From the NCBI GenBank assembly GCA_001563305.1, contig CP013703.1, forward strand, positions 434,001 through 498,000: a stretch of DNA of 64,000 nucleotides, given 5' to 3'. Source of the DNA: a methanogenic archaeon mixed culture ISO4-G1 (GTDB lineage Archaea > Thermoplasmatota > Thermoplasmata > Methanomassiliicoccales > Methanomethylophilaceae). Every line of letters begins with the position of its first letter. The stretch's first letter is position 1. The notes under the pieces are model-generated. The model was given only the letters and a program-made list of their open reading frames with translations. It was not told the origin of the DNA and did no database searches. A program made the translations under genes and the position numbers. Below are positions 1 through 64,000 of this stretch, in pieces.

Positions 1-1304
1 ATTCCGGTGACGAGACCGAGCTTCTGGAGCTCCCTCTGCTCCCTCATCACGTATACGTCGGCAAGATCCTCTACGCAGAGTCCGAGCTTCTTCGCAACGT
101 ACTCCTTGGCCTTGTCGATCTTCATGTTCTTGGAGAATTCCATCCTTGCGACGAGATCTCCGGCGGTCCTGATTCCACCCATTCCAGACGTCATGTAGTG
201 GGGAACGGACATACCTGCAGGGTCTCCTGCACCGACCTAGATTCCGTCGACATGTGCAAGCTCGACGCAGGCCTTGTTGGCCCTTGAAAGGATGTCGATA
301 GGGGGGCATTCGCACATCGGCACTCCGCCGACACCCATTCCCTGGTCGACGTGGACCGGGATGTTGGAATGCTTGACGCAGTCCTTGGATATCGTGACCG
401 CACGTGCGATGTTCCACGCGCTTGTCTTGCTCGTGTTCGTGTTGATGACGCATCCGAACGAATTGGCTCCGACCTTCTCGCACATCTTGTTCTGCTCGTT
501 GGGGTACATTCCGGCAAGCACCTTGCCGTCGAATTCGAGTTCCCCGTGGATTCCCAGGACGTTCTCGGCGGACATTCCCATGTTGATGTAGACATCGGGG
601 AACCTCTTCCTCATCTCCTGAACTCCCAGCAGCGCACCGTAGAAGTCCGCGTCACCGGCCGAACCGACGGTATCGAAGTTGTATCCTTCGGCACCTGCGT
701 TCATGAGCTGGGTCGTGACATAGATGATATCCTCTGCCATCTGATTGGCCGCGTTCTCGGCCGCTTCGCGTGCCTCGTCAATCTTGAACTCCCTCATGAG
801 GTCCGCAGGGTTTCCGTGTGGTCCGTCAGGAGCGTAATAGATTCCCAGGTTGGTCATGCTCCCGTAGAAATACGGCAGCGTCATCAGCATGTTCATTTCC
901 TCAAGTGCCTGGACCTCACAGGCGATCAGCGGCTTCACGGCCTTGACACTGTAGTCGTTCAGTGCCAGTTCCAATGAATCCATACCCATGCACCTTTCCA
1001 TGACGAGGGATGCGTCCAGCCTTCCCAGGTCAATTCCGTTACCGCAGTTACCGTTATCCGTGAACATGCATGTGATGCAGGCATCCTCGGTGAAGACCAC
1101 CTCTTTACCAGGGGTGATTCCCACGGTTCTCTCGGGTGAGCACATGATGTCTGCAAGCGCTTCGACGTCATCTGCGGTCATCGCCGGCACATCGGTCGCG
1201 TCGGCCGCATCATTTGTACCGTCCCAGATTTCGTCTATGATCTCCTGTCTGTTGGTATAGTATCTAGAGCTGTCGCCCATTCTGCTAAGGACATCGTTCG
1301 TCAT
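1..1304 (-). CDS. mtbB: Dimethylamine:corrinoid methyltransferase MtbB, with in-frame amber (pyrrolysine) codon, 3' end beyond the window
   Basis: MtbB transfers a methyl group from dimethylamine to its corrinoid protein MtbC, the entry step of methanogenesis from dimethylamine. The frame starts at ATG 1304 behind a strong AAAGGAGGA ribosome site (1311-1319). It reads 355 residues to a TAG at 239-237, then stays open to the window edge. The residues just before the TAG are ELAHVDGI. After it come [14 protein letters not shown] and then [20 protein letters not shown], which match the C-terminal part of Methanosarcina MtbB as I remember it. The amber codon sits where MtbB carries pyrrolysine in the barrel active site (residue 356). 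Other family landmarks visible are [11 protein letters not shown] and [10 protein letters not shown]. Treating the TAG as a stop would remove the C-terminal part of the barrel, so readthrough is the right model. No mtbC, pylS or tRNA-Pyl gene is seen in the window. Confidence 0.95.
237..239 (-). other. In-frame TAG read as pyrrolysine in mtbB
   Basis: The minus-strand codon order is GAC GGA ATC TAG GTC GGT GCA GGA. Coding similarity to MtbB continues without a frame change on both sides. The position matches the known pyrrolysine of the MtbB family. This shows that the organism decodes UAG. Confidence 0.95.
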
Positions 1305-1310
1305 TCGTGT

Positions 1311-1374
1311 TCCTCCTTTAGGGACTGAATTAAAGATGTCTTTAATCCATATTTATAATATTGTATATTACAAT
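1311..1374 (-). promoter_or_regulatory. mtbB promoter with an 18-bp palindrome between TATA box and predicted start site
   Basis: On the minus strand a TATA element (TATTATAAATATGG, 1360-1347) lies about 45 bp before the ATG. Between it and the expected transcription start lies a perfect palindrome, ATTAAAGA-TG-TCTTTAAT (1329-1346), well placed to act as a repressor operator. The ribosome site AAAGGAGGA is at 1319-1311. The TATA and operator calls are inferred from position and sequence only. Confidence 0.6.
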
Positions 1375-1612
1375 TACAAGTAACGGACTCTTTAGATATT
1401 ACAACCAATAATGCCAGAGAATATGATGTAAACCGTATTGATAATGGAATATTGCTAGTTTGATATGATTTTTTGAGATTCTATTCAAATGTAATAAACA
1501 ATAAAAGAAAGACAATCGTTCGGTAAAAAACTAATGGCATTTCGAGCGGTTGTAAGATCCGATGGCATAACTAGGAGGAGATTATCAGGACAATTTGGTG
1601 ACAATCTCACGG
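1375..1612. other. AT-rich intergenic region without a recognised gene
   Basis: About 240 bp lie between the mtbB promoter and the 3' end of the convergently placed ATPase gene's neighbourhood. Both strands are rich in stops and I see no RNA gene or strong hairpin. Confidence 0.5.
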
Positions 1613-2986
1613 TCATCTGTTCTCTTCGACCATTCTGTTCAGGGCCGATACGTCAGGAAGGTCCAGTTCTATTTCCGTTCTGGATTCCATGAATGCAGGC
1701 GAGAATAGCGGGAGGTGCTGCACACCGTTCTCATCAACCTCCGCCTTGAAGTCGGCTATCTTTATTCCGGCATCGATCGATCCGTCCTTCAGCGACATCA
1801 GGAGCGATTTGGAATGCTTCTTACGTCCGGATTTGACTTCCAGTCCGGTGACCTTGTCCTTGTATTTTATCACGAAGTCGAGCTCCCTCCTACTGTCCTC
1901 TTTGGAATAGAAATACAGTCTGAATCCAGATGACAGAAGCGACTGTGCTGTGATGTTCTCTACGGCCGCTCCCTTGTTGACGTATATATCTCCTGATGCG
2001 ATTGCCGATACAGTCTCACGTCCGTATGCGTACATGAGCAGACCGGTGTCATGCATGTAAAGCTTGAATGAATTGTTCTTCTCATTCTCCGCAAGAGGTT
2101 CCTTTGTTTGGGAAAGGTTTCTGCATCTGATCGCAAGGCCTGCGGCCACAAGCCATTCCAATGATGAATCGTATTCGCGGGATCCGTACCCCTGACGGTG
2201 CTCGATCTCCGAGTATTTGAACACCTTGTGTTCTTTCGCCAGTATTCTGGGAATCGAATCTAATGCAGCTAGGATCTTGATCTTCAGCGCATTGGGGGCG
2301 TATCTCATCACATCCCCTCTTGCGAATTCCATGATCTCATTGTGGCGTGCCCAGACCTCGTTGTAATCGCCCATTTCCACGTAGGCGGATACGGCGGCCG
2401 GCATGCCGCCGACTATCATGTATTTGGAGAAGATCGATTCAGCACTTGTCCTTACGGATTCAGGCATCTGACCGTCCGATATCATCTTCCTGATCCCGGA
2501 TGTCGTTTTCTCGTCCGTTCCCAGTGCCCACAGGAATTCCTCGAAATCCATGGGCCCTATGTATATAGGTTTCACATAACCCATGGGGGAGAGTAGCTTA
2601 TCGTTCAGAAGTACGCCTAAAAGGGATCCGGATGCGATTATATCGCATCTCCCGTCCTCGGCCAAGGGCTTCAACGCCGAGAATGATGCTTCGGAGGACT
2701 GAACCTCGTCCAGTATAAGCAGGGGTTTCGGACCGCCTTTGGGAACCGAGAATCCTTTTAGGATGGACAGCGCCTTGTAGATTTCGTCGGGGTTTCTCGA
2801 ATTCTCGAATACCTTTCTCATCGCGGGTTCGTCCTCTATGTTGATGTACAGTGACGAGTCGTACTCTTCGGAGAACTGTTTCATGAGATAGGTCTTACCT
2901 GTCTGACGTGGTCCGCGCAGTAGGAGGGCGGTCCTGTGGTCTGCCTTCCACTTCATCATCTCATCGTATGCCTTTCTCCTCATCAT
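1613..2986 (-). CDS. AAA-family ATPase with C-terminal DUF4143 (nuclease-fold) domain
   Basis: The protein has 457 residues. The N-terminal P-loop ATPase domain has Walker A GPRQTGKT near residue 25 and Walker B LLILDEVQ near residue 90. A sensor-like segment IIASGSLLG follows. The C-terminal part carries ELDFVIKYKDKVTGLEVKSG, the acidic and lysine pattern of the PD-(D/E)XK-like fold found in DUF4143 proteins. The family is widespread and often multicopy in archaea, and its cellular role is not settled. This is one of three AAA/DUF4143-type genes in the window, with a related DUF234-type ATPase and two remnants. A 32-bp tandem repeat lies just upstream of its start, which suggests autoregulation. 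Start chosen at ATG 2986 (ATGATG) behind AAGGATAT. Confidence 0.88.
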   Translation of the reverse strand: MMRRKAYDEMMKWKADHRTALLLRGPRQTGKTYLMKQFSEEYDSSLYINIEDEPAMRKVFENSRNPDEIYKALSILKGFSVPKGGPKPLLILDEVQSSEASFSALKPLAEDGRCDIIASGSLLGVLLNDKLLSPMGYVKPIYIGPMDFEEFLWALGTDEKTTSGIRKMISDGQMPESVRTSAESIFSKYMIVGGMPAAVSAYVEMGDYNEVWARHNEIMEFARGDVMRYAPNALKIKILAALDSIPRILAKEHKVFKYSEIEHRQGYGSREYDSSLEWLVAAGLAIRCRNLSQTKEPLAENEKNNSFKLYMHDTGLLMYAYGRETVSAIASGDIYVNKGAAVENITAQSLLSSGFRLYFYSKEDSRRELDFVIKYKDKVTGLEVKSGRKKHSKSLLMSLKDGSIDAGIKIADFKAEVDENGVQHLPLFSPAFMESRTEIELDLPDVSALNRMVEENR

Positions 2987-3015
2987 CTGGCATATCCTTT
3001 TACTGGTATTAATAT

Positions 3016-3098
3016 CTATTTTTCAGCACATGTTTTGTAGAGAATCTCTATTTTTCAGCACATGTTTTGTAGAGAATCTCTATTTTTCAGCACATGTT
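3016..3098. repeat. 32-bp tandem repeat (about 2.6 copies) upstream of the AAA/DUF4143 ATPase
   Basis: Units start at 3016, 3048 and 3080 with an exact 32-bp period. Each begins CTATTTTTCAGCACATGTT; the first two continue TTGTAGAGAATCT and the third is partial. Each junction forms the small palindrome TAGAG-AAT-CTCTA. The array ends about 30 bp before the ATPase start codon, beside a possible TATA element. It is most likely an operator array. Confidence 0.85.
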
Positions 3099-3160
3099 AT
3101 TTGGTGCTAACTGCGATGGATAATATGTGGCGTTAATGTGAAAACGTCAAGCGCAGAGAA

Positions 3161-6100
3161 TCAGTGTTTTCCCGCATAGACGATCCATGCCGCGCACAAG
3201 ACTACCAGGATACATCCCGCAGCGATGATGATGAAGGTGTAGTCGGATTCATCCGCAATCGGTGCATCTTCGATATACTCCACCGAGTACAGGCTCATGT
3301 GAGGGATATAGAACACGACGAATCCGTCGATGTACTCGAAGTCCATCTTCTCCTGTCCCTCGGTTCCTAGGTAGAATACCTGTATGTTAGCGGGGTTCTG
3401 TTGCTCGGACAGTGGGTACTTTATGGTGACCTTGACCGGGCTGACGAACAGCTCGTGATATTCCGTATCGTCCACGGTCATCCTGATCTCGAAGACCTTG
3501 GTGTTCTCGGGGAGGACATCCTTGTATTCCTCGGGCGTGTCCACCTGGATGATGGACAGCATGCTCTCCACGTCCGGAAGGCCGATGCCGTTCAGGGTCT
3601 CGGCGGTGAAGTACAGTTCATTCTCGTTCTCGATGTATGTCAGGGAACCGTTGCCGGCGATCACGTTGTCGATGACGCTCTTGGGTATCGCTGTGCTGTT
3701 CTCCGATATGATTACAATGTGTGGGTCCTGTTCGGTCTCGACGACCTCGGAGATCTTCTCGTTAATGACCCCCGCGACATCATCAGATACCCTGGGGGCC
3801 TCTCCGACATCGACCTGCACATCTGAGGAGATAGTCTCCGATTGGCTGTCTCCCTTGTAATCCACTATGACCTTGGCGCCGTCCGGCAGTTCCGTGGTCT
3901 CCTCTGAGTTGTATGTTCCGTCCGCGGCCGTATGCTTCTCGGTGGTCGTGGTGGTCACGTTACCGTTCGCATCGGTGTCCTGCTGGATGACGTTCTCCGT
4001 CTTGGTACCGTCGGTGTTCTCAGTGGTTTCGGTGACCTTGTGGATGGAGCTTCCGTCAGGGTTCTGCGTTGTTTCCGTTGTTATGGTCGTGACTGATCCG
4101 TCGGGGTTCACGATGACCTCGGTCTCCTCGGTGTGGGTCGGTTCCGGAGGGATCGGCTCGGGTTCGGGCTCAACGTACTCCCAGTGGGCGTACAGGGTCA
4201 TGTCGTAGGCCTCGGTGAACACGGTGCTGGATGTTATGCACGCTCCTTCCGACGGGTCCGTGTACCATCCGAGGAACGCGTAGTCGGTCCAGTAGGCTCC
4301 AGGGAGGTTGCCGAACTGCTGGTTGTATACAAGGGTCTTGGTGCTGTTTCCGCTCACGGTTCCTCCGTTGGCGTTGAAAGTGACCGTGTACTGTTTCGCG
4401 ACCTCGGTGAAATCGGCCCTGTAGTGGGCGAACGCCGCGGTGTTCGGCACAGTCTCCTGTCCGGTGGGACCTACCCAGATGTTGAATTCGTAGGTGTAAT
4501 GCAATCCTTCTTCCTTGGTGGCTGTTCCGAGGTCGAGTGGATCGTCCGATTTCGCATATTCCTTGTAGTACATGCGGGTGGTCGGGTCGTAGTACCAGCC
4601 GTTGTTTTCCGTAACTACCTCCGAGGAACCTCCGTTCAGGTCGACGGTGATCAGCACAGTGTCGGTGAAGTCCCTGTAGCATGCGGTGTACTCGATATCC
4701 GCGGTCGCGGATGATATCTCGGTTGGGATTCCTTCGACGGACCAACTAGTGAATATGTAGACGTGCTCAACGTCGTTGATGGTCTCCGCCTGCCTGACAG
4801 GTATGGCTCCGTATTCCGGCATGGAGCCGTACGGGACGGTATCTTCCCTGAGGATTGTGCCGTCGTGGTCCTTCCAGGTTACGGTGACATCATCTGCGAC
4901 CAATGTGAATCTGGCACCTATGGCCGTGAGCGATGTGATCCTGTCGCCGGTGTGCACCTCGGTTCCGGTGGCCATGTATGTCCATCCGTCGAATGATATG
5001 TTGGCGGAACGGAGCTCCAAGGGGACAGCGGCGATAACGTGCCCGTCCACATGGATGTTGTTCTCGTTGTCCAGTTCGATCATGGATCCGACATCGATGT
5101 CCGAGACGGAGAGATAGGGCAGTTCCGGATTGGCGTCGACCGTGAAGTTGCCCATTCCCTCGGATCCGATGTATGTGGAGATTGACAGGGATGCACCAGC
5201 GGGGATCGAGGCGAACCTGGCCTCGATGACGGTGATGTCCTGGGACAGCATGTCCCCGTCGGATACCACATTATCGCCGACATACCAGGAGATGAACACG
5301 TTGTACTGTCCCTCCACCTCGTTGGGTATCGCGGTGAAGGTGTACGCTGTTCCCTCTATCGTAAGGGTGTTCTCGGACACGCGGAGCACTGAATTGCTGT
5401 CCACGGTGACTGTACCGGCATTTTCGACGGTACCGTGGTCCAGGTCCGGGAGCTCGGTCGCGCGGACCGTGACCGTGACGTCGTAGATGGACTGTTCGAA
5501 CACCGCGGTGTACGTCGCATCCCCCTCGACGGGAACAATCGCCCTGTCCCATCCGACCCAGGTGTGCTTGTAATGGGCGGGCTGGATCTTCATGGGGGAA
5601 ACTCCGGAGTATACCGGTGTGGAGCCGTATTCGATCTTGTCCACCTTCAGGACGGAGCCGTCGTAGGAGACCCACGTGACGTCGTACTTGTTGACCGTCG
5701 CATCGTAGACGGCGAAGTATGTGGTCTCGCCGGTGACCTCCGTGAGGTCGGGGCTCCATCCTCTGAATGTGTATGTGTATTGGACATCCGCCTCCTTTGT
5801 GGGGTTGGTCTGTCCTGGATATGCTGGCATTTGACCGTAGTCCACCGTAGATGTGTCCAGCAGTACTCCGTTCTCGTCGGCCCATCTGATGGTGTACTGG
5901 TTCAGTACTCCTGAGTACTGGGCGGTGTATTCCATGTCCCTGTCCACACCGTCCAATGCGGGGAGCCACGAGTCGAACGTGTAGGTGTACTGGGCATCGG
6001 CAGGCCTTACGGGAATGGCCCCTTCGTAAGACGGGGTGTTGCCGGTGGGGAAGTTGGTATCGACCCTGAGGATCGCTCCGTTGTAGTTCTTCCATGTGAT

Positions 6101-9100
6101 CGTGACTTTCAGCGGTGTCGCTGTGTACACGGCGGTGTATGATACATCTCCGCTGACCGCTGCGACTTCAGGCGTCCAGTGGTTGAATGCGTATCTGTTC
6201 ACCGCATCCTCGTCCCTAACAGGGTCATCAGGCTCATCCGGGAGCACTCCGTAGTTCACCGTGGCGGTATGGAGAACGGTTCCGTCGTAGTCCCTCCAAA
6301 GGACTGTGTACGGTCTCGCTGAACTCTCGAAGTTGGCAGTGAATGTCACATCCTCGGTGATCGGACCGCCGTAGGCTACAGCCTGGGAGTCGGATGTCCA
6401 TGATGTGAACGTGTATACGTTGGCGTCCGTCGGTGCTTTGGTCGGGTCCGAGTCGGGATAGCGGGCGGTCGTGCCGTGACCGACGGTCTGGATTTTTATG
6501 ACGTTCCCTTCGCTGACCCAGGTCACATCGTACATGTTGATTCCTATCCTTCCGCCAATGCCTACAGCGGTGTCTTCGGTGACGACGAACTCGTATGACA
6601 CAGATCCGACCGTCTGGTTGGTCTTCTCCACATCGTTGATCTTGATTGATATCGCCGAGTTGGAGAACGGGGCGGCCATCTCCACGGTGATCACATATCT
6701 GGTGCCGTATGCTGCGCTGAAGCTCGGCCTGTTCTCCGGTGTCAGGACCTCCCCGACCTTCTTGTTCAGGGTGACCGTGAACTGGCCTGTGCTCATGGGG
6801 CGCGACACATCGTACTCGACAGCTTCCGTGTCGTACTGGGCGGTGTAGGTCGTGTTCTCGGTGGCCGACTGCAATGTCGGGCTCCAGGATGTGAACGTCT
6901 TCCTGGTGGATTCGTTCTCCACCACCGTGTCGAAGTTCGGAGGAGCGGGGACGGGTCCGTGGATCGCGGTCGTGGTCGTGCTGGTCTCCTGCAGGTCGCC
7001 GTCGAGATACACCCATGTGATCTGGTAGGTGTTGATTCTGAGGTTCTGGATGGTGATCAGGGCGTTTCCGGTGACCTGCATCTGGAAGGTCTTCACACCC
7101 TGGGACACGGTGCCTGCGGCGAGCTGTGTGGTCTCGCCTCCCTGGGTCTTCCATGCGGTGGCCGAGGTGATGGACTGGGTGTACCTGCTGTTGGTTATCT
7201 GCAGGGTGAACGTCAGTGTGCTGTTGTAGTCGACCGTGGGGTTGCCCACGGGGGTCAGGATGAAATCCTCGGAGTTCTGGAAGGACACGGTGTACTGGTT
7301 GACCACCTGGTTGAAGTGGGCGGTGTAGGTGGTGTTCGCGGTCACCGGGGCGGTCGGCGTCTCATAGGTCTCGCCGGTTATGCTGGATGTCCATCCGTCG
7401 TGGACGTAGCTGTACTGGACGGTGGAGGCCTTCGTCGGGGCCGCCGAGGTGTAGGACGGGATCGCTCCGTGCTCGACCTCCCTGGATGAGATCTCGGTTC
7501 CGTCATAGTTGTTCCAAGTGAGGACGTAGACGTTCTTCCTGATCATTCCGCCCACGTCGATGTGGACGTCGCTGGTGCCCATCACGAACCTGTAGGTGTC
7601 CGTGGTATCCTGGACCAGAGGCAGGCGTCCCTGGCCCACCAGGAACGGCGTGGAATTGTTATATGCTGCCGTCAGGACCAGTTTTATGTGGTATTCCGAT
7701 CCGTAATCGACGAGGAAGCTCCTCTCCGTGGAGATGTCGATCTGCTCGGGGTCCTGGCCATCGGCTATCCTGTAGAGTTCAAGATAGAACGGCTCGGCAT
7801 CGTCGATTAGTGTCATGCGGTGCTGGGCCGGCACTTCGTCGTAACAGGCCACGAAATCGGTATCCGCGGTAATCGGACTGAGAGCGTGGTCCCATCCCGT
7901 GAACGTGTATGTGACCGCACCGTCTGTAACGGCGTTCTCTATGGTGGGTGGCTGAGGAGGCCTGTTGTAAACGTAGGACTCAGGTTCCGTGGTAACGACC
8001 GTGGTGTCGCCAACCCTGTACTGCCAGGTGACTGAGTAGGTGTTGGGGCTCAGGTGGTTGACGGAGATGAAGACGTCCTCCTCGACCGTGAAGGTGAAGG
8101 TCTTGACGCTTCCGCTTATGGTACCCGTGTCTTCCATGTCTTCGGTGACACCGTTTACCGTGGCGCTGAGTCTTGCCGCGTTCAGCGACTGGGTGAACTT
8201 CGCGCTCAGGGTGAGCTGTATCGTGAATTCCGTTCCGTAATCCACGGTAAGCGGACCCTCGTGGGCCAGGGTGAAGTCGTCGGAACTCTGCAGGCTGACG
8301 GTGTACTGGTTGAGCACAGGGGTGTAAGTCGCCCTGTATGTGACGTCCTGGGTGACAGGGGTCGTTATTGACACGCCCTCGGTCACAGGCTCCCATTCGT
8401 TGAATGTGTACGAGTACTGCTGGGTGGAGGGGTAGTTCGGCCTTATGGTGTTGGGATATGCCGGCGTTGCCCCGTATTCCACATGCTCTTCTGTAACAGT
8501 CTGGGTGTCGTTGACTATCCATGTCACGGTGTAGGTGTTGATCGTCAGTTGGCCGCTGAGACCGATGTTCGAGTCGCCAAGGACGGTGAAGTCGTAGGTG
8601 TTCTCGGCCACCAGGGTCATATCCGCACCGTTCTTCTTCAGGACCGGGGGATGCTGGTCGAAGGCCGCGTCCATGACGATCTGCACACGGTATTGGCTGT
8701 TGTATGCGGCACTGAACGTCCTTTCGTTGACGACCTCCAGTTCATCGCCCATCTTCTCCCACAGGTTGATTGTGAACCTGGGGTTGTAGCCGGGGACGCT
8801 GACGGAGCACAGTCTGTCCGTTTCTTCGTATACGGCGTTGTACACGACGCCCGGACCGGTTATCGTTCCGGGGGCGGGATCCCAGCCCGTGAACGTCCAG
8901 ACGGTATCCACGCTGGTGATGGTCTGAGGTATGTTTCCGGGTGCCTGGGCGGGTGCCCCGTGGTATACCGTCGTCGTGGTCGAATCGTCGGTGGTCGCAT
9001 CCACTTTGTAATTCCAGGTCACCGTGTATGAGTTGGGCCTGATGCCCGAGATGGTGATCAGTACATCGCTCTGAACTGTGATGGAGAACGATCTGACGCC

Positions 9101-12100
9101 ATTCTCCAGGGAGGTATGGACCAACGCTTCTCCCGGCACATCGTTGATTTTAGGGATCACTTCGACGGTCCCGATGCATTGGGTATACATCTCGCCCATC
9201 TGCAGCGTGAACCTGAACGTTCCGTCGTATGCGACGCTGGTCGGATTCAGAGGAGTGAACGTGTAGGCGTTCGACGCGGAACCCTGGAACGAGACGGTGT
9301 AGTGCCTAGCTGACGAGGAGAACATGGCCGTGTAGATGACGTTGGCTGTCACGGCCTCGCCGACATCCGGTTTCTCGTCGGAATCCTTGCTCCATCCGGT
9401 GAAAGAATACACATGTTCTGTGTCGGAATCCTTCGTGGGGTCGGTCTGTCCCGGATATGCGCTGCGGTCACCGTATGTCACCTTCTGGCTGTAGAGGATC
9501 GTCTCTCCGTTCTTCCAGATGACATCGAATGTGGTCTGTGAGTGGTCGACGACGCTCAGGGTCTTGTCTGCCGTGACGTTCTCGATTGTGTACTGGTACG
9601 AGCCCTCGATCAGTGTGGGCCTGTCTATGGCCACTCCGTCCAGATAGAAGTCGAAGGCCTCTATGTTCGAAGCGGATGTGAATATGAATATGAAGTCCTC
9701 GTTCCAGGGAGTGTCCACGGAAGAGCCGGTCTTCGGAGCAATGGTGTAGTGCTCGCTGGTCGGCAGCGTGATGTGGTAGGTCCTGGGTGCGGAGGTGTAC
9801 GTGGCCTCGAAGTCATAGTCCGCGGTGATCGTATCCGGCAGGTCGTCGACCGTGCCCTTGATTACCCATTTATTGAAGGTGTAGACCAGGCTCGCGGTAC
9901 TGTCCTTCGTGGGGAGAGACAGTCCGGGGTAGGCCGGTTCGGCCCCGTATATGACGGACGATTCCGTGTACAGCAGCGTGGATTCGCTGTACCAGCGTAC
10001 CTGGTAGGAGTTACGAGTGGGATTTCCCGCGATGGTGATGTTCTTGTCCTCAGTGAGGGTGAACTCGTATGTCTTCCCTCCCTGCTCCAGAGGTGCGATC
10101 GCGACGCCGTTGTCGGCGAAGCTGATCATCGTCTTGTCGAAGGCATCGCCCATGTCGACGACGACACGGAACTGCGTTCCGTACGGGAAGGTCATGCTTC
10201 CGCTGATATCGACCGGTACGTACTGCTCGTCGACCAGGCGGTACAGTGCGATGGTTAGGGTTGGCGGCGAGGAATCCGGGACGGCAAGGGTGTACGTGTT
10301 CACCGTCGGTGCGCTGTACTGGGCGATGTAGGTTATGTTGCCGGTCACCACTGCGAGGCCGTGCGCAGGTTCGGTGTCGGACAGCCAGCCTGTCAGCGTC
10401 TTGGTGTACTGTGCGTTGGACAGGGTCGCCGGGATTCCGTTGGGTGTCCTGGCCATCTGGCCGTATCTGATGTCGGAGTATGTGCTGGACGCATGTCCGT
10501 ACGTATCCTCGTAGTTCCATGTGACCCTGTAGGTGTTGAGCGTGATGTTCTCCACGGTGATGCTGGTGTCCCCGGCGACCTCGAACTCGTAGACGTTATC
10601 ACCGTTCAGCGTACCTGTGCTCACAAGGAGGGTCTTGGTCGCTCCATGCGTAGCGTACACCTGGGCCTGTGCCATGGACTGGGTGTAGTGCTCTCCGAGA
10701 TGGAGCTTGAACTTGAAGGTGGATCCGTACTGCCTCGACACCGTTCCGTTGTCCCCTTCGAACACGTGGACGACCTCGTCGTTCGCGTTGAGCTCGCTGA
10801 ATATGTGAACTGGAGGCTCGTTGTTGGAGATCCTGGCGCTCACGTTGTAGTTGTTGAGGATGCTGCCGTATGTCGCCATGAAGGCAATGTTCTGGGTGAC
10901 CGGGGTGTCCAGATCGAAATTCGGTGTGATCGCCTTCCATTCGTTGAACATGTAGCTGTACTGGACATCCGGGGACCTCGTGGGATCCGCCGGAGGAGCA
11001 GGGAGGTTTCCGTGGGCCACCGTGTGCACTGCGACTATGTCGCCGTCGGTGGGTTCTCCCTCGAACCAGTTGTACCATGTGACGGTGTACTGGTTCCTGG
11101 CGATCTGTCCTGCGACGCCGACCTCGGTGAATCCGGTGACCGTGAAGTGATAGGTGCTTCCGGAGACCAGCGTGACATCCGTCTGCTGGGATACCAGAAC
11201 CGGATGCGAATTGCTGTATGCGGCGGCCATCGTGATCGTTATGTTGTACTCGTTACCGTAGGGGACGGACAGATTCTCGCGGTCGACTATGGTGGTGGAG
11301 CCTCCTCCGGTGACATCCACCAGCGTTATTGTGAACTGCTCTGTGTCCACAGGGACGGACAGGGCGTAGTTGTTCCTGGCAGGGTCCGAATAGGTCGCTA
11401 CGAATGTAACGTCGCCGGTGGCCGGTCCGACGGCCGGTGTGAAGCCGGTACGGGTCTTGGTGTACTCGGCGTTGCTGACCGATGCCGGGATGGTGTTCGG
11501 TACAGCGGGGGTCTGTCCGTGTGTCACCGTTACAGGATCGGATGTGACGGAATGGCCGTATGTGTCCATGTACGTCCATCTCACCTGGTAGGTGTTGAAG
11601 CTGATGTTGTCCACGCTCACGATCTCGATGTCGCCGTTTACGACCACGCTGTAGTAGTTGTACGTGCCGTCCGTGGATGTCCTGTCGATGGTGAAGCTTT
11701 CTCCCCAGACCCTTCCGGTGAGCTCGATGGCATCGAGGCAGTCGGTGTATCCGGCCCCCATGTTCATCTTGAACTGGAACGTGGTTCCGTAATCCACATA
11801 GCCTTCCGTGATGGCCGTGAATACGAACGTTCCGTTGGGTGAGACCGGGAGGTGGACGGTGTACTGGTTGAGCACCTCGTCGTATGTCGCGGTGTACACG
11901 ACGTCGGCCCTAACTGGGGTGGTCACGGTGACGTTGTCCAAGTCTGCATCCCATTTATCGAAGTCGTAGTGGTACTGATGGGTCGATGCCCTGACGGGGG
12001 CCTCGGGGGGCGAGGGGACGGCGTCATAGGGAAGTCTGGTGGTGGAAAGAGCAGTGCCGTCGTAGGCCTTCCATGTGACATCATACATGTTGATGGTGAT

Positions 12101-15100
12101 CGTACCGTAGGGCTCGATGTCCGTTTCCCCGGTGACGGTGAAGTGATACGTGTGCCCTCCGGGTTCGGTGGGATTCATCGTCACGCCGTTCATTCTCAGT
12201 TCCGGAGTGCTCATGTTGAACGCATCCGTCATCGTGAAGGTCAGTTCGTAATTGGTGCCGTAGTCGACAAGGATGTTCGCGCCCGGAACCATAGGTACCG
12301 GCGACTGGCCGGTGATATCCGATAGCGTGACGACGTACCTTTCGCTGGTGGTCGGGACTCTAAGCTCGTACTGGTTCACGGTCCTCTCGTACTGGGCGGT
12401 GTATTCCGCATCGTCGGTGATCGCGTTGACCGCCGGGTCCCATGAGGAGAACGTCCATGTGTACTGGGTGTTGCTGACTGATGCGGGAATAGTCGGTGCC
12501 GGGGGCCTGTTGTTGTGTCTCACATGCGAATCAGAGTATTCAGCCCATGTGAAGTTTCCATTCTCATCCACGGCCGTAACGTAGTTCCACACCGCGGTGT
12601 ACTCGTTCAGAGTCATTCCGCCGATCGTGATGTACGTCTCACCAGTGACCTCGAATTCGAACTTGTCGGTCTCGCCCTGCATCCTGCTGACCGGGGAATC
12701 CTGCAGCCTTACCGTCTTGACCACGGTGATGTTCCCGATGGATTTGGAGTACGGGGCGGTGAGCTCCACCTGGAATCTGAAGGTGGTGCCGTACGCTACA
12801 GTGTACGAGTCGTTGAAGACGGTCAGATTCTCTATGTACTGGTCATCGAGGCTGAAATGCACGGTGTAGCTGATCACGTGGGATTCGAACGTCGCCGTGT
12901 AAATGACGTCCTTGGTGGCCGGGGACACAGCGGGAGCGTCGGGGTCGTTAGATACCCAGCTGTCAAAAGTGTAAGTGTATTGATAAGTCTCCTGTTTCAC
13001 AGGGGTGTTTCCGCGGTATACGGGGGTGGTGCCGTATGATACGCCCTCATCCGTCTGCAGGACCGTATCGCCGTTCTTCCACGTTACTGTGAAGGTCTTT
13101 ATGGACCATTTCGCGAATATGCTGGTGTCCTGTTCGACCATGTCGGAGTCGAAGTCCCATTCCTCGCTGTACAGGGCATCCTTGTACCATCCTACGAAAT
13201 CGTACTCGGTGCATGCGGGATCATCCGGACGTACGGCCTTGTCGAGATACTCGACATCCTGATCGTCCACCTGGACTCCGTGGCCCTGCATCTCGAAGCT
13301 GACGGTGTAGACTTCCGGTACGGAGGAATAGAGGGCTACGAGCGACACGGTTCCAACTGAACCCGCTGGGATCTCGGTGACCAGCGTGTGGGTCTCGTCC
13401 CCTGCAACATACCATCCTTCGAAGGACCAGATGTATCCGTGCTCGGTCTTCGGAGAGACCTTGTCCCCTCTGGGGAGCGTGATCCCGGCAGAGCTGGTGT
13501 ATCTGGTGGGAGGCACGTATTCTGGGATCCACGTACCGGGCGTGGCATCGAGGTTCAGGATGTTGCTCACATCGTTGATCTGCATCCCTTTGGCGGTCTT
13601 GGTCGCGTTATTGGTGTCGGTCCACTTTGTGTTGTCCGGATCGGTGAGTCTCAGGGTCATGTCGTAGTCCCCGATGTCCTTTCCGGAGGCAGCGGTGACT
13701 ACCGTGTAGTAATCGGACTCCGCCGGTACGGCGGTCTGGATCTCCCCGTTGTACGCCTTCTCTACGAACGCGGGCCATTCTATCTCCATCTTATTGATGA
13801 CGAACGTCGTGCTCTTCGACGAGGAATAGTTGTTGATTCCCTGGACGATGACGGTGGCCGTTCCAGCGTTGATGTTGTTCTTGTAATTGTAGACGTAGTC
13901 CCTGTTGTTCTGCAGGGTGTTACCGTTGATGGTGACTCTAGGCGTGGGTGTTATCTCAGAACCGTTGTAGACGGCGTCCGCGACGGCAGCGATGACCACG
14001 CTGTTGCTGTCCAGGCCTATGGCGGTGATGACCACGTTCGTACCGGTTATGACGAACTGGACGAACGTGTACTCGTAGTTGTCCGGATCGAACGTTTCGC
14101 TCTCGTTCAGTGTCAGGCTGGTGACGTCGATTATCTTGTTGACGCCGGCCGAGGCATCCTTGAACGTTGCCGTGTATACCAGGTTCGGGATCTCCCCGTC
14201 GGCCAGACCGTGTATGAACAGGTCCTCCTTCTGTATCGTACAGGATTCGGTCTGCACCAGGTTCTTGGTGCCGTCGTATTCCTTGGAGATCTCCGCGGAC
14301 GAGGATCCCTCGATTAGAAGCGAACGTTTCTCTATGGTCCATGTCAGATGCGCGGTGGTGTTGGAGCCGTCCGTCCAAGTGTACGGGTTGACGGGCGTGA
14401 CATAGATGTCGTACGTGCCGGCATCCTTCATCCGGTTGTCTCCCTCAATGGTGTAGCATTCGGTGGCGTATATCCCCTGATGCATCTGTCCGTCGTAGGT
14501 GTACGATACCGGGGTCGGCATCAGGATATGTCTTCCTTGAATCACCTCCAGATGGACGTCCTCGTTGCGCATCTCGAACTTGAATGTGCCGGAGGATCCG
14601 TCGATGGGCTCTCCGTTCACGTAAACGGCGGCCACATCGTCGCCGGTGGTCTTGGATATGGTTATGTCGACTCCCTTCATGACTGGGAGTCCGGATGATA
14701 CGACGCCGCGGTCGGTGGTGATCTCGAACGTGTCGCCGCTGTAACTGACGGTTCCGCCGTCGACCAGGAATGCCAGACGTGTTCCGATGTCCAGTTTTCC
14801 GATACCGAAGCTGTTCCTGACGTTGATACGGTTGAGGCCTCCCTTGTCCTGGGCATCGTAGTGGCCCCCGACGCAGATGGTCTGGTTACCGGTGGAGAAC
14901 TGAACGGAGTCCCCGATACCGTTGTATGCCGTACCGCCGCCGAAGGTGGCCGGGAAATCCCAGTATTCGGGATTGGCATATGTGGTCCAGATGGCGTTCA
15001 TGGACCCGTCCTTGGCCTTGATGACCGCGTTACCGATCAGCTGCTGGTTATCGTTCAGACCCTCGTCGGATCCGGTCTTCATGGTGGTACCGTCCCTGTA

Positions 15101-16348
15101 GCTGGCGTTGGAGTTGGTGTTGTCGATGAGATACTGTGAATCGTTGTGTCCCGCATGCAGCTGTCCGTCGAACAGCCAAGCGTCGTCCACCAGGTCATGG
15201 AGCGATCCCCACGTGTTCTCCAGGAACAGTTTCACGGGGCTCCTTCCGTTGGCGTATGTGCCGGTGTACGAGTTGCCGTTGAACTTCACTCCGCCCCAGT
15301 ACGCTCCCTGGTCGTCACCCTGTCCAGTCACCCTGAGGCTGGCGGTGCTGCTCCTGGTGACTCCGTCACCTATGGCCAGCTGGGAGTTCTTCGTACCGAT
15401 GACCGTGTAGGCCATCATCTTGTACAGTGTCCACTGGTAGAAGTTCCATACCATGTACTGTCCGCCCTGTACGTCGGCGTTCAGGTTGTTGGCGGACACA
15501 CGAAGCTGGCCGATCGATTTGTATGTGGTGGGGTTCTTTCCCGACTGTGAAACAAGCTTGCCATCGTCGGTGACGTATCCCTCGTAGACCGCCAGGGCCA
15601 GATACGGCTTCACGACGCCGTTCACGATGTGTGCGCGGGCCTCCATGAGGCTCGGGTCCGCACCGTCGTCGATGCCCTCGAAGAAATCCGGTTTGTTGGA
15701 TAGCCATAGATGGGTGCTGTCGGAATGCCAGTATACCGTGGGGATGTACAGCATGATGTTGTAATCCGCGAGGTCGTCAGCAGGGATGTCGTAGTAGCCC
15801 ACGTCGGTGGTCTTACCGGAGTACGCCCCGTTGGGGGTGTCGGTGGATATGATGGCCTGCTTCAGGTTATCGGGATTCAGAATATATGCAATCCTTCCGC
15901 TCTGGGAGGACAGCTTGTGCTCCCCGCCGTTGGTCTGGGTGTTCCCGATGTTGACCGCCGCGTAGAATGAGTTGAAAGGTCCGATCCCGGTGACGTTATC
16001 GAAACTGAAGTAGCTATTGAGATTCGGATTCAGATCTGTGGTGACCTGAGAGATGCGCCCCTGGTTGGTCTCGTATAGTAGGTTCTTGTAGTTGGTGTCC
16101 TCGTAGGGGGAGTAGTGGACCTTGTCCTTATCCCAGTACTCGACACCGGTGAGGGTCTCACCGTGGACTCCGTCTATGGTGACCGCTGAGGTGGTGAGCC
16201 TGTATCCGTAATCCTTGGCTTCAGGGACGATCACGGTGATCCCGGCATCCGACGGGTACGATCCAAAATCGATTATCGAGAACGGGACCGCTATCATGAT
16301 CATGGTGGCCATCACGACGAACAGCGTGCGCCGACCGGCGGATTTCAT
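3161..16348 (-). CDS. Giant secreted, C-terminally membrane-anchored repeat protein (adhesin-like, about 4,395 residues)
   Basis: The start at ATG 16348 gives a typical signal peptide (MKSAGRRTLFVVMATMIMIA); an upstream in-frame start would place 13 hydrophilic residues before it. The first ~600 residues resemble a large surface domain. MBG/YDG-like segments (SYTYDGQMHQ, SKEYDGTKNL) follow, then a run of beta-rich modules of the InlB B-repeat type (YDFVGWYKD, DTSIFAKW). The long middle alternates two module types whose shared signature is 'NxYxVTW...DGT.L...V.YG..P..P' followed by 'YTAxY'. At least six long-period units of roughly 280 residues can be read. Near the C-terminus there is a proline/glutamate linker (EPEPEPIPPEP), a Thr-rich 'NPDGS' stretch and a transmembrane anchor (FIIIAAGCILVVLCAAWIVY) ending in AGKH. 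The gene is likely transcribed alone. Function is inferred as attachment or cell-envelope structure. Confidence 0.85.
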   Translation of the reverse strand: MKSAGRRTLFVVMATMIMIAVPFSIIDFGSYPSDAGITVIVPEAKDYGYRLTTSAVTIDGVHGETLTGVEYWDKDKVHYSPYEDTNYKNLLYETNQGRISQVTTDLNPNLNSYFSFDNVTGIGPFNSFYAAVNIGNTQTNGGEHKLSSQSGRIAYILNPDNLKQAIISTDTPNGAYSGKTTDVGYYDIPADDLADYNIMLYIPTVYWHSDSTHLWLSNKPDFFEGIDDGADPSLMEARAHIVNGVVKPYLALAVYEGYVTDDGKLVSQSGKNPTTYKSIGQLRVSANNLNADVQGGQYMVWNFYQWTLYKMMAYTVIGTKNSQLAIGDGVTRSSTASLRVTGQGDDQGAYWGGVKFNGNSYTGTYANGRSPVKLFLENTWGSLHDLVDDAWLFDGQLHAGHNDSQYLIDNTNSNASYRDGTTMKTGSDEGLNDNQQLIGNAVIKAKDGSMNAIWTTYANPEYWDFPATFGGGTAYNGIGDSVQFSTGNQTICVGGHYDAQDKGGLNRINVRNSFGIGKLDIGTRLAFLVDGGTVSYSGDTFEITTDRGVVSSGLPVMKGVDITISKTTGDDVAAVYVNGEPIDGSSGTFKFEMRNEDVHLEVIQGRHILMPTPVSYTYDGQMHQGIYATECYTIEGDNRMKDAGTYDIYVTPVNPYTWTDGSNTTAHLTWTIEKRSLLIEGSSSAEISKEYDGTKNLVQTESCTIQKEDLFIHGLADGEIPNLVYTATFKDASAGVNKIIDVTSLTLNESETFDPDNYEYTFVQFVITGTNVVITAIGLDSNSVVIAAVADAVYNGSEITPTPRVTINGNTLQNNRDYVYNYKNNINAGTATVIVQGINNYSSSKSTTFVINKMEIEWPAFVEKAYNGEIQTAVPAESDYYTVVTAASGKDIGDYDMTLRLTDPDNTKWTDTNNATKTAKGMQINDVSNILNLDATPGTWIPEYVPPTRYTSSAGITLPRGDKVSPKTEHGYIWSFEGWYVAGDETHTLVTEIPAGSVGTVSLVALYSSVPEVYTVSFEMQGHGVQVDDQDVEYLDKAVRPDDPACTEYDFVGWYKDALYSEEWDFDSDMVEQDTSIFAKWSIKTFTVTWKNGDTVLQTDEGVSYGTTPVYRGNTPVKQETYQYTYTFDSWVSNDPDAPAVSPATKDVIYTATFESHVISYTVHFSLDDQYIENLTVFNDSYTVAYGTTFRFQVELTAPYSKSIGNITVVKTVRLQDSPVSRMQGETDKFEFEVTGETYITIGGMTLNEYTAVWNYVTAVDENGNFTWAEYSDSHVRHNNRPPAPTIPASVSNTQYTWTFSSWDPAVNAITDDAEYTAQYERTVNQYELRVPTTSERYVVTLSDITGQSPVPMVPGANILVDYGTNYELTFTMTDAFNMSTPELRMNGVTMNPTEPGGHTYHFTVTGETDIEPYGTITINMYDVTWKAYDGTALSTTRLPYDAVPSPPEAPVRASTHQYHYDFDKWDADLDNVTVTTPVRADVVYTATYDEVLNQYTVHLPVSPNGTFVFTAITEGYVDYGTTFQFKMNMGAGYTDCLDAIELTGRVWGESFTIDRTSTDGTYNYYSVVVNGDIEIVSVDNISFNTYQVRWTYMDTYGHSVTSDPVTVTHGQTPAVPNTIPASVSNAEYTKTRTGFTPAVGPATGDVTFVATYSDPARNNYALSVPVDTEQFTITLVDVTGGGSTTIVDRENLSVPYGNEYNITITMAAAYSNSHPVLVSQQTDVTLVSGSTYHFTVTGFTEVGVAGQIARNQYTVTWYNWFEGEPTDGDIVAVHTVAHGNLPAPPADPTRSPDVQYSYMFNEWKAITPNFDLDTPVTQNIAFMATYGSILNNYNVSARISNNEPPVHIFSELNANDEVVHVFEGDNGTVSRQYGSTFKFKLHLGEHYTQSMAQAQVYATHGATKTLLVSTGTLNGDNVYEFEVAGDTSITVENITLNTYRVTWNYEDTYGHASSTYSDIRYGQMARTPNGIPATLSNAQYTKTLTGWLSDTEPAHGLAVVTGNITYIAQYSAPTVNTYTLAVPDSSPPTLTIALYRLVDEQYVPVDISGSMTFPYGTQFRVVVDMGDAFDKTMISFADNGVAIAPLEQGGKTYEFTLTEDKNITIAGNPTRNSYQVRWYSESTLLYTESSVIYGAEPAYPGLSLPTKDSTASLVYTFNKWVIKGTVDDLPDTITADYDFEATYTSAPRTYHITLPTSEHYTIAPKTGSSVDTPWNEDFIFIFTSASNIEAFDFYLDGVAIDRPTLIEGSYQYTIENVTADKTLSVVDHSQTTFDVIWKNGETILYSQKVTYGDRSAYPGQTDPTKDSDTEHVYSFTGWSKDSDEKPDVGEAVTANVIYTAMFSSSARHYTVSFQGSASNAYTFTPLNPTSVAYDGTFRFTLQMGEMYTQCIGTVEVIPKINDVPGEALVHTSLENGVRSFSITVQSDVLITISGIRPNSYTVTWNYKVDATTDDSTTTTVYHGAPAQAPGNIPQTITSVDTVWTFTGWDPAPGTITGPGVVYNAVYEETDRLCSVSVPGYNPRFTINLWEKMGDELEVVNERTFSAAYNSQYRVQIVMDAAFDQHPPVLKKNGADMTLVAENTYDFTVLGDSNIGLSGQLTINTYTVTWIVNDTQTVTEEHVEYGATPAYPNTIRPNYPSTQQYSYTFNEWEPVTEGVSITTPVTQDVTYRATYTPVLNQYTVSLQSSDDFTLAHEGPLTVDYGTEFTIQLTLSAKFTQSLNAARLSATVNGVTEDMEDTGTISGSVKTFTFTVEEDVFISVNHLSPNTYSVTWQYRVGDTTVVTTEPESYVYNRPPQPPTIENAVTDGAVTYTFTGWDHALSPITADTDFVACYDEVPAQHRMTLIDDAEPFYLELYRIADGQDPEQIDISTERSFLVDYGSEYHIKLVLTAAYNNSTPFLVGQGRLPLVQDTTDTYRFVMGTSDVHIDVGGMIRKNVYVLTWNNYDGTEISSREVEHGAIPSYTSAAPTKASTVQYSYVHDGWTSSITGETYETPTAPVTANTTYTAHFNQVVNQYTVSFQNSEDFILTPVGNPTVDYNSTLTFTLQITNSRYTQSITSATAWKTQGGETTQLAAGTVSQGVKTFQMQVTGNALITIQNLRINTYQITWVYLDGDLQETSTTTTAIHGPVPAPPNFDTVVENESTRKTFTSWSPTLQSATENTTYTAQYDTEAVEYDVSRPMSTGQFTVTLNKKVGEVLTPENRPSFSAAYGTRYVITVEMAAPFSNSAISIKINDVEKTNQTVGSVSYEFVVTEDTAVGIGGRIGINMYDVTWVSEGNVIKIQTVGHGTTARYPDSDPTKAPTDANVYTFTSWTSDSQAVAYGGPITEDVTFTANFESSARPYTVLWRDYDGTVLHTATVNYGVLPDEPDDPVRDEDAVNRYAFNHWTPEVAAVSGDVSYTAVYTATPLKVTITWKNYNGAILRVDTNFPTGNTPSYEGAIPVRPADAQYTYTFDSWLPALDGVDRDMEYTAQYSGVLNQYTIRWADENGVLLDTSTVDYGQMPAYPGQTNPTKEADVQYTYTFRGWSPDLTEVTGETTYFAVYDATVNKYDVTWVSYDGSVLKVDKIEYGSTPVYSGVSPMKIQPAHYKHTWVGWDRAIVPVEGDATYTAVFEQSIYDVTVTVRATELPDLDHGTVENAGTVTVDSNSVLRVSENTLTIEGTAYTFTAIPNEVEGQYNVFISWYVGDNVVSDGDMLSQDITVIEARFASIPAGASLSISTYIGSEGMGNFTVDANPELPYLSVSDIDVGSMIELDNENNIHVDGHVIAAVPLELRSANISFDGWTYMATGTEVHTGDRITSLTAIGARFTLVADDVTVTWKDHDGTILREDTVPYGSMPEYGAIPVRQAETINDVEHVYIFTSWSVEGIPTEISSATADIEYTACYRDFTDTVLITVDLNGGSSEVVTENNGWYYDPTTRMYYKEYAKSDDPLDLGTATKEEGLHYTYEFNIWVGPTGQETVPNTAAFAHYRADFTEVAKQYTVTFNANGGTVSGNSTKTLVYNQQFGNLPGAYWTDYAFLGWYTDPSEGACITSSTVFTEAYDMTLYAHWEYVEPEPEPIPPEPTHTEETEVIVNPDGSVTTITTETTQNPDGSSIHKVTETTENTDGTKTENVIQQDTDANGNVTTTTTEKHTAADGTYNSEETTELPDGAKVIVDYKGDSQSETISSDVQVDVGEAPRVSDDVAGVINEKISEVVETEQDPHIVIISENSTAIPKSVIDNVIAGNGSLTYIENENELYFTAETLNGIGLPDVESMLSIIQVDTPEEYKDVLPENTKVFEIRMTVDDTEYHELFVSPVKVTIKYPLSEQQNPANIQVFYLGTEGQEKMDFEYIDGFVVFYIPHMSLYSVEYIEDAPIADESDYTFIIIAAGCILVVLCAAWIVYAGKH

Positions 16349-16818
16349 AGGACCACCCTGTCCTGTCCATAGCCCAGGCTGAAGCATTCGTCAATCGTTG
16401 ATGAATGGCAACACCGCCCATTGCCGTGATTCTCGTTTTTCGAAGTGATTTCCAACCACCGTTCTGTACTTTTCAATCGGCTGATTGTTCATCCAATCAA
16501 GCGGCCTTATTCTTCCTTAGGGCGCTTATCTGGGTATATCCCAGTTGGATGGTTTTGTATTCGCTATTTTGCTGCCTAATATATATTTTGCTTTTCTTAG
16601 GACGGTAGATAGAAAAGAGCCGTCGCAAGGGTATGTTTGAAAGGTATAGGTCATCCAGACAATCGTCGAACATTTGGGATTAAGTCTATAATCGAATAGG
16701 GGTTTCGACATATAGTGACAGGGATCGGCGGATAGTATTGGGACTCGCGGAGAGGCCCGCGGAAGGACATCCGGCGTCCGTAACAGTATTTTTATAGTTC
16801 CCCTTAATTCGCTTGCCT
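16349..16818. other. Non-coding region between the giant adhesin gene and the Sec61-beta gene
   Basis: This 470-bp stretch separates divergent genes. A minus-strand TATA candidate (AAATATATATT, 16588-16578) could serve the giant gene, which would give it a leader of about 200 nt. The right end holds the Sec61-beta promoter. Small open frames here have no codon bias or recognisable product. I see no RNA gene. Confidence 0.5.
16786..16800 (+). promoter_or_regulatory. TATA promoter of the Sec61-beta gene (leaderless)
   Basis: The TATA-like element TATTTTTATAG (16788-16798) ends 20 bp before the ATG at 16819. That is the spacing of an archaeal promoter whose transcript starts at or next to the start codon. 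No ribosome site is visible, consistent with a leaderless mRNA. Confidence 0.6.
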
Positions 16819-16983
16819 ATGGCAAAAAAGAACGACAGCGGATTCCAGTCATCTGCAGGTCTGATGAGATACTTCGACGTCGAGAACGAGAAGGGTCTCA
16901 AGCTCAGCCCCTACGCTATCATCGGAATCGCTATCGCGGTCATCGTCATCGTCGAGGTCTGCTCGGTATTCTTCTCCATCTGA
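16819..16983 (+). CDS. Preprotein translocase subunit Sec61-beta (SecG-like), 54 aa
   Basis: This short gene encodes 54 residues. The cytosolic N-terminus contains SGFQSSAGLMRYFD, the typical 'AGLMRYF' signature of archaeal Sec61-beta. It is followed by ENEKGLKLSPY and one C-terminal transmembrane helix (AIIGIAIAVIVIVEVC). Sec61-beta is the small tail-anchored subunit of the SecYEG/Sec61 channel through which the many secreted proteins of this window would pass. Length and layout are as expected for the family. It is flanked by unrelated genes and has its own promoter. Confidence 0.93.
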   Translation: MAKKNDSGFQSSAGLMRYFDVENEKGLKLSPYAIIGIAIAVIVIVEVCSVFFSI

Positions 16984-17019
16984 ATATTTGGATTTAACAA
17001 CATCACTGATGATCACAAC

Positions 17020-18390
17020 TCAGTACATATCGTCCGGTGTCAGTAGTTCGGTTCTTGACGATTCCGCGTATTCCCTAAGTTCTTCGGTGAATCCTGAGCG
17101 GGAGAAGATGCAGTATCTTTTGTTCAAGCAGTTCTTGAGGGATCCGGCGGCTTTTTCCAGTTCCCTCATCTCTCTGATGCCTGTCTCCTTGTTGCGGAAC
17201 TTGCATTCGCAGACCAGATGGAACTCACCTTGCCCGTCATCGCATAATGCTATGACATCAATATCCGTGATTCCGTCATCGGTCTTTCCCCACCATGTGC
17301 CGATCACCTTGCACCTATGATTCTCGCGGATGTACTGTCTGCAGATTTCTTCGAAACCCTGTCCGTAGAAGGTCTGTAATTGGGGCAGTATGATCTCATA
17401 TGCGGAATCCTTGTCCTGATCGGCAACGGCGGATGAATTGGGCATGAGCACTTCGTTGCTGAACCTGATGAGGTTGTCCGTGATTCTGAAGATCTTTTCC
17501 TTTTTGTTTGCGCCACATATGGGGTTCAGCGGGGTCACGACCCCGATAGTTTCCATGTTTTTGAGATTCAGGTAGCAGTTCTCCTTGGATTGCCCCGTGC
17601 ATTCCGCAATCTCCTTTCCGGAAACATGGCCGTCGGAGATCGCCCGCAGGATGGCCAGGTTGGTGGAGGCGGGCTCCAGTTCCCTGGAGACTATGTAGTT
17701 GGCTTCCTCCCTCAGGGGTGCATAAGGGCCGAGGAAGTTGTTCTTCACGCATTCCTCCAGTGTATCCTCGCTCATCATCAGGTGGTAGAGGGGGATGCCC
17801 CCGATAATCGAATATAATCTCATCATGTCGGATTCCGACATGCCGGGATGGAATGGTCTGCAGGTTCTGTATGAGAGCGGTTCAATCTTCATCGGACCTA
17901 TGAAACGCTTGTAGAGTGCACCCTTTCCGTCAGTCAGGATCTTCTCCATCATCTTTATCGCGGAACCGCAAATGATGAGGAACGCATCCATCTGCTGGAG
18001 CTCGTGATCTATGAACATCTGCAGGTAGGAATTTGAGCTAGGATCCTGTTCACACAGGTACGTGTACTCGTCTATCACGATAACGAGACGACCGCTCTCA
18101 GACTGCAACCCTTTCAGACGCTCGAGGATGTTGTTGAAATCTCCGGAGTCATGATCCCTTCTGATATTCAGAAATCTGTCCAGAGATTCGTCGAAAGACC
18201 TGATCGAATCCGCATATGAGTTCTCCACAGCGGTGAGTACGATATGCGGTTTCCCTCTGCAGAACTCTTGGACGAGGAACGTCTTGCCAACACGGCGTCT
18301 TCCCCAGATGGCCAGGGTCTTGATCCCAGGTTTGGAGTATCTGCGCTCCATCTCCTCCAATTCAAGCTGCCTGCCGATGAGTTCCGTCAT
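17020..18390 (-). CDS. Archaeal-type P-loop ATPase with C-terminal DUF234-like domain
   Basis: The protein has 456 residues. Walker A is GRRRVGKT near residue 31 and Walker B is LVIVIDEYTYL near residue 103. A winged-helix-like middle segment (SGKEIAECTGQSKENCYLNL) follows. The C-terminal part has the DIDVIALCDDG and LVCECKF pattern of the nuclease-like fold seen in DUF234 proteins of the archaeal ATPase family. It is related to, but distinct from, the AAA/DUF4143 genes in this window. The native role is unknown; the DNA-binding and nuclease-like parts suggest a DNA-linked or regulatory function. A striking array of 9-bp half-sites separated by T-runs lies just upstream (18428-18480). Confidence 0.85.
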   Translation of the reverse strand: MTELIGRQLELEEMERRYSKPGIKTLAIWGRRRVGKTFLVQEFCRGKPHIVLTAVENSYADSIRSFDESLDRFLNIRRDHDSGDFNNILERLKGLQSESGRLVIVIDEYTYLCEQDPSSNSYLQMFIDHELQQMDAFLIICGSAIKMMEKILTDGKGALYKRFIGPMKIEPLSYRTCRPFHPGMSESDMMRLYSIIGGIPLYHLMMSEDTLEECVKNNFLGPYAPLREEANYIVSRELEPASTNLAILRAISDGHVSGKEIAECTGQSKENCYLNLKNMETIGVVTPLNPICGANKKEKIFRITDNLIRFSNEVLMPNSSAVADQDKDSAYEIILPQLQTFYGQGFEEICRQYIRENHRCKVIGTWWGKTDDGITDIDVIALCDDGQGEFHLVCECKFRNKETGIREMRELEKAAGSLKNCLNKRYCIFSRSGFTEELREYAESSRTELLTPDDMY

Positions 18391-18427
18391 GCATCGTGCT
18401 ATGCTTCGCGGATAGATAAGGATTACG

Positions 18428-18480
18428 ATAGTGTAGTTTTTTCTACATTATTTTTTATTATGTAATTTTTTCTACACTAT
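18428..18480. repeat. Array of 9-bp inverted half-sites with T-run spacers upstream of the DUF234-type ATPase
   Basis: The segment reads ATAGTGTAG, six T, CTACATTAT, five T, ATTATGTAA, six T, CTACACTAT. Outer arms 18428-18436 and 18472-18480 are exact reverse complements, and the inner arms are near matches. Two spaced inverted repeats are thus stacked in tandem about 40 bp before the start codon, as expected for an operator bound by dimers. Confidence 0.85.
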
Positions 18481-18528
18481 TTTTCGGATGGGCAGAACGA
18501 CCTTTTTCGAAGGATATGTTGGATACGA

Positions 18529-19818
18529 TCAGATCTCGTCCTCTGCCACGATCCTGTAGGTGTCCTGATACTTCTTCTTGAACAGTATGGACAGGATGGG
18601 CGGCGCGATTATGGTGGTTGCCACGGACATCATGACCACTACGGAGTACAGGTCCCCGCTCATGACGCCGGCGTTGAGACCGATCGAGGCGATGATGATA
18701 CCGACCTCTCCCCTGGGCATCATTCCCACACCGATGATGTTGAACGACGACCTGTCTATGGTCTTGTCCCCGAGCCTTGCCCCGAGTCCGCATCCGATGT
18801 ACTTGGTGGCCATCGCCAGGAGGACGACTATCACTGTCAGTATGATCACCGAGACCTCGGTGAGTGCGGAGAGGTCCACCATCAGTCCGACGTTCACGAA
18901 GAAGAACGTTATCATGAACGACGTGATGGCCTCGACCTTGGTCTCCAGCTCCCATTCCCATGCGTAATCGGCGAACATCATCCCGGCGAGGAACGCACCG
19001 ATGATCGCGGCCAGCCCGATGTACTCGGCCAGGAAGGCCATCCCGAGACATACGATGATGGCCAGGATCAGCTTGTTGTAGGTGTACGGGACCTTGCCTG
19101 CGGCCCTGGTCCTCGCGTTCCTGTCGTCGAAGAAGTCGTAGATCCCCGGCACGACGTATTTCGCCGCCGCGATCGCGAGCAGGACGAACGCCACCGCCTT
19201 GATTATGATGAGGGCGAGGTCGGCGATGTCCAGATTGCCTCCGGAGCTGCTCATCCCCTGCACTATGGCCAGGACGATCATGCCGAGTACGTCGTCTATG
19301 ACGGCTGCAGCGATGATGATACGGGATTCCTTGACCTCCATGAGCCTCATGTCCTTGATGATACGGGCGGTGATACCGACTGATGTGGCCACCATCGCCG
19401 CGCCCATGAACATGGCGCTGTTCATGTCATGGCCTCCGACCGCCATGATGAGGGAGAGTCCGGCCACGAACGGGAGGATGACTCCCAGGAGCGCCGTGAG
19501 GAACGCGGCCTTACCGGATCCCAGGAGATCCTTGACCTTGGTCTCCAGTCCGACCGAGAACAGCAGGAAGATGACCCCCAGCTCCGCCAGGGTGTAGATG
19601 ACGGTGTAGGTCTCGCTCCTGGTCTCCGTCGTGAACCAGATACCCAAGATGTCCTTCATGAAGGACGAATCCCCGATGGTAATGTTGGCGATGACGATAC
19701 CCACAAGGATCTCACCTATGAGCCCGGGGAGTCCAACCCTTCCGAAGACGGTGGATCCGATACGGGCCATGATGTAGATGACGGTCATGGTCAGCAGTAC
19801 CTGCAGGAGAAGTTCCAT
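18529..19818 (-). CDS. CPA2-family Na+(K+)/H+ antiporter
   Basis: The protein has 429 residues and about 12-13 hydrophobic segments from the first residues on, the layout of the KefB/NapA-type exchanger family. The conserved core has AAAVIDDVLGMIVLAIV, whose paired aspartates are the cation/proton binding site of electrogenic CPA2 exchangers. The segment GLPGLIGEILVGIVIAN matches the conserved first unwound helix region. No C-terminal TrkA-N or TrkA-C regulatory domain is present. It probably exports Na+ in exchange for H+ and so adjusts the ion gradients that drive methanogen bioenergetics. A TATA-like TTTTTATATTTCC lies about 25 bp before ATG 19818, consistent with a leaderless transcript. 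Confidence 0.9.
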   Translation of the reverse strand: MELLLQVLLTMTVIYIMARIGSTVFGRVGLPGLIGEILVGIVIANITIGDSSFMKDILGIWFTTETRSETYTVIYTLAELGVIFLLFSVGLETKVKDLLGSGKAAFLTALLGVILPFVAGLSLIMAVGGHDMNSAMFMGAAMVATSVGITARIIKDMRLMEVKESRIIIAAAVIDDVLGMIVLAIVQGMSSSGGNLDIADLALIIIKAVAFVLLAIAAAKYVVPGIYDFFDDRNARTRAAGKVPYTYNKLILAIIVCLGMAFLAEYIGLAAIIGAFLAGMMFADYAWEWELETKVEAITSFMITFFFVNVGLMVDLSALTEVSVIILTVIVVLLAMATKYIGCGLGARLGDKTIDRSSFNIIGVGMMPRGEVGIIIASIGLNAGVMSGDLYSVVVMMSVATTIIAPPILSILFKKKYQDTYRIVAEDEI

Positions 19819-19891
19819 GTCTCTGGATATCTGTTGGAAATATAAAAAAGTAAGAAGGAAAAGGTTTGGTTGGAAGAAGTTTGCTACGAAT

Positions 19892-21979
19892 TCAGAAGTA
19901 GAATCCCACTGAATCGTAGCTCTTCTGTGACTGTCCGAAGGAGAACGTCACTTCTCCCTTGGGCTCGGGCCTCGCCTCGGGCAGGGCCTTCACGGTGGCG
20001 GCCGCGGGCAGTGCGATGACCTCCGAAACCGGTTCATCGGAGATGCTCTCCGCTGCCTCTGGCTCATTCTCTATCATGACGGTCTCGGGCTTGAGCTCCA
20101 CCTCTACGGGGATCTTCTGGAGCCTGCCGTCCCTGAACACGAAGCGGTAGGATACCACTTTCTTCGCGGTGTCGATGTGGAGGTTCTCCTGGTTGATGGC
20201 GGTGTTGTCCTTGACCGGTATCTGGACCTCGGCGTCGCCCGAGGTCAGCATGAATGTTCCGGTCTCTCCGGACTGGGCTGCCATGAGGTCGTCGACCAGC
20301 TGAGGCTCGTTGGTTGCCTCCAGAGCTTCAACGGTCACGGTCCTGGGCAGTCCCGCGGTGACCTGGATGTTGGCCTGCAGAACAGGCTCCTCCTTGGTTT
20401 CGAACATGCTTGCGAATGCGGAAGCCGTCTCTTCGCCGACGTCCCATGCGGGGACTGCGGGGGCTTCCTTGGGTACGGATGCCAGGTACGATACGTAGGC
20501 ATCCGCCGCGAGGTCATTCACGTCCCATGCGGGTGCGAACGTGACCTCCTTGGGTATCATCGCCAGATACGACTCGAAGGACTCGGCGGTCTCTTCCGAT
20601 ACCTCCCATACCGGGGCTGCCGCGAAGGACTCCTCCTCTGGGATCATGGCGATGTAGTCTGTGAACGCTGCTGCGGTGCTGTCGTCGACGTTCCACGCGG
20701 GAGCAAAGGTGATCTCCCTGGGGATCGACGCGAGATACGAGGTGTATGCCTCTGCCGTTTCCTCCGACACCTCCCAGGCGGGGACGGTTGCAAAGGTGAT
20801 CTCCTCGGGGATTATCGCGACGTAATCCGCGAACATCGATGCCGTCTCTTCGCTGATATCCCATGCGGGAGCGAAGGTCACTTCTCTGGGTATGGATGCC
20901 AGGTACGATACGTAGGCATCCGAGGCCTCCTCCGATACGTCCCAGACCGGAACAACCGTTAAGGTCTCCTCTGCGGGGATCGAAGAGAGGTACGACGAGA
21001 ACGCCTCAGCGGTCTCGTCCGTCACATCCCACACGGGGGCAGCGGCGAAGCTGACCTCCTCGGGGATCATTGAGATGTATGATACGAAGGAATCGCAGGC
21101 CTCCTCGGGAACATCCCAGGTTTGCATCGACTCCTCCTCGAAGTCCTCTATGCGCGGGACGAACACGTCGGGGACGTCACTGAAGCCGTCCTCCGGGTCC
21201 ATCTCGTCGCTGACCGAATAGGTGTCAGCGGATTCCATGACGATCGGGGCCTCGGGAACGATCGGTTCCTCCGCATCGAAGATGCGTGTCTCGATCTCCC
21301 TTGCGACCCTGTCCTCCGCGATCTCCGCGGATTCGATCATCTCCACTGTCTCGGCCGGAGCGGTCTCCTTCATGACGCCGTCGGTGAAGCATCCGATCTG
21401 GGTGTCCACCACTGACGGTGCGCCGCGCATGATGTCGGCGAACAGGTCCTCAGGGGACACGTCCTGTGCCACCACGGGGGCCTCCTCTGCGGGTTCCGCT
21501 TCCTCCGCGACCACGGTCTCGGGTTCCGTCGACTGTATGATGAGGAGGTCCTCCGTCTCGGGCTCCTCCTCGACGAAGAGGTCGTCGAAGGATGCCTCCG
21601 CGATCTCCTCTTCCTGTTCCATTGATGCTGGTTCCTCGTCGAATCCGCGGAACTCCTCGCTCTCTGCCGGTACGAACTCCATATCGTCGTCGTAGAACAG
21701 AGGCGTCTCCTTGTTCCGGGAAATGTATATCTGCTGGCCGTCGGGAACGCCGAAGCTCTCGAATCCGTAGCGACCCATGTCGCGCACCTCGGAGGATGCG
21801 GGGGGTGCCCTGACCCTGGAATCGGCGGGTTTCCTAACAGCCTCTTTCGCACGGTCGGGAGTACGTTCCGTACCTCCCTTCCACAGACCGAATATCCCCG
21901 ATCTGTTGAACTTCGGCAGCTTGAAACTGCCGAACAGGCCCTGAAAGCCTTCGCTGCTATCGCGTGAGCTGTCACTCAT
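19892..21979 (-). CDS. Acidic cytoplasmic protein with nine tandem repeats of about 28 residues, unknown function
   Basis: I do not recognise this 695-residue protein. It has no signal peptide or membrane helix. A basic N-terminus (GSFKLPKFNRSGIFGLW) is followed by a very acidic region. Nine consecutive repeats then have the pattern [AV]-W-[DE]-V-x-E-E-T-A-x-x-[FY]-x-x-Y-[LI]-A-x-I-P-x-E-x-x-F-A. Period alternates between 29 and 27 residues because every second unit has two extra residues before the next Trp. The C-terminal ~190 residues have a small beta-like domain (GLPRTVTVEALEA). The repeat resembles a helical hairpin and could be a scaffold. Divergent from the NSS transporter gene; no partner is suggested by context. 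Confidence 0.75.
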   Translation of the reverse strand: MSDSSRDSSEGFQGLFGSFKLPKFNRSGIFGLWKGGTERTPDRAKEAVRKPADSRVRAPPASSEVRDMGRYGFESFGVPDGQQIYISRNKETPLFYDDDMEFVPAESEEFRGFDEEPASMEQEEEIAEASFDDLFVEEEPETEDLLIIQSTEPETVVAEEAEPAEEAPVVAQDVSPEDLFADIMRGAPSVVDTQIGCFTDGVMKETAPAETVEMIESAEIAEDRVAREIETRIFDAEEPIVPEAPIVMESADTYSVSDEMDPEDGFSDVPDVFVPRIEDFEEESMQTWDVPEEACDSFVSYISMIPEEVSFAAAPVWDVTDETAEAFSSYLSSIPAEETLTVVPVWDVSEEASDAYVSYLASIPREVTFAPAWDISEETASMFADYVAIIPEEITFATVPAWEVSEETAEAYTSYLASIPREITFAPAWNVDDSTAAAFTDYIAMIPEEESFAAAPVWEVSEETAESFESYLAMIPKEVTFAPAWDVNDLAADAYVSYLASVPKEAPAVPAWDVGEETASAFASMFETKEEPVLQANIQVTAGLPRTVTVEALEATNEPQLVDDLMAAQSGETGTFMLTSGDAEVQIPVKDNTAINQENLHIDTAKKVVSYRFVFRDGRLQKIPVEVELKPETVMIENEPEAAESISDEPVSEVIALPAAATVKALPEARPEPKGEVTFSFGQSQKSYDSVGFYF
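20390..21121 (-). repeat. Nine in-frame ~28-residue protein repeats
   Basis: The nine Trp-centred units begin TWDV, VWDV, VWDV, AWDI, AWEV, AWNV, VWEV, AWDV and AWDV. Spacing alternates between about 87 and 81 bp. Units 3, 5 and 7 are closest to one another, and so are 2, 4 and 6, which points to duplication of a two-unit block. Confidence 0.85.
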
Positions 21980-22101
21980 GCTATCCCATCCGAGGAACAG
22001 TACGCGTTACTGCAATATAAAGGTCGCGCCTTTATTAATTAGGTCGCCCGCGTTTATAATAGGGACTAATGGTTTATACGGATGGTCCATACACGAATCC
22101 C
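21980..22101. promoter_or_regulatory. Divergent promoter region between the repeat protein and the NSS transporter
   Basis: On the minus strand, CTTTATATTG (about 22018-22009) precedes ATG 21979. On the plus strand, GTTTATAATAGG (about 22050-22061) would give a transcript starting near 22081. That position favours the transporter start at ATG 22102 rather than the upstream in-frame ATG at 22069, which would lie before the transcription start. Confidence 0.5.
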
Positions 22102-23457
22102 ATGTCCGAGACCGAGAGGGCCAGTTTCAGCGGCAAGATGGGATTCATCCTAGCCACGGCGGCCGCATCCGTGGGTCTCGGGAATCTATGGCGCTTCCCG
22201 TACATGGTGTCCCACTACGGAGGGGGAGCGTTCGTCGTAGTGTACGTAGTCATCGCCCTGACCTTCGGTCTCTTCCTGATGATGACCGAGGTCGCGCTCG
22301 GGAGGAAGACCGGGAAGTCGGTGTTCGCCGCGTTCTGGGAGATCAGCGACAGGTTCAAGGTCGCCCCGTATATCCTGGCTGTGGTGCCGATGGTCATCGT
22401 CCCCTATTACTGCGTGATAGGCGGATGGGTCACCAAGTGGTTCTTCGAGTCCACGGCAGGGAACCTCGACATGCTGGCCGGAGGGACTTATTGGAGCGAT
22501 TTCATCGTCGGGAACACGGACGGGGGGCTGTTCAGCCCGGCGCTCTGGTTCATCATCTTCGCGCTGCTGTGCTTGATATGCATCATGGCCGGCGTGGAGA
22601 AAGGTATCGAGAAGCTCAGCGCGATCCTGATGCCGGTGCTCCTGGCGGTCATAGTAGGCATAACGATATACGAGTTCGCGACGGTGGACAACATATGGGA
22701 GGGCCTGATCTACTATCTGCAGCCGGACATCTCCAAGATCAACGGCGACACCGTGTTGGGTGCCGTCGGGCAGACGTTCTATTCGCTGTCGATCGCCATG
22801 GGTATCCTGGTGACCTACGGTTCCTACACTAAGAAGGATGTGGACATCGAGAAATCGTCCATCAGCGTCGTAGGGATTGATACCGGGGTCGCATTGCTGG
22901 CGGGACTCATGATCATACCGCTGGCCTTCTCGTTCGGTTTCGAGGACTCCCAGGGCCCCGGGCTACTGTTCAGCGCCATGCCGGCGGTGTTCGCTTCGAT
23001 GCCCGCGGGCAACATCATCGCACCCGTGTTCTACTTCCTGGTGCTAATCGCCGCTCTGACATCCGCGATCGCTCTGGCCGAGGCCTCCACATCCATATTC
23101 ATGGACGGCATGAAGAGGGGCAGGAAGCATTCGATATTGGTCACGGCAACAATCATCGCGCTGGTCGGTCTGCTGGTGGTGTTCGGAATGCCCGGAGGGC
23201 CGCTGAACGTGGACACGTTCCTGGGCGACAACTGGCTGGACATCCTTGACAACATTACCAACAAGTTCCTGATGCCCATAGGGGCCATCCTGATCTGCCT
23301 GTTCGTGGGTTACGTAGCGAAGACGGTGCTGATAGAGGAGGAGATCCTGCAGTCCAGCAGGTTCAGGCTGAAGGACATGTACGGGCCGATGATCAAGTAT
23401 GTCTGCCCGCTGCTCCTGGCGGCGATATTCGTCACAGGGATCGTCGGCATGCTGTGA
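22102..23457 (+). CDS. Sodium-dependent transporter of the NSS (neurotransmitter:sodium symporter) family
   Basis: The protein has 451 residues and about 11-12 membrane segments with the LeuT-type fold. The first helix carries the family signature AAASVGLGNLWRFPYM, whose unwound stretch holds the Na+ and substrate sites. Helix 6 region has YSLSIAMGILVTYGSY and helix 8 ALTSAIALAEASTSIF. NSS proteins import amino acids or related amines with Na+. The exact substrate cannot be read from the sequence. Start 22102 (MSETERASFSGK) was chosen because NSS proteins begin with such a short polar tail and the promoter position fits; ATG 22069 is the alternative. Confidence 0.92.
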   Translation: MSETERASFSGKMGFILATAAASVGLGNLWRFPYMVSHYGGGAFVVVYVVIALTFGLFLMMTEVALGRKTGKSVFAAFWEISDRFKVAPYILAVVPMVIVPYYCVIGGWVTKWFFESTAGNLDMLAGGTYWSDFIVGNTDGGLFSPALWFIIFALLCLICIMAGVEKGIEKLSAILMPVLLAVIVGITIYEFATVDNIWEGLIYYLQPDISKINGDTVLGAVGQTFYSLSIAMGILVTYGSYTKKDVDIEKSSISVVGIDTGVALLAGLMIIPLAFSFGFEDSQGPGLLFSAMPAVFASMPAGNIIAPVFYFLVLIAALTSAIALAEASTSIFMDGMKRGRKHSILVTATIIALVGLLVVFGMPGGPLNVDTFLGDNWLDILDNITNKFLMPIGAILICLFVGYVAKTVLIEEEILQSSRFRLKDMYGPMIKYVCPLLLAAIFVTGIVGML

Positions 23458-23542
23458 TCCCGGCCGGTCCTCAGCGTACACATTTGACCGTACCTACATT
23501 AGATTTAATTATTGTAATAGGGGATTGCCGAACCGATCGATA

Positions 23543-24874
23543 ATGGCTAGCATCTCCGAACGTCTAGAATCGTTGCCGATGACCAGGGCGACCTGGGCCA
23601 TCCTGTTCCTCATAGGGGTGGGGTGGATGTTCGACGCGATGGACCAGGGGATGGTGGCCGGTGTAATTGCATCGATATCGGATTGGGGTCTCGATATCTA
23701 CCAGAAGGGGCTGCTGACCAGTTCAGGTCTTCTGGGAATGATAATCGGTGCCGCGTTATCGGGTGCGCTTTCGGACCGTTTCGGAAGACGCGCGGTGATA
23801 TTGTATACGTTGCTGATCTACAGCATCGGGAGCTTCCTGTGCGGTCTCGCGACCGAATACTGGATGCTGATCGTGTTCCGCTTCCTGACCGGTTTCGGAC
23901 TGGGAGGCGAGCTGCCAGCGGCATCCACGCTGGTGAGCGAGATCTCCCCGCTGGAGTCCAGGGGGAAGAACGTCATCATCCTGGAGAGCTTCTGGGCATG
24001 GGGATGGATCCTCAGTCAGCTTGTCGCGTATCTTCTGATTCCGGTGTACGGGTGGAGGATGGCGTTCATCGTCGGTGCCGTACCGGCGCTGTTCGCAGCC
24101 TTCCTGAGGTTCAAGGTGCCGGAGTCCCCCAGGTTCCTGGAGGTCAACGGCAGGACTGAGGAGGCGGACGAGATCGTCTCCGGCCTCGAGAGGGCCGCGG
24201 GCATGGAGCCGCGGCCGTACGAGCCGTCGGAGGGAGCGGTGGAGAAGAGGCCGTGGTACTCCGAGTTCAGGATGCTTTGGTCCAGGAACAACCTGAGGGC
24301 CACGGTGGTCCTGTGGGTGATCTGGTTCGGCATCAACTTCGGTTACTACGGATTCGTTCTTTGGACCCCTTCCATGCTGGTCGAGCACATGGAATTGACC
24401 AAGAGCCTCGGTTTCGTGCTCATAATGTGCGTGGCACAGCTGCCGGGATACCTGTCGGCGGCGCTGCTGGTGGAGAGGATCGGGAGGAAGCCCACTTTGA
24501 TCCTGTTCTTCATGGGCACCGCTGCGGCGGCATGGCTGTTCGGTCATTCGGATACCGACATGACGATATTGGCGACGGGATGCCTGCTGTACTTCTTCGC
24601 CCTGGGGGCGTGGGGGTGCGTGTACTCGTACACGCCCGAGGTGTATCCCACGGACGTCAGGGGATCCGGTACAGGCTGGGCGTCGGCCTTCGGCCGCGTG
24701 GGCGCGGTCCTGGCGCCGATGGTGGTCCCTGTGCTGTATTCATATTACGGTTCGGAGACGGGATTCATGATGGTGTTCGCCGTGCTGTCGGCGGTATTCA
24801 TAATGGTGGCGGTCGTGATCGCCGTCCTGGGGAAGGAGACCAAGGGGATCCGTCTCGCCGACAGGTCCCAATGA
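23543..24874 (+). CDS. Major facilitator superfamily transporter (sugar/aromatic-acid symporter type)
   Basis: The protein has 443 residues and about 12 transmembrane helices. The loop 2-3 motif GALSDRFGRRAVIL is the MFS hallmark, and the N-half has FRFLTGFGLGGELPAASTL and VPESPRFLE typical of the sugar-porter and AAHS branches. The second-half loop has LLVERIGRKPT. The substrate is unknown; organic acids or aromatic compounds are likely. The start at ATG 23543 (MASISERLESLP) fits the family, because the 48 codons open in frame before it are arginine/cysteine-rich and not MFS-like. It follows the NSS gene by 85 bp with an AT-rich gap (TTTAATTATTG) that may be its own promoter. Confidence 0.9.
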   Translation: MASISERLESLPMTRATWAILFLIGVGWMFDAMDQGMVAGVIASISDWGLDIYQKGLLTSSGLLGMIIGAALSGALSDRFGRRAVILYTLLIYSIGSFLCGLATEYWMLIVFRFLTGFGLGGELPAASTLVSEISPLESRGKNVIILESFWAWGWILSQLVAYLLIPVYGWRMAFIVGAVPALFAAFLRFKVPESPRFLEVNGRTEEADEIVSGLERAAGMEPRPYEPSEGAVEKRPWYSEFRMLWSRNNLRATVVLWVIWFGINFGYYGFVLWTPSMLVEHMELTKSLGFVLIMCVAQLPGYLSAALLVERIGRKPTLILFFMGTAAAAWLFGHSDTDMTILATGCLLYFFALGAWGCVYSYTPEVYPTDVRGSGTGWASAFGRVGAVLAPMVVPVLYSYYGSETGFMMVFAVLSAVFIMVAVVIAVLGKETKGIRLADRSQ

Positions 24875-24888
24875 TCATTCGAAAAGGT

Positions 24889-25239
24889 TCAGTGGCAGTG
24901 GCACTCGTGGTCGTGATGGCATTCCGAATCGCCGCAGACCAGCGTACCTCCCAGATACTTCTGCACGACCTCGTCCGCATCGCCTTCGGCGCCCGCGACG
25001 AGCTCTATGCCGTGGGAGACGATCATCTGCCTCGCACCGCCTCCGATGCCTCCGCAGATGAACACGTCCACCTTCTCGTCCTGGAGGATGGTCCCCAGCG
25101 CCCCGTGGGAGAGGCCGTTGTTGCCGATGACCCTCGAGGATAGAATCTTCTTGTCTTCGACCTCGTAGATCTTGAACTGCTGTGTCCTTCCGAAATGCTG
25201 GAAGATCTCTCCGTTCTCGTAGGTGACTCCGATTCTCAT
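24889..25239 (-). CDS. NifX/NifB-like iron-molybdenum cofactor family protein with a His/Cys-rich tail
   Basis: The protein has 116 residues and matches the small dinitrogenase iron-molybdenum cofactor family (Nif_FeMo-Co). It begins MRIGVTYENGEIFQHFGRT, a segment typical for the family, and has the glycine-rich loop ICGGIGGGARQMI. In methanogens such proteins bind metal-sulfur clusters and are often unrelated to nitrogen fixation. The last 15 residues (CGDSECHHDHECHCH) form a likely metal-binding tail with three Cys-containing and five His positions. It is convergent with the MFS gene (15 bp apart). No nitrogenase genes are in the window. Confidence 0.87.
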   Translation of the reverse strand: MRIGVTYENGEIFQHFGRTQQFKIYEVEDKKILSSRVIGNNGLSHGALGTILQDEKVDVFICGGIGGGARQMIVSHGIELVAGAEGDADEVVQKYLGGTLVCGDSECHHDHECHCH

Positions 25240-25517
25240 GATCGGGAGTATCCGTCGGCATACGAAAAAGATAGCGGTCTAAAATGGTTAAATCCCCCAA
25301 GGGTGAACGTGTTAGATACGGCATTTGATGAGATGTTTAGGGAAATGCGTCATTTGCTCCATAGGGTTATAGTCCCTGTACAAGTCCGTTTAACCCTTGT
25401 CACTATAAGTTTCTAAGTGTACTTAAAGAAGGCTGAATAATGTACATTTATGAGCAATAAAATTATTAATATTGAATGTAATAATTAATAAAATAAGGTG
25501 AACAGGAGGTTCGTCGA
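25240..25517. promoter_or_regulatory. Intergenic region upstream of the NikR-like gene
   Basis: The stretch is AT-rich near the NikR-like start, with the inverted arms TATTAAT and AATTAATA (about 25466-25495) and a strong ribosome site GGAGGT (25506-25511) seven bases before ATG 25518. The inverted arms could be an autoregulatory operator. No gene is seen here. Confidence 0.45.
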
Positions 25518-25901
25518 ATGTCTATCATTAGTATATCGCTCAACGATTCTTACATCAAGGCGCTGGACAGCATCCAGGAGGCATACGATCTCAAGGGGAG
25601 GTCCGAGGCCATCAGGGCTTCCATATCAGCAGCGATGGACGATATCAGGGAACTGGAGGATCTTTCCGGGCTCGTGGAGGGCGTCCTGATCATCGTAAGG
25701 GGCAATCACGCGGATCCATGGATGATCCAGCTCCAGGCAAAGTATCAATCCAGCATAAAGACGCAGATGCATTCGCATCTGAAGAACCAGAGGTGCCTCG
25801 AGGTCATGGTGATATCCTGCGACGCATACATCCTGCACAACATGATCGCCGAGATCAAGTCGAAGGACAAGGCGGATTATGTCAAATTCGTACATGGATG
25901 A
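25518..25901 (+). CDS. NikR-like nickel-responsive transcriptional regulator
   Basis: The protein has 127 residues. An N-terminal ribbon-helix-helix DNA-binding domain (ISISLNDSYIKALDSIQE, then GRSEAIRASI) is followed by an ACT-like metal-binding domain. Two of the NikR ligands are present as His-x-His and the Cys is present in HSHLKNQRCLEV. Aligned to E. coli NikR these are H87, H89 and C95. The fourth ligand position (H76) appears to be Ala or a polar residue, so the site may be altered. NikR represses nickel uptake genes; methanogens need nickel for F430 and hydrogenases. No nickel transporter is adjacent, so the target genes must lie elsewhere. Confidence 0.88.
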   Translation: MSIISISLNDSYIKALDSIQEAYDLKGRSEAIRASISAAMDDIRELEDLSGLVEGVLIIVRGNHADPWMIQLQAKYQSSIKTQMHSHLKNQRCLEVMVISCDAYILHNMIAEIKSKDKADYVKFVHG

Positions 25902-26056
25902 TACTTCCAGAGTATCCATCCATCAAACCGTTTTTCACCCATTTTTGCGATGTCTGGCACATAATATTCTTAGACCCATCCATCGCAGTCGATTGGTCAT
26001 ATTTTCTAACTTCTCCTTCGGAAAAACGTCGAACGTACGAGCAGGATTTTTGAAAA

Positions 26057-26140
26057 GGGGGGGGGGCTTTTTGGCAAAAGCTTATAAATGGTTGGATATC
26101 AACAGTCTTAACTCGGCTCGTTTGCAATTTTTTATAACTA
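26057..26140 (+). promoter_or_regulatory. Promoter region of the sipW surface operon with a G10 tract
   Basis: A run of ten G (26057-26066) follows AAAA and precedes CTTTTT. It sits about 13 bp before a TATA element (CTTATAAATGG, 26081-26091). A second TATA-like element (TTTTTTATAAC) lies near 26127-26137. The operon's first start codon is at 26201, so transcripts would have a leader of about 40-90 nt. A homopolymer beside a promoter can alter expression by slippage; that is an inference here. Confidence 0.5.
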
Positions 26141-26200
26141 TTAGGGGCACAGGTTAAATATGGCACGCGTGTATATGTTGCTTGGATTGGGGGAATAGCT

Positions 26201-26773
26201 ATGGACGCTATGGATAAATCGCCGCAGAAGAGGAAGACCAAAAGAGTCGTCGCAGCAGTGATCATCGTAGCGGTAGTAGCGCTCGCAGTCTACACCTTTT
26301 ACGACTTCAACGGCCACTCTCTCGACCCGTCGGACCGTCAGGTCCTCCTGATCGTGACGGACTCGATGGACGGGAACGTGACCGAGTACGAGATCGATTC
26401 GTTCCCCAAGAACACGCTGATCATGGTCAAGCACCTCTCCGCAGAGGAGATCGGCGAGATCAAGATCGGCGATGTGCTGTCTTTCAAGATGGCGGACGGG
26501 AAACTGAATCACCACCGCGTCATCGGATTCCATCTGGACGACCCATCGGGCGCCTGGATCGAGACCACCGGAGACAATCCCAGTTACTACAGCACGGACC
26601 ATGTCAACCTCAATGACATCAATGGTAAGGTGATCGGGACCATGCAATGGATCGGCCATCTGGTGACGTTCGTCAAGCAGAACTTCCTGCTGGTAATAGC
26701 ATTGCTGGCAGGCGTAGCGATCGCTGGCGAGATCTATAGGTACGTGAAGACCGGAAAGGAATTGAAGGAGTGA
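26201..26773 (+). CDS. SipW-type (archaeal/ER-type) signal peptidase I
   Basis: The protein has 190 residues, with an N-terminal helix (residues ~15-32), an extracellular catalytic domain and a C-terminal helix (~160-178). Catalytic Ser55 is in LLIVTDSMDG. In place of the bacterial lysine there is His104/His105 in KLNHHRVIG, and Asp125 lies in TTGDNPS. This is the Ser-His-Asp layout of the archaeal and SipW-type peptidases. SipW in Bacillus cleaves the signal peptides of the biofilm fibre proteins TasA and TapA. The next gene encodes a TasA-like protein. SipW homologues are typically encoded next to their substrates. The neighbouring downstream genes share the expected kind of signal peptide. 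Confidence 0.88.
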   Translation: MDAMDKSPQKRKTKRVVAAVIIVAVVALAVYTFYDFNGHSLDPSDRQVLLIVTDSMDGNVTEYEIDSFPKNTLIMVKHLSAEEIGEIKIGDVLSFKMADGKLNHHRVIGFHLDDPSGAWIETTGDNPSYYSTDHVNLNDINGKVIGTMQWIGHLVTFVKQNFLLVIALLAGVAIAGEIYRYVKTGKELKE

Positions 26774-26778
26774 GAAAA

Positions 26779-27489
26779 ATGAACACAAGAGCAATAACAC
26801 TGATCGCGACCATCGCGGTCATCGGAATCGTTGCCGTCGGAGCTGGATACGCATACACTGCGATCACAGTGAACGACAGCAACAGTGCATCAGCAAAATA
26901 TGTGACGCTGACTCAGGATGATGGAGCTCAGCAGTCTCCAGAAGCCAAATATACATTCAGCGTGAACGCTGTAGAGTACTTTGATAGCGCCTCTTATTAC
27001 GAAAACAGCGCTGAAGTTTTGGCATACAAAGTATCTGCCAACCAGGTTGCGCAGTCACCTAGCGTGTCTGGATACACTCTCCTGAAATTGGGAGACGTCA
27101 GAATAACCGCGACTGCATATGGATACAGCTCCAATCTGCCCGCAGTCGTGATGACAATCAAGAGTTCCAACAGTTTCGATATGGGAACTAAGCTGGGCTA
27201 TTACCTTGTTGACAGCAGCAATGCTATTGTTGCTAAGACAACATCAGATGATACATGGGTATTCCAGGGAGCTTATGCAACGGCAGGTGGGGTCACATTC
27301 ACTGCACCTAATTCCCCAAATGCTAACGGATCTGTGTACACTCCCGTGACACTCAGTCTTTGCTATGGATACGCTAATGATTCTGCAACAAAAACCATAG
27401 GGCAGGATAAGTACGTACCAATCGAGAGTCCTCAGAACCTGAGTGGCGGACAACTCGTGTTTGCAGTAACGGTTAACGAACCTGCATGA
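26779..27489 (+). CDS. TasA-like small secreted surface protein (fibre subunit candidate)
   Basis: The protein has 236 residues. Start is ATG 26779, six bases after the ribosome site AAGGAGTGA that overlaps the peptidase stop codon; the longer GTG start at 26770 is less likely. The signal segment ITLIATIAVIGIVAVGAGYAY ends in the motif GYAYTAITVNDSN. The same AYxA-x-[ST]-x-N pattern opens all TasA-like proteins of this locus. The mature part is rich in Ser, Thr, Ala and Tyr and predicted beta-rich, and it ends in GGQLVFAVTVNEPA, a terminal beta-strand pattern repeated in the relatives. The direct position after a SipW-type peptidase supports processing by that enzyme. The mature sequence is AT-richer than the signal region. 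Confidence 0.75.
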   Translation: MNTRAITLIATIAVIGIVAVGAGYAYTAITVNDSNSASAKYVTLTQDDGAQQSPEAKYTFSVNAVEYFDSASYYENSAEVLAYKVSANQVAQSPSVSGYTLLKLGDVRITATAYGYSSNLPAVVMTIKSSNSFDMGTKLGYYLVDSSNAIVAKTTSDDTWVFQGAYATAGGVTFTAPNSPNANGSVYTPVTLSLCYGYANDSATKTIGQDKYVPIESPQNLSGGQLVFAVTVNEPA

Positions 27490-27522
27490 TTTGAATTGAA
27501 TTACTGAAACAGTCACGTTCCG

Positions 27523-29370
27523 ATGTCCGAGAACATCACAAACAGGTCCATTGCCGTGCTGCTCCTAGCAGTAGCTCTAGCCATGGCCATTGTCCCTGTG
27601 CAGTTCTCCGACGACATCGACGCAGATACAATAACCACAGTGAAGATCGTCGACCAGAACGGCGACGAGATTGCAACACCACTCTTCAATTCCACACTGG
27701 GCTTCGATACGGTGGACAACGAGGGTACCCCCGAGTACTCCCTCCCCGTGAAGAAGATCAGCGGGGAGGCACCGGCATTTTTGAGGATCGGTGCCTCCTC
27801 GGGTACGTTCAAGCTCACCGTAGCGGCCGAAGGCAGCTTCGGTGTCCTTGAGCAGACAGGATTCACCGTCTTCTTGCAGGACGGGACGATTCAGTACCAC
27901 GTGGTCCTTACCGCGGATGATGAGTACACTGCTTTGCTGACCGACGAGGACGGCAACGACGTGTATCTCGAACCCGGCAAGGACTACCCGCTGACCATCT
28001 ACACGGCATCACCGTATCAGAGCACAACACCGCCCGAGGCCTCCGGCAGCATCGACCTCCATTTCGGAATAGATGCGGTAGGGACCAGGACCATCACATT
28101 CTATTCCGACGGCGAGGTCCTCGACACGAGGACGTACGCGGTCGGAGATGTGCTGGGAGCATTCCCGGACGTATCCAAACCAGGATACGATCTGGACGGG
28201 TGGCTTTGCGGTACAGCATATGTCAACGAGAGGACGGTGGTCTCCGACCTCACGTCAGACACCATCACCGCGCAGTGGAGTGAGATCAAACCCGAACCCG
28301 AACCTCAGCCGATCATCCACATCGATACGGAGACGATCGAGAACGAGGACGGATCGATTACAGAAAAGGAGACTACGGAAATCATCTATCCCGACGGTAC
28401 CAGGACAGTCTAGGTCACCGATGACACCACATCGTCCGACGGAAAGGTCGAGACGGTGGAGATCGACGAGTCGACAGTCGGCCCCGACGGCAAGGAGCTC
28501 AAATGCACCTGCAGCGAGGCCATAGTACAGATGGACGACGGTACCGTCGAGATAACTTAGGATTACGACCACGACAACGAGGACGGAACGGAGAAGGACA
28601 TCCATTCCCACACCGTCTACGGCGAGGACGGAAAGATGATTTCCCTCGAACAGACAGTCATCTATAAGGATGCCGAGGGCAACACCACGGAGATCACGGC
28701 GTACGGCGACGGCGAGAGGGTATACATCCCCGTGCCGGAGAACACCGTCATGGCGGTGGATTACGCCAAGGACTCCGTCGAGGGAATGGACGCACAGGTC
28801 GTCATAATGCCCACGGAAGAGGAGGACGGAACGGTCGTCATCCCGGAGGACACGGTCCACATCATAGCGGAGTACGGTTATCTGGCATCGGTCACCGCAA
28901 GGAACGGTACGATGTCGGTCACAATCGACAACGATGTGCTGAAGAATTTGTCCGGCAACAGGGGGGATGTTGTGCTCTCGATCAAGCCCGTGACCGAGTA
29001 CAACACCACCGGCGCCCAGTGGAAGGTCATCGGAGACAACTACGCAGTCAGCGTCACGCTGTTGCAGAACGATACTCTCATCTCGGAACTGGGAGGCACC
29101 GCGGAGATCGAAGTGGAGCCCGGATACGAGGCCATGCACGTCTACTACGTTGCTGACGACGGAAATCTGGAGGAGATCCCGTGCACATACGATTCCGAGA
29201 CAGGAATCGTGGCATTCTCGGTGGTCCACTTCTCGGTATACATGGCAACGAACGGTGAATACTGGGCAGGTCCGTCGCAGATGTGGGTGATGATGCTCCC
29301 GCTGATCCCCATAACGTTCCTGGCATTGATGTTCGCAGGCATCAGGAGGGTCGAAGATGAGCAGTCGTAA
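27523..29370 (+). CDS. Secreted InlB/flg_new-type surface protein with two in-frame TAG codons and a C-terminal membrane anchor
   Basis: The reading frame runs 616 codons from ATG 27523 to TAA 29368-29370, interrupted only by TAG at 28411 and 28558. Before the first TAG are a signal peptide (IAVLLLAVALAMAIVPV) and a domain with the InlB-type motif (GTRTITFYSDGEVLDTRTY, GYDLDGWLCG). An acidic PEPEPQPIIHIDTETIE linker and DGT-type stretches follow. The same kind of 'NPDGS...DGTKT' region precedes the C-terminus of the giant protein at 3.2-16.3 kb. The two TAGs fall in this stretch, at EIIYPDGTRTV-TAG-VTDDTTSS and DDGTVEIT-TAG-DYDHDNE. Downstream are a beta domain and a transmembrane anchor (MLPLIPITFLALMFAGI) with RR after it. 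The next gene starts inside the last 14 bp. The residue at each TAG is probably pyrrolysine. Confidence 0.78.
28411..28413 (+). other. In-frame TAG number 1 (likely sense codon)
   Basis: Codon order is ACA GTC TAG GTC ACC GAT. The same frame stays open and coding-like for 957 bases after it to the TAA at 29368, except for the second TAG. There is no ATG or ribosome site between this TAG and the second TAG that would start a new protein. Confidence 0.8.
28558..28560 (+). other. In-frame TAG number 2 (likely sense codon)
   Basis: Codon order is GAG ATA ACT TAG GAT TAC GAC. It is 147 bases after the first TAG in the same frame. The next in-frame ATG is 28636, with no convincing ribosome site and no signal peptide after it, although this part clearly continues a secreted protein with a C-terminal anchor. 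Confidence 0.8.
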
Positions 29371-30537
29371 GCCCCTGATGATGCTGATGGCCACATGCGT
29401 GGCGTTCATGATGATGTTCGCCGGAGTGGGATACGCGTACACGGCGATATCCGTCAACGACGGCAACAACGCCAGCGCCAATTACGTCACTATAACGCAG
29501 GAGGGATCCGACATCGGAGCGTACACGTTCGGTGACGCCGAGATAAGGTACGACCTGATATCGACACGTTACGTGGAGACGTGGTACAGGCTGCTGGATT
29601 CCGTAGATATCCAGGTAGGCAGCGATCTGTACAAAGGGGCCCCGCCGACGAGGTCGCGACCCTGAACATAGACGCGACGGCCGCCGGCGACTACCAGATC
29701 AAGATCTGGCACCTGGTGTCGGATGCCGGTGACTGGAGGGCAGTGGTCCATTACTGGCCTGACGGACAGAACGAGGATTACGCCGTGGCCAACAATTACG
29801 TCGCGCCGGTTGCCTGCGGTGAAGATAACGCGGTCACGATCACACTGCACCTCAATGAGGGTCACAACACATACCACTTCATGGCGTACACATCCGCCGT
29901 CAACGGTGAGGCCAAGACCATGCTGCCGGTGAGCGTTCTGGTGAACGGTGCGCGCTTCGTCGTGTCGACGACTGAACAGGGAGTGACATTCCCGGCCCCG
30001 TACCCCGATCAGGAGTATGGACCCGGATTCAAGATCACGAGGACGCACCACGTGCAGTACACCGTGGAGACAAGGGACGTCCCGCAGAGTCTGACCAGCG
30101 TCTACAAGCTGAAGCCTGCCTTGACGAGCGACCTCACGGTCGGAGGGGATGTCTACAAGGTGGTCAAGTTCGGCGGAGAGCAGTCATACCAGATCATGAG
30201 GGTGGCGGAGCAGACCACAGGCTCGCACCAGACCAGCTACGACGTGTTCACATGGTACGATCCCAGCACGTTCCCGGCAATGGGCGGCTGGAAGATGATC
30301 ATGGAGTACTGGACGGACAATGACGGCGCAACGGGTGTCGGAGTCCACAAGACGTTCGTCCTGGGCGCAGGCGAGAACAATAGCAACCAGATGACATTGT
30401 ACCCCGGAACCAACGGCGAAGTGGTGTACAAGGTGAAACTCTATTTCGGAGCCATAGGGGGCAGCAGCGATACAAGGCCCCCGTTGAACGGCGCGATAAG
30501 CGACGGTACGATAATATTCAGATGCACGGTCGGATGA
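29357..30537 (+). pseudogene. TasA-like secreted protein interrupted by a single -1 frame change near 29640
   Basis: ATG 29357 has a ribosome site (GGAGGG) and overlaps the end of the previous gene. The first frame gives a signal peptide ending GVGYAYTAISVNDGNNASANYV, the pattern of the other TasA-like proteins, and runs to 29665. The continuation of the same protein is in the -1 frame: it resumes as GPADEVATLNIDATAAGD and reads to TGA 30537, ending DGTIIFRCTVG. The change falls in AAAGGGGCCCCGCCG (about 29635-29649). No canonical slippery heptamer is in frame there, so a one-base loss or a sequencing error is more likely than programmed frameshifting. Restored, the protein would be about 394 residues. 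Confidence 0.7.
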
Positions 30538-30558
30538 GGCCGGAAGGAAGGAGATAGC

Positions 30559-30669
30559 ATGCAGGAGAACGTGAGACCGGAAGACACTGGGATGAGGGCC
30601 CGTCAGGGACGGGCCTCGGTGGTCCACGGGACCGTATGCAATCAGAGTTGGAAGGTGATGGCATGGTGA
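30559..30669 (+). CDS. Possible 36-aa leader peptide coupled to the giant surface protein
   Basis: An ATG at 30559 follows AAGGAGA (30548-30554). The frame encodes 36 residues, begins MQENVRPEDTG and ends CNQSWKVMAW. Its stop codon (30667-30669) overlaps the start codon of the giant gene at 30663. The peptide is polar and not recognised. Overlap suggests translational coupling or simply a chance ORF in the intergenic leader. Confidence 0.35.
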   Translation: MQENVRPEDTGMRARQGRASVVHGTVCNQSWKVMAW

Positions 30670-33600
30670 GAGATGTAGCCATTAGCGGCGCCCACGGCGG
30701 TTTGAGAATGAAGACCATTGCGGTCATTTCGGTGATGGCATGCATGTTCGCATGCGTGGCAGTGCTGATGGAGCTCAGTGCGACCGCTCCCAACATAGAG
30801 AACGACCAGTACGTCATATATCATCCCAACGGCGCGACCCTGTCCGACGGAAGCGAGGCATCCTACATAGAGTTCGGATACTACGGTATCGCATCCACGG
30901 AATACAATCCGGAGCGCTGGTACGACGAAGTGAACGGGAAGGATATCTCCTATGTGTACAAGAAGGATCAGCAAGGGCAGGTCGTCGAGACCTCGACGGA
31001 CATAGTGAACTGGGTCGGGCCAGATGGTGTAGAAATCAACGTATGGGGTTATTCAATAACGATAACCGCACATACCATGAATGCCGGTACATACAGGATT
31101 GACTTTCCGGAAGAATTGAACTATTACCCCGGGACGATCACTGGAGCAACCAGGGATTATGCTACGGGCGGTCTGGTGTTCACAACTGCAGAAGCCAACA
31201 AAACGACTACTATCACAATGACGGATGCGAGCTTTTCGTACACCCCTAACAAGGTCTTCGGAGGATGGGGAAACGATCCAACTAACCCGTCAGTAGTCTA
31301 TCTGCCTGGTGATGTCATCCCGGATACAGTGACTGATCTATGGGCCGTATGGGTTCAGCCGGACGTGTTCGAAATGAAATCGGAGGAAATCCACTATTCA
31401 TATTGGACGAATAACAAGTATACACTACCGGTTTCCGCACCCTATGCCCTTTTGGACAGCGATGACAACGGTAAACTCGATATGGATCTTACCAATTACA
31501 AAGTCAACAGGGATGGGGAGCAAGGTAATACTGGTCTCTTGTGGAGGGATCTCGCAACCTCAGACCACGGATGGACTCCCGACATGTACAAAACCATCTA
31601 CAAGATGGATCCGAACAGGTTCACGAACAAGCATTCCACCAAGAACAACATCGGGGAGATCAAGGTGAGTCACAAAGGCGAGCTCACGGGTCTCAACGAG
31701 TACTACACCAACGACGGTGTGAATTTCACATACGGTTACACTCCCTTGGTGCATGTTACCGAGTTCACCAAGACCGGGGACATGAACATCTCTGTCGACA
31801 GACTGGGGAACAAGTACATCAAGAACAACAGCGACGATTACATGTGTATCTCCAAGATTATGTATGCGACGTCCGACAATACGAAGAAAATCGTCTATCT
31901 AACCGGTACCTATCTGTCGATTGACGAACAGAAGATAGGCAATGCGAATAGGATCGCGATTGATACCTGGAGCGGATTCGACTATAGCTCCTACTACTTC
32001 AAGGACAGTAGCGGAAATAGATACACCGCGATCTCGGACGGTACGGAATACCGCCCGACTGCCGGCGGAGCCGACTATGATCCATTGGCCGTAAAGGATT
32101 TCAGCACGGTCAAAGTGAACTACTTCTACGACAAGCTGGGTAACAAATACAACAAGATGGGCAATCTTTACACCCTGATGGCCTACGTCGCCTACACAGA
32201 TCCGCAGGATGTGAACACCATGACGCTGATCTACAAGCCCGGTGCATGTCTCTCGGACGAAGAGTACAACATGAGCAACAAGGTGCCGTTGACGAACCTG
32301 GTGGATCTAACAACATACTCATTCAAGGATTCGGGCGGTGAAGTATATACAACAGACGATGGCCTCAGATTCACCCCATCCAATGCCACGATCCACACGA
32401 TCGCCGATTATCGTTCGGAGATCCATGAGGGGAAGACATACTACTATGATGACATGGGTACCAAGTACATCCTGTCCGGAAACGACTATGTCCCGATCAC
32501 TAAGGTCGCATACGATACCTCCGGTAAGAAATATGTGCTCTACGACAGCAATTCTCAGCCGTACATGACGTATGATGAGAAAAGCGGTGCAACGTTGAAG
32601 AAGATAAACAGCCTTACAGATGCGAGCGTATACGACAATTACTTCTTCAAGAACGTCGACATCAACCTCGTCGTACCCGCGGGAACGTTCACGAAATACG
32701 AGGGGACCACCAACAACTCGGTCACTCCGACAATATTCCTCCTCAGCAAGGACGGAAATGTGGAATACAAACCGTTCAAGATGGGCGGGGATGTGATATT
32801 CGATTCATTGGGAATAACCACCTACACGCTCTCGGCAAGGCACGGGGACGGAGGGGTCGGAGGTTCATTCGTCGCGGACGGCCACAAACTCATCATGGGG
32901 AGCAACATCACCAATCCCAAGCTTGCCAGTAATAAAGATCCAAGGACCACAGGCGGTGCACCGCAGTTGATCGGAGGCAGTGCGGAGGTGAACATAACCA
33001 CTGCTGTTGTTTCAGGAAAGGAGATAGTGTACGAAGGGGATTTGTCATCCACCGTCGACCTCGGAACCTATCTGATCATACACAGTGGTATCTACCAGTG
33101 TGTCGTCGCCGGAAGTGTCAGTACAGGTTCTATACTTAATATCGGTACCAACGGCCAGAACGGCAATCTGTCCACCTATACGGTGATGAAGGGCGGATTG
33201 GTCACCGACACCTTCTGCGGAGGAAACGCGGGGACCAGCCGCGGAGGGAGCGTCTATGGTGCTAGTACCAACGACCTATCGTCCGGAGGAGTCTTCGTAT
33301 ACATCCTCGGCGGAATGATCACAGGGGACAACTACGAGGATAAGGCATCCGGATACAAACTGGACAACCCTGCCGGCGGAGACTATCTTCAGAAACTCAG
33401 ATCATCGTTCATGACGACCGAGTCCAGTGTCCTAGAGGGAGGGAACTCAAAGGGTACTAACGGCAACACTTCCAATATCTTCGGTACAGTCCACTTGTTC
33501 ATCAGCGACAGGGGAAATGTCTGGGACGCACAGGCTGCGGGAAGGACCAACTACACCACGACTCAGAATGCGTTCATGGAGATTAGCGGTATCGCGAAGG

Positions 33601-36600
33601 TCAGGCATGTGGCATGCGGTACGATCACCGATGCGGCGGAAAAGGATGCCAACACGGTCGGGGCGCTCATCGCCGACAACAGCGGCGACAACAGGGGTAC
33701 CATAGATCTGCACGTCATGGGCAATGCGATGGTCGCCAACCTCATCGGTGGCGGATATGATACCTTTGCGGAAGCTCAAGGAAGGTCCCTCATGAAGGGA
33801 CACATCCAAGTAACCGTCGAGGGCGGAACGGTCGGAAACGTTTACGGCGGAGGATACAGGGGAAGCATCGGCGACAGAGAGGACAGTTCCCAGCTGACCA
33901 TCACCGTCACCGTCAAAGGCGGAACCGTCGAGAACAATGTTTATGGGGGAGGAAGCGGAGGCCAGAACAAGATCCATCATAATGAAAACGGTTCGATAAA
34001 TGCCAACGCCGAACAGGGAAAGAACTCCACCGGAAGGTCCTACGTCTACGGGACCGTCGAGGTCAACGTCACCGGCGGTGTGGTCAAAGGTAGTGTCTAC
34101 GGTGGCGGAATGTCCGTTCCCAAGCTGTATCAGTACTGCTCATACGGTGATAACTCTTTCAAAAATGAGAGTGTCGAATGGTCCAACAATTACGTGGACA
34201 AGGATCCGTTCAACTATGTCGCATCTGTCAAAGGTCCGGTGACCGTCAACGTCACCGGTGGAGAGATCTGGCACGACGTATACGGTGCCGGAAGGGGTAT
34301 CGAGATCGCATACACCCCCGGTACAGGAACGCACAGCAGCGACGGCAATTACACATTCGCCAACGGTACGGACGAATACATAACCAACACGATCGTCAAG
34401 AGGGACGGAACGTTCTATCAGATGCCCTGGCTCACGAACGCCGACGGTTCGATCACATACAAGTTCGATACCAGCGCCAGTTTCATCAGTGCCGATGCAG
34501 AGACCAATAGGATCACATCAGGATACTATCTCGATTTCGCCAGGGTCGTGGGCCCCACCAAGGTCAACGTTACGGGCGGGTCCATCGGAGGCGACGTCTA
34601 CGGCGGAGGTGCCGTCGGAAAGGTAGTTTCGGGTAAACTGGGACCCAATAACGCCACGCCGGCGCAGACGGAGACGCTCGTCGGGAGCACCACGGTGGAT
34701 GTCTCCAACGGAACGATCGAGGGCAACGTCTTCGGAGGGGGTCTCGGAAGGGCAGGCGTATCGGTGACGGGAGCCACGTCCAAGAGCACCACCGTGGTAA
34801 CGTTGGGCGACAACTTCGTCTACATATCAGGTGCCGACACGAGCATCGGCGGTTCCGTCTACGGTGGATCGTCAGTCGGTGACGACGGATCCCAGGCCAA
34901 ATTCGAAACCGGTACGGATGACAACAAATCCGACACGCGTATCGTCATTGAGGAGGGGACCATCGGCGGTTCCGTCTACGGTGGAGGATTCATGGGCAAC
35001 GTCTGGGGTAATACCAGCATCTATGTGGGGTATGATTATGAGTATAACTCACTCACAGACAGATACACATTCGCCTATCACGACAGCGAGGAACTCAAAT
35101 ACATCAATCTCGGATCGATCTATGCCGGAGCGGACATCGGTCTGGATGATACCGCGAGCAGTGCCGAAGCTTTCAGACCCGGGGTCACACCGGTCCACGG
35201 TGACGGAAGTATCTACATCCACGGAAACAACAACAGGCCCGGAATGACGATCAGCGGAAGCATCATGGGCAGCGGGAACTCATGTATGACCGGAGGTTTC
35301 AGATCCATTTTCATAGAGGACTTCACGAACGATTCGGAGACCACCATCAAGGGGATCCACCGCGCGGATGTCCTTACAATCGAGAATTCGGTATTGGATA
35401 TCGACGTCAGGAACACCCAGACCACCGCCGAGGGCGAACCCAGCAGGAATGCGAGTATCTATCTCATCGGTAAGCAGGCCGACGACAGCACCGGGATGAC
35501 TCTCAAGGACGGTACCACCATAACCATCTACGGTCCGGTCGGAGAGGTGTCCAAGTTCGAGAGCAGGAACAGCAGGGACGCTTACACATCGGTCACCGCC
35601 CCGTCGAACAAGGTGATATTCTCCGGAGGTGCCACGTTCAACGTGAGGACCGGTACGACGTACAACCAGGTCTACGGTTACACCGAGATGGCGGTCAAGG
35701 ACAGGTCCGATTACGGAGCATATGTCCTGGGAAGCTCGAGCAGTACCGGAGGATTCGTGGTCTACAAGGACTCCATATACAAGGTGGCCGAGACATCGTA
35801 CTTCTCCACCGGTAAGTGCTGGTACATCGCGGGTATCGAGAAGAAGGTCATCAACATGACCCTGTCGGCGGATGAGGACCAGGTGGAGCACATCGTCACA
35901 TCGTCCGTGGACATCATGAAGATCCAGGATAATGCTAAGATGAAGTACACCGGAGGAACCTTTACCAAGCTTTCATCGTTCGATGCCGAGACCGATTACA
36001 CGTTCGTACAGCCCGGCGTCTACTATGAGGACCAGGTCTTACACAGGGAGTACATGGGATTCATGTTTGGATTCCAGGGTGCCGAGGACTACCATATGCT
36101 GTCCACAGGAACCGGACAGGGTGAGTATACCACCTACCAATACAACGCTACCGATTACAAGGGAATATACTATCGCGAGGGAGTGGCCAGGGGGCTCCCG
36201 CTGAACTGTACCGGATACACCAATGCGGATCAGGCCGGTTCCTACACATTGAACTTCCTGTTCTCAGGAATGCCCAGGAACCAGACCGCATACATCGGGT
36301 ACCTGACCCTGAACTTCCAGGAGACCAAGGACATCGTCTACGAGGTCCCCGACGGAAACGGCGGAATGGTCGAAATGACCCAATCCATGCTGGTCAATAC
36401 GGTCGAAGTCCGTATCGACCTGTATGTGGCAGGAAGCGGAGGTCTGAACTCGGACGACGATTTCTATGTCAACGTCAACCTCGTCAAGAGGGACGACGTT
36501 TGCAGCGGTTCGACCGATGTCCTGGTCCCGGAAGGATACATCAGGGGAGTGACCACACTGAAGTGGGTCGAGTTCAGCGGCATCTCCGACCAGACCGTGC

Positions 36601-39600
36601 TGAATGTACACATGGCGAACAATTCGGACAACACCTCCGGATGGATGGGGGTCACGCCGGCGGTCATCAGGAACTACAGCACCGGCACGACGATGGAGTC
36701 GATCCTGACTCAAGTTGATAACATAAACGATAACCTCTCAGATTACTACTTCAGGGACTCCGCGGGAAATAGATACGTCACTACCGACGGTTTGGTGTAC
36801 ACGCTTATCGGAGGCGAAGAGGAGTATGACATCAGACATCATCCCCATACGACGGTGGAGATCGACGGTACCACGTACTATGTCGACATATTCGGCAACA
36901 AGTATGCCGGAGCAGAAGATCCCACCCCCGTTTCCAGGGAGGTGTACAAGAAGGTCGGCGATGATCCTGACAAGGATAAGAAGCAGATTCTGTATTTGAA
37001 CGGAACTAAGATCTCTGCCGCAGAGCGTGTTATGACCGATGCCATGGCCGTGAACGAGGAGGTCGGAACCCTCTCGGGATCCATGGTCGCTACCATCGTG
37101 TACCAGATATCGAACAATATCTTCGAGCAGGGCTCCACGATCACACTCCACTTGGACATCCTGGACAGTGCCGGGGTACATCATCTCTCCACCATCGTCC
37201 TGACGCCCAAGATGATCAGGACATACGAGATAACGTTCTACGACGACTACGCCAACCCGGAGAATTATCGGCCGGTCGTCATAACGGTCCCCTACATGAC
37301 CAAGCTCACCGCGGAGGATTGCCCCCAGACCCTGGACAACTTCTCAGGATGGTACATCGACGAGATGTTCACCAACACGTTCAGTTTCGACAATCCGATC
37401 ACCGGTGACATGACCCTGTACGCCAGGTACACTTTCGCAGTGGTGTTCGACGAGCAGGACGGAAAGAAATCCACGCTGTATGTGGCACAGCAGCACCCCG
37501 GCGCCCTGATGAAGGAGCCGGAGGCACCCGTCCGCGAGGGTTACGTCTTCGAGGGATGGTACAAGGAGAAGAACCTGCTCCACATGTGGGATTTCGACAT
37601 GGATCCAGTTGAGGACAACATCACGCTGTACGCGAAGTGGACTGGAATCGAGTTCAAGGTCATATTCGTGTATGTTGACAAGAATGAGAACGAGCAGGTC
37701 TTCGACGGATGGGATTACGACAACAGCACGGACCACAGGCATGGTAAGATCGGTGAGGAATACGACATTCACGGTGCGGATGCCAACGAATATTATGTCA
37801 TGAAGTGGGTCGCGGGCAACGCGATCTATCCGACCGTCAAGTACGGTGCATCGTTCTCGACCCAGGATCCGACGCAGGGCGGCAAGAACATACTGACCTT
37901 CGCCGAGGAGAAGCTGAGCGAACAGCTCGGCACGAACCCGTTCATACGCTGGTTTGTGGTCGTCAGCGACCCCAACGCCCAGCAGGGATCGTTCGTGAAG
38001 ACCCAGACCGTCTACTCGGATACCATCCTCAGCAGGGATATAGTGGACTGGGAGAACAATACCGTCACGCTCTATGCGACGACCGGAAGCATATCCATCG
38101 AGCTCTACATGAAACTGAAGGACGACACCCACGATGCTACCGCCAAGATCACCCCGCCGTACAGCTACCTTGTCTATCCGATCCCGACCAACATCGGATG
38201 GAGCAGCGAGCACAGCAAGTATCTCGATGAATACGACAACATATACTACGCCGTCAAGAATTCGGTGGTGTACGATACCGAAGTCCAGGATCCAGATTAC
38301 TATCTCGATAACGACAAGTTGGTGCGCTACTATTACGACAGCGATAGCGGAACGTACTACTGTAGGGATGATGACACCAAGGAGTTCGATTACGAGATCG
38401 TGGATGGAGTGACCTACTACTACGACAAGTGGGGCAACAAGTACACCAAGTCGGGTACCGTACAGAACCCGGTCTACACCCTGGTCTCGAGGGTTGTCTA
38501 CGAGGTCTCAGGAGATGACGTGAACATCAAGAACGTAATCTACATCGATAACAACGCGTACATCTCCGATAGCGAGAGGGTGATGGAATCTAAGCTGGTC
38601 AAGGTGGAGAACCTGTCCACACTGACCTGGGCATCGTATTACTTCGTGTATGTCGACCCGGCGGATCCGACCGACACCTACAGATGCATCACATCCGACG
38701 GTCTGACCTTCACCAAGATCGGCGGAGGCGCCTCATACGTCCCCGCAAGCGATACCAACTACAGGGAGGAGGTCTACAGCGGAGTCAGGTACTACTTCGA
38801 CGCCGTCGGCAACAAGTACGTCAAGGATGCGAACGAGAACTACGTCCTCGTGTCGAGGGTGGCATATCTCGCGTCCGGCGACTATCAGAACCAGAAGCAG
38901 GTCCTCTACGTCTCCAATGACACGTACATCACGGATGACGAGAGGGTGATGGAGTCCAAGCTCGTCCACGTCGACAGTCTGGACGACCTCTCGTCCTACT
39001 ACTTCATGGATGTCTACAAGAATAGATACCAGTACGATTCGAACAGAGGCGAGATCCTGATCATGAGCGGCTACAGTGAGAACTACTACCACTTCGAATA
39101 TACCCTCAACGAGGCATCCCGTTCAGGATACAGGCTCTCCGGATGGCACAACACCAACGTCCCGGAGAACGATGCGGAGTATCCCACCTCAGGTGTCCAG
39201 AGGTTGATGAAGATCTTCATTACCAACATCGGCGGGCACACGGCCGTCACCAAAGAGGTGCTCCATCTCGATGCCAAGCCGGTCATCACCATGGACTTCA
39301 AGGGCAAACCTCAGGACACCCAGAAGTATGTATACCCCAACAATGAGACCTCCTTCCCGTGCATCGATGTACCGACGAAGGCGTACAGGATCGTGTACGA
39401 GGCCGAGTGGGAGAGGCTGACATATACCATCAGCATCACAGATCAGGCCCACGGAATAGTCGACGCGTACCTCCTGGACCAGGACAACGGTACCAGGACC
39501 TACATCGAGAACGGAACGGTCAAGGCCCACTACGGAGACAGGATTGAGCTGAGGTACACCCCGCCGGGAACGGACTATGTGTTCAGCAAGTGGCTGGTAT

Positions 39601-42600
39601 ACGGCGATTACGAACTCGATGATGCTACCAGTTCCAGGGCCACCATGGTCGTCCACGGGGATGCGGAGATCATGGCCAAGGACATCGGAGAGGTCCAGGT
39701 GAGGATCATCGTCTACTACGATTACGGAAAGGACGGATCGGGACACACCAACGGAAAGCTGGAGTGGGGAGATGCGGACCACACGGACGTCTACCTAGTC
39801 AACTCCAGGGGCGTGGCATACCACCTTGATATGGTCAAGGGAGTGAAAGGCGAGTTCTTCTACACTGGAGAACAGGAGCAGGGAGAGGTCTACAGGGGAA
39901 TGGTCCCCGTGGGTACCGATTACAAGGTCCACATCAGATACGGTACGGACCCAACCCCCATGATCATGAAGGAGCCGGATTCGGACGGCGACGGAGTAGA
40001 TGACTACATCGTCATCAACAGTTCGCAGGCCAGGACCTTACATTACTATGCAATCTTGGCAAGGATAATGGACTTCAGTTCCGGTATCTACAATGAGGTC
40101 GTGAACGAGCGCGGCACCACAAGGGATCATGATGGCAACGTCATCTCCGGTCCTACGAAGGTGTTCGATGCCATCACCGGAGAGATGATCGTGAGTATCA
40201 CCAAATACGTGGGAGTCCGCGATTCGCTCCTCAGCCTGGACGACGGATGGATCACCAACAACTCCAGCAACCAGTTCCCTGCGGTTCAGATTGTCATATC
40301 CGAAGGATACTACTACGATGTGCTGGAAGGATTCCCGGACAAGTCCTACATCACGACGCTGATCGAGGTCGGAAAGGATTACACCACCAAGAACGGTACT
40401 GTGTTCTCGCTGAAGGACGGAAGCACGTATTATCCGTATCAGGACACGGCCAATTTCGTCCCCGAGGTCGATACGAGTACCGGCACGACCTATTACATGG
40501 ACAAGCTGGGCAACAAGTACATCAAATCCAACGACATCTACACGGTATCCTCGAGGATCCTGTACGACTCCAACGATGTGAAGTACGTCTGGTACCAGCC
40601 CGGATCATACGTGGCCGGCTTCGAGAGCATCGGTGTAGACCCGCATAATGTCGTCGAGAAGGGCGATCTCAACACCGGATTGTTGGGATACCACTTCCAC
40701 GAGATCGTGCCATACGATGTCAGGGACATCAACATCCACACCGAGACAGCCGATGACACCGTGAACCCGCTGATCCACCCCGGCGGCCCTGTGAATGTGG
40801 GTAGTTTCAACCTCAACTGGACCAGGACCGATGCACCTGCGGATATAGTGTTCAGCCAGCTGATACCCAAGGCATACACGGTGCACTACAGGATCGGTCT
40901 CGTCAACGGAGAGTCCCCCCAGCAGGATCTCAGCTACGATGACGAGGGCCAGCACTGGAACAGAACATTCGGATTCGCTGCTGCGGAGGCCGCGGTGGCC
41001 CAGATGCAGGTGTACGAGGGCTACAGCGTCGTCGGATGGTATTATGATGCAGCATGCACTCAGATGGTACCGACCACCCAGACACTGGACTTCGGAACAT
41101 GGGCCAGGATGCAGGCCACCGGCCACACCCTGTACGCCAACCTGGTCAACACCTCTGTCAAGGACGTCTATGTGAGGACCTATCAGAGCATCGACGGTTC
41201 CAGCTACGTCTTCAAGGAGACGGACCCGTACGAGGTCATCAGGATCGCCCTGGACAACGGCACCACGTACTCCGGTACGTATAGGATGACCATCCCGGCA
41301 GGATACACGCCGTCGCCGGTCCTCAACCCGAGCAAGCCGGTGACCAGCAGCACCCTGACACTTCAGGGTGTAATGCTGGCGATAACCATAACCTATCCCA
41401 ACAACTGGGATGACAACACCGACAAGGTGTACATTGACATCACATACAACAGGTCGGTGACCGGAGAGCTCGTGCTTGACCCGAACAGAGGTACCGGCGA
41501 TACCAGCGGTTGGCCGGAGACCGCGGTGTACGAGCAGCAGATCATCATGCCGACGCTCACCAGCGGCGGAGTGGGAGTCTCCAATTGGAACGTCTACACG
41601 ACATCCGACGGAGGCCAGAGCTGGGTCATAGACAATGACAGGTCCGATTCCATCACCAAGGCAAGGGACGGAACGTTCACCTACACCGTCATCGCGGATG
41701 ATGCGGGAAGGATGCTGAAGTTCCAGCCGTCCTATGAGGTGATGATCCAGCTGACATACCTCACCACCGAGGGTATATTCGGAACCAACGATTCCCAGAG
41801 GCTCGTCGTGCAATACCCGTTGAACCATGCCCTCACCACAACCGAGATCCAGAACGATGTCCACATCACGGATCTGCCGGCATGGGTGGCTCCGAACAGT
41901 CAAGGCGTATACGTCCCCAACATCAAGGTCGGTAACGAGATCATCCTGGACAACGAGGATTACTCGTCGCAGTCCTGGCGCTATACCCTTACAGGGGACA
42001 CCACGATGGCCCTCATCTGGAACATCAAGAAGGTAGAGTTCAGGTACTCCATCGACAAGGACCTGCAGACCGACGCACCTTACGCTGACGTCTCCGCCAC
42101 GGTCGACTCCAACGAGGATTACATCCCGCCCAGTCAGATCTATAAGAAGTTCGATTACAATTCCGAGATCATTATCAAGATCAATCCGATCGCCGGGCGT
42201 ACCGTCGATATGGTTCGTTCGACCGTCAACGGAACATCGGTTTCCGACCTGGTCTCAAGAGGAACGGTGATATCATACATTCTCGACGAGGACAGGGGAT
42301 TCCAGTGGGAGTTCAAGCTCACAGCGGACCAGTCCGATGTGGTCATCGTCACGAAGACCATCACCAAGACTGTGAACTTCTTCGTCAACGGTACCCTGCA
42401 GGAGCAGGTCGATGTCGACCAGTATGACAGCTTCGAGTTCAAGAACTTCAACCCCTCCGGGGACTGGTACGGTCCCCAGGCGGTCGGAGGAGCGTACCCC
42501 TGGTACACCGACATCAATTTCACCAACGAATACCAGAACGACAACTACAACTACACGTTCATCGCGACCAACGACCTCTCGCTGTACACGTATGCGGACA

Positions 42601-43481
42601 AGTACATCGTGTACTACCACAACACCGACGGTTCGGTCGCCTACAAGAGGATGATCGACGTGGTCGCGGGAACGGTGACCATGGACCACTACGTCTCAGA
42701 GTACTTCAAGGTCCACTCGCCGCAGGGACTGATATTCATGGGTTGGGCGACCAAGATCGGTACCAGGCTCACCTATGCGTACACCCCTGACCAGGTGGTC
42801 AACGTCGCCGTGAACAACGGTGTCTGGCACCTGTACCCCTACTATCTGAAGGACGGTACCATCGCCGACCCGATCCCGTTCGACGACGAGTCGCACGGAT
42901 CCATCATAAGGAACACCCTGGAGAACCAGGACGATCCTGGATCCCTCGTCGTGTACTATGCGGACGTGGAGCTGAATGCCCAGAACTACAGCACGGCCGG
43001 AACGACCACCCCGATTGCGAAGTCCCAGCCCGGACACTACACCGTGTACTACTACATACTCATCGGAAACGCCTCCGGTCTCAACAACGCCATATACGAG
43101 ACGCCCGGAAGCTACACGATGTACATCGACGCGTCCAAGGAAATCTACGTCATAGCCCCGTCCAAGTACAAGGCATACGACGAGAGCCTGCCCGTGGGAG
43201 ACCGCGGAATCTCCGTGACCGACCAGGACATCAGGGTGTACATGCCGTCCGGAGCTTCGGAGCCGTTGGGATTGTCGTACCATCTGGACACATCCGGCGG
43301 CTATGTGACGAGCATCAGCGAAAAGGGCCGTATCGGACAGACTCATGTGAAGGTCATCCTGTCACAGGCCCTCCAGGACGAGGGGTATGTGATCCATTAC
43401 ATCGACGGTACGCTGTACCTCTACGACCAGGACGGTACCGTGAGGCACGAGTCCAGAGGATACGCGGAGGTGCAGGCATGA
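30663..43481 (+). CDS. Giant secreted surface protein with beta-helix, InlB-like and 'GNKY' repeat modules (about 4,272 residues)
   Basis: ATG 30663 follows GGAAGGTGAT and precedes a signal segment (MKTIAVISVMACMFACVAVL). Modules in order: about 380 residues of a surface domain; three ~105-residue modules marked 'D[KR]LGNKY' or 'DMGTKY' (DNA 31.8-32.7 kb); a glycine-rich beta-helix region (33.2-35.3 kb) with motifs such as GGTVGNVYGGG; then Cys-poor beta domains. InlB B-repeat-like units with GYVFEGWYKE and LYAKW lie near 37.2-37.7 kb. Further 'GNKY' modules are at 36.9, 38.4, 38.8 and 40.5 kb. There is no C-terminal membrane helix. Stop overlaps the next start by ATGA, so both genes are translationally coupled. 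Likely the main structural or adhesive partner of the TasA-like proteins. Confidence 0.82.
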   Translation: MVRDVAISGAHGGLRMKTIAVISVMACMFACVAVLMELSATAPNIENDQYVIYHPNGATLSDGSEASYIEFGYYGIASTEYNPERWYDEVNGKDISYVYKKDQQGQVVETSTDIVNWVGPDGVEINVWGYSITITAHTMNAGTYRIDFPEELNYYPGTITGATRDYATGGLVFTTAEANKTTTITMTDASFSYTPNKVFGGWGNDPTNPSVVYLPGDVIPDTVTDLWAVWVQPDVFEMKSEEIHYSYWTNNKYTLPVSAPYALLDSDDNGKLDMDLTNYKVNRDGEQGNTGLLWRDLATSDHGWTPDMYKTIYKMDPNRFTNKHSTKNNIGEIKVSHKGELTGLNEYYTNDGVNFTYGYTPLVHVTEFTKTGDMNISVDRLGNKYIKNNSDDYMCISKIMYATSDNTKKIVYLTGTYLSIDEQKIGNANRIAIDTWSGFDYSSYYFKDSSGNRYTAISDGTEYRPTAGGADYDPLAVKDFSTVKVNYFYDKLGNKYNKMGNLYTLMAYVAYTDPQDVNTMTLIYKPGACLSDEEYNMSNKVPLTNLVDLTTYSFKDSGGEVYTTDDGLRFTPSNATIHTIADYRSEIHEGKTYYYDDMGTKYILSGNDYVPITKVAYDTSGKKYVLYDSNSQPYMTYDEKSGATLKKINSLTDASVYDNYFFKNVDINLVVPAGTFTKYEGTTNNSVTPTIFLLSKDGNVEYKPFKMGGDVIFDSLGITTYTLSARHGDGGVGGSFVADGHKLIMGSNITNPKLASNKDPRTTGGAPQLIGGSAEVNITTAVVSGKEIVYEGDLSSTVDLGTYLIIHSGIYQCVVAGSVSTGSILNIGTNGQNGNLSTYTVMKGGLVTDTFCGGNAGTSRGGSVYGASTNDLSSGGVFVYILGGMITGDNYEDKASGYKLDNPAGGDYLQKLRSSFMTTESSVLEGGNSKGTNGNTSNIFGTVHLFISDRGNVWDAQAAGRTNYTTTQNAFMEISGIAKVRHVACGTITDAAEKDANTVGALIADNSGDNRGTIDLHVMGNAMVANLIGGGYDTFAEAQGRSLMKGHIQVTVEGGTVGNVYGGGYRGSIGDREDSSQLTITVTVKGGTVENNVYGGGSGGQNKIHHNENGSINANAEQGKNSTGRSYVYGTVEVNVTGGVVKGSVYGGGMSVPKLYQYCSYGDNSFKNESVEWSNNYVDKDPFNYVASVKGPVTVNVTGGEIWHDVYGAGRGIEIAYTPGTGTHSSDGNYTFANGTDEYITNTIVKRDGTFYQMPWLTNADGSITYKFDTSASFISADAETNRITSGYYLDFARVVGPTKVNVTGGSIGGDVYGGGAVGKVVSGKLGPNNATPAQTETLVGSTTVDVSNGTIEGNVFGGGLGRAGVSVTGATSKSTTVVTLGDNFVYISGADTSIGGSVYGGSSVGDDGSQAKFETGTDDNKSDTRIVIEEGTIGGSVYGGGFMGNVWGNTSIYVGYDYEYNSLTDRYTFAYHDSEELKYINLGSIYAGADIGLDDTASSAEAFRPGVTPVHGDGSIYIHGNNNRPGMTISGSIMGSGNSCMTGGFRSIFIEDFTNDSETTIKGIHRADVLTIENSVLDIDVRNTQTTAEGEPSRNASIYLIGKQADDSTGMTLKDGTTITIYGPVGEVSKFESRNSRDAYTSVTAPSNKVIFSGGATFNVRTGTTYNQVYGYTEMAVKDRSDYGAYVLGSSSSTGGFVVYKDSIYKVAETSYFSTGKCWYIAGIEKKVINMTLSADEDQVEHIVTSSVDIMKIQDNAKMKYTGGTFTKLSSFDAETDYTFVQPGVYYEDQVLHREYMGFMFGFQGAEDYHMLSTGTGQGEYTTYQYNATDYKGIYYREGVARGLPLNCTGYTNADQAGSYTLNFLFSGMPRNQTAYIGYLTLNFQETKDIVYEVPDGNGGMVEMTQSMLVNTVEVRIDLYVAGSGGLNSDDDFYVNVNLVKRDDVCSGSTDVLVPEGYIRGVTTLKWVEFSGISDQTVLNVHMANNSDNTSGWMGVTPAVIRNYSTGTTMESILTQVDNINDNLSDYYFRDSAGNRYVTTDGLVYTLIGGEEEYDIRHHPHTTVEIDGTTYYVDIFGNKYAGAEDPTPVSREVYKKVGDDPDKDKKQILYLNGTKISAAERVMTDAMAVNEEVGTLSGSMVATIVYQISNNIFEQGSTITLHLDILDSAGVHHLSTIVLTPKMIRTYEITFYDDYANPENYRPVVITVPYMTKLTAEDCPQTLDNFSGWYIDEMFTNTFSFDNPITGDMTLYARYTFAVVFDEQDGKKSTLYVAQQHPGALMKEPEAPVREGYVFEGWYKEKNLLHMWDFDMDPVEDNITLYAKWTGIEFKVIFVYVDKNENEQVFDGWDYDNSTDHRHGKIGEEYDIHGADANEYYVMKWVAGNAIYPTVKYGASFSTQDPTQGGKNILTFAEEKLSEQLGTNPFIRWFVVVSDPNAQQGSFVKTQTVYSDTILSRDIVDWENNTVTLYATTGSISIELYMKLKDDTHDATAKITPPYSYLVYPIPTNIGWSSEHSKYLDEYDNIYYAVKNSVVYDTEVQDPDYYLDNDKLVRYYYDSDSGTYYCRDDDTKEFDYEIVDGVTYYYDKWGNKYTKSGTVQNPVYTLVSRVVYEVSGDDVNIKNVIYIDNNAYISDSERVMESKLVKVENLSTLTWASYYFVYVDPADPTDTYRCITSDGLTFTKIGGGASYVPASDTNYREEVYSGVRYYFDAVGNKYVKDANENYVLVSRVAYLASGDYQNQKQVLYVSNDTYITDDERVMESKLVHVDSLDDLSSYYFMDVYKNRYQYDSNRGEILIMSGYSENYYHFEYTLNEASRSGYRLSGWHNTNVPENDAEYPTSGVQRLMKIFITNIGGHTAVTKEVLHLDAKPVITMDFKGKPQDTQKYVYPNNETSFPCIDVPTKAYRIVYEAEWERLTYTISITDQAHGIVDAYLLDQDNGTRTYIENGTVKAHYGDRIELRYTPPGTDYVFSKWLVYGDYELDDATSSRATMVVHGDAEIMAKDIGEVQVRIIVYYDYGKDGSGHTNGKLEWGDADHTDVYLVNSRGVAYHLDMVKGVKGEFFYTGEQEQGEVYRGMVPVGTDYKVHIRYGTDPTPMIMKEPDSDGDGVDDYIVINSSQARTLHYYAILARIMDFSSGIYNEVVNERGTTRDHDGNVISGPTKVFDAITGEMIVSITKYVGVRDSLLSLDDGWITNNSSNQFPAVQIVISEGYYYDVLEGFPDKSYITTLIEVGKDYTTKNGTVFSLKDGSTYYPYQDTANFVPEVDTSTGTTYYMDKLGNKYIKSNDIYTVSSRILYDSNDVKYVWYQPGSYVAGFESIGVDPHNVVEKGDLNTGLLGYHFHEIVPYDVRDINIHTETADDTVNPLIHPGGPVNVGSFNLNWTRTDAPADIVFSQLIPKAYTVHYRIGLVNGESPQQDLSYDDEGQHWNRTFGFAAAEAAVAQMQVYEGYSVVGWYYDAACTQMVPTTQTLDFGTWARMQATGHTLYANLVNTSVKDVYVRTYQSIDGSSYVFKETDPYEVIRIALDNGTTYSGTYRMTIPAGYTPSPVLNPSKPVTSSTLTLQGVMLAITITYPNNWDDNTDKVYIDITYNRSVTGELVLDPNRGTGDTSGWPETAVYEQQIIMPTLTSGGVGVSNWNVYTTSDGGQSWVIDNDRSDSITKARDGTFTYTVIADDAGRMLKFQPSYEVMIQLTYLTTEGIFGTNDSQRLVVQYPLNHALTTTEIQNDVHITDLPAWVAPNSQGVYVPNIKVGNEIILDNEDYSSQSWRYTLTGDTTMALIWNIKKVEFRYSIDKDLQTDAPYADVSATVDSNEDYIPPSQIYKKFDYNSEIIIKINPIAGRTVDMVRSTVNGTSVSDLVSRGTVISYILDEDRGFQWEFKLTADQSDVVIVTKTITKTVNFFVNGTLQEQVDVDQYDSFEFKNFNPSGDWYGPQAVGGAYPWYTDINFTNEYQNDNYNYTFIATNDLSLYTYADKYIVYYHNTDGSVAYKRMIDVVAGTVTMDHYVSEYFKVHSPQGLIFMGWATKIGTRLTYAYTPDQVVNVAVNNGVWHLYPYYLKDGTIADPIPFDDESHGSIIRNTLENQDDPGSLVVYYADVELNAQNYSTAGTTTPIAKSQPGHYTVYYYILIGNASGLNNAIYETPGSYTMYIDASKEIYVIAPSKYKAYDESLPVGDRGISVTDQDIRVYMPSGASEPLGLSYHLDTSGGYVTSISEKGRIGQTHVKVILSQALQDEGYVIHYIDGTLYLYDQDGTVRHESRGYAEVQA
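33180..35290 (+). repeat. Glycine-rich beta-helix repeat block inside the giant protein
   Basis: At least seven units follow the pattern [VT]-x-x-GGT-[IV]-x-x-x-VYGGG. Examples are VEGGTVGNVYGGG, VTGGVVKGSVYGGG, VTGGSIGGDVYGGG and EEGTIGGSVYGGG. Repeats of this type stack as turns of a right-handed beta-helix. The units are spaced 60-400 bp apart, with longer inserts between them. Confidence 0.75.
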
Positions 43482-44095
43482 GCCGCTGGCTCACTGTGAT
43501 CCTCCTGGCGGCCGTCATGGCGGCGGCCTCCGTCGGTTCGGCGGCGGCCTACTCAGCTCTGAGCATCGACGACGGCAGCAGCGTCGTCACGGACATGTCC
43601 ATAGAGTTCACGGCGCAGACCACGGAGAACGTCCGCGGGGTCCAGGAGGCCGTCCCCGCCGCGTCCAGCAGGATGATTCAGGTCCCTGCGGCCGCGTATA
43701 TCGAGCACGGAGGGGTGTACGATCCGATCTCGAAGCCCCAGAGGACCACGACGGGGATACTGGACATAGCGTGCGATGAGGTCAACGGTGCGATACTGGA
43801 CGTCTACATCGATTTCAAGGACAGCAGGACGCTCCTGCTCCTGAGCTCGATAACCCTGACGATAGGCGACGGCGAGCCGATCTCCCTGTTCGCATATACC
43901 GACGACACTTCGGAGGCGACGGCCCCCTGGTCCGGCATCAGGGAATCCATCCACGTAGGGAACGGATACAACCAGAGCTTCTCCATCACCGCGACGTACA
44001 AGAGCAGCATCACACCGGACCCGTCGGCCTTCGCCGGATCCAACATCAGGTCGAACGTGATGTTCCTGCTCAAGCCTGCTCCCCCATCGCCATGA
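43478..44095 (+). CDS. Small TasA-like secreted protein closing the surface operon
   Basis: The protein has 205 residues. Ribosome site GGAGGTG lies six bases before ATG 43478, inside the end of the giant gene. The signal peptide (WLTVILLAAVMAAASVGSAAAYSAL) ends in AAAYSALSIDDGSS, the same AYxALxxxD pattern as the other TasA-like proteins though more divergent. The mature part has beta-type strands and ends NVMFLLKPAPPSP. The position directly downstream of the giant protein suggests it is a partner or a cap subunit. It has a high-GC codon bias similar to the giant gene and unlike the AT-rich TasA-like genes at 44.3 and 46.6 kb. Confidence 0.62.
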   Translation: MSRWLTVILLAAVMAAASVGSAAAYSALSIDDGSSVVTDMSIEFTAQTTENVRGVQEAVPAASSRMIQVPAAAYIEHGGVYDPISKPQRTTTGILDIACDEVNGAILDVYIDFKDSRTLLLLSSITLTIGDGEPISLFAYTDDTSEATAPWSGIRESIHVGNGYNQSFSITATYKSSITPDPSAFAGSNIRSNVMFLLKPAPPSP

Positions 44096-44321
44096 AGGGG
44101 TGTTAGCGGAACGTCGAACATGGATGGATACATTCTATGGGCCATACATAATAAAAGTTATATATGGATGAACGTTGATGGCAGATTATTGGAAGCCCTC
44201 GCAGCGACGGCTACGTCAAAACGAGGACAGTGTCCCCGGGCCACAGAGCGGTCTCAACTGCGCAATGGGATCGGAGCACCGGAGATGCTTTCCATGAAAA
44301 AGTTTCCAAGGAGACGATAAA
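44096..44321 (+). promoter_or_regulatory. Promoter and leader region of the orphan TasA-like gene
   Basis: A TATA element (AAAGTTATATATGG, about 44153-44166) would start a transcript near 44190, leaving a leader of about 130 nt before ATG 44322. The leader holds small GC-rich stems (for example around GTGTCCCCGGGCCAC, 44229-44243). Ribosome site AAGGAGA lies just before the gene. Nothing else is recognised. Confidence 0.45.
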
Positions 44322-45080
44322 ATGGATACAAGAAAGATGACGTTGTTCGCCACCATAGCGGCCATCGCACTGCTCGCAGTGGGGATCGGATACGCTTACA
44401 CGGCAAGCACGTCTAACAGCGGTAACTCTGCTAGTCTTGAATACTATCTAATTGGGCAGTATGCAGAAGACGGTCAGAGCCACGCTATAATAAGCGCTAC
44501 TGCGAATGACTACAGGGAAGATTTTACGAAAGGGATAAACTACAGCACAGACAATGTTGCTGGTACCATCTCCTACACACTCAACGGTACTGAAATCACA
44601 GCTCTGGGTAAGACTGTTTCTTTGATAGGAACTACCAAGCTTGTTGCTTTCGATCAAGACGGTAGTATAGATTCACCTGGTGTACAAGGTAAAACCCATG
44701 CTAAGTTGAAAATTGAGATTGCTTCTCCTGCCCAAGCACACACAGTCAATGATAATTTCACACTGATTGCTAAACTCGGAACAGAATTTGCAGCAGTAGA
44801 TGTAGCCAACCAGGAAGCAGCCACCTCTGTATTCAGTGGCTATTCTGTACTGACTCTTACCGATAATGTCTATTCAGGGTACCTCTATGTCCCTCTTGCT
44901 AGTCTTTCAACAGGTTTCGATGTTTGTCTTGGAGCATACTTCTCCGGCCTCGATCCGACGGTGATTGATGATACAGATATGGCATATGCAACAGTAGACG
45001 GTGACAAAGACGAGAATCTTTTGTACAACGCAACAGTGAAGTTCAGCATAGACTCTACTGCTTGGGTTGCAGCAGCTTGA
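44322..45080 (+). CDS. TasA-like secreted surface protein (orphan copy, plus strand)
   Basis: The protein has 252 residues with the signal segment MTLFATIAAIALLAVGIGYAY followed by TASTSNSGNSASLEYY. Its first 79 bases are identical, base for base, to those of the gene at 46640-47362 (opposite strand), while the mature parts are unrelated at DNA level. The mature sequence is beta-rich and AT-richer than the signal part and ends NATVKFSIDSTAWVAAA, matching the C-terminal strand pattern of the family. A strong hairpin terminator follows directly. Likely processed by the SipW-type peptidase at 26.2 kb, although not in its operon. Confidence 0.75.
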   Translation: MDTRKMTLFATIAAIALLAVGIGYAYTASTSNSGNSASLEYYLIGQYAEDGQSHAIISATANDYREDFTKGINYSTDNVAGTISYTLNGTEITALGKTVSLIGTTKLVAFDQDGSIDSPGVQGKTHAKLKIEIASPAQAHTVNDNFTLIAKLGTEFAAVDVANQEAATSVFSGYSVLTLTDNVYSGYLYVPLASLSTGFDVCLGAYFSGLDPTVIDDTDMAYATVDGDKDENLLYNATVKFSIDSTAWVAAA

Positions 45081-45090
45081 AAACTACATA

Positions 45091-45119
45091 GGTGGCCAAG
45101 TGGCCACCTTTTTCTTTAA
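45091..45119 (+). terminator. Hairpin terminator of the TasA-like gene
   Basis: GGTGGCC (45091-45097), loop AAGT, GGCCACC (45102-45108), followed by TTTTTCTTT. A 7-bp perfect stem with a T-run 11 bp after the stop codon. Confidence 0.75.
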
Positions 45120-45160
45120 CAATTTTCGAGTTTCCATTATCCTATCAAAACCGGTATCAT

Positions 45161-45397
45161 TCATGTCTCTACTTTCTTCGCCCAATCCTTATCGATGCAG
45201 AACGCCGCGTACAGAGGTATGGAATACAACCCTTCTTCCAACCCAAAGTTCTTGGACGAGAGCCTTATCGAGGATCTTGGCGAATATCTGTCCCGGAGCT
45301 TTGTAAGGCTTCTGGAATTCGTCCGGTCACCGGGTTTAACCTCTATGGGAACGATCTCCCCATCCGAATCCTGGATGATGAAATCAACTTCCGTGTG
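45161..45397 (-). pseudogene. C-terminal remnant of an AAA/DUF4143 ATPase
   Basis: The minus-strand frame contains TEVDFIIQDSDGEIVPIEVK and continues RTNSRSLTKLRDRYSPRSSI, then YAAFCIDKDWAKKVET and stop. It is about 90% identical to the end of the remnant at 53130-53552. Only the nuclease-like tail is left; the N-terminal P-loop part is missing. Homology stops abruptly at about 45397, where a TasA-like remnant on the other strand begins. Confidence 0.8.
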
Positions 45398-45404
45398 TCG
45401 ACCC

Positions 45405-45513
45405 AGTTGGCCCCTCTGGAATGGTCCTTGGTACAGTGACTGGTCAAGCACCAGATCTCACCACTAACCCTGCCAAGTTAGTATTCCAGGCAGATTCTAC
45501 GCTGAACGCTTGA
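45405..45513 (+). pseudogene. C-terminal remnant of a TasA-like gene
   Basis: The frame ending at TGA 45513 reads NPAKLVFQADSTLNA, which resembles the C-terminus of the gene at 44322 (VKFSIDSTAWVAAA). The sequence GCTTGAAACA-x-CAGAGGCC at the stop codon and hairpin also matches the 3' end of the gene at 46640. The rest of the gene was replaced by the DUF4143 remnant next to it. Confidence 0.6.
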
Positions 45514-45522
45514 AACAACACA

Positions 45523-45545
45523 GAGGCCTTCGGGCCTCACTTTAT
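45523..45545 (+). terminator. Hairpin terminator (probably of the lost TasA-like gene)
   Basis: GAGGCC (45523-45528), loop TTCG, GGCCTC (45533-45538), then ACTTTATC. The same stem occurs after the TasA-like gene at 46640, in its orientation. Confidence 0.6.
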
Positions 45546-45599
45546 CTTAAGTTGAAAAAGTGGTCTTTGTTCAGAAAAGTTCATTTTATCTTAAGTTGA
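45541..45599 (+). repeat. 15-bp direct repeat TTTATCTTAAGTTGA, two copies, upstream of the DUF5678/retropepsin pair
   Basis: Copies at 45541-45555 and 45585-45599 are identical and 44 bp apart (start to start). They lie 70-130 bp before ATG 45669 in an AT-rich stretch and could be regulator binding sites. Confidence 0.7.
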
Positions 45600-45668
45600 T
45601 TTTTTGCTTTGACGAAGTAAGCAAACCATTAATAATACAGTCATCGATGAAAAATCAGTGACCCAAAC

Positions 45669-45869
45669 ATGTCATCGACTGTCGAATCGGATTATTACAT
45701 GAAGATGGACATGACACCATATATCGGTGAATGGATTGCCATCCATGGGAAGGAAGTAGTAGCTCATGCCAGATCTTTCGGTGATGTACATTCGATGGTT
45801 TCTAAGATAATGGATCCTTCAACCGTTTTATTCGTACCAGTAAGGGATTCAGATTCGTTGATACTGTGA
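45669..45869 (+). CDS. DUF5678-like small protein, copy 1
   Basis: The protein has 66 residues. The core MKMDMTPYIGEWIAIHGKEV continues with AHARSFGDVHSMVSK and LFVPVRDSDSLIL. This is the pattern of the archaeal DUF5678 family, where a 'YxGxWIA' segment is followed by 'VvAhgxsf' and a C-terminal 'vlfvPv' strand. Function unknown. The next gene starts 4 bp after its stop and encodes a retropepsin-like protease, and the same pair recurs at 59.6-60.3 kb. Start chosen at ATG 45669. Confidence 0.7.
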   Translation: MSSTVESDYYMKMDMTPYIGEWIAIHGKEVVAHARSFGDVHSMVSKIMDPSTVLFVPVRDSDSLIL

Positions 45870-45873
45870 TTTC

Positions 45874-46302
45874 ATGTCCCTTATATTCAAATATCGTGCG
45901 ATTGACAGCAGGGGCTCTGCAATCAAGAGGCCGATAGTCGATGTAGAATTCATCAATGGGGACAAGCATTTCACGGCAAAAGCATTATTAGATTCCGGTG
46001 CAGATTCCTGCGCTATAAGTTCTGATATGGCTGCCGTTCTGGGATTGGATCTTGGTGGTGAGAGGGGTCGCTCTTACGGGGTTGCTGGATCCGTCGAATC
46101 CATTACAAGAGAAGTTGGCCTTAGACTAAGCGGTGCCCATGAATCATACAAGATGAAGGTCCCAGTCAGAGTCATATTTGTTGATGAAAGAGAATCTGGT
46201 TCTTTTGTTCCCCTGTTGGGGAGATCAGAAATCTTTGATTCCTTCAAGATAACATTCGAACAGAAGAAATCTAGAGTCGTCATGAAGCCAGAAACTGGAT
46301 GA
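45874..46302 (+). CDS. Retropepsin-like aspartic protease, copy 1
   Basis: The protein has 142 residues. Catalytic Asp40 is in ALLDSGADSCAI, the D-[ST]-G-A motif of single-domain retropepsins; such an enzyme would be active as a dimer. A hydrophobic second part with the family's flap-like stretch (YGVAGSVESI) and PLLGRSEIFDSFKI follows, the latter the 'LLGR..f' motif of archaeal relatives. No signal peptide, so it acts in the cytoplasm. It is translationally coupled to the DUF5678-like gene. Substrate unknown. Confidence 0.78.
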   Translation: MSLIFKYRAIDSRGSAIKRPIVDVEFINGDKHFTAKALLDSGADSCAISSDMAAVLGLDLGGERGRSYGVAGSVESITREVGLRLSGAHESYKMKVPVRVIFVDERESGSFVPLLGRSEIFDSFKITFEQKKSRVVMKPETG

Positions 46303-46417
46303 TTGTGCCCTTTGACATGTCAATGAAAGAAGCTTCGTTGTATGAATAGCACAACGGCCATGTTATTCTCAGCACAGTATGGGGCTGGTCTTAGTGAAGT
46401 GAGGGATCCTTTCTGTT

Positions 46418-46510
46418 TCATTCCTTCTTGGCAGGCACCAGGAACTCTGCGATACCGTATCCGGTACGGCCATCCATGACGGTCTCCGAGATCGTCTCCA
46501 CCAGGAGCAT
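46418..46510 (-). pseudogene. Terminal fragment of the lipocalin-like gene, 30 residues identical to its C-terminus
   Basis: The minus strand encodes MLLVETISETVMDGRTGYGI and ends AEFLVPAKKE plus stop, identical to the last 30 residues of the gene at 53743-54612. Nine of 93 bases differ and all are third-position synonymous changes. The rest of the gene is missing. The fragment is a relic of a paralogous copy. Confidence 0.8.
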
Positions 46511-46518
46511 ATAACAAT

Positions 46519-46559
46519 CTGTGTGAGTGATTTGTTGCACTCACACAGACATCTTTTTT
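46519..46559 (+). terminator. Strong hairpin plus T-run on the plus strand
   Basis: CTGTGTGAGTG (46519-46529), loop ATTTGTTG, CACTCACACAG (46538-46548), followed by ACATCTTTTTT. An 11-bp perfect stem. Probably ends transcripts of the DUF5678/retropepsin pair. Confidence 0.75.
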
Positions 46560-46565
46560 CATTTG

Positions 46566-46605
46566 CTTGACAAAAACATGCAGAAATAACGCTCGTTTTG
46601 TCAAG
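46566..46605. repeat. 10-bp inverted repeat with a 20-bp loop
   Basis: CTTGACAAAA (46566-46575) and TTTTGTCAAG (46596-46605) are exact reverse complements. They lie between a plus-strand terminator and the minus-strand terminator of the TasA-like gene at 46640. They may act as a bidirectional terminator or be the end of a lost mobile element. Confidence 0.55.
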
Positions 46606-46630
46606 TAAAGGAAAGAGGCCCGTAGGCCTC
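46606..46630 (-). terminator. Hairpin terminator of the TasA-like gene at 46640
   Basis: GAGGCC (46615-46620), loop CGTA, GGCCTC (46625-46630). Read on the minus strand it is followed by TTTCCTTT, as in the copy at 45523. Confidence 0.65.
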
Positions 46631-46639
46631 TGAAATGTT

Positions 46640-47362
46640 TCAAGCAGTTGTCTGTGCAGTGAACTTGAACGTCACATCGTTCAATGCCTTGGCATTGAAC
46701 GGAGTATCAAGATCCTTTACGAACGGATCTCCACCGCTGAGAGCAGCGAATATCGTCAACTTTACTACGGAATAGTAGTCGGCACCTGCATTAATGGGCG
46801 TTGCAGTTTGAGCGACAGCATCGTTGCCGGCAACATTGAAAGCAACCAAATCCCCATCAGCAGGCGTAGGAACAACAGCATCTGCCGCGGCCTTAGCGTC
46901 TGATTCAGTAGAACTTGTTCCGACATTGAACTGGGCATAGTAGTTGTACGTAGTCGTATCAAGACCCGTCTTTCCTTCTACAGTTACAATGACGTTGTAG
47001 TTCTGACTGGAGTTATGCTGATCAACAGTGAGATAGACCGTTCCAAGATTTACGAACTTGGTGGTGTATGTTTCTACATTGTTACCAGTCAACGTGTATT
47101 GTGCTTTCTCTGTGTCAGGCACACCATCCGCGGGTTCAGTCGTATCAACAAAAGTTGTCTCGGTGTTGAACTCTACAGATTTGTTAAACGTATTTGAATA
47201 TTTAGGGGCCAAGTCGTTGCCATTCTGTGATATTAAAAGATACTCAGAATTGACAGTGTTGCCCGTGTTTGACGTGCTTGCCATGTAAGCGTATCCGATC
47301 CCCACTGCGAGCAGTGCGATGGCCGCTATGGTGGCGAACAACGTCATCTTTCTTGTATCCAT
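46640..47362 (-). CDS. TasA-like secreted surface protein (orphan copy, minus strand)
   Basis: The protein has 240 residues. It begins with the same signal segment as the copy at 44322 (MTLFATIAAIALLAVGIGYAY), then MASTSNTGNTVNSEYLL. The DNA of the signal part is identical for 79 bp, then the genes diverge. The mature part has Thr- and Asn-rich strands and ends DVTFKFTAQTTA, again the shared terminal strand. Low GC in the mature part contrasts with the GC-rich signal part. The ribosome site is AAAGGAA. Likely a second fibre subunit or a variant of the same fibre. Confidence 0.75.
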   Translation of the reverse strand: MDTRKMTLFATIAAIALLAVGIGYAYMASTSNTGNTVNSEYLLISQNGNDLAPKYSNTFNKSVEFNTETTFVDTTEPADGVPDTEKAQYTLTGNNVETYTTKFVNLGTVYLTVDQHNSSQNYNVIVTVEGKTGLDTTTYNYYAQFNVGTSSTESDAKAAADAVVPTPADGDLVAFNVAGNDAVAQTATPINAGADYYSVVKLTIFAALSGGDPFVKDLDTPFNAKALNDVTFKFTAQTTA

Positions 47363-47636
47363 TTCCTTTGATGTTTCAACGCAATCACATCAGTAGATTC
47401 CTATGTTGTAAGATTGCATAGCTCGCGCTGACGCATCTCCCATCTGATATTCCTGTATCAATCGGAAAACCCAATTTCCTTCCAGACGGTCCATGCCGTA
47501 AAATGGCCTTCGGGCCTGGCCCCGCATGATGCGTAGTTTTAGCGTAGATGGTTGTGACCACAGAATGGATTCGACGGTTCCTCACGCAGGGCCTCTCCGG
47601 TGATACAGAGCATCGGATGCAAGGGATACGGAATTT
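47363..47636. other. Intergenic region between the TasA-like gene and the IS110-type transposase
   Basis: Contains a GGCC-TTCG-GGCC hairpin near 47504-47515, similar to the terminators of the TasA-like genes, and is probably a relic. No gene is recognised. One IS110 end is expected in this stretch but I could not place it. Confidence 0.4.
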
Positions 47637-48662
47637 TCACAGACAGGGATCGAAGTCCCTGCCTGTGCTGAGCAGCGTGAATATCAGTGACAGCATCTTC
47701 CTCGAAGTTGTTATCAGAGCCTTCCTCGCTCCCATATCTTTACACTTTCTCTCATAGTATCTGGTTATCGGCGAATCGCAGTGCCTGATATGCGATTCCG
47801 TGACCCTCTCCATCAGGGACCTCATCATCCTGTCCCCGCTCTTGGTCATATGCCCGCTGCGATTCTTTCCTCCGGAGTTCCTGACCCTCGGGACCATGCC
47901 GAAATAGGAGCAAAGCTTCTCCGGGTCCCGGAACCTTCCGATATCCACGATCATGGACATTATCTGCACCGCGGACTGCCTGGCGATCCCCGGTACCGAC
48001 ATCAGGATCTCCACGTCCCTGGAATCAGGAAGTCTTGATTCAATCTCCCTCTGCACCGATGCCGATTCCGATATCAGGGATTCCAATCTGTCCAGCCTCA
48101 TGATCAGAGTCGGGTCCGATTGAGAACATTCTCTGATGAACCGCCTGCATTTGATCGTCCTGAGATTGGAACATCCTTCTGGGAGGTCCACACAGTTCCT
48201 CGCAAGATGTGATCTTATCCTCCTGATCTCATCCCCGATCTCCGAGGACAGGTCCTCGCGGTACCTGCAGACGTCCTTCAGCTCGCATTGCTCCCTCGAG
48301 GGCATGAACGCCATCTGCAATTCGATCTCCCCCAGCTTCCACAGCCTGAGCATCCTTGCGATGGTGAACGCATCCTTCTTGTCGGTCTTCCTGTCCGACT
48401 GGGTTATCATTTTCAATGCCCTCGCATGAACCACATGCGTCTCGATCCCGCGATCGGAGAAGTACCTGTACGGTCTGTAGGCGTACGTGCCTGATTCCAT
48501 CATGACACAGATTCCCTCACGGTCCTTCCTTTCCAGCAGTTCGGAGAGATCCCATCCTGCATCATCCCTGATGTAGTCCTTCTCCAGCACCGGTTTCCCG
48601 TCGGATGACAGGACGCATGCCGTGATGTTGTCCTTGTGAACGTCCAATCCTATGTATCTCAT
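47637..48662 (-). CDS. IS110-family transposase (DEDD-type, bridge-RNA guided family)
   Basis: The protein has 341 residues. Start chosen at ATG 48662 (MRYIGLDVHKDN), eight codons in from the longest frame. The N-terminal RuvC-like DEDD domain has GLDVHKD, VMMESGTYAY and SDRKTDKKDA. The C-terminal Tnp domain has SVPGIARQSA and NSGGKNRSGH, the region of the catalytic serine. Length is typical for the family. IS110 elements are guided by a bridge RNA encoded next to the transposase. The last codons form a 30-base hairpin (47638-47667) that overlaps the stop. It appears intact. Confidence 0.9.
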   Translation of the reverse strand: MRYIGLDVHKDNITACVLSSDGKPVLEKDYIRDDAGWDLSELLERKDREGICVMMESGTYAYRPYRYFSDRGIETHVVHARALKMITQSDRKTDKKDAFTIARMLRLWKLGEIELQMAFMPSREQCELKDVCRYREDLSSEIGDEIRRIRSHLARNCVDLPEGCSNLRTIKCRRFIRECSQSDPTLIMRLDRLESLISESASVQREIESRLPDSRDVEILMSVPGIARQSAVQIMSMIVDIGRFRDPEKLCSYFGMVPRVRNSGGKNRSGHMTKSGDRMMRSLMERVTESHIRHCDSPITRYYERKCKDMGARKALITTSRKMLSLIFTLLSTGRDFDPCL

Positions 48663-48857
48663 ATTATCAAACCTCGGATACATAGACTGGCGTTACTGAG
48701 ATAATGCGATTGCCGTCAGGCGGTATCGTACCTTGATACAGCAGATTTGAATCTGGAGAGAACGGCCGTTGTCTATACAGCACGATGTTCATCTTGTCAG
48801 TGAACCGCGTTATCTATCCAGCATGGTTTCCTTCTTGACTATAGCGCCATATCTTAC
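48663..48857 (-). ncRNA. Candidate bridge-RNA region upstream of the IS110-type transposase
   Basis: About 195 bp without a gene lie directly upstream of the transposase, where IS110-group elements encode their bridge RNA. The region has moderate GC and short inverted segments but I could not fold it here. The call is by position only. Confidence 0.3.
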
Positions 48858-48905
48858 TGAATTTTAGTGCGTAAATACGCAATAAAATTCATTATAATTA
48901 TATAC
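48858..48905. repeat. 48-bp repeat with 34-bp near-palindrome, upstream copy, before ATPase gene
   Basis: Contains TTTTAGTGCGTAAATACGCA followed by ATAAAATTC; the palindrome centre is GCGTA-AA-TACGC. The right end (TTATAATTATATAC) is the likely TATA element of the ATPase gene, whose ATG is 28 bp further on. One mismatch breaks the palindrome here; the downstream copy is perfect. 46 of 48 bases match that copy. Confidence 0.85.
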
Positions 48906-48932
48906 ACGGCACGGAATATCCAAACCGATAAT

Positions 48933-50198
48933 ATGGAGATCAAGAGGGACAGGTATTTGGAAAAGCTCATGCTCCGCAGATGGAACGGACTCGTGAAGAT
49001 CATCACCGGTATCAGGAGATGCGGCAAATCCTATCTGCTGTTCAATCTGTTCAAGGATGCCGTCATAGCCGACGGTGTGAATCCCGACGATATCATCGAA
49101 GTGAAGCTCGACGAGGTCGAATCCATCCCTCTCAGGAACCCTCTTTCCCTTTACAACCATATAAAGGGGTTGACCTCCGATGGCAAGAGGAGATTTGTGT
49201 TCATAGACGAGATACAGATGGCCATCCGCCCAAGAAGAAGCGATGACGAGACAACATTCTACGATGTATTGAACAGTCTTCTGAACACGGAGTATCTGGA
49301 TGTGTACATAACGGGAAGCAACTCACATATGCTGAGCTCCGACATCCTTACGCAGTTCCGCGGACGCGGGGACGAGATACGCATACACCCCCTATCGTTC
49401 TCGGAATTCTACGCTGCCAAAGGCGGCGACAGATCATCTGCTTACAACGAGTACCTCATGTATGGAGGTATGCCCCGTATCCTGTCGATGAAAACGGACG
49501 GGGACAAGGCGGAGTATCTCAGGGGATTGGTTAAGGAAACCTACATCAAGGATATCGAAGAGAAGCACAGGATAGATCATCCCGAAGCACTCGAAGGGAT
49601 AGTGGACCTGCTGTGCTCCAGCGTCGGATCACTGACCAATCCGAAGGCCATATCCTCCAATTTCGGGGGAGTCAGCGAAGGTACGGCCAGGAAATACCTG
49701 GACTATGTACTGGACGCATTCATGTTCTCCGAGGCCAAGCGCTATGACGTCAAAGGCAAGTATTATTTCACGTTTCCCCAGAAGTATTACTGCGAGGATG
49801 TGGGGCTCCGCAATGCCCGCCTCAATTTCAGGCAATTTGAAAAGACGCATCTGATGGAGAATGTGATATACAACGAGCTCCGCATACGCGGTTTCTCCGT
49901 GGATGTGGGGGTGGTCACTATCAATTCCAAGGATGAGGAAGGGAAATCGATCCGTATCTACAAGGAGATAGATTTCGTCGCCAATAGGATGGACAACAGG
50001 CTCTACATTCAATCGGCCTTTGCCATCCCGGATGAGGAGAAGCTCTTATCGGAGACAGGTCAATTGAAGCGTGTCGGGGACTCATTCAGGAAAATCGTGG
50101 TGCGCGGAGATACATGGAAACGCTGGCATGATGATGATGGGATCCTTCACATAGATGTCATAGATTTTCTCCTCGATGAAAGCGTCACATTGAATTGA
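48933..50198 (+). CDS. AAA-family ATPase with DUF4143-like C-terminus
   Basis: The protein has 421 residues. Walker A ITGIRRCGKS is near residue 20 and Walker B FVFIDEIQ near residue 82. YITGSNSHML follows as sensor. The C-terminal half has ISSNFGGVSEGTARKYLDYV (winged-helix-like) and a tail with IYKEIDFVANRMDN, the reduced nuclease-like core. Start at ATG 48933 (MEIKRDRYLEK) rather than GTG 48867, because the longer frame would translate the palindrome. The gene is flanked by two near-identical 48-bp repeats; the downstream repeat begins exactly at its stop codon TGA. Confidence 0.85.
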   Translation: MEIKRDRYLEKLMLRRWNGLVKIITGIRRCGKSYLLFNLFKDAVIADGVNPDDIIEVKLDEVESIPLRNPLSLYNHIKGLTSDGKRRFVFIDEIQMAIRPRRSDDETTFYDVLNSLLNTEYLDVYITGSNSHMLSSDILTQFRGRGDEIRIHPLSFSEFYAAKGGDRSSAYNEYLMYGGMPRILSMKTDGDKAEYLRGLVKETYIKDIEEKHRIDHPEALEGIVDLLCSSVGSLTNPKAISSNFGGVSEGTARKYLDYVLDAFMFSEAKRYDVKGKYYFTFPQKYYCEDVGLRNARLNFRQFEKTHLMENVIYNELRIRGFSVDVGVVTINSKDEEGKSIRIYKEIDFVANRMDNRLYIQSAFAIPDEEKLLSETGQLKRVGDSFRKIVVRGDTWKRWHDDDGILHIDVIDFLLDESVTLN

Positions 50199-50243
50199 AT
50201 TTTAGTGCGTAAATACGCACTAAAATTCATTATAATTACATAC
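50196..50243. repeat. 48-bp repeat, downstream copy, perfect 34-bp palindrome
   Basis: Copy of 48858-48905 (46/48). The two arms of 16 bp (TGAATTTTAGTGCGTA and TACGCACTAAAATTCA) are exact reverse complements around AA. Direct orientation, 1,338 bp apart. The first three bases are the stop codon of the ATPase gene. Confidence 0.85.
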
Positions 50244-50376
50244 TCAACTTGGTGCTCCGTTGACCGAATCGACCGCCGTCTTCATCCTGTTCGAACAACA
50301 TTCGGTCTTGGACAGTATTTCATCGGCCGTCTTATGGACGATCTGTCCCCGAGTCATTTATGTGAGCACGAAGTAT

Positions 50377-50445
50377 GAAAATCATCAATGATTATTCCGA
50401 AAAAATATCAATAAATTTTCCGAAAAATCATCAATAATAAATACC
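50377..50445. repeat. About 23-bp imperfect tandem repeat, three copies, before the fourth ATPase gene
   Basis: Units start at 50377, 50399 and 50422, each with GAAAA...ATCAATxA. They lie between 14 and 82 bp before ATG 50459 and form a candidate operator array unlike that of the other ATPase genes. Confidence 0.7.
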
Positions 50446-50458
50446 GATGACGATATGA

Positions 50459-51748
50459 ATGGTTATGACGCTGAAGAAGGACGGATACATCCCCAGACTC
50501 ATAGACGATGAACTCAGAAGATATCTGTCGGTCTTCGGCGCAGTGAATATAACCGGGCCGAAATGGTGCGGGAAGACCTGGGCGGCATACAACTGCTGCA
50601 ACAGCGCCACGCTCATCGCCGATTCCAAGGGAAACTATCAGAACCGCAGACTGGCGATGACGGACCCCACGCTCATCTTCAAGGACGATCTCCCCCAGCT
50701 TATCGATGAATGGCAGGACGTTCCCGGTATCTGGGATGCCGTAAGATACAGGATAGATGACGCGGGGAGGAAGGGAATGTACGTGCTCACGGGTTCCGCC
50801 ACGCCTAACAGGGAGGGATTCGTCCATTCAGGCACGGGGCGCATAAAGGAACTCCGTATGGGGACCATGACCCTGTTCGAGAGAGGGATCTCGGACGGAA
50901 AGGTGTCCCTGAAGGGGCTGTTCGGTCATCCCGGGTTATCCTTCGCGACGGGGGATGCGGAACTGAAGGATGTGATCGATTATACCGTCCACGGCGGCTG
51001 GCCGGGTGTGAGGGATATGACCTCTGATGCATCACTGGAGGTCGCCAGAGGTTACATCGAGACCCTGGTCAACAACGACATTTCCTTCGACGGGGTGAAC
51101 CGTGATCCTGCCAAGATGCTCCGTCTCATCCGTTCCCTGGCACGCAATGAGAGCACCGTCGCATCCAAGAAGGCCCTCAAGAGGGATATGACGGAGAATC
51201 CGGACGATCCCGAGATCGCCGACAACACCCTGGACGACTATCTCTCCGTACTCGAAAGGCTCCATTTCACCGATTTCCAGCCCGCCTTCAACCCGAACAT
51301 GAGATCCTCTGTGAGGGTCGGGAAGACCCCGAAGAGACATCTGGCGGACCCTTCTCTCACGGCCGCAGCGATGGGGATGAACACGGAGTCGTACATCAAC
51401 GACCTGAATTCGTTCGGATATCTGTTCGAGGCCCTGTGCGTACACGATATGAGGGTGTATGCGGCGATGTTCGACGGGAAGGTGATGCACTACCGCGACG
51501 GGGACGGGAACGAGATCGATGCGGTGCTGGAACTTCCGGACGGGAAATGGGGAGCGTTCGAGATAAAGACCGGCGCCCACGAGATAGACGATGGTGCCAG
51601 GTCGCTGTTGAAGATGGACAGGAAGATACGCGACCAGGAGAACGGAAGGCCTCCGGAGTTCATGTGCGTGATCTGCGGGATGACCAATGCCGCTTATATC
51701 AGGGATGATGGGGTCTATGTCATCCCCCCGACGGTGCTGGGCCCCTGA
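50459..51748 (+). CDS. AAA-family ATPase with DUF4143 domain
   Basis: The protein has 429 residues. Walker A ITGPKWCGKTWAA lies near residue 30; the Walker B region is LIDEWQDV. VLTGSATPNR is the sensor. The C-terminal part has HYRDGDGNEIDAVLELPDG and AFEIKTG, the nuclease-like D...E-x-K pattern of DUF4143 proteins. Function unknown; the family is multicopy in many prokaryotes. It is separated from the ATPase gene upstream by 260 bp, so they are not an evident operon. The next gene to the right is an IS1 element. Confidence 0.88.
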   Translation: MVMTLKKDGYIPRLIDDELRRYLSVFGAVNITGPKWCGKTWAAYNCCNSATLIADSKGNYQNRRLAMTDPTLIFKDDLPQLIDEWQDVPGIWDAVRYRIDDAGRKGMYVLTGSATPNREGFVHSGTGRIKELRMGTMTLFERGISDGKVSLKGLFGHPGLSFATGDAELKDVIDYTVHGGWPGVRDMTSDASLEVARGYIETLVNNDISFDGVNRDPAKMLRLIRSLARNESTVASKKALKRDMTENPDDPEIADNTLDDYLSVLERLHFTDFQPAFNPNMRSSVRVGKTPKRHLADPSLTAAAMGMNTESYINDLNSFGYLFEALCVHDMRVYAAMFDGKVMHYRDGDGNEIDAVLELPDGKWGAFEIKTGAHEIDDGARSLLKMDRKIRDQENGRPPEFMCVICGMTNAAYIRDDGVYVIPPTVLGP

Positions 51749-51927
51749 ACGCGATCGGCCTTACCCTCGCCCCCCGGTTCAGGTCTGGTAGGTTAGATTC
51801 ATCTCGCTTGCTAACTCATGCATTAGAATTTAGTGATTATGCAGTTATGATGAAAAATCTGTTCTTTGTTTTCTTATATCTAAAAAGTGTATTTGTATAG
51901 CATAAATTATTATTAAAAAGTGTAATT
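51749..51927. other. AT-rich stretch left of the IS1 element with a possible operator relic
   Basis: TAAAAAGTGTA occurs twice in this stretch (about 51881-51891 and 51914-51924), and TAAAAACACTA lies directly after the IS insertion. Together they look like an operator array, now split by the IS, for the ATPase remnant at 53130. The rest has no gene. Confidence 0.45.
51919..51927. repeat. 9-bp target site duplication, left copy
   Basis: AGTGTAATT, repeated exactly at 53100-53108. Nine bp is the typical duplication size of IS1 elements. Confidence 0.9.
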
Positions 51928-51943
51928 GGTAATGTGATACTTT

Positions 51944-52612
51944 TTAGTTGATGTTTTGTCTATAAAGAAAAGACATCAACTCCGTCATCCCCCAAACATG
52001 GTCGGTCAGACCCAATTTCATCGCAGGCGTGACATCCACGCGTTTGCCACCGTTCTCCTTCTTCCGGATCGAAATCGAAGAGTGCGGAAGACAGAGGTTG
52101 TAGTAGCCTTTGAACAGATCCAGACCTGCCTGCACGGCCTCCCTGGATTTACCGAAGGTCACCGTTCTGCGCCTGATCCTCGCATTGAACAGCCTGATCG
52201 TCAGGTTCTGCCTCTCGATTGCCGACGTGTTGAGAAGGTGTTCCGGTACGTCGCCGAAGGCGACATACCGTCTCACCTTCTCCAATTTCTTGCCCAGGCG
52301 GGTCTTCTCCACTACACCGTAGTTGAAGTCAGAATTGGGCTCCAAATGGCTTCCCGGGCGTCCGCGTCCGTTGTTGTACACGCGATAGCTGTACCTCTTG
52401 AAAAGAGTGGTCAGATATGGTCTGTAGCCGTCGGTTACGAAATACGGCATGTGGTTGCGCCTAAGCTTGTCTAATTCGGTGTTGACGATGCGTTCGCAGA
52501 CGGCCTTTCCTCTGCCGTCGGCGACAATACCCAGCAGATACTTTTCGGTGGCACAGAAGGAGGTCCAGATCCAGTCCCCGTCCTCTTTGAAATGGTCCCC
52601 CACGAAAATCAT
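51944..52612 (-). CDS. IS1-family transposase, second frame (InsB-like)
   Basis: 222 residues from ATG 52612. Second and third catalytic residues are visible: Asp in FVTDGYRPY and Glu in NTSAIERQN. WIWTSFCATEKYLLG is the family's core strand. The first catalytic Asp (LQFDELLYTL) lies in the upstream frame, so the active protein must be the fusion made by the -1 frameshift. Frame end is TAA in the terminal repeat. Confidence 0.88.
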   Translation of the reverse strand: MIFVGDHFKEDGDWIWTSFCATEKYLLGIVADGRGKAVCERIVNTELDKLRRNHMPYFVTDGYRPYLTTLFKRYSYRVYNNGRGRPGSHLEPNSDFNYGVVEKTRLGKKLEKVRRYVAFGDVPEHLLNTSAIERQNLTIRLFNARIRRRTVTFGKSREAVQAGLDLFKGYYNLCLPHSSISIRKKENGGKRVDVTPAMKLGLTDHVWGMTELMSFLYRQNIN

Positions 52613-53034
52613 GTTTTTTTTAGAGTATATAAAAGCTCATCGAATTGGAGGCTCTCGGGGGCCACACCCTTCGATTCCAGACTGGCCGAGACCTTAGCAA
52701 CATGCTCTCCGCCGCGTTTCGTACGCTTCTGCACGGTCCTGACCGTGCAGCCGACGATGTCGGCCGTCCTCCGGACGCCAACCCCGTTGGCCTGACAGGC
52801 CATGATCAGATTGTGCTCCTCCTTGGTCAGGTGGGTATGCTCATAAGCTGTGCCAGTACGGTCGTTGAACACGCGTCCGCAGGTCTTACATTTGTATTTG
52901 CGCACGGTCCCTGACTTCGTCTGATAGGTCCCGTTCGCTATGATGTTCTGCTCCCCGAGTCTGCCGAAATTCCTGCATTCCTCGTTCGGGCACGAGATCT
53001 CCAAGAACTTCTGTTTAGGCCCTCTTTCTCCCAT
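52609..53034 (-). CDS. IS1-family first frame (InsA-like, zinc-finger and helix-turn-helix)
   Basis: 141 residues from ATG 53034 (MGERGPKQKF), with a likely zinc finger (SCPNEEC, then YKCKTCGRVF) and a helix-turn-helix (GVGVRRTADIVGCTVRTVQK). It ends ...LQFDELLYTLKKT. The catalytic Asp is in this frame. Alone it would act as a DNA-binding repressor, as InsA of IS1 does. ATGs further upstream are also possible starts. Confidence 0.85.
   Translation of the reverse strand: MGERGPKQKFLEISCPNEECRNFGRLGEQNIIANGTYQTKSGTVRKYKCKTCGRVFNDRTGTAYEHTHLTKEEHNLIMACQANGVGVRRTADIVGCTVRTVQKRTKRGGEHVAKVSASLESKGVAPESLQFDELLYTLKKT
52612..52625 (-). promoter_or_regulatory. Programmed -1 frameshift site of the IS1 element
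   Basis: On the minus strand eight A are followed by CATGA. In frame the reading is CTA AAA AAA ACA TGA; slipping one base back on A AAA AAC gives CTA AAA AAA AAC ATG ATT and continues into the second frame. The slippery A-run and the TGA right after it are the IS1 arrangement. Confidence 0.8.
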
Positions 53035-53099
53035 CTTGATCATCATAAACGATATGGGAGTATAAATATAAAATATCAACTAAAAAGTATCACATTACC

Positions 53100-53108
53100 A
53101 GTGTAATT
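53100..53108. repeat. 9-bp target site duplication, right copy
   Basis: AGTGTAATT, exact copy of 51919-51927. Confidence 0.9.
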
Positions 53109-53129
53109 TAAAAACACTAAATATGAAAA

Positions 53130-53552
53130 GCGTCACTCAGGCCGTTCTTTTCTGATACGGGGATCCTCTGTTCCAAAGCAGAGGTGCCGTTCAAAATGGT
53201 GGCCACGGGAAGAGCGAGCGATAGGTTCAGAGGTGTGATGGCGGAGAACTATGTGGCGCAATCGCTGACCGCGAACGACATCAACGTATATTACTGGAAC
53301 CCGGACCAATATACGGAAGTGGACTTCATAATCCAGGATTCGGACGGAGAGGTCGTACCGATAGAGGTGAAATCGGGCGATCGTACGAATTCCAAAAGTC
53401 TTGCAAAACTGCGGGACAAGTATTCGCCGAGATCCTCGATAAGGCTCTCGTCAAAGAACTTCGGATCGGAGGACGGCCTGTATTCCATACCCCTGTATGC
53501 GGCATTCTGTATCGACGGGAATTGGGCGAAGAAGGTTGCGGACAGTAAGTGA
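53130..53552 (+). pseudogene. C-terminal remnant of an AAA/DUF4143 ATPase
   Basis: The frame opens at about 53130 with no start codon in the right place. It reads SDTGILCSKAEVPFKMVATG, then RFRGVMAENYVAQSL and TEVDFIIQDSDGEVVPIEVK, and ends at TGA 53552. These are the C-terminal motifs of DUF4143 proteins, ending in the nuclease-like D...E-x-K core. The P-loop half is missing. A second, shorter copy is at 45161. The element upstream was hit by IS1, possibly in its operator. Confidence 0.82.
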
Positions 53553-53674
53553 CAACTGGTATTCTGAATCTAGAGAAGGTAGTCGTTGCCTGTACAGCAC
53601 GATGGCTACGTCACACGCAGCCGCAATACGGGACTTGTCCTGACTGTTGTTATTATCGTAAGATATCGTATTTT

Positions 53675-53700
53675 AAAGTGAGTCTGAGTCCTCACAAAAG
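53675..53700 (-). promoter_or_regulatory. Relic promoter element shared with the second DUF5678 pair
   Basis: On the minus strand GTGAGGACTCAGACTCAC is followed by TTTAAAATACG. The promoter of the DUF5678 gene at 60305 has GTGACGGCTCGGACTCAC followed by TTTTATATTC: 15 of 18 bases match, at the same distance from a TATA-like element. Nothing downstream of this copy is a DUF5678 gene. Confidence 0.4.
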
Positions 53701-53742
53701 TGAAGCGATCATTAATGAAAGGAGGGGGAAACCCCTCTGGTT

Positions 53743-54612
53743 TCATTCCTTCTTTGCAGGCACCAGGAACTCGGCGATGCCGTATCCGGTGCGACCGTCC
53801 ATTACGGTCTCCGAGATCGTCTCGACCAGAAGCATGTCCTTGCTGCCCTGCATGGGAAGGATGGCATGCTGGAGGATCTTCGCTGTAACCGAATAATCTT
53901 TTCCGCTCTTGCCTTTCATCGTCATGCGGTAGCACTTCGGGATGGATCCGTCGTAGCCGATCTCGATATCGATTTTCACGACAGGATCGTTGGAGTCCTT
54001 GTCGCCGACGAAACCGGCATCCACATCGCCCATCTGCGTTGACAGCTTGGTGGCGTTGAATCCCCTGTCCGTCCCGTAGACGGAGTTGAGCCAGAGCCAC
54101 ATCTTGGGGGAGCCCCAGTCGCGGACCCCTTCGCTCTTGTCCCTCTCTCCTGTCGCATCGACATCGAAGGTCATGTCGCCGATGACGATCTTCCCTTTAG
54201 CGATACCGAACTGCTCGAAGTGCTCCGATGCGGTCTGTGCGGACATCGCCGCTCCTTTGGCATCCACGCAGTCGTGGTAGTCCATGACCGGATTCACGGG
54301 AGTCCACACTATATCCAGAGAGGACATCGTGGGTGCCGGCTCCTTCGACACGTCGAACAGAGGCCCGCTGTATGCTATGTGCCAGACCCCCTTCTCCTCC
54401 GTGAATTTCAATCCGCTGCATTCGGTCTTCTTATCATCGCACGGAACGGCGTTCCTCAGTCCGAAGATGCCCTTCTTGGTCATCACGAACAGGAACACCG
54501 ACTTCTCGTCCCTGTTCGGTTTGTTGCCGATGCGCATGAACGCGGTGACCCCTTCCTTGGGGTCGAAGAAGTTGAAGTAGTAGCTCTCGTTCCAATCAAG
54601 TTCTGTGCTCAT
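53743..54612 (-). CDS. Lipocalin-like / hydroxyneurosporene-dehydrogenase-type protein
   Basis: The protein has 289 residues and no signal peptide. It starts MSTELDWNESYYFNFFDPKE, and the second half has ERDKSEGVRDWG, the 'H/DRSxGxRDW' motif seen in the lipocalin-like CrtC/DUF7064-type families. The start ATG overlaps the stop of the upstream PEP-utilising gene (54609-54612), so both are co-translated. The pair probably forms one pathway; the molecule it acts on is unknown. A C-terminal fragment of a diverged copy is at 46418. Assignment to family is by motif memory. Confidence 0.62.
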   Translation of the reverse strand: MSTELDWNESYYFNFFDPKEGVTAFMRIGNKPNRDEKSVFLFVMTKKGIFGLRNAVPCDDKKTECSGLKFTEEKGVWHIAYSGPLFDVSKEPAPTMSSLDIVWTPVNPVMDYHDCVDAKGAAMSAQTASEHFEQFGIAKGKIVIGDMTFDVDATGERDKSEGVRDWGSPKMWLWLNSVYGTDRGFNATKLSTQMGDVDAGFVGDKDSNDPVVKIDIEIGYDGSIPKCYRMTMKGKSGKDYSVTAKILQHAILPMQGSKDMLLVETISETVMDGRTGYGIAEFLVPAKKE

Positions 54613-57224
54613 TCTGATTCCTCCAGTATGGTGACCTCTCCGTTGCTTCCGTCCACCGACACGAGGTCCCCTGTCTTAAGCGTCGCCGTGGCCGATTTCA
54701 CAGCTGTCACGGCCGGTATCTTGTACTCGCGGGAGATGACCGCACCGTGGCACAGGATGCCCCCGGTCTCGGTGATCAGCCCTCCGAGCTTGGAGAACAC
54801 CACGGTCCATCCGGGGTCCGTGTTGCTGGTGACCAGGATCTCTCCCTTTTCCACCTGCCCCAGGTCCCTGACGTCCATGATGACGCGGACCCTTCCCTGG
54901 TACCTTCCGGGGCTTGACGCCGCTCCGACGAGTACGTCCCCGTGTGAAACAGGTTCATCGTCGAAGTCCACACCGTTGAGGAGGAACTTGGGCGGCAGCC
55001 TGTCGCGGTACTTCATGAACTCCGCCTTGCGCGGAGCGATGATCGTCCTGATATCGGGGATGTCCCCTCCCTTCAGGATGGCAATCGCCTCCGTGTCCTC
55101 CAGGAAGAAGATGTCCTCGCTATCATCGATGAGTCCCCTCTCCTTCAGCCTCCTCCCCTGCTCGAGGAAGATCAGCCTGTTCCTGTACATCATGTGGTCG
55201 AGATAGAACCTCTGGTTCTCCCTGAATATGAGATATGTGCGGGCGTACTGCAGCACCTTGAACATTATGATCCTCTTGAAGAATCCGATCCTCTTCCTGA
55301 CATCGGCTTCCGTCTGGATCCTGCGCTCAACGCCGTGCTGGAACTCCTCACGGAGGTCCACGTCCCCGGCGCACATCTGCAATGCGATGCCCATGACGTA
55401 ATCGGGATCCTCCGCCCATCTGAGGGCGTTGAGCTCCCTGGTTCCGGACCTGTGCCCGAACTCTTTGATGAACTTGTCATAAACTTCCCTGAACGGGACA
55501 TCCGATTTCTCCAGCCACTCCACGAATTCCTTCGCGGGCATGGATTCCGCCTTCTCCCTGACGGCGGGATCGTTCCTCAGTGCCACACCGAGATCGGAGA
55601 ACCCTTTGTTGGTCTCGATGGTCTTGTTGTCCTCCAATCCTGCCATCAATCCGGCGTAGATGTTACCGTCGTCGCCCATCCATTTGGCGCACCAGTTCTT
55701 CACCAGCAGGTTGGTCATGATCGAATGCGACACCATGCCGTAACGGATCAGCTGGTAGTGCTTGGTGGATCCCACGCGGATCCTCTCGTACCAGTTCGCC
55801 AGCTCCGCATCCGTTATGGAAGTAATATCAGTGGAATCGAACTCGTCGCACAGCTTCAGGAATCCCTGCGCCCATTTTCTGTAAACCTTGTCGGTCTTCC
55901 AGATCATACCGTCCCTGTCACGGAACAGCAGGCAGATCTGGGACTTTATCATCCCGAGGAAGTCGTTGGGGTACTTCGAGATCCTCTCCTGCTCCTTGCG
56001 CGGGAAATAATCCAGGAGCTCCCTGGAACGGATCAGCTTGGGATAGTGGGCGAAGATCCTCTCCAGCACCGTGGCGGAGAAGTACACCCTGGATTTGTGC
56101 AGTTTCGTCAGAGGACCGGATTCCAGGTCCTTGTAGCCCATCATGTGCGCACCCTCGTGGTTCACGTAGTCGGTGAGCATCTTTCCCATGACGGTGTAGA
56201 ACATCGGTGTCGTCGCATCGGCCCAGTACTCGTCGCCGTATCCCCTGGACCAGAGGATGTCGTCCTTCTCGGATGTATCAGGGAGGGTGGTGATCGCCCT
56301 GGACTGCAGTATGTACACCTTGCCGGCCTCCACAGCCCACTCGATGTCCTGGGGACATCCGAAGTGATCCCTGAGCTTCAATCCCTGCTCCGCTATGAGT
56401 TTCAGGATCTTGTCGTCCGCACAGCGGACTTCCTTCTTGTCGGCATCGATCTCGACCTGCCTGTTCTCGCCGTCGATGAGGAAGAATCCCTGCTCTTTAC
56501 ACTTCACAGAGAAGTCCAGCACCTTTCCGTCGTAGGACACGGTGTACCTGTCAGGGGTGACGAGACCGGAGACGATCGATTCGCCCAGTCCCCAGGACGC
56601 CTCGATGACGACATGGTCCTCCCCGGTGACCGGGTCGGATGTGAACATCACACCGCTGATATCGGATTTCACCATCTTCTGGACGACGACGGCCATCCCC
56701 TGGGACAGGTGGTCCTTGGACGCGTCGTGCCTGTACTTCATCGCCCTGGCGTTCCAGTAGGACGCCCAGCAGGTCAGCACCATTTTGATGATGTCGTGCT
56801 TCCTAACATTCAGATAGGTGTCCTGCTGCCCTGCGAAGCTGGCATCCGCCAGGTCCTCGGCGACCGCCGAGGAACGTACCGCGAAGTATTCCCCTTCGAG
56901 GTTGAAGAAGTTCGCCTTGAGCATCTCGATCTCCTCGCGGGGGATCTCCGCCGTGAGGAACATTTCGCGTATCCTGTCGGAAGAAGCGTTCAGGGCGTCC
57001 TCGTCCTCGAAGTCCGTCTCACTGAGGACTTTCGAGATCCCGTCCCTCAGGCCGGTGATGTCCAGGAACATGTCGTACGCCTCCACGGTCACTGCGAGTG
57101 CCGGGGGTACGCTGAATCCGTTGGAGATCATCTTGGCTATGTTGATCCCCTTGCCGCCGACCAGACTTATGTCTAGGTCGGAATTGTCAAGGGGTACGAC
57201 GGGACGGGGACTGCCTTCTGTCAT
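54609..57224 (-). CDS. PEP-utilising phosphotransferase (PEP synthase / rifampicin phosphotransferase type)
   Basis: The protein has 871 residues from ATG 57224 (MTEGSPRPVVPL). The N-terminal ATP-grasp part has GGKGINIAKMISNGF and VRSSAVAEDLADASFAGQQ, then IQSRAI-like signature at YILQSRAITTLP. The C-terminal swivelling domain has GGILCHGAVISREYKIPAV with His826 as phosphate carrier. Length and domain order match rifampicin phosphotransferase and PEP synthase-like enzymes; the internal ~300 residues between are not the PEP synthase TIM barrel. It transfers phosphate from ATP to a substrate by way of the His. The substrate is unknown; it need not be rifampicin. Upstream codons from 57473 are not used because they overlap a zinc-ribbon gene. 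Confidence 0.85.
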   Translation of the reverse strand: MTEGSPRPVVPLDNSDLDISLVGGKGINIAKMISNGFSVPPALAVTVEAYDMFLDITGLRDGISKVLSETDFEDEDALNASSDRIREMFLTAEIPREEIEMLKANFFNLEGEYFAVRSSAVAEDLADASFAGQQDTYLNVRKHDIIKMVLTCWASYWNARAMKYRHDASKDHLSQGMAVVVQKMVKSDISGVMFTSDPVTGEDHVVIEASWGLGESIVSGLVTPDRYTVSYDGKVLDFSVKCKEQGFFLIDGENRQVEIDADKKEVRCADDKILKLIAEQGLKLRDHFGCPQDIEWAVEAGKVYILQSRAITTLPDTSEKDDILWSRGYGDEYWADATTPMFYTVMGKMLTDYVNHEGAHMMGYKDLESGPLTKLHKSRVYFSATVLERIFAHYPKLIRSRELLDYFPRKEQERISKYPNDFLGMIKSQICLLFRDRDGMIWKTDKVYRKWAQGFLKLCDEFDSTDITSITDAELANWYERIRVGSTKHYQLIRYGMVSHSIMTNLLVKNWCAKWMGDDGNIYAGLMAGLEDNKTIETNKGFSDLGVALRNDPAVREKAESMPAKEFVEWLEKSDVPFREVYDKFIKEFGHRSGTRELNALRWAEDPDYVMGIALQMCAGDVDLREEFQHGVERRIQTEADVRKRIGFFKRIIMFKVLQYARTYLIFRENQRFYLDHMMYRNRLIFLEQGRRLKERGLIDDSEDIFFLEDTEAIAILKGGDIPDIRTIIAPRKAEFMKYRDRLPPKFLLNGVDFDDEPVSHGDVLVGAASSPGRYQGRVRVIMDVRDLGQVEKGEILVTSNTDPGWTVVFSKLGGLITETGGILCHGAVISREYKIPAVTAVKSATATLKTGDLVSVDGSNGEVTILEESE

Positions 57225-57325
57225 TGTGGGCGATATAGCCAGGTTAATTAATTGCTTTATCGGTATGGGTATTCGACAATCGACGTAAGTATGGCGATTG
57301 ACGATTATCAGCGGATCAGACCCTG

Positions 57326-57706
57326 TCACCCTATGATGCCCGGCGCCATGTACTTCACCAGTAATCCTAAACAGGATCCGAGGCACACTCCCATCAGCAG
57401 CCCCAACGCTATGCTGGGTCTTCTGCTCGGCAGGAACAGCGGGATGAAGAAGAACAGGAAGGTGAACCTCCAATAGTACGTGACCGAGAACGTTATCAGG
57501 CTCGAAAGCGCCAGGAGCAGGAAGAAGTACTTGTCGAACAGCACCTTCTTCAGGTCGACGGGCTCCGCACGGGCGTTGTACATGTTGAGGATCTCGGGCG
57601 GGAGCTCATCTGCCGTGGGCTGACGAACGATGTTCCCGCACTCGGGACACTGGTACTCGTGCTCCTTGAGATAGCGTCCGCACCTGTAGCAGAATTCCAT
57701 ATTCAC
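57326..57706 (-). CDS. Small zinc-ribbon membrane protein
   Basis: The protein has 126 residues (124 from Met3). The zinc ribbon has FCYRCGRYLKEHEYQCPECG with two CxxC pairs. Two or three hydrophobic segments follow (FFLLLALSSLITFSVTYYW and FLFFFIPLFL). It resembles the family of archaeal zinc-ribbon membrane proteins, of unknown role. Same strand as the PEP-type gene, 101 bp upstream of it. Confidence 0.72.
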   Translation of the reverse strand: MNMEFCYRCGRYLKEHEYQCPECGNIVRQPTADELPPEILNMYNARAEPVDLKKVLFDKYFFLLLALSSLITFSVTYYWRFTFLFFFIPLFLPSRRPSIALGLLMGVCLGSCLGLLVKYMAPGIIG

Positions 57707-57760
57707 ACCCAGGGATAGCTTGCTTAAAAGGATGACCCCTCGTCATTCGGAATATCCGTA

Positions 57761-58702
57761 TCATCGTTGGCCGTGCTTCCTGATGACTTCCCTGTAGAAC
57801 CCCTCTATGGCCTCCGAGGGGGACAGGCCCTTCTCCATAAGGATCCTCTCCGCCTCGATTTTGACGAACGGGTCGATCCTGGCGTTGACGACGGCCCCGC
57901 GCTCGCTCTGTTTCTCCCCGTACACGACCTCGTCGTAGAGTGTCGCTATGTAATTGGAGTATCCGAGCTTCCTCTCGCGGGCCAACGCCCTTATCAGGTC
58001 GGTGGTGCCGGAACCGTACTGGGAGGACTTCTTCTTCCTCTCGGCGAGGAACCCGTATCCTAAATCCGAAGCGATGTCCTTGAGGACCTGCTTCCTGGAG
58101 TCCATGTCCTTGGGGACGAGGGCCTCCGGATCGATCAGGGACAACTGTGCCAGCACATCATCTTCGAGATACGGGTAGACCAGCGTCTTCCCGAAGTGGT
58201 CGGCTATCGCCCTCTCGCACGGGACCGACACGTTCATCAGGCGCTCCACACCCGCGTCCTTGAGCATCTGGAACTCCTTCTCGGACTGCCCGACGTACTT
58301 GGCGCAGCCCATGAAGTACTCGTCCGCCCCCTGGCCGGTGACAACAACATCCTGATTGCATTCCCTGCAGACGCTGAACAGCTGCAGCTCGTAGGAGATC
58401 GTGAAGGGATCCGACACCCCCGTGGAGGTGATCATCTCCCTGATGAGGTCCGGAACGTTGGATTTGGTAATCTGGACATGGACGAACGGGAGGTTCAGCC
58501 TCTTGGCCACGTCCCTGGCCATGGACACGTCGAAGGCGTTGGCGGTGCCGCAGGTGTAGAGGGTGACGGAATCCGCGTATTCCTTGCACAATGCGGACAG
58601 CAGACCCGAGTCCAGTCCCCCGGAGCAGGCTATGCCCACATCCTTCCCCTCGACTGCATCCTTCACCGTACCGACGATCGCGTCCCTGAGCGAGTCCCAC
58701 AT
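57761..58702 (-). CDS. Asparagine-synthase-like (PP-loop) protein without a glutaminase domain
   Basis: The protein has 313 residues. PP-loop ATP site IACSGGLDSGLL is at residues ~25-36; VVTGQGADEYFMGC matches the C-terminal 'GEGsDE' motif of the asparagine synthase fold. No N-terminal glutaminase with Cys1 is present, so ammonia or another nucleophile must be used. Such short proteins adenylate a carboxyl group; the substrate is unknown. Start ATG 58702 (MWDSLRD) follows GGTG; ATG 58729 is another option. The TATA element TTCATATAAAAG near 58771 fits a short leader. Confidence 0.78.
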   Translation of the reverse strand: MWDSLRDAIVGTVKDAVEGKDVGIACSGGLDSGLLSALCKEYADSVTLYTCGTANAFDVSMARDVAKRLNLPFVHVQITKSNVPDLIREMITSTGVSDPFTISYELQLFSVCRECNQDVVVTGQGADEYFMGCAKYVGQSEKEFQMLKDAGVERLMNVSVPCERAIADHFGKTLVYPYLEDDVLAQLSLIDPEALVPKDMDSRKQVLKDIASDLGYGFLAERKKKSSQYGSGTTDLIRALARERKLGYSNYIATLYDEVVYGEKQSERGAVVNARIDPFVKIEAERILMEKGLSPSEAIEGFYREVIRKHGQR

Positions 58703-58747
58703 GGTACACCGACATGATTCCGGTGTCATAAAGATTGGCGTTCCCAC

Positions 58748-58811
58748 GTCAGGACGTGTTGCGTCCTGCTTTTATATGAAAAAAGACAATAAGCGGAATC
58801 GAGTGGGAGCA
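58748..58811. promoter_or_regulatory. Divergent promoter
   Basis: A TATA-like TTTTATATGAA (about 58769-58779) can be read on both strands. It lies about 30-40 bp before the plus-strand ATG 58812 and 65 bp before ATG 58702 on the other strand. Confidence 0.5.
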
Positions 58812-59552
58812 ATGACATTCTGCGGAAAATGCGGTTACAACAACCCAGAGGAAAGCCGTTTCTGTGTGAACTGCGGCGCGGACCTAGAGGAGTCAATCGA
58901 GACCCAGACCGAGCTGAAGGAAGAGGAGACGGCCGTCAAGGAGGAGACGGAGGAGGTCGAGCGCATCGGCGCATACGACCCCAACAAGGATTATTCCATC
59001 CCTCCTCAGCAGCAGCCTCCTGCACAGCAGCCCCCGCAGCAGCCCTACCCGCCGATGTACGGCGCACCCCTGCTCAAGCCCACCCGCGGTAAGATCCCAG
59101 TGGTCACGATGTACGACCCGAGGGGACGCAAGATGGGGATCATGTTCTCGATAGCGGCGCTCGCCGTATCGCTGATCACCCTGTTCGCCATCCCGATGGA
59201 CTTCGCCAGTCTGGACAACACCATCTTCAGGATCGGCCTTATGGAAGGCAACACCACGGTCCTCGTGCTGGTCCTTCTGACCCTCGCTCTCGCCGTCATC
59301 GCGCTTCTCGAACCCGTGTTCGCAGCAGGCACCGCGATATGCCTGATCGTAACCGGATACGTCATGCTCAAGGACAACCTGGTTTTCTTCGGGGCACCAG
59401 AGTTCGCGGTCGTCCTGCTCATCGCTCTGGACGTGGCAGCCCTGGGAATCGTCGCCATGGTGTTCATGAGGAAGTTCGTCATGAACAACATCCACGAGAC
59501 CAACCTGTTTAAGGCCTGCTATCTGGCCTGGACCGGAATCCCCCACATGTGA
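58812..59552 (+). CDS. Zinc-ribbon membrane protein with proline/glutamine-rich linker
   Basis: The protein has 246 residues. The N-terminal zinc ribbon FCGKCGYNNPEESRFCVNCG is followed by an acidic stretch and a P/Q-rich linker (PPQQQPPAQQPPQQPYPP). Four to five hydrophobic helices follow (IMFSIAALAVSLITLFAIPM to IVAMVFMRKF). Layout is that of the archaeal zinc-ribbon membrane proteins of unknown role. Start chosen at ATG 58812; a longer frame exists but lacks a ribosome site. Confidence 0.75.
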   Translation: MTFCGKCGYNNPEESRFCVNCGADLEESIETQTELKEEETAVKEETEEVERIGAYDPNKDYSIPPQQQPPAQQPPQQPYPPMYGAPLLKPTRGKIPVVTMYDPRGRKMGIMFSIAALAVSLITLFAIPMDFASLDNTIFRIGLMEGNTTVLVLVLLTLALAVIALLEPVFAAGTAICLIVTGYVMLKDNLVFFGAPEFAVVLLIALDVAALGIVAMVFMRKFVMNNIHETNLFKACYLAWTGIPHM

Positions 59553-59563
59553 TTGTAAAGGAT

Positions 59564-59589
59564 CTTATGCCCCTGGGTCGGGGCATAAG
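59564..59589. terminator. Bidirectional hairpin terminator
   Basis: CTTATGCCCC (59564-59573), loop TGGGTC, GGGGCATAAG (59580-59589). It lies between two convergent genes. Confidence 0.7.
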
Positions 59590-59599
59590 GTCATCTGTT

Positions 59600-60010
59600 T
59601 CAGTTCTCAAGGGTTTCGTTAGGTTCCAGCACAAGGTGCTGGTTGTATTCATCGATGCTTATCAGGAACTTGTCGAAGAACCCTTTTCTTCCGAGAAGTG
59701 TGGAACATATCGGAGATCCCTCTTTCATGAACAGGACTCTTACAGGAATCGGAATGATATGTTTTTCCGATTCATTCTGAATTGTTACAGTCGTACTGCT
59801 GATGACTGTCTCGATCGTTCCGTCTATCCCATAGGATTTTGTCTTAGGACCTGTCAGATCGAGATTCAGCGTTTCAGCTATCTTGGAATCCATGGCGCTC
59901 ATGTCTGCCCCGCTATCTATCAGTGATATGGCACTGTATACCCTATCGCCTTCCGAATACGTTGCTAAAACAGCAGGGCGTGGCATCAAGCTTCCTTTAG
60001 CCAGTGTCAT
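59600..60010 (-). CDS. Retropepsin-like aspartic protease, copy 2
   Basis: 136 residues from ATG 60010 (MTLAKGSLMPRPAVL), ten bases after the DUF5678 stop. Catalytic Asp32 is in SLIDSGADMSAM. Flap-like part KSYGIDGTIE and TLLGRKGFFDKFLI match copy 1 (YGVAGSVESI and PLLGRSEIFDSFKI). Longer start at 60124 is not used because it would overlap the DUF5678 frame. Cytosolic. Confidence 0.78.
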   Translation of the reverse strand: MTLAKGSLMPRPAVLATYSEGDRVYSAISLIDSGADMSAMDSKIAETLNLDLTGPKTKSYGIDGTIETVISSTTVTIQNESEKHIIPIPVRVLFMKEGSPICSTLLGRKGFFDKFLISIDEYNQHLVLEPNETLEN

Positions 60011-60020
60011 CGGTAAATAA

Positions 60021-60305
60021 TCACATTGGATTGTTATGGTATCGCAGGAAAAGAAAGTCTTCGGGAGGCACATACATGATGAATGGTACGAAGTCCCTTC
60101 CGCAAACTTCTGCCGTCTTATCAAAAACCTCCTGGAAGCTTTTGGAGTGGGCCACCAGTACGCCGTCGCATAGGCCGATGACCTCCCCCTCGTACGGAGA
60201 GAGGTCCATCTTCAGATAGGCCTCGTAGGATCTGTCCTCGTGAATTTCACGTTGTGTATCAGCCAGACCGTTATCCTTTCTCATCTCAGAGATGTTAGAA
60301 TCCAT
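60021..60305 (-). CDS. DUF5678-like small protein, copy 2
   Basis: 94 residues from ATG 60305 behind GGAGGTGA. The core is AYLKMDLSPYEGEVIGLCDG, then VLVAHSKSFQEVFDK and DFVPFIMYVPPEDFLFL. This is the YxGx / VAHxxSF / FVP pattern of copy 1. It has an N-terminal extension of about 28 polar residues that copy 1 lacks. Confidence 0.68.
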   Translation of the reverse strand: MDSNISEMRKDNGLADTQREIHEDRSYEAYLKMDLSPYEGEVIGLCDGVLVAHSKSFQEVFDKTAEVCGRDFVPFIMYVPPEDFLFLRYHNNPM

Positions 60306-60416
60306 CCCGGTCACCTCCGTCCCTGTATTCTTTCATTGTTCCTTTCATTTGTTTCCCTTCCTGTTCGGTTTTCATGCACCCTGTCCATACCCGTTAAAAT
60401 ATTCGAAGAGGGGGAA

Positions 60417-60441
60417 TATAAAAGTGAGTCCGAGCCGTCAC
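60417..60441 (-). promoter_or_regulatory. Promoter of the second DUF5678/retropepsin pair
   Basis: On the minus strand GTGACGGCTCGGACTCAC is followed by TTTTATATTC, a TATA element. The 18-base element shares 15 bases with the relic at 53675 and contains inverted GTGA/TCAC arms. Confidence 0.5.
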
Positions 60442-60586
60442 AGATGGTCGAACGGTGGTAGCAGTTGATATCCCGCCGCGTGCGCAGAAATCTAAAGACT
60501 TAGATGTAAAGATATTAGTATAATTTATCAGACTAAATGTATTAGCCAGAAGGTCCGCCATTTCCACGTTTCTATCGATCCAGATC

Positions 60587-60871
60587 TCACTCGACCAGGA
60601 TCTTCTTGGCGTCCATCAGGCACTTGCCCACCCTCTTCCCCTTCTCGGAGAGGCTGAGCGTGTAGTGGAGTCTGGGTTCCCGCGTCATTTCCTCGATGAC
60701 CAGCCCCTCGTCCACCAGGACCTTGAGGGTGCTGGTGAATGCCCTGTAGTTGCTTGATACAGCGTAAAGATCCGATTTATGGACCGTCCCCTTCTCGTAG
60801 ATGTATGTGATAATGTCGAACGCATGGTTCTTAGACATCACCGTTTGGTAGGGGTGGTCGTAATCGGGCAT
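60587..60871 (-). CDS. Winged-helix transcriptional regulator (ArsR/MarR-like)
   Basis: 94 residues. The DNA-binding core is HAFDIITYIYEKGTVHKSDL, then FTSTLKVLVDEGLVIEEM, a winged helix-turn-helix of the type found in many small archaeal regulators. The start may be ATG 60871 (no ribosome site) or Met12 (60838), which follows GGTG. It is divergent from a second winged-helix gene, and a perfect palindrome lies between them. Confidence 0.72.
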   Translation of the reverse strand: MPDYDHPYQTVMSKNHAFDIITYIYEKGTVHKSDLYAVSSNYRAFTSTLKVLVDEGLVIEEMTREPRLHYTLSLSEKGKRVGKCLMDAKKILVE

Positions 60872-60916
60872 AAACTTAGTACGGCGTTTCCTGTAGATAT
60901 GCAGTTTAATGCGAAT

Positions 60917-60932
60917 CGGAAGATATCTTCCG
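60917..60932. promoter_or_regulatory. 16-bp palindrome between two divergent winged-helix genes
   Basis: CGGAAGATATCTTCCG is a perfect palindrome. It is followed by ATTAAAAATAAG, the likely TATA element of the gene at 60973. Candidate operator for either regulator. Confidence 0.7.
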
Positions 60933-60972
60933 AATCGAAGATTAAAAATAAGCCGAGACAGTTGACAAAAAC

Positions 60973-61389
60973 ATGAAAACGGACGGTTCCGAGGAAGTCG
61001 CGGGCATCAAGGTTCCGATAGGCGGAAAGGTGGAGACCCGGAAGGATTCCGAGGAGGAACCGGTCCCGGAGGAGATCCTCCGTCTCCTTTCTGAGAGGAA
61101 GAAGGCCCCTGCCGAACGCACAGTCCTCGAGAAGATAGAGGCCCGTCACGTTATGAGGATACTCCTGTATCTCGACAAGCTGTCCCCGGTGATGAAGACG
61201 GACATCTACAACGACATATCTAGATGTTCCAACATGGCCGGGAAGCTGCAGGACCTCGTCGAGATGGGACTGATCAAGTTGTACACCACCGGGCACGTGA
61301 ACTCCAGCGTCGCCGTCATAACCCCCAAGGGCAGGGAAGTGGCGGCGAAGGTCAGGGAACTGATCGAGTACATCGAATCGGGCGAGTGA
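60973..61389 (+). CDS. Winged-helix DNA-binding protein
   Basis: 138 residues. The first ~45 are charged (EVAGIKVPIGGKVETRKDSEEE) and probably flexible. Residues ~55-130 form a winged helix: ARHVMRILLYLDKLSPVMKT, MAGKLQDLVEMGLIKLY and SVAVITPKGREVAAKV. TATA element 23 bp before the ATG suggests a leaderless transcript. Related in layout to the divergent regulator. Confidence 0.72.
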   Translation: MKTDGSEEVAGIKVPIGGKVETRKDSEEEPVPEEILRLLSERKKAPAERTVLEKIEARHVMRILLYLDKLSPVMKTDIYNDISRCSNMAGKLQDLVEMGLIKLYTTGHVNSSVAVITPKGREVAAKVRELIEYIESGE

Positions 61390-61683
61390 GAATCTGCATT
61401 TTGTGCGAGAGTTATGATATATCATCTCTCTCGCGGTTTTTGGCGAGGATTGCGTCCTCTTAATACATCGTTCACCTGTCATTCATTCGACCGATCCTGC
61501 CGTCCCGGATGGAATTAGGGGCCGGAAGGGATGGTATACGGGGGAGGTCATACGGTAAAAGGCCCGCAGGACCCTTGTTAGGGAGAAGGTCCTGTAGGAG
61601 CTGACCGAGGATTTTCGACATCGACCGCGCAAGCGATCAACCCGATTCAGTGGCTGAGTAGCCGTGAAAAGGAGAATTGAAAT
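61390..61683 (+). promoter_or_regulatory. Leader region of the beta-helix adhesin with hairpins
   Basis: The stretch has CAGGACC (61568-61574) pairing with GGTCCTG (about 61589-61595), and GGCT-GAGT-AGCC near 61652-61663. Ribosome site AAAAGGAGAA lies just before ATG 61684. No gene or known riboswitch is recognised. Confidence 0.4.
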
Positions 61684-64000
61684 ATGAATACAAAAGGAAC
61701 AAAATTCCTGGCAGTTCTTGCTGTCCTCGCAATGGCTTTTGCTGCTTTTGCTGTTATTGCATCGTCTGATGACAATGATGCGGCCGCTACGGCAACATAT
61801 TATGTCGATCAGACGAATGGTAATGACGTAAATGCAGGTACAGCTACTGCGCCTTTGAAGAAATTCGCAACAGCTATCGCCAAGGAAGACGTTTCGACAA
61901 TTGTTTTTGTCGGTAACTATGCAACAGCCAATGACGACAAAGTCGATATGGCTGGAAAAGCCGTAACCTTGAAGAGTGCAGACCCCGCGAACAAGTCTGT
62001 CATCACAGGAGACTATGTAACGTTCAACGGCAGTGCAAGAACCATGTCTGGTTCTGTAACTCTTGAGAACCTCAAGATAACATTCACATCCGATTACCTT
62101 GGATGGGACGGAGCCGCAGCAACCACATGGACGAATGTCAACCTCAAAATCATAGGTTGTGAGTTCGTATCTGGAACCCCTGGTGATTTAATCAGGTTGA
62201 CTGGTGAAGATGTTTGTGCGACTGGAACCATTGCAGTTACAATCCAGGACTCGATGTTCACATCTCTCAACACAGATGATCGTACTGGAATTGTCGTTAC
62301 TGGAACGCCTGCATCATTGACTGTGAAAAACTCGGTCTTCAATGGATTCTCAAGACCCATACAGACCGATGCCACAACAATTGATATCGATGGTGTGACC
62401 TTCAACTCTAACACAACAGTGAAGACAGATAAGCCCCAGATCAACATCAAAGGAGCAATCGAGAATGCAACAGTTTCCGTCAAGAATTCCAGCATCCAGG
62501 GAATTCTGACAAAGCCCATGGCGTGCATTTATGGTGCAGATTCTGATGTGGCCGGACCCTCTTTTAAGAGCTTCCAGGTTGATGGGGATGTAATTATCAA
62601 CGATGATACGGCCAACCTCATCACCATTCCCGCAAACGGAAAGTTCATCGTTTCAGAGGGAACGAAGTTCACAATGGATTCCACCGCAACCGATAAACTC
62701 GTAGTTGCAGATAAGGGAACACTTCAGATTGATGGAAAGATGGTCCTCCTGAATGGAGCCGTTGTGGAGAACAACGGAACAATCATCGTACCCACAGCCG
62801 CAGATGCAGCTATGTTCGACGGAAATGTCAAGGTTGCAGCAACCGATGGATCTCCTGAGAAGACCACCGATACCAGCGATATCGCTGCGAATACCGATGT
62901 AACTTCGGAGCAGATCAACGATGTTGGTGCAGACGTTGTCATCTTCGAGAATGCTATCGCATCCGCAGATGTCCCTGCAGGAAAGACAATCGTTATCACG
63001 AATGCCGCAAACCTCACCGAACTTGATGTTACCAAGGACAACTCCGCAGCATCAGTCATCGCTGAGGCCGCCTCATTCGAGGTCACCACAGGAACAGATC
63101 AGAACGTTGCAGTCACTGATTTCACTGGAACGATCACTTTCTCTAAGGGATCCGTTGTCATCGTTGTTGATGATTGGTCCGCAGGAACCATTAACCTTGA
63201 TAAGGACACAATTGCGAAAATCAGAGGAAATGTCACAGGTGCAGATGTAAAGATTCTGTTCACCGGTACTTCTGGAACCGCTAAGGTCATCGTCGAGTCA
63301 GGAGCTGACAAGGCACTCACTATCGGAGCCGGTGCAAAGCTTACAATCGGTGGATCTGCAGCAGCGACTAAAGACAAGATTGATGTAGAAATCAACGGAA
63401 TTGTCACCGGTGCTGGAGCACTTGATGTCCAGTACGCTAAGTCCGTTACCATCAACGATGGAGCGGTTGTGGATGTTGCCACATTCACGAACACCAGCAA
63501 AGCCGTCACTGTCTACAGTGGAGCAGATATCAACAAAACGGCATTCAGTGCTTTCGATAAGATTGCAGGAAAGGACGCAGGATCAGGTACATGGTCTTAT
63601 GCAGACAATGTTCTGACCCTCAACAACTATAACGGAACATACAACTTCAGGCAGATTGCAGGATTAGCGACTAGCATCAAACTCATTGGTGACAGCACTA
63701 TCACATACGCAGCACCCGCAGATCTCGTGAACTTCAGTATGTTCACGGCTCTTACAACACTTACTGCAACCGTAGGTTCCGAGAGCCTGACGATCAACGC
63801 GGACATCTCTGCAGTCGAGGACATCAGTGTCCTCAATGATTTCGTCGTTCTTGACCTCGGAGGCAACTTCAAACTCGAGCAGGTCAACCTTGCAATCACC
63901 ATCACAGGCAGCAATGCCAAGTGGACCGCAGAGAAGATCGCACTTGCTGATGTCGTTGGAATGATTGTGGACGGAAACCTCACAGTAGAGGGAACCGCAT
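61684..64000 (+). CDS. Secreted beta-helix adhesin-like protein, 3' end beyond the window
   Basis: At least 772 codons are open from ATG 61684. The signal peptide FLAVLAVLAMAFAAFAVIAS is followed by DDNDAAATATYYVDQTNGND, the start of many adhesin-like proteins of gut methanogens and typical of parallel beta-helix (pectin-lyase-like) domains. The mature part repeats short strands with N and T ladders, for example VTIQDSMFTS and VKNSVFNGFS. Low-GC codon use resembles the orphan TasA-like genes and differs from its neighbours. Probably a surface attachment protein. Confidence 0.82.
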   Translation, partial: MNTKGTKFLAVLAVLAMAFAAFAVIASSDDNDAAATATYYVDQTNGNDVNAGTATAPLKKFATAIAKEDVSTIVFVGNYATANDDKVDMAGKAVTLKSADPANKSVITGDYVTFNGSARTMSGSVTLENLKITFTSDYLGWDGAAATTWTNVNLKIIGCEFVSGTPGDLIRLTGEDVCATGTIAVTIQDSMFTSLNTDDRTGIVVTGTPASLTVKNSVFNGFSRPIQTDATTIDIDGVTFNSNTTVKTDKPQINIKGAIENATVSVKNSSIQGILTKPMACIYGADSDVAGPSFKSFQVDGDVIINDDTANLITIPANGKFIVSEGTKFTMDSTATDKLVVADKGTLQIDGKMVLLNGAVVENNGTIIVPTAADAAMFDGNVKVAATDGSPEKTTDTSDIAANTDVTSEQINDVGADVVIFENAIASADVPAGKTIVITNAANLTELDVTKDNSAASVIAEAASFEVTTGTDQNVAVTDFTGTITFSKGSVVIVVDDWSAGTINLDKDTIAKIRGNVTGADVKILFTGTSGTAKVIVESGADKALTIGAGAKLTIGGSAAATKDKIDVEINGIVTGAGALDVQYAKSVTINDGAVVDVATFTNTSKAVTVYSGADINKTAFSAFDKIAGKDAGSGTWSYADNVLTLNNYNGTYNFRQIAGLATSIKLIGDSTITYAAPADLVNFSMFTALTTLTATVGSESLTINADISAVEDISVLNDFVVLDLGGNFKLEQVNLAITITGSNAKWTAEKIALADVVGMIVDGNLTVEGTA

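What the first reader, a model, noticed from the sequence alone, without database searches (positions are those of the whole stretch)
27523..29370. A surface protein of 615 residues with two in-frame TAG codons
Seen: one open frame from signal peptide to C-terminal membrane anchor is broken only by TAG at 28411 and 28558, with no alternative start. The organism decodes UAG in mtbB. Inference: this is a non-methyltransferase surface protein carrying two pyrrolysines, both in the linker before the C-terminal domain. A genetic code with TAG read throughout as pyrrolysine has been proposed for some archaea, and this gene would test it in the envelope.
Basis: partly seen in the sequence, partly recalled or inferred. 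Interest (0 to 1): 0.85.

Follow-up and report, generated by a model that had tools for sequence, protein, structure and literature searches.

The report
Predicted pyrrolysine-containing archaeal surface protein
A rumen methanogen that reads the UAG "stop" codon as the rare amino acid pyrrolysine has two such codons inside a cell-surface protein gene, and the matching gene of a distant relative has one at exactly the same place, so the protein is probably made full length, though no peptide has been seen.

Summary
In detail: window 27523-29370 is one 615-codon frame (signal peptide to C-terminal membrane anchor) broken only by TAG at 28411 (codon 297) and 28558 (codon 346). Codon bias continues after both TAGs. 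Genome length and a published record identify methanogenic archaeon ISO4-G1, which has pylS, tRNA-Pyl and TAG-containing mtbB/mtmB/mttB. The best new evidence is comparative. A syntenic orthologue in another species (about 36% identical over the C-terminal half) has TAG at exactly the codon-346 column, although synonymous sites are near saturation. Other full-length homologues have sense codons at both columns. ISO4-G1 also has a TAG in the core enzyme RaSEA, where compared relatives have Glu or Gln and the sequence after it is conserved. Decoding as pyrrolysine is therefore the likeliest reading. Caveats: the orthologue has a one-base frameshift upstream of its TAG (real or assembly error), the next gene in ISO4-G1 is frameshifted too, and no peptide data exist. 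The class is known: 25 pyrrolysine genes (16 non-methyltransferase) were counted in this genome in 2016, and ISO4-H5 was reported with an amber codon in an adhesin-like gene. This is a good extra member, not a new kind.

The parts
27523..29370 (+). surface (adhesin-like) protein gene, 615 codons with TAG read as pyrrolysine, TAA stop
27523..27621 (+). N-terminal signal peptide / hydrophobic helix (about residues 1-33; cleavage site not determined)
   Evidence: sequence; helix 7-21 in the model
28090..28287 (+). internalin-B-like beta-grasp repeat (List_Bact_rpt / Flg_new), about residues 190-255
   Evidence: PF09479 E=1.4e-4, below the curated cut-off; profile match to Internalin B chains E=2e-4
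28312..28707 (+). predicted ladder of beta-hairpins with DG turns, residues 264-395, holding both TAG codons
   Evidence: AlphaFold2 model, pLDDT about 65-85 here, pTM 0.41
28411..28413 (+). in-frame TAG, codon 297; ATC (Ile) in G028, CAC (His) in G071; no TAG there in G012 (column falls in a gap or on Val, depending on the alignment)
28558..28560 (+). in-frame TAG, codon 346; also TAG in the syntenic orthologue G012 (L033:9936-9938), TAC (Tyr) in G028, ACG (Thr) in G071/G069
28810..29250 (+). conserved C-terminal domain, residues about 430-576 (contains HFSVYM near its end)
   Evidence: 36% identity to G012 over the C-terminal half; profile matches in 38 of 102 family genomes
29275..29355 (+). 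C-terminal transmembrane helix region followed by a short charged tail
   Evidence: sequence; helices 585-591 and 594-613 in the model
26770..27489 (+). upstream small surface-type gene; homologues lie just upstream of the gene in G012 and G028 as well (synteny)
3..1304 (-). mtbB (dimethylamine methyltransferase) with its in-frame TAG at 237-239, cut by the window start
   Evidence: TIGR02368 E=8.5e-159 across the TAG

Best explanation
The gene encodes one membrane-anchored, exported adhesin-like protein. tRNA-Pyl decodes the UAGs at codons 297 and 346, putting pyrrolysine into two strands of a stalk-like beta-ladder, so that the C-terminal domain and anchor are made. Shown: the open frame, the machinery, the TAG shared with a diverged orthologue, sense codons in other homologues, and an in-frame TAG in a core enzyme of the same genome. 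Inferred: actual incorporation, and that the residues are mostly tolerated substitutions (TAG acting as an ordinary sense codon) rather than catalytic ones.
For: pylS is present and tRNA-Pyl (CUA) lies nearby in ISO4-G1 and in the G012 genome. mtbB, mtmB and mttB carry TAG. The G012 orthologue, syntenic by its upstream genes, has TAG at exactly the codon-346 column, flanked by aligned anchors (CxC, DGT, GT.K), at 36% protein identity with only 23 of 55 shared four-fold sites identical; one shared TAG column out of 306 aligned codons is about 0.3% by chance, about 1% within the ladder. Full-length homologues without stops exist in G028, G071 and G069. Coding bias persists after both TAGs. RaSEA, found over the cut-off in 29 of 31 genus genomes, has a TAG only in ISO4-G1, where the four relatives compared have Glu or Gln and the sequence after it is highly conserved. 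ISO4-G1 was reported with 25 pyrrolysine genes (PMC4824259).
Against: No proteomic data. The G012 orthologue has a one-base frameshift about 130 bases upstream of its TAG, so it may be a pseudogene, if this is not an assembly error. The next gene in ISO4-G1 (29357-30537) is also frameshifted, at GGGGCCCC, so the locus may be decaying or hold sequencing errors. The TAG at 297 is not shared. The stop type alone is uninformative.
Confidence: 0.75

Rival explanations
1. Young pseudogene: two nonsense mutations in a fast-evolving surface gene, so that only a 296-residue unanchored fragment is made, or nothing.
For: The neighbouring gene is frameshifted and so is the G012 orthologue. Surface genes of this family vary in number between species. 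TAG is the commonest one-step nonsense codon here.
Against: tRNA-Pyl is present, so TAG is not a plain nonsense codon. There is no TAA, TGA or indel in 615 codons. The shared TAG in the orthologue would be a coincidence of about 0.3-1%. Coding bias is undiminished after the TAGs.
Confidence: 0.13
2. Conditional product: with little charged tRNA-Pyl, translation stops at 297 and releases a soluble ectodomain; with enough, the anchored full-length protein is made, so methylamine supply sets how much is anchored.
For: Both TAGs lie before the C-terminal domain and anchor, and one is conserved in the orthologue.
Against: Positional evidence only. Low TAG stop use (12 of 348 ORFs, about half of them likely read through) suggests constitutive decoding, as argued for 'Ca. 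M. alvus' in PMC4153887.
Confidence: 0.08
3. Two genes: a short secreted protein ending at the first TAG and a second protein begun at the ATG at 28636.
For: An ATG at 28636 opens 244 codons in frame.
Against: No signal peptide on the second product. The ATG is ATC in the G012 orthologue. Homologues are single proteins spanning both parts. Codons 298-371 would be non-coding yet have strong coding bias.
Confidence: 0.03

Closest known systems
Amber-containing adhesin-like gene and other non-methyltransferase genes of ISO4-H5 (PMC5011839) and the 16 extra pyrrolysine proteins of 'Ca. Methanomethylophilus alvus' (PMC4153887)
   Same: Same order; in-frame TAG in a gene unrelated to methylamine use, in an organism with pylTSBCD; also predicted only.
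   Different: Here two TAGs in one surface protein, one at the same codon in an orthologue from another species. Whether the ISO4-H5 adhesin-like gene is homologous was not tested.
Pyrrolysine in tRNA-His guanylyltransferase by neutral evolution (Heinemann et al. 2009, known here by its title in the reference list of PMC4153887)
   Same: TAG as a tolerated sense codon in a non-methyltransferase.
   Different: A cytoplasmic tRNA enzyme; here an exported protein with a shared TAG column.
Pyrrolysine-containing methylamine methyltransferases MtmB, MtbB and MttB
   Same: UAG decoded by the same tRNA-Pyl in the same cell.
   Different: There the residue is conserved across the family and catalytic (established knowledge); here most homologues have ordinary residues.
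Listeria-Bacteroides repeat / Internalin B beta-repeat surface proteins
   Same: One weak beta-grasp repeat at residues 190-255.
   Different: The rest of the protein has no match in Pfam or NCBIfam and no convincing fold match in the PDB.

Membership tests
Genes that encode pyrrolysine through UAG | Organism has pylS and tRNA-Pyl (CUA) | tested here: met
Genes that encode pyrrolysine through UAG | In-frame TAG with a coding, homologous sequence continuing after it | tested here: met
Genes that encode pyrrolysine through UAG | TAG conserved or replaced by sense codons in homologues, without decay downstream | tested here: inconclusive
   TAG-346 shared with G012 and sense codons in G028, G071, G069, but G012 has a frameshift upstream of its TAG
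Genes that encode pyrrolysine through UAG | Pyrrolysine detected in the protein | not testable with these tools
   needs mass spectrometry
Archaeal adhesin-like (anchored surface) proteins | Signal peptide, repeat/beta-rich ectodomain, C-terminal membrane anchor | tested here: met
   by inspection of the sequence and by the model; no dedicated signal-peptide predictor was available
List_Bact_rpt (PF09479 / TIGR02543) | Score over the curated cut-off | tested here: not met
   22.3 against 27 bits and 17.1 against 20.95 bits
Genetic code with all TAG codons read as pyrrolysine | No TAG used as a terminator | tested here: inconclusive
   12 of 348 sampled ORFs end in TAG; six have coding-like extensions (two in the NRPS region, mtbB, mttB, RaSEA, this gene) and several have none

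The most novel reading that the evidence does not exclude
Pyrrolysine at codon 346 is kept by selection because it does something on the cell surface: either its reactive ring modifies or cross-links the stalk, or the UAGs make membrane anchoring depend on the pyrrolysine supply.
Probability: 0.1. Interest if true: 0.85.

Novelty: new member of a known kind. Interest (0 to 1): 0.42.

Why it matters
If made, the protein would put pyrrolysine on the outside of a cell, where the classic examples are cytoplasmic methyltransferases. The TAG shared across species at near-saturated synonymous divergence, beside a TAG found only in ISO4-G1 in the same gene and one in RaSEA, gives a small set of genes in an isolated, sequenced methanogen for testing by proteomics whether UAG is an ordinary sense codon in this lineage.

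Tried and rejected
Stop type as evidence: rejected, because TAG is expected about 65% of the time by mutation. Coding-like extension alone as evidence: weak, since 26 of 336 ORFs ending in TAA or TGA also have one, presumably from tandem genes in the same frame, so homology was used instead. Search of viral contigs: no relative. Scan of genome contigs: found only the same G012 record, SUSW01000045.1. PDB fold search: no convincing match, TM about 0.1. Literature search for a paper on a full pyrrolysine code: none in the held library. Internal start at 28636: rejected as unconserved.

Full report
Observation. Window 27523-29370 holds one 615-codon frame with TAG at 28411 and 28558 and no other stop before the TAA at 29368. 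Codon bias is strong in all three segments and absent in the shifted frames. An ATG at 28636 could open the last 244 codons, so 'no alternative start' needs that qualification; it lacks a signal peptide and is ATC in the orthologue.

Organism. The genome is a single contig of 1,593,503 bases, the exact length published for methanogenic archaeon ISO4-G1 from sheep rumen (PMC4824259). That paper counts 25 pyrrolysine-containing genes, 9 of them methyltransferases, and names a pyrrolysine-containing non-ribosomal peptide synthase. Whether the present gene is among the 25 could not be checked. pylS and tRNA-Pyl are present; mtmB, mtbB and mttB carry TAG.

Homologues. Relatives occur in 38 of 102 genomes of the family. 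The closest is at G012:C46 (L033; SUSW01000045.1, MAG SIG4). It is syntenic: relatives of window gene 26770-27489 lie just upstream, and the same holds for G028:C29. Over the C-terminal half G012 is 36% identical and has TAG at exactly the codon-346 column, with anchors on both sides (C.C, DGT, GT.K). Only 23 of 55 shared four-fold sites agree, so the two genes are far apart. For one TAG to fall on the other by chance is about 1 in 306 aligned codons, or about 1 in 100 within the ladder (a simple uniform-placement estimate). G028, G071 and G069 have full-length open homologues with sense codons: at column 297 ATC in G028 and CAC in G071; at column 346 TAC in G028 and ACG in G071 and G069. Alignment in this repetitive region is less certain for them than for G012.

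Caveats. In G012 the frame is broken by a one-base shift near L033:9795-9807, upstream of its TAG. It could be an assembly error or a pseudogene; this was not resolved, and it is why confidence is not higher. In ISO4-G1 the next gene (29357-30537) is also split by a frameshift at GGGGCCCC.

Genome context. In a 28% sample, 312 ORFs end in TGA, 24 in TAA and 12 in TAG. Six of the twelve have coding-like extensions: two calls in the NRPS region, mtbB, mttB, RaSEA and the present gene. RaSEA is telling: 29 of 31 genus genomes have it, only ISO4-G1 shows a TAG in it, the four relatives compared have Glu or Gln there, and the sequence after it is highly conserved. So UAG is very probably read through in a core enzyme of this organism, unless that gene is itself newly dead.

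Structure. The AlphaFold2 model (mean pLDDT 74, pTM 0.41) gives a beta-rich N-terminal part, a weak InlB-like beta-grasp domain, a ladder of strands of about 10 residues (264-395), a C-terminal domain and terminal helices. Residues 297 and 346 lie inside strands. The PDB fold search gave nothing convincing.

Mechanism. Most likely TAG behaves as an ordinary, rare sense codon for pyrrolysine and these two residues are tolerated in an exposed stalk. The shared column leaves room for selection at 346. Regulation of anchoring by pyrrolysine supply is possible but untested.

Relation to known work. Non-methyltransferase pyrrolysine genes are described in 'Ca. M. alvus' (PMC4153887) and ISO4-H5, the latter with one adhesin-like gene (PMC5011839). 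From memory, a full reassignment of TAG to pyrrolysine has been proposed for some archaea; no such paper was found in the held library. The finding is a new member of a known kind.

Noticed in passing
L048:13814-14803 (G000:C1, about 273814-274803): RaSEA (archaeosine radical SAM protein, TIGR01210) has an in-frame TAG at codon 244 only in ISO4-G1; the relatives compared have Glu or Gln and the sequence after it is conserved.
   Followed up: yes
window 29357-30537: The gene after the finding is split by a frameshift at GGGGCCCC (about 29637-29644): real mutation or homopolymer error.
   Followed up: partly
L033:9795-9807: One-base frameshift inside the syntenic orthologue, upstream of its conserved TAG.
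   Followed up: partly
L049:16429-17445: ORF of unknown family with an in-frame TAG and an open, partly coding-like extension of 122 codons.
   Followed up: no
L056:6783-20000: Non-ribosomal peptide synthase region with in-frame TAGs, matching the pyrrolysine-containing NRPS reported for ISO4-G1.
   Followed up: no
window 3161-16387 (-) and 30636-43481 (+): Two giant ORFs of 4408 and 4281 codons lie on either side; the first matches the finding's protein weakly at 31% identity.
   Followed up: no
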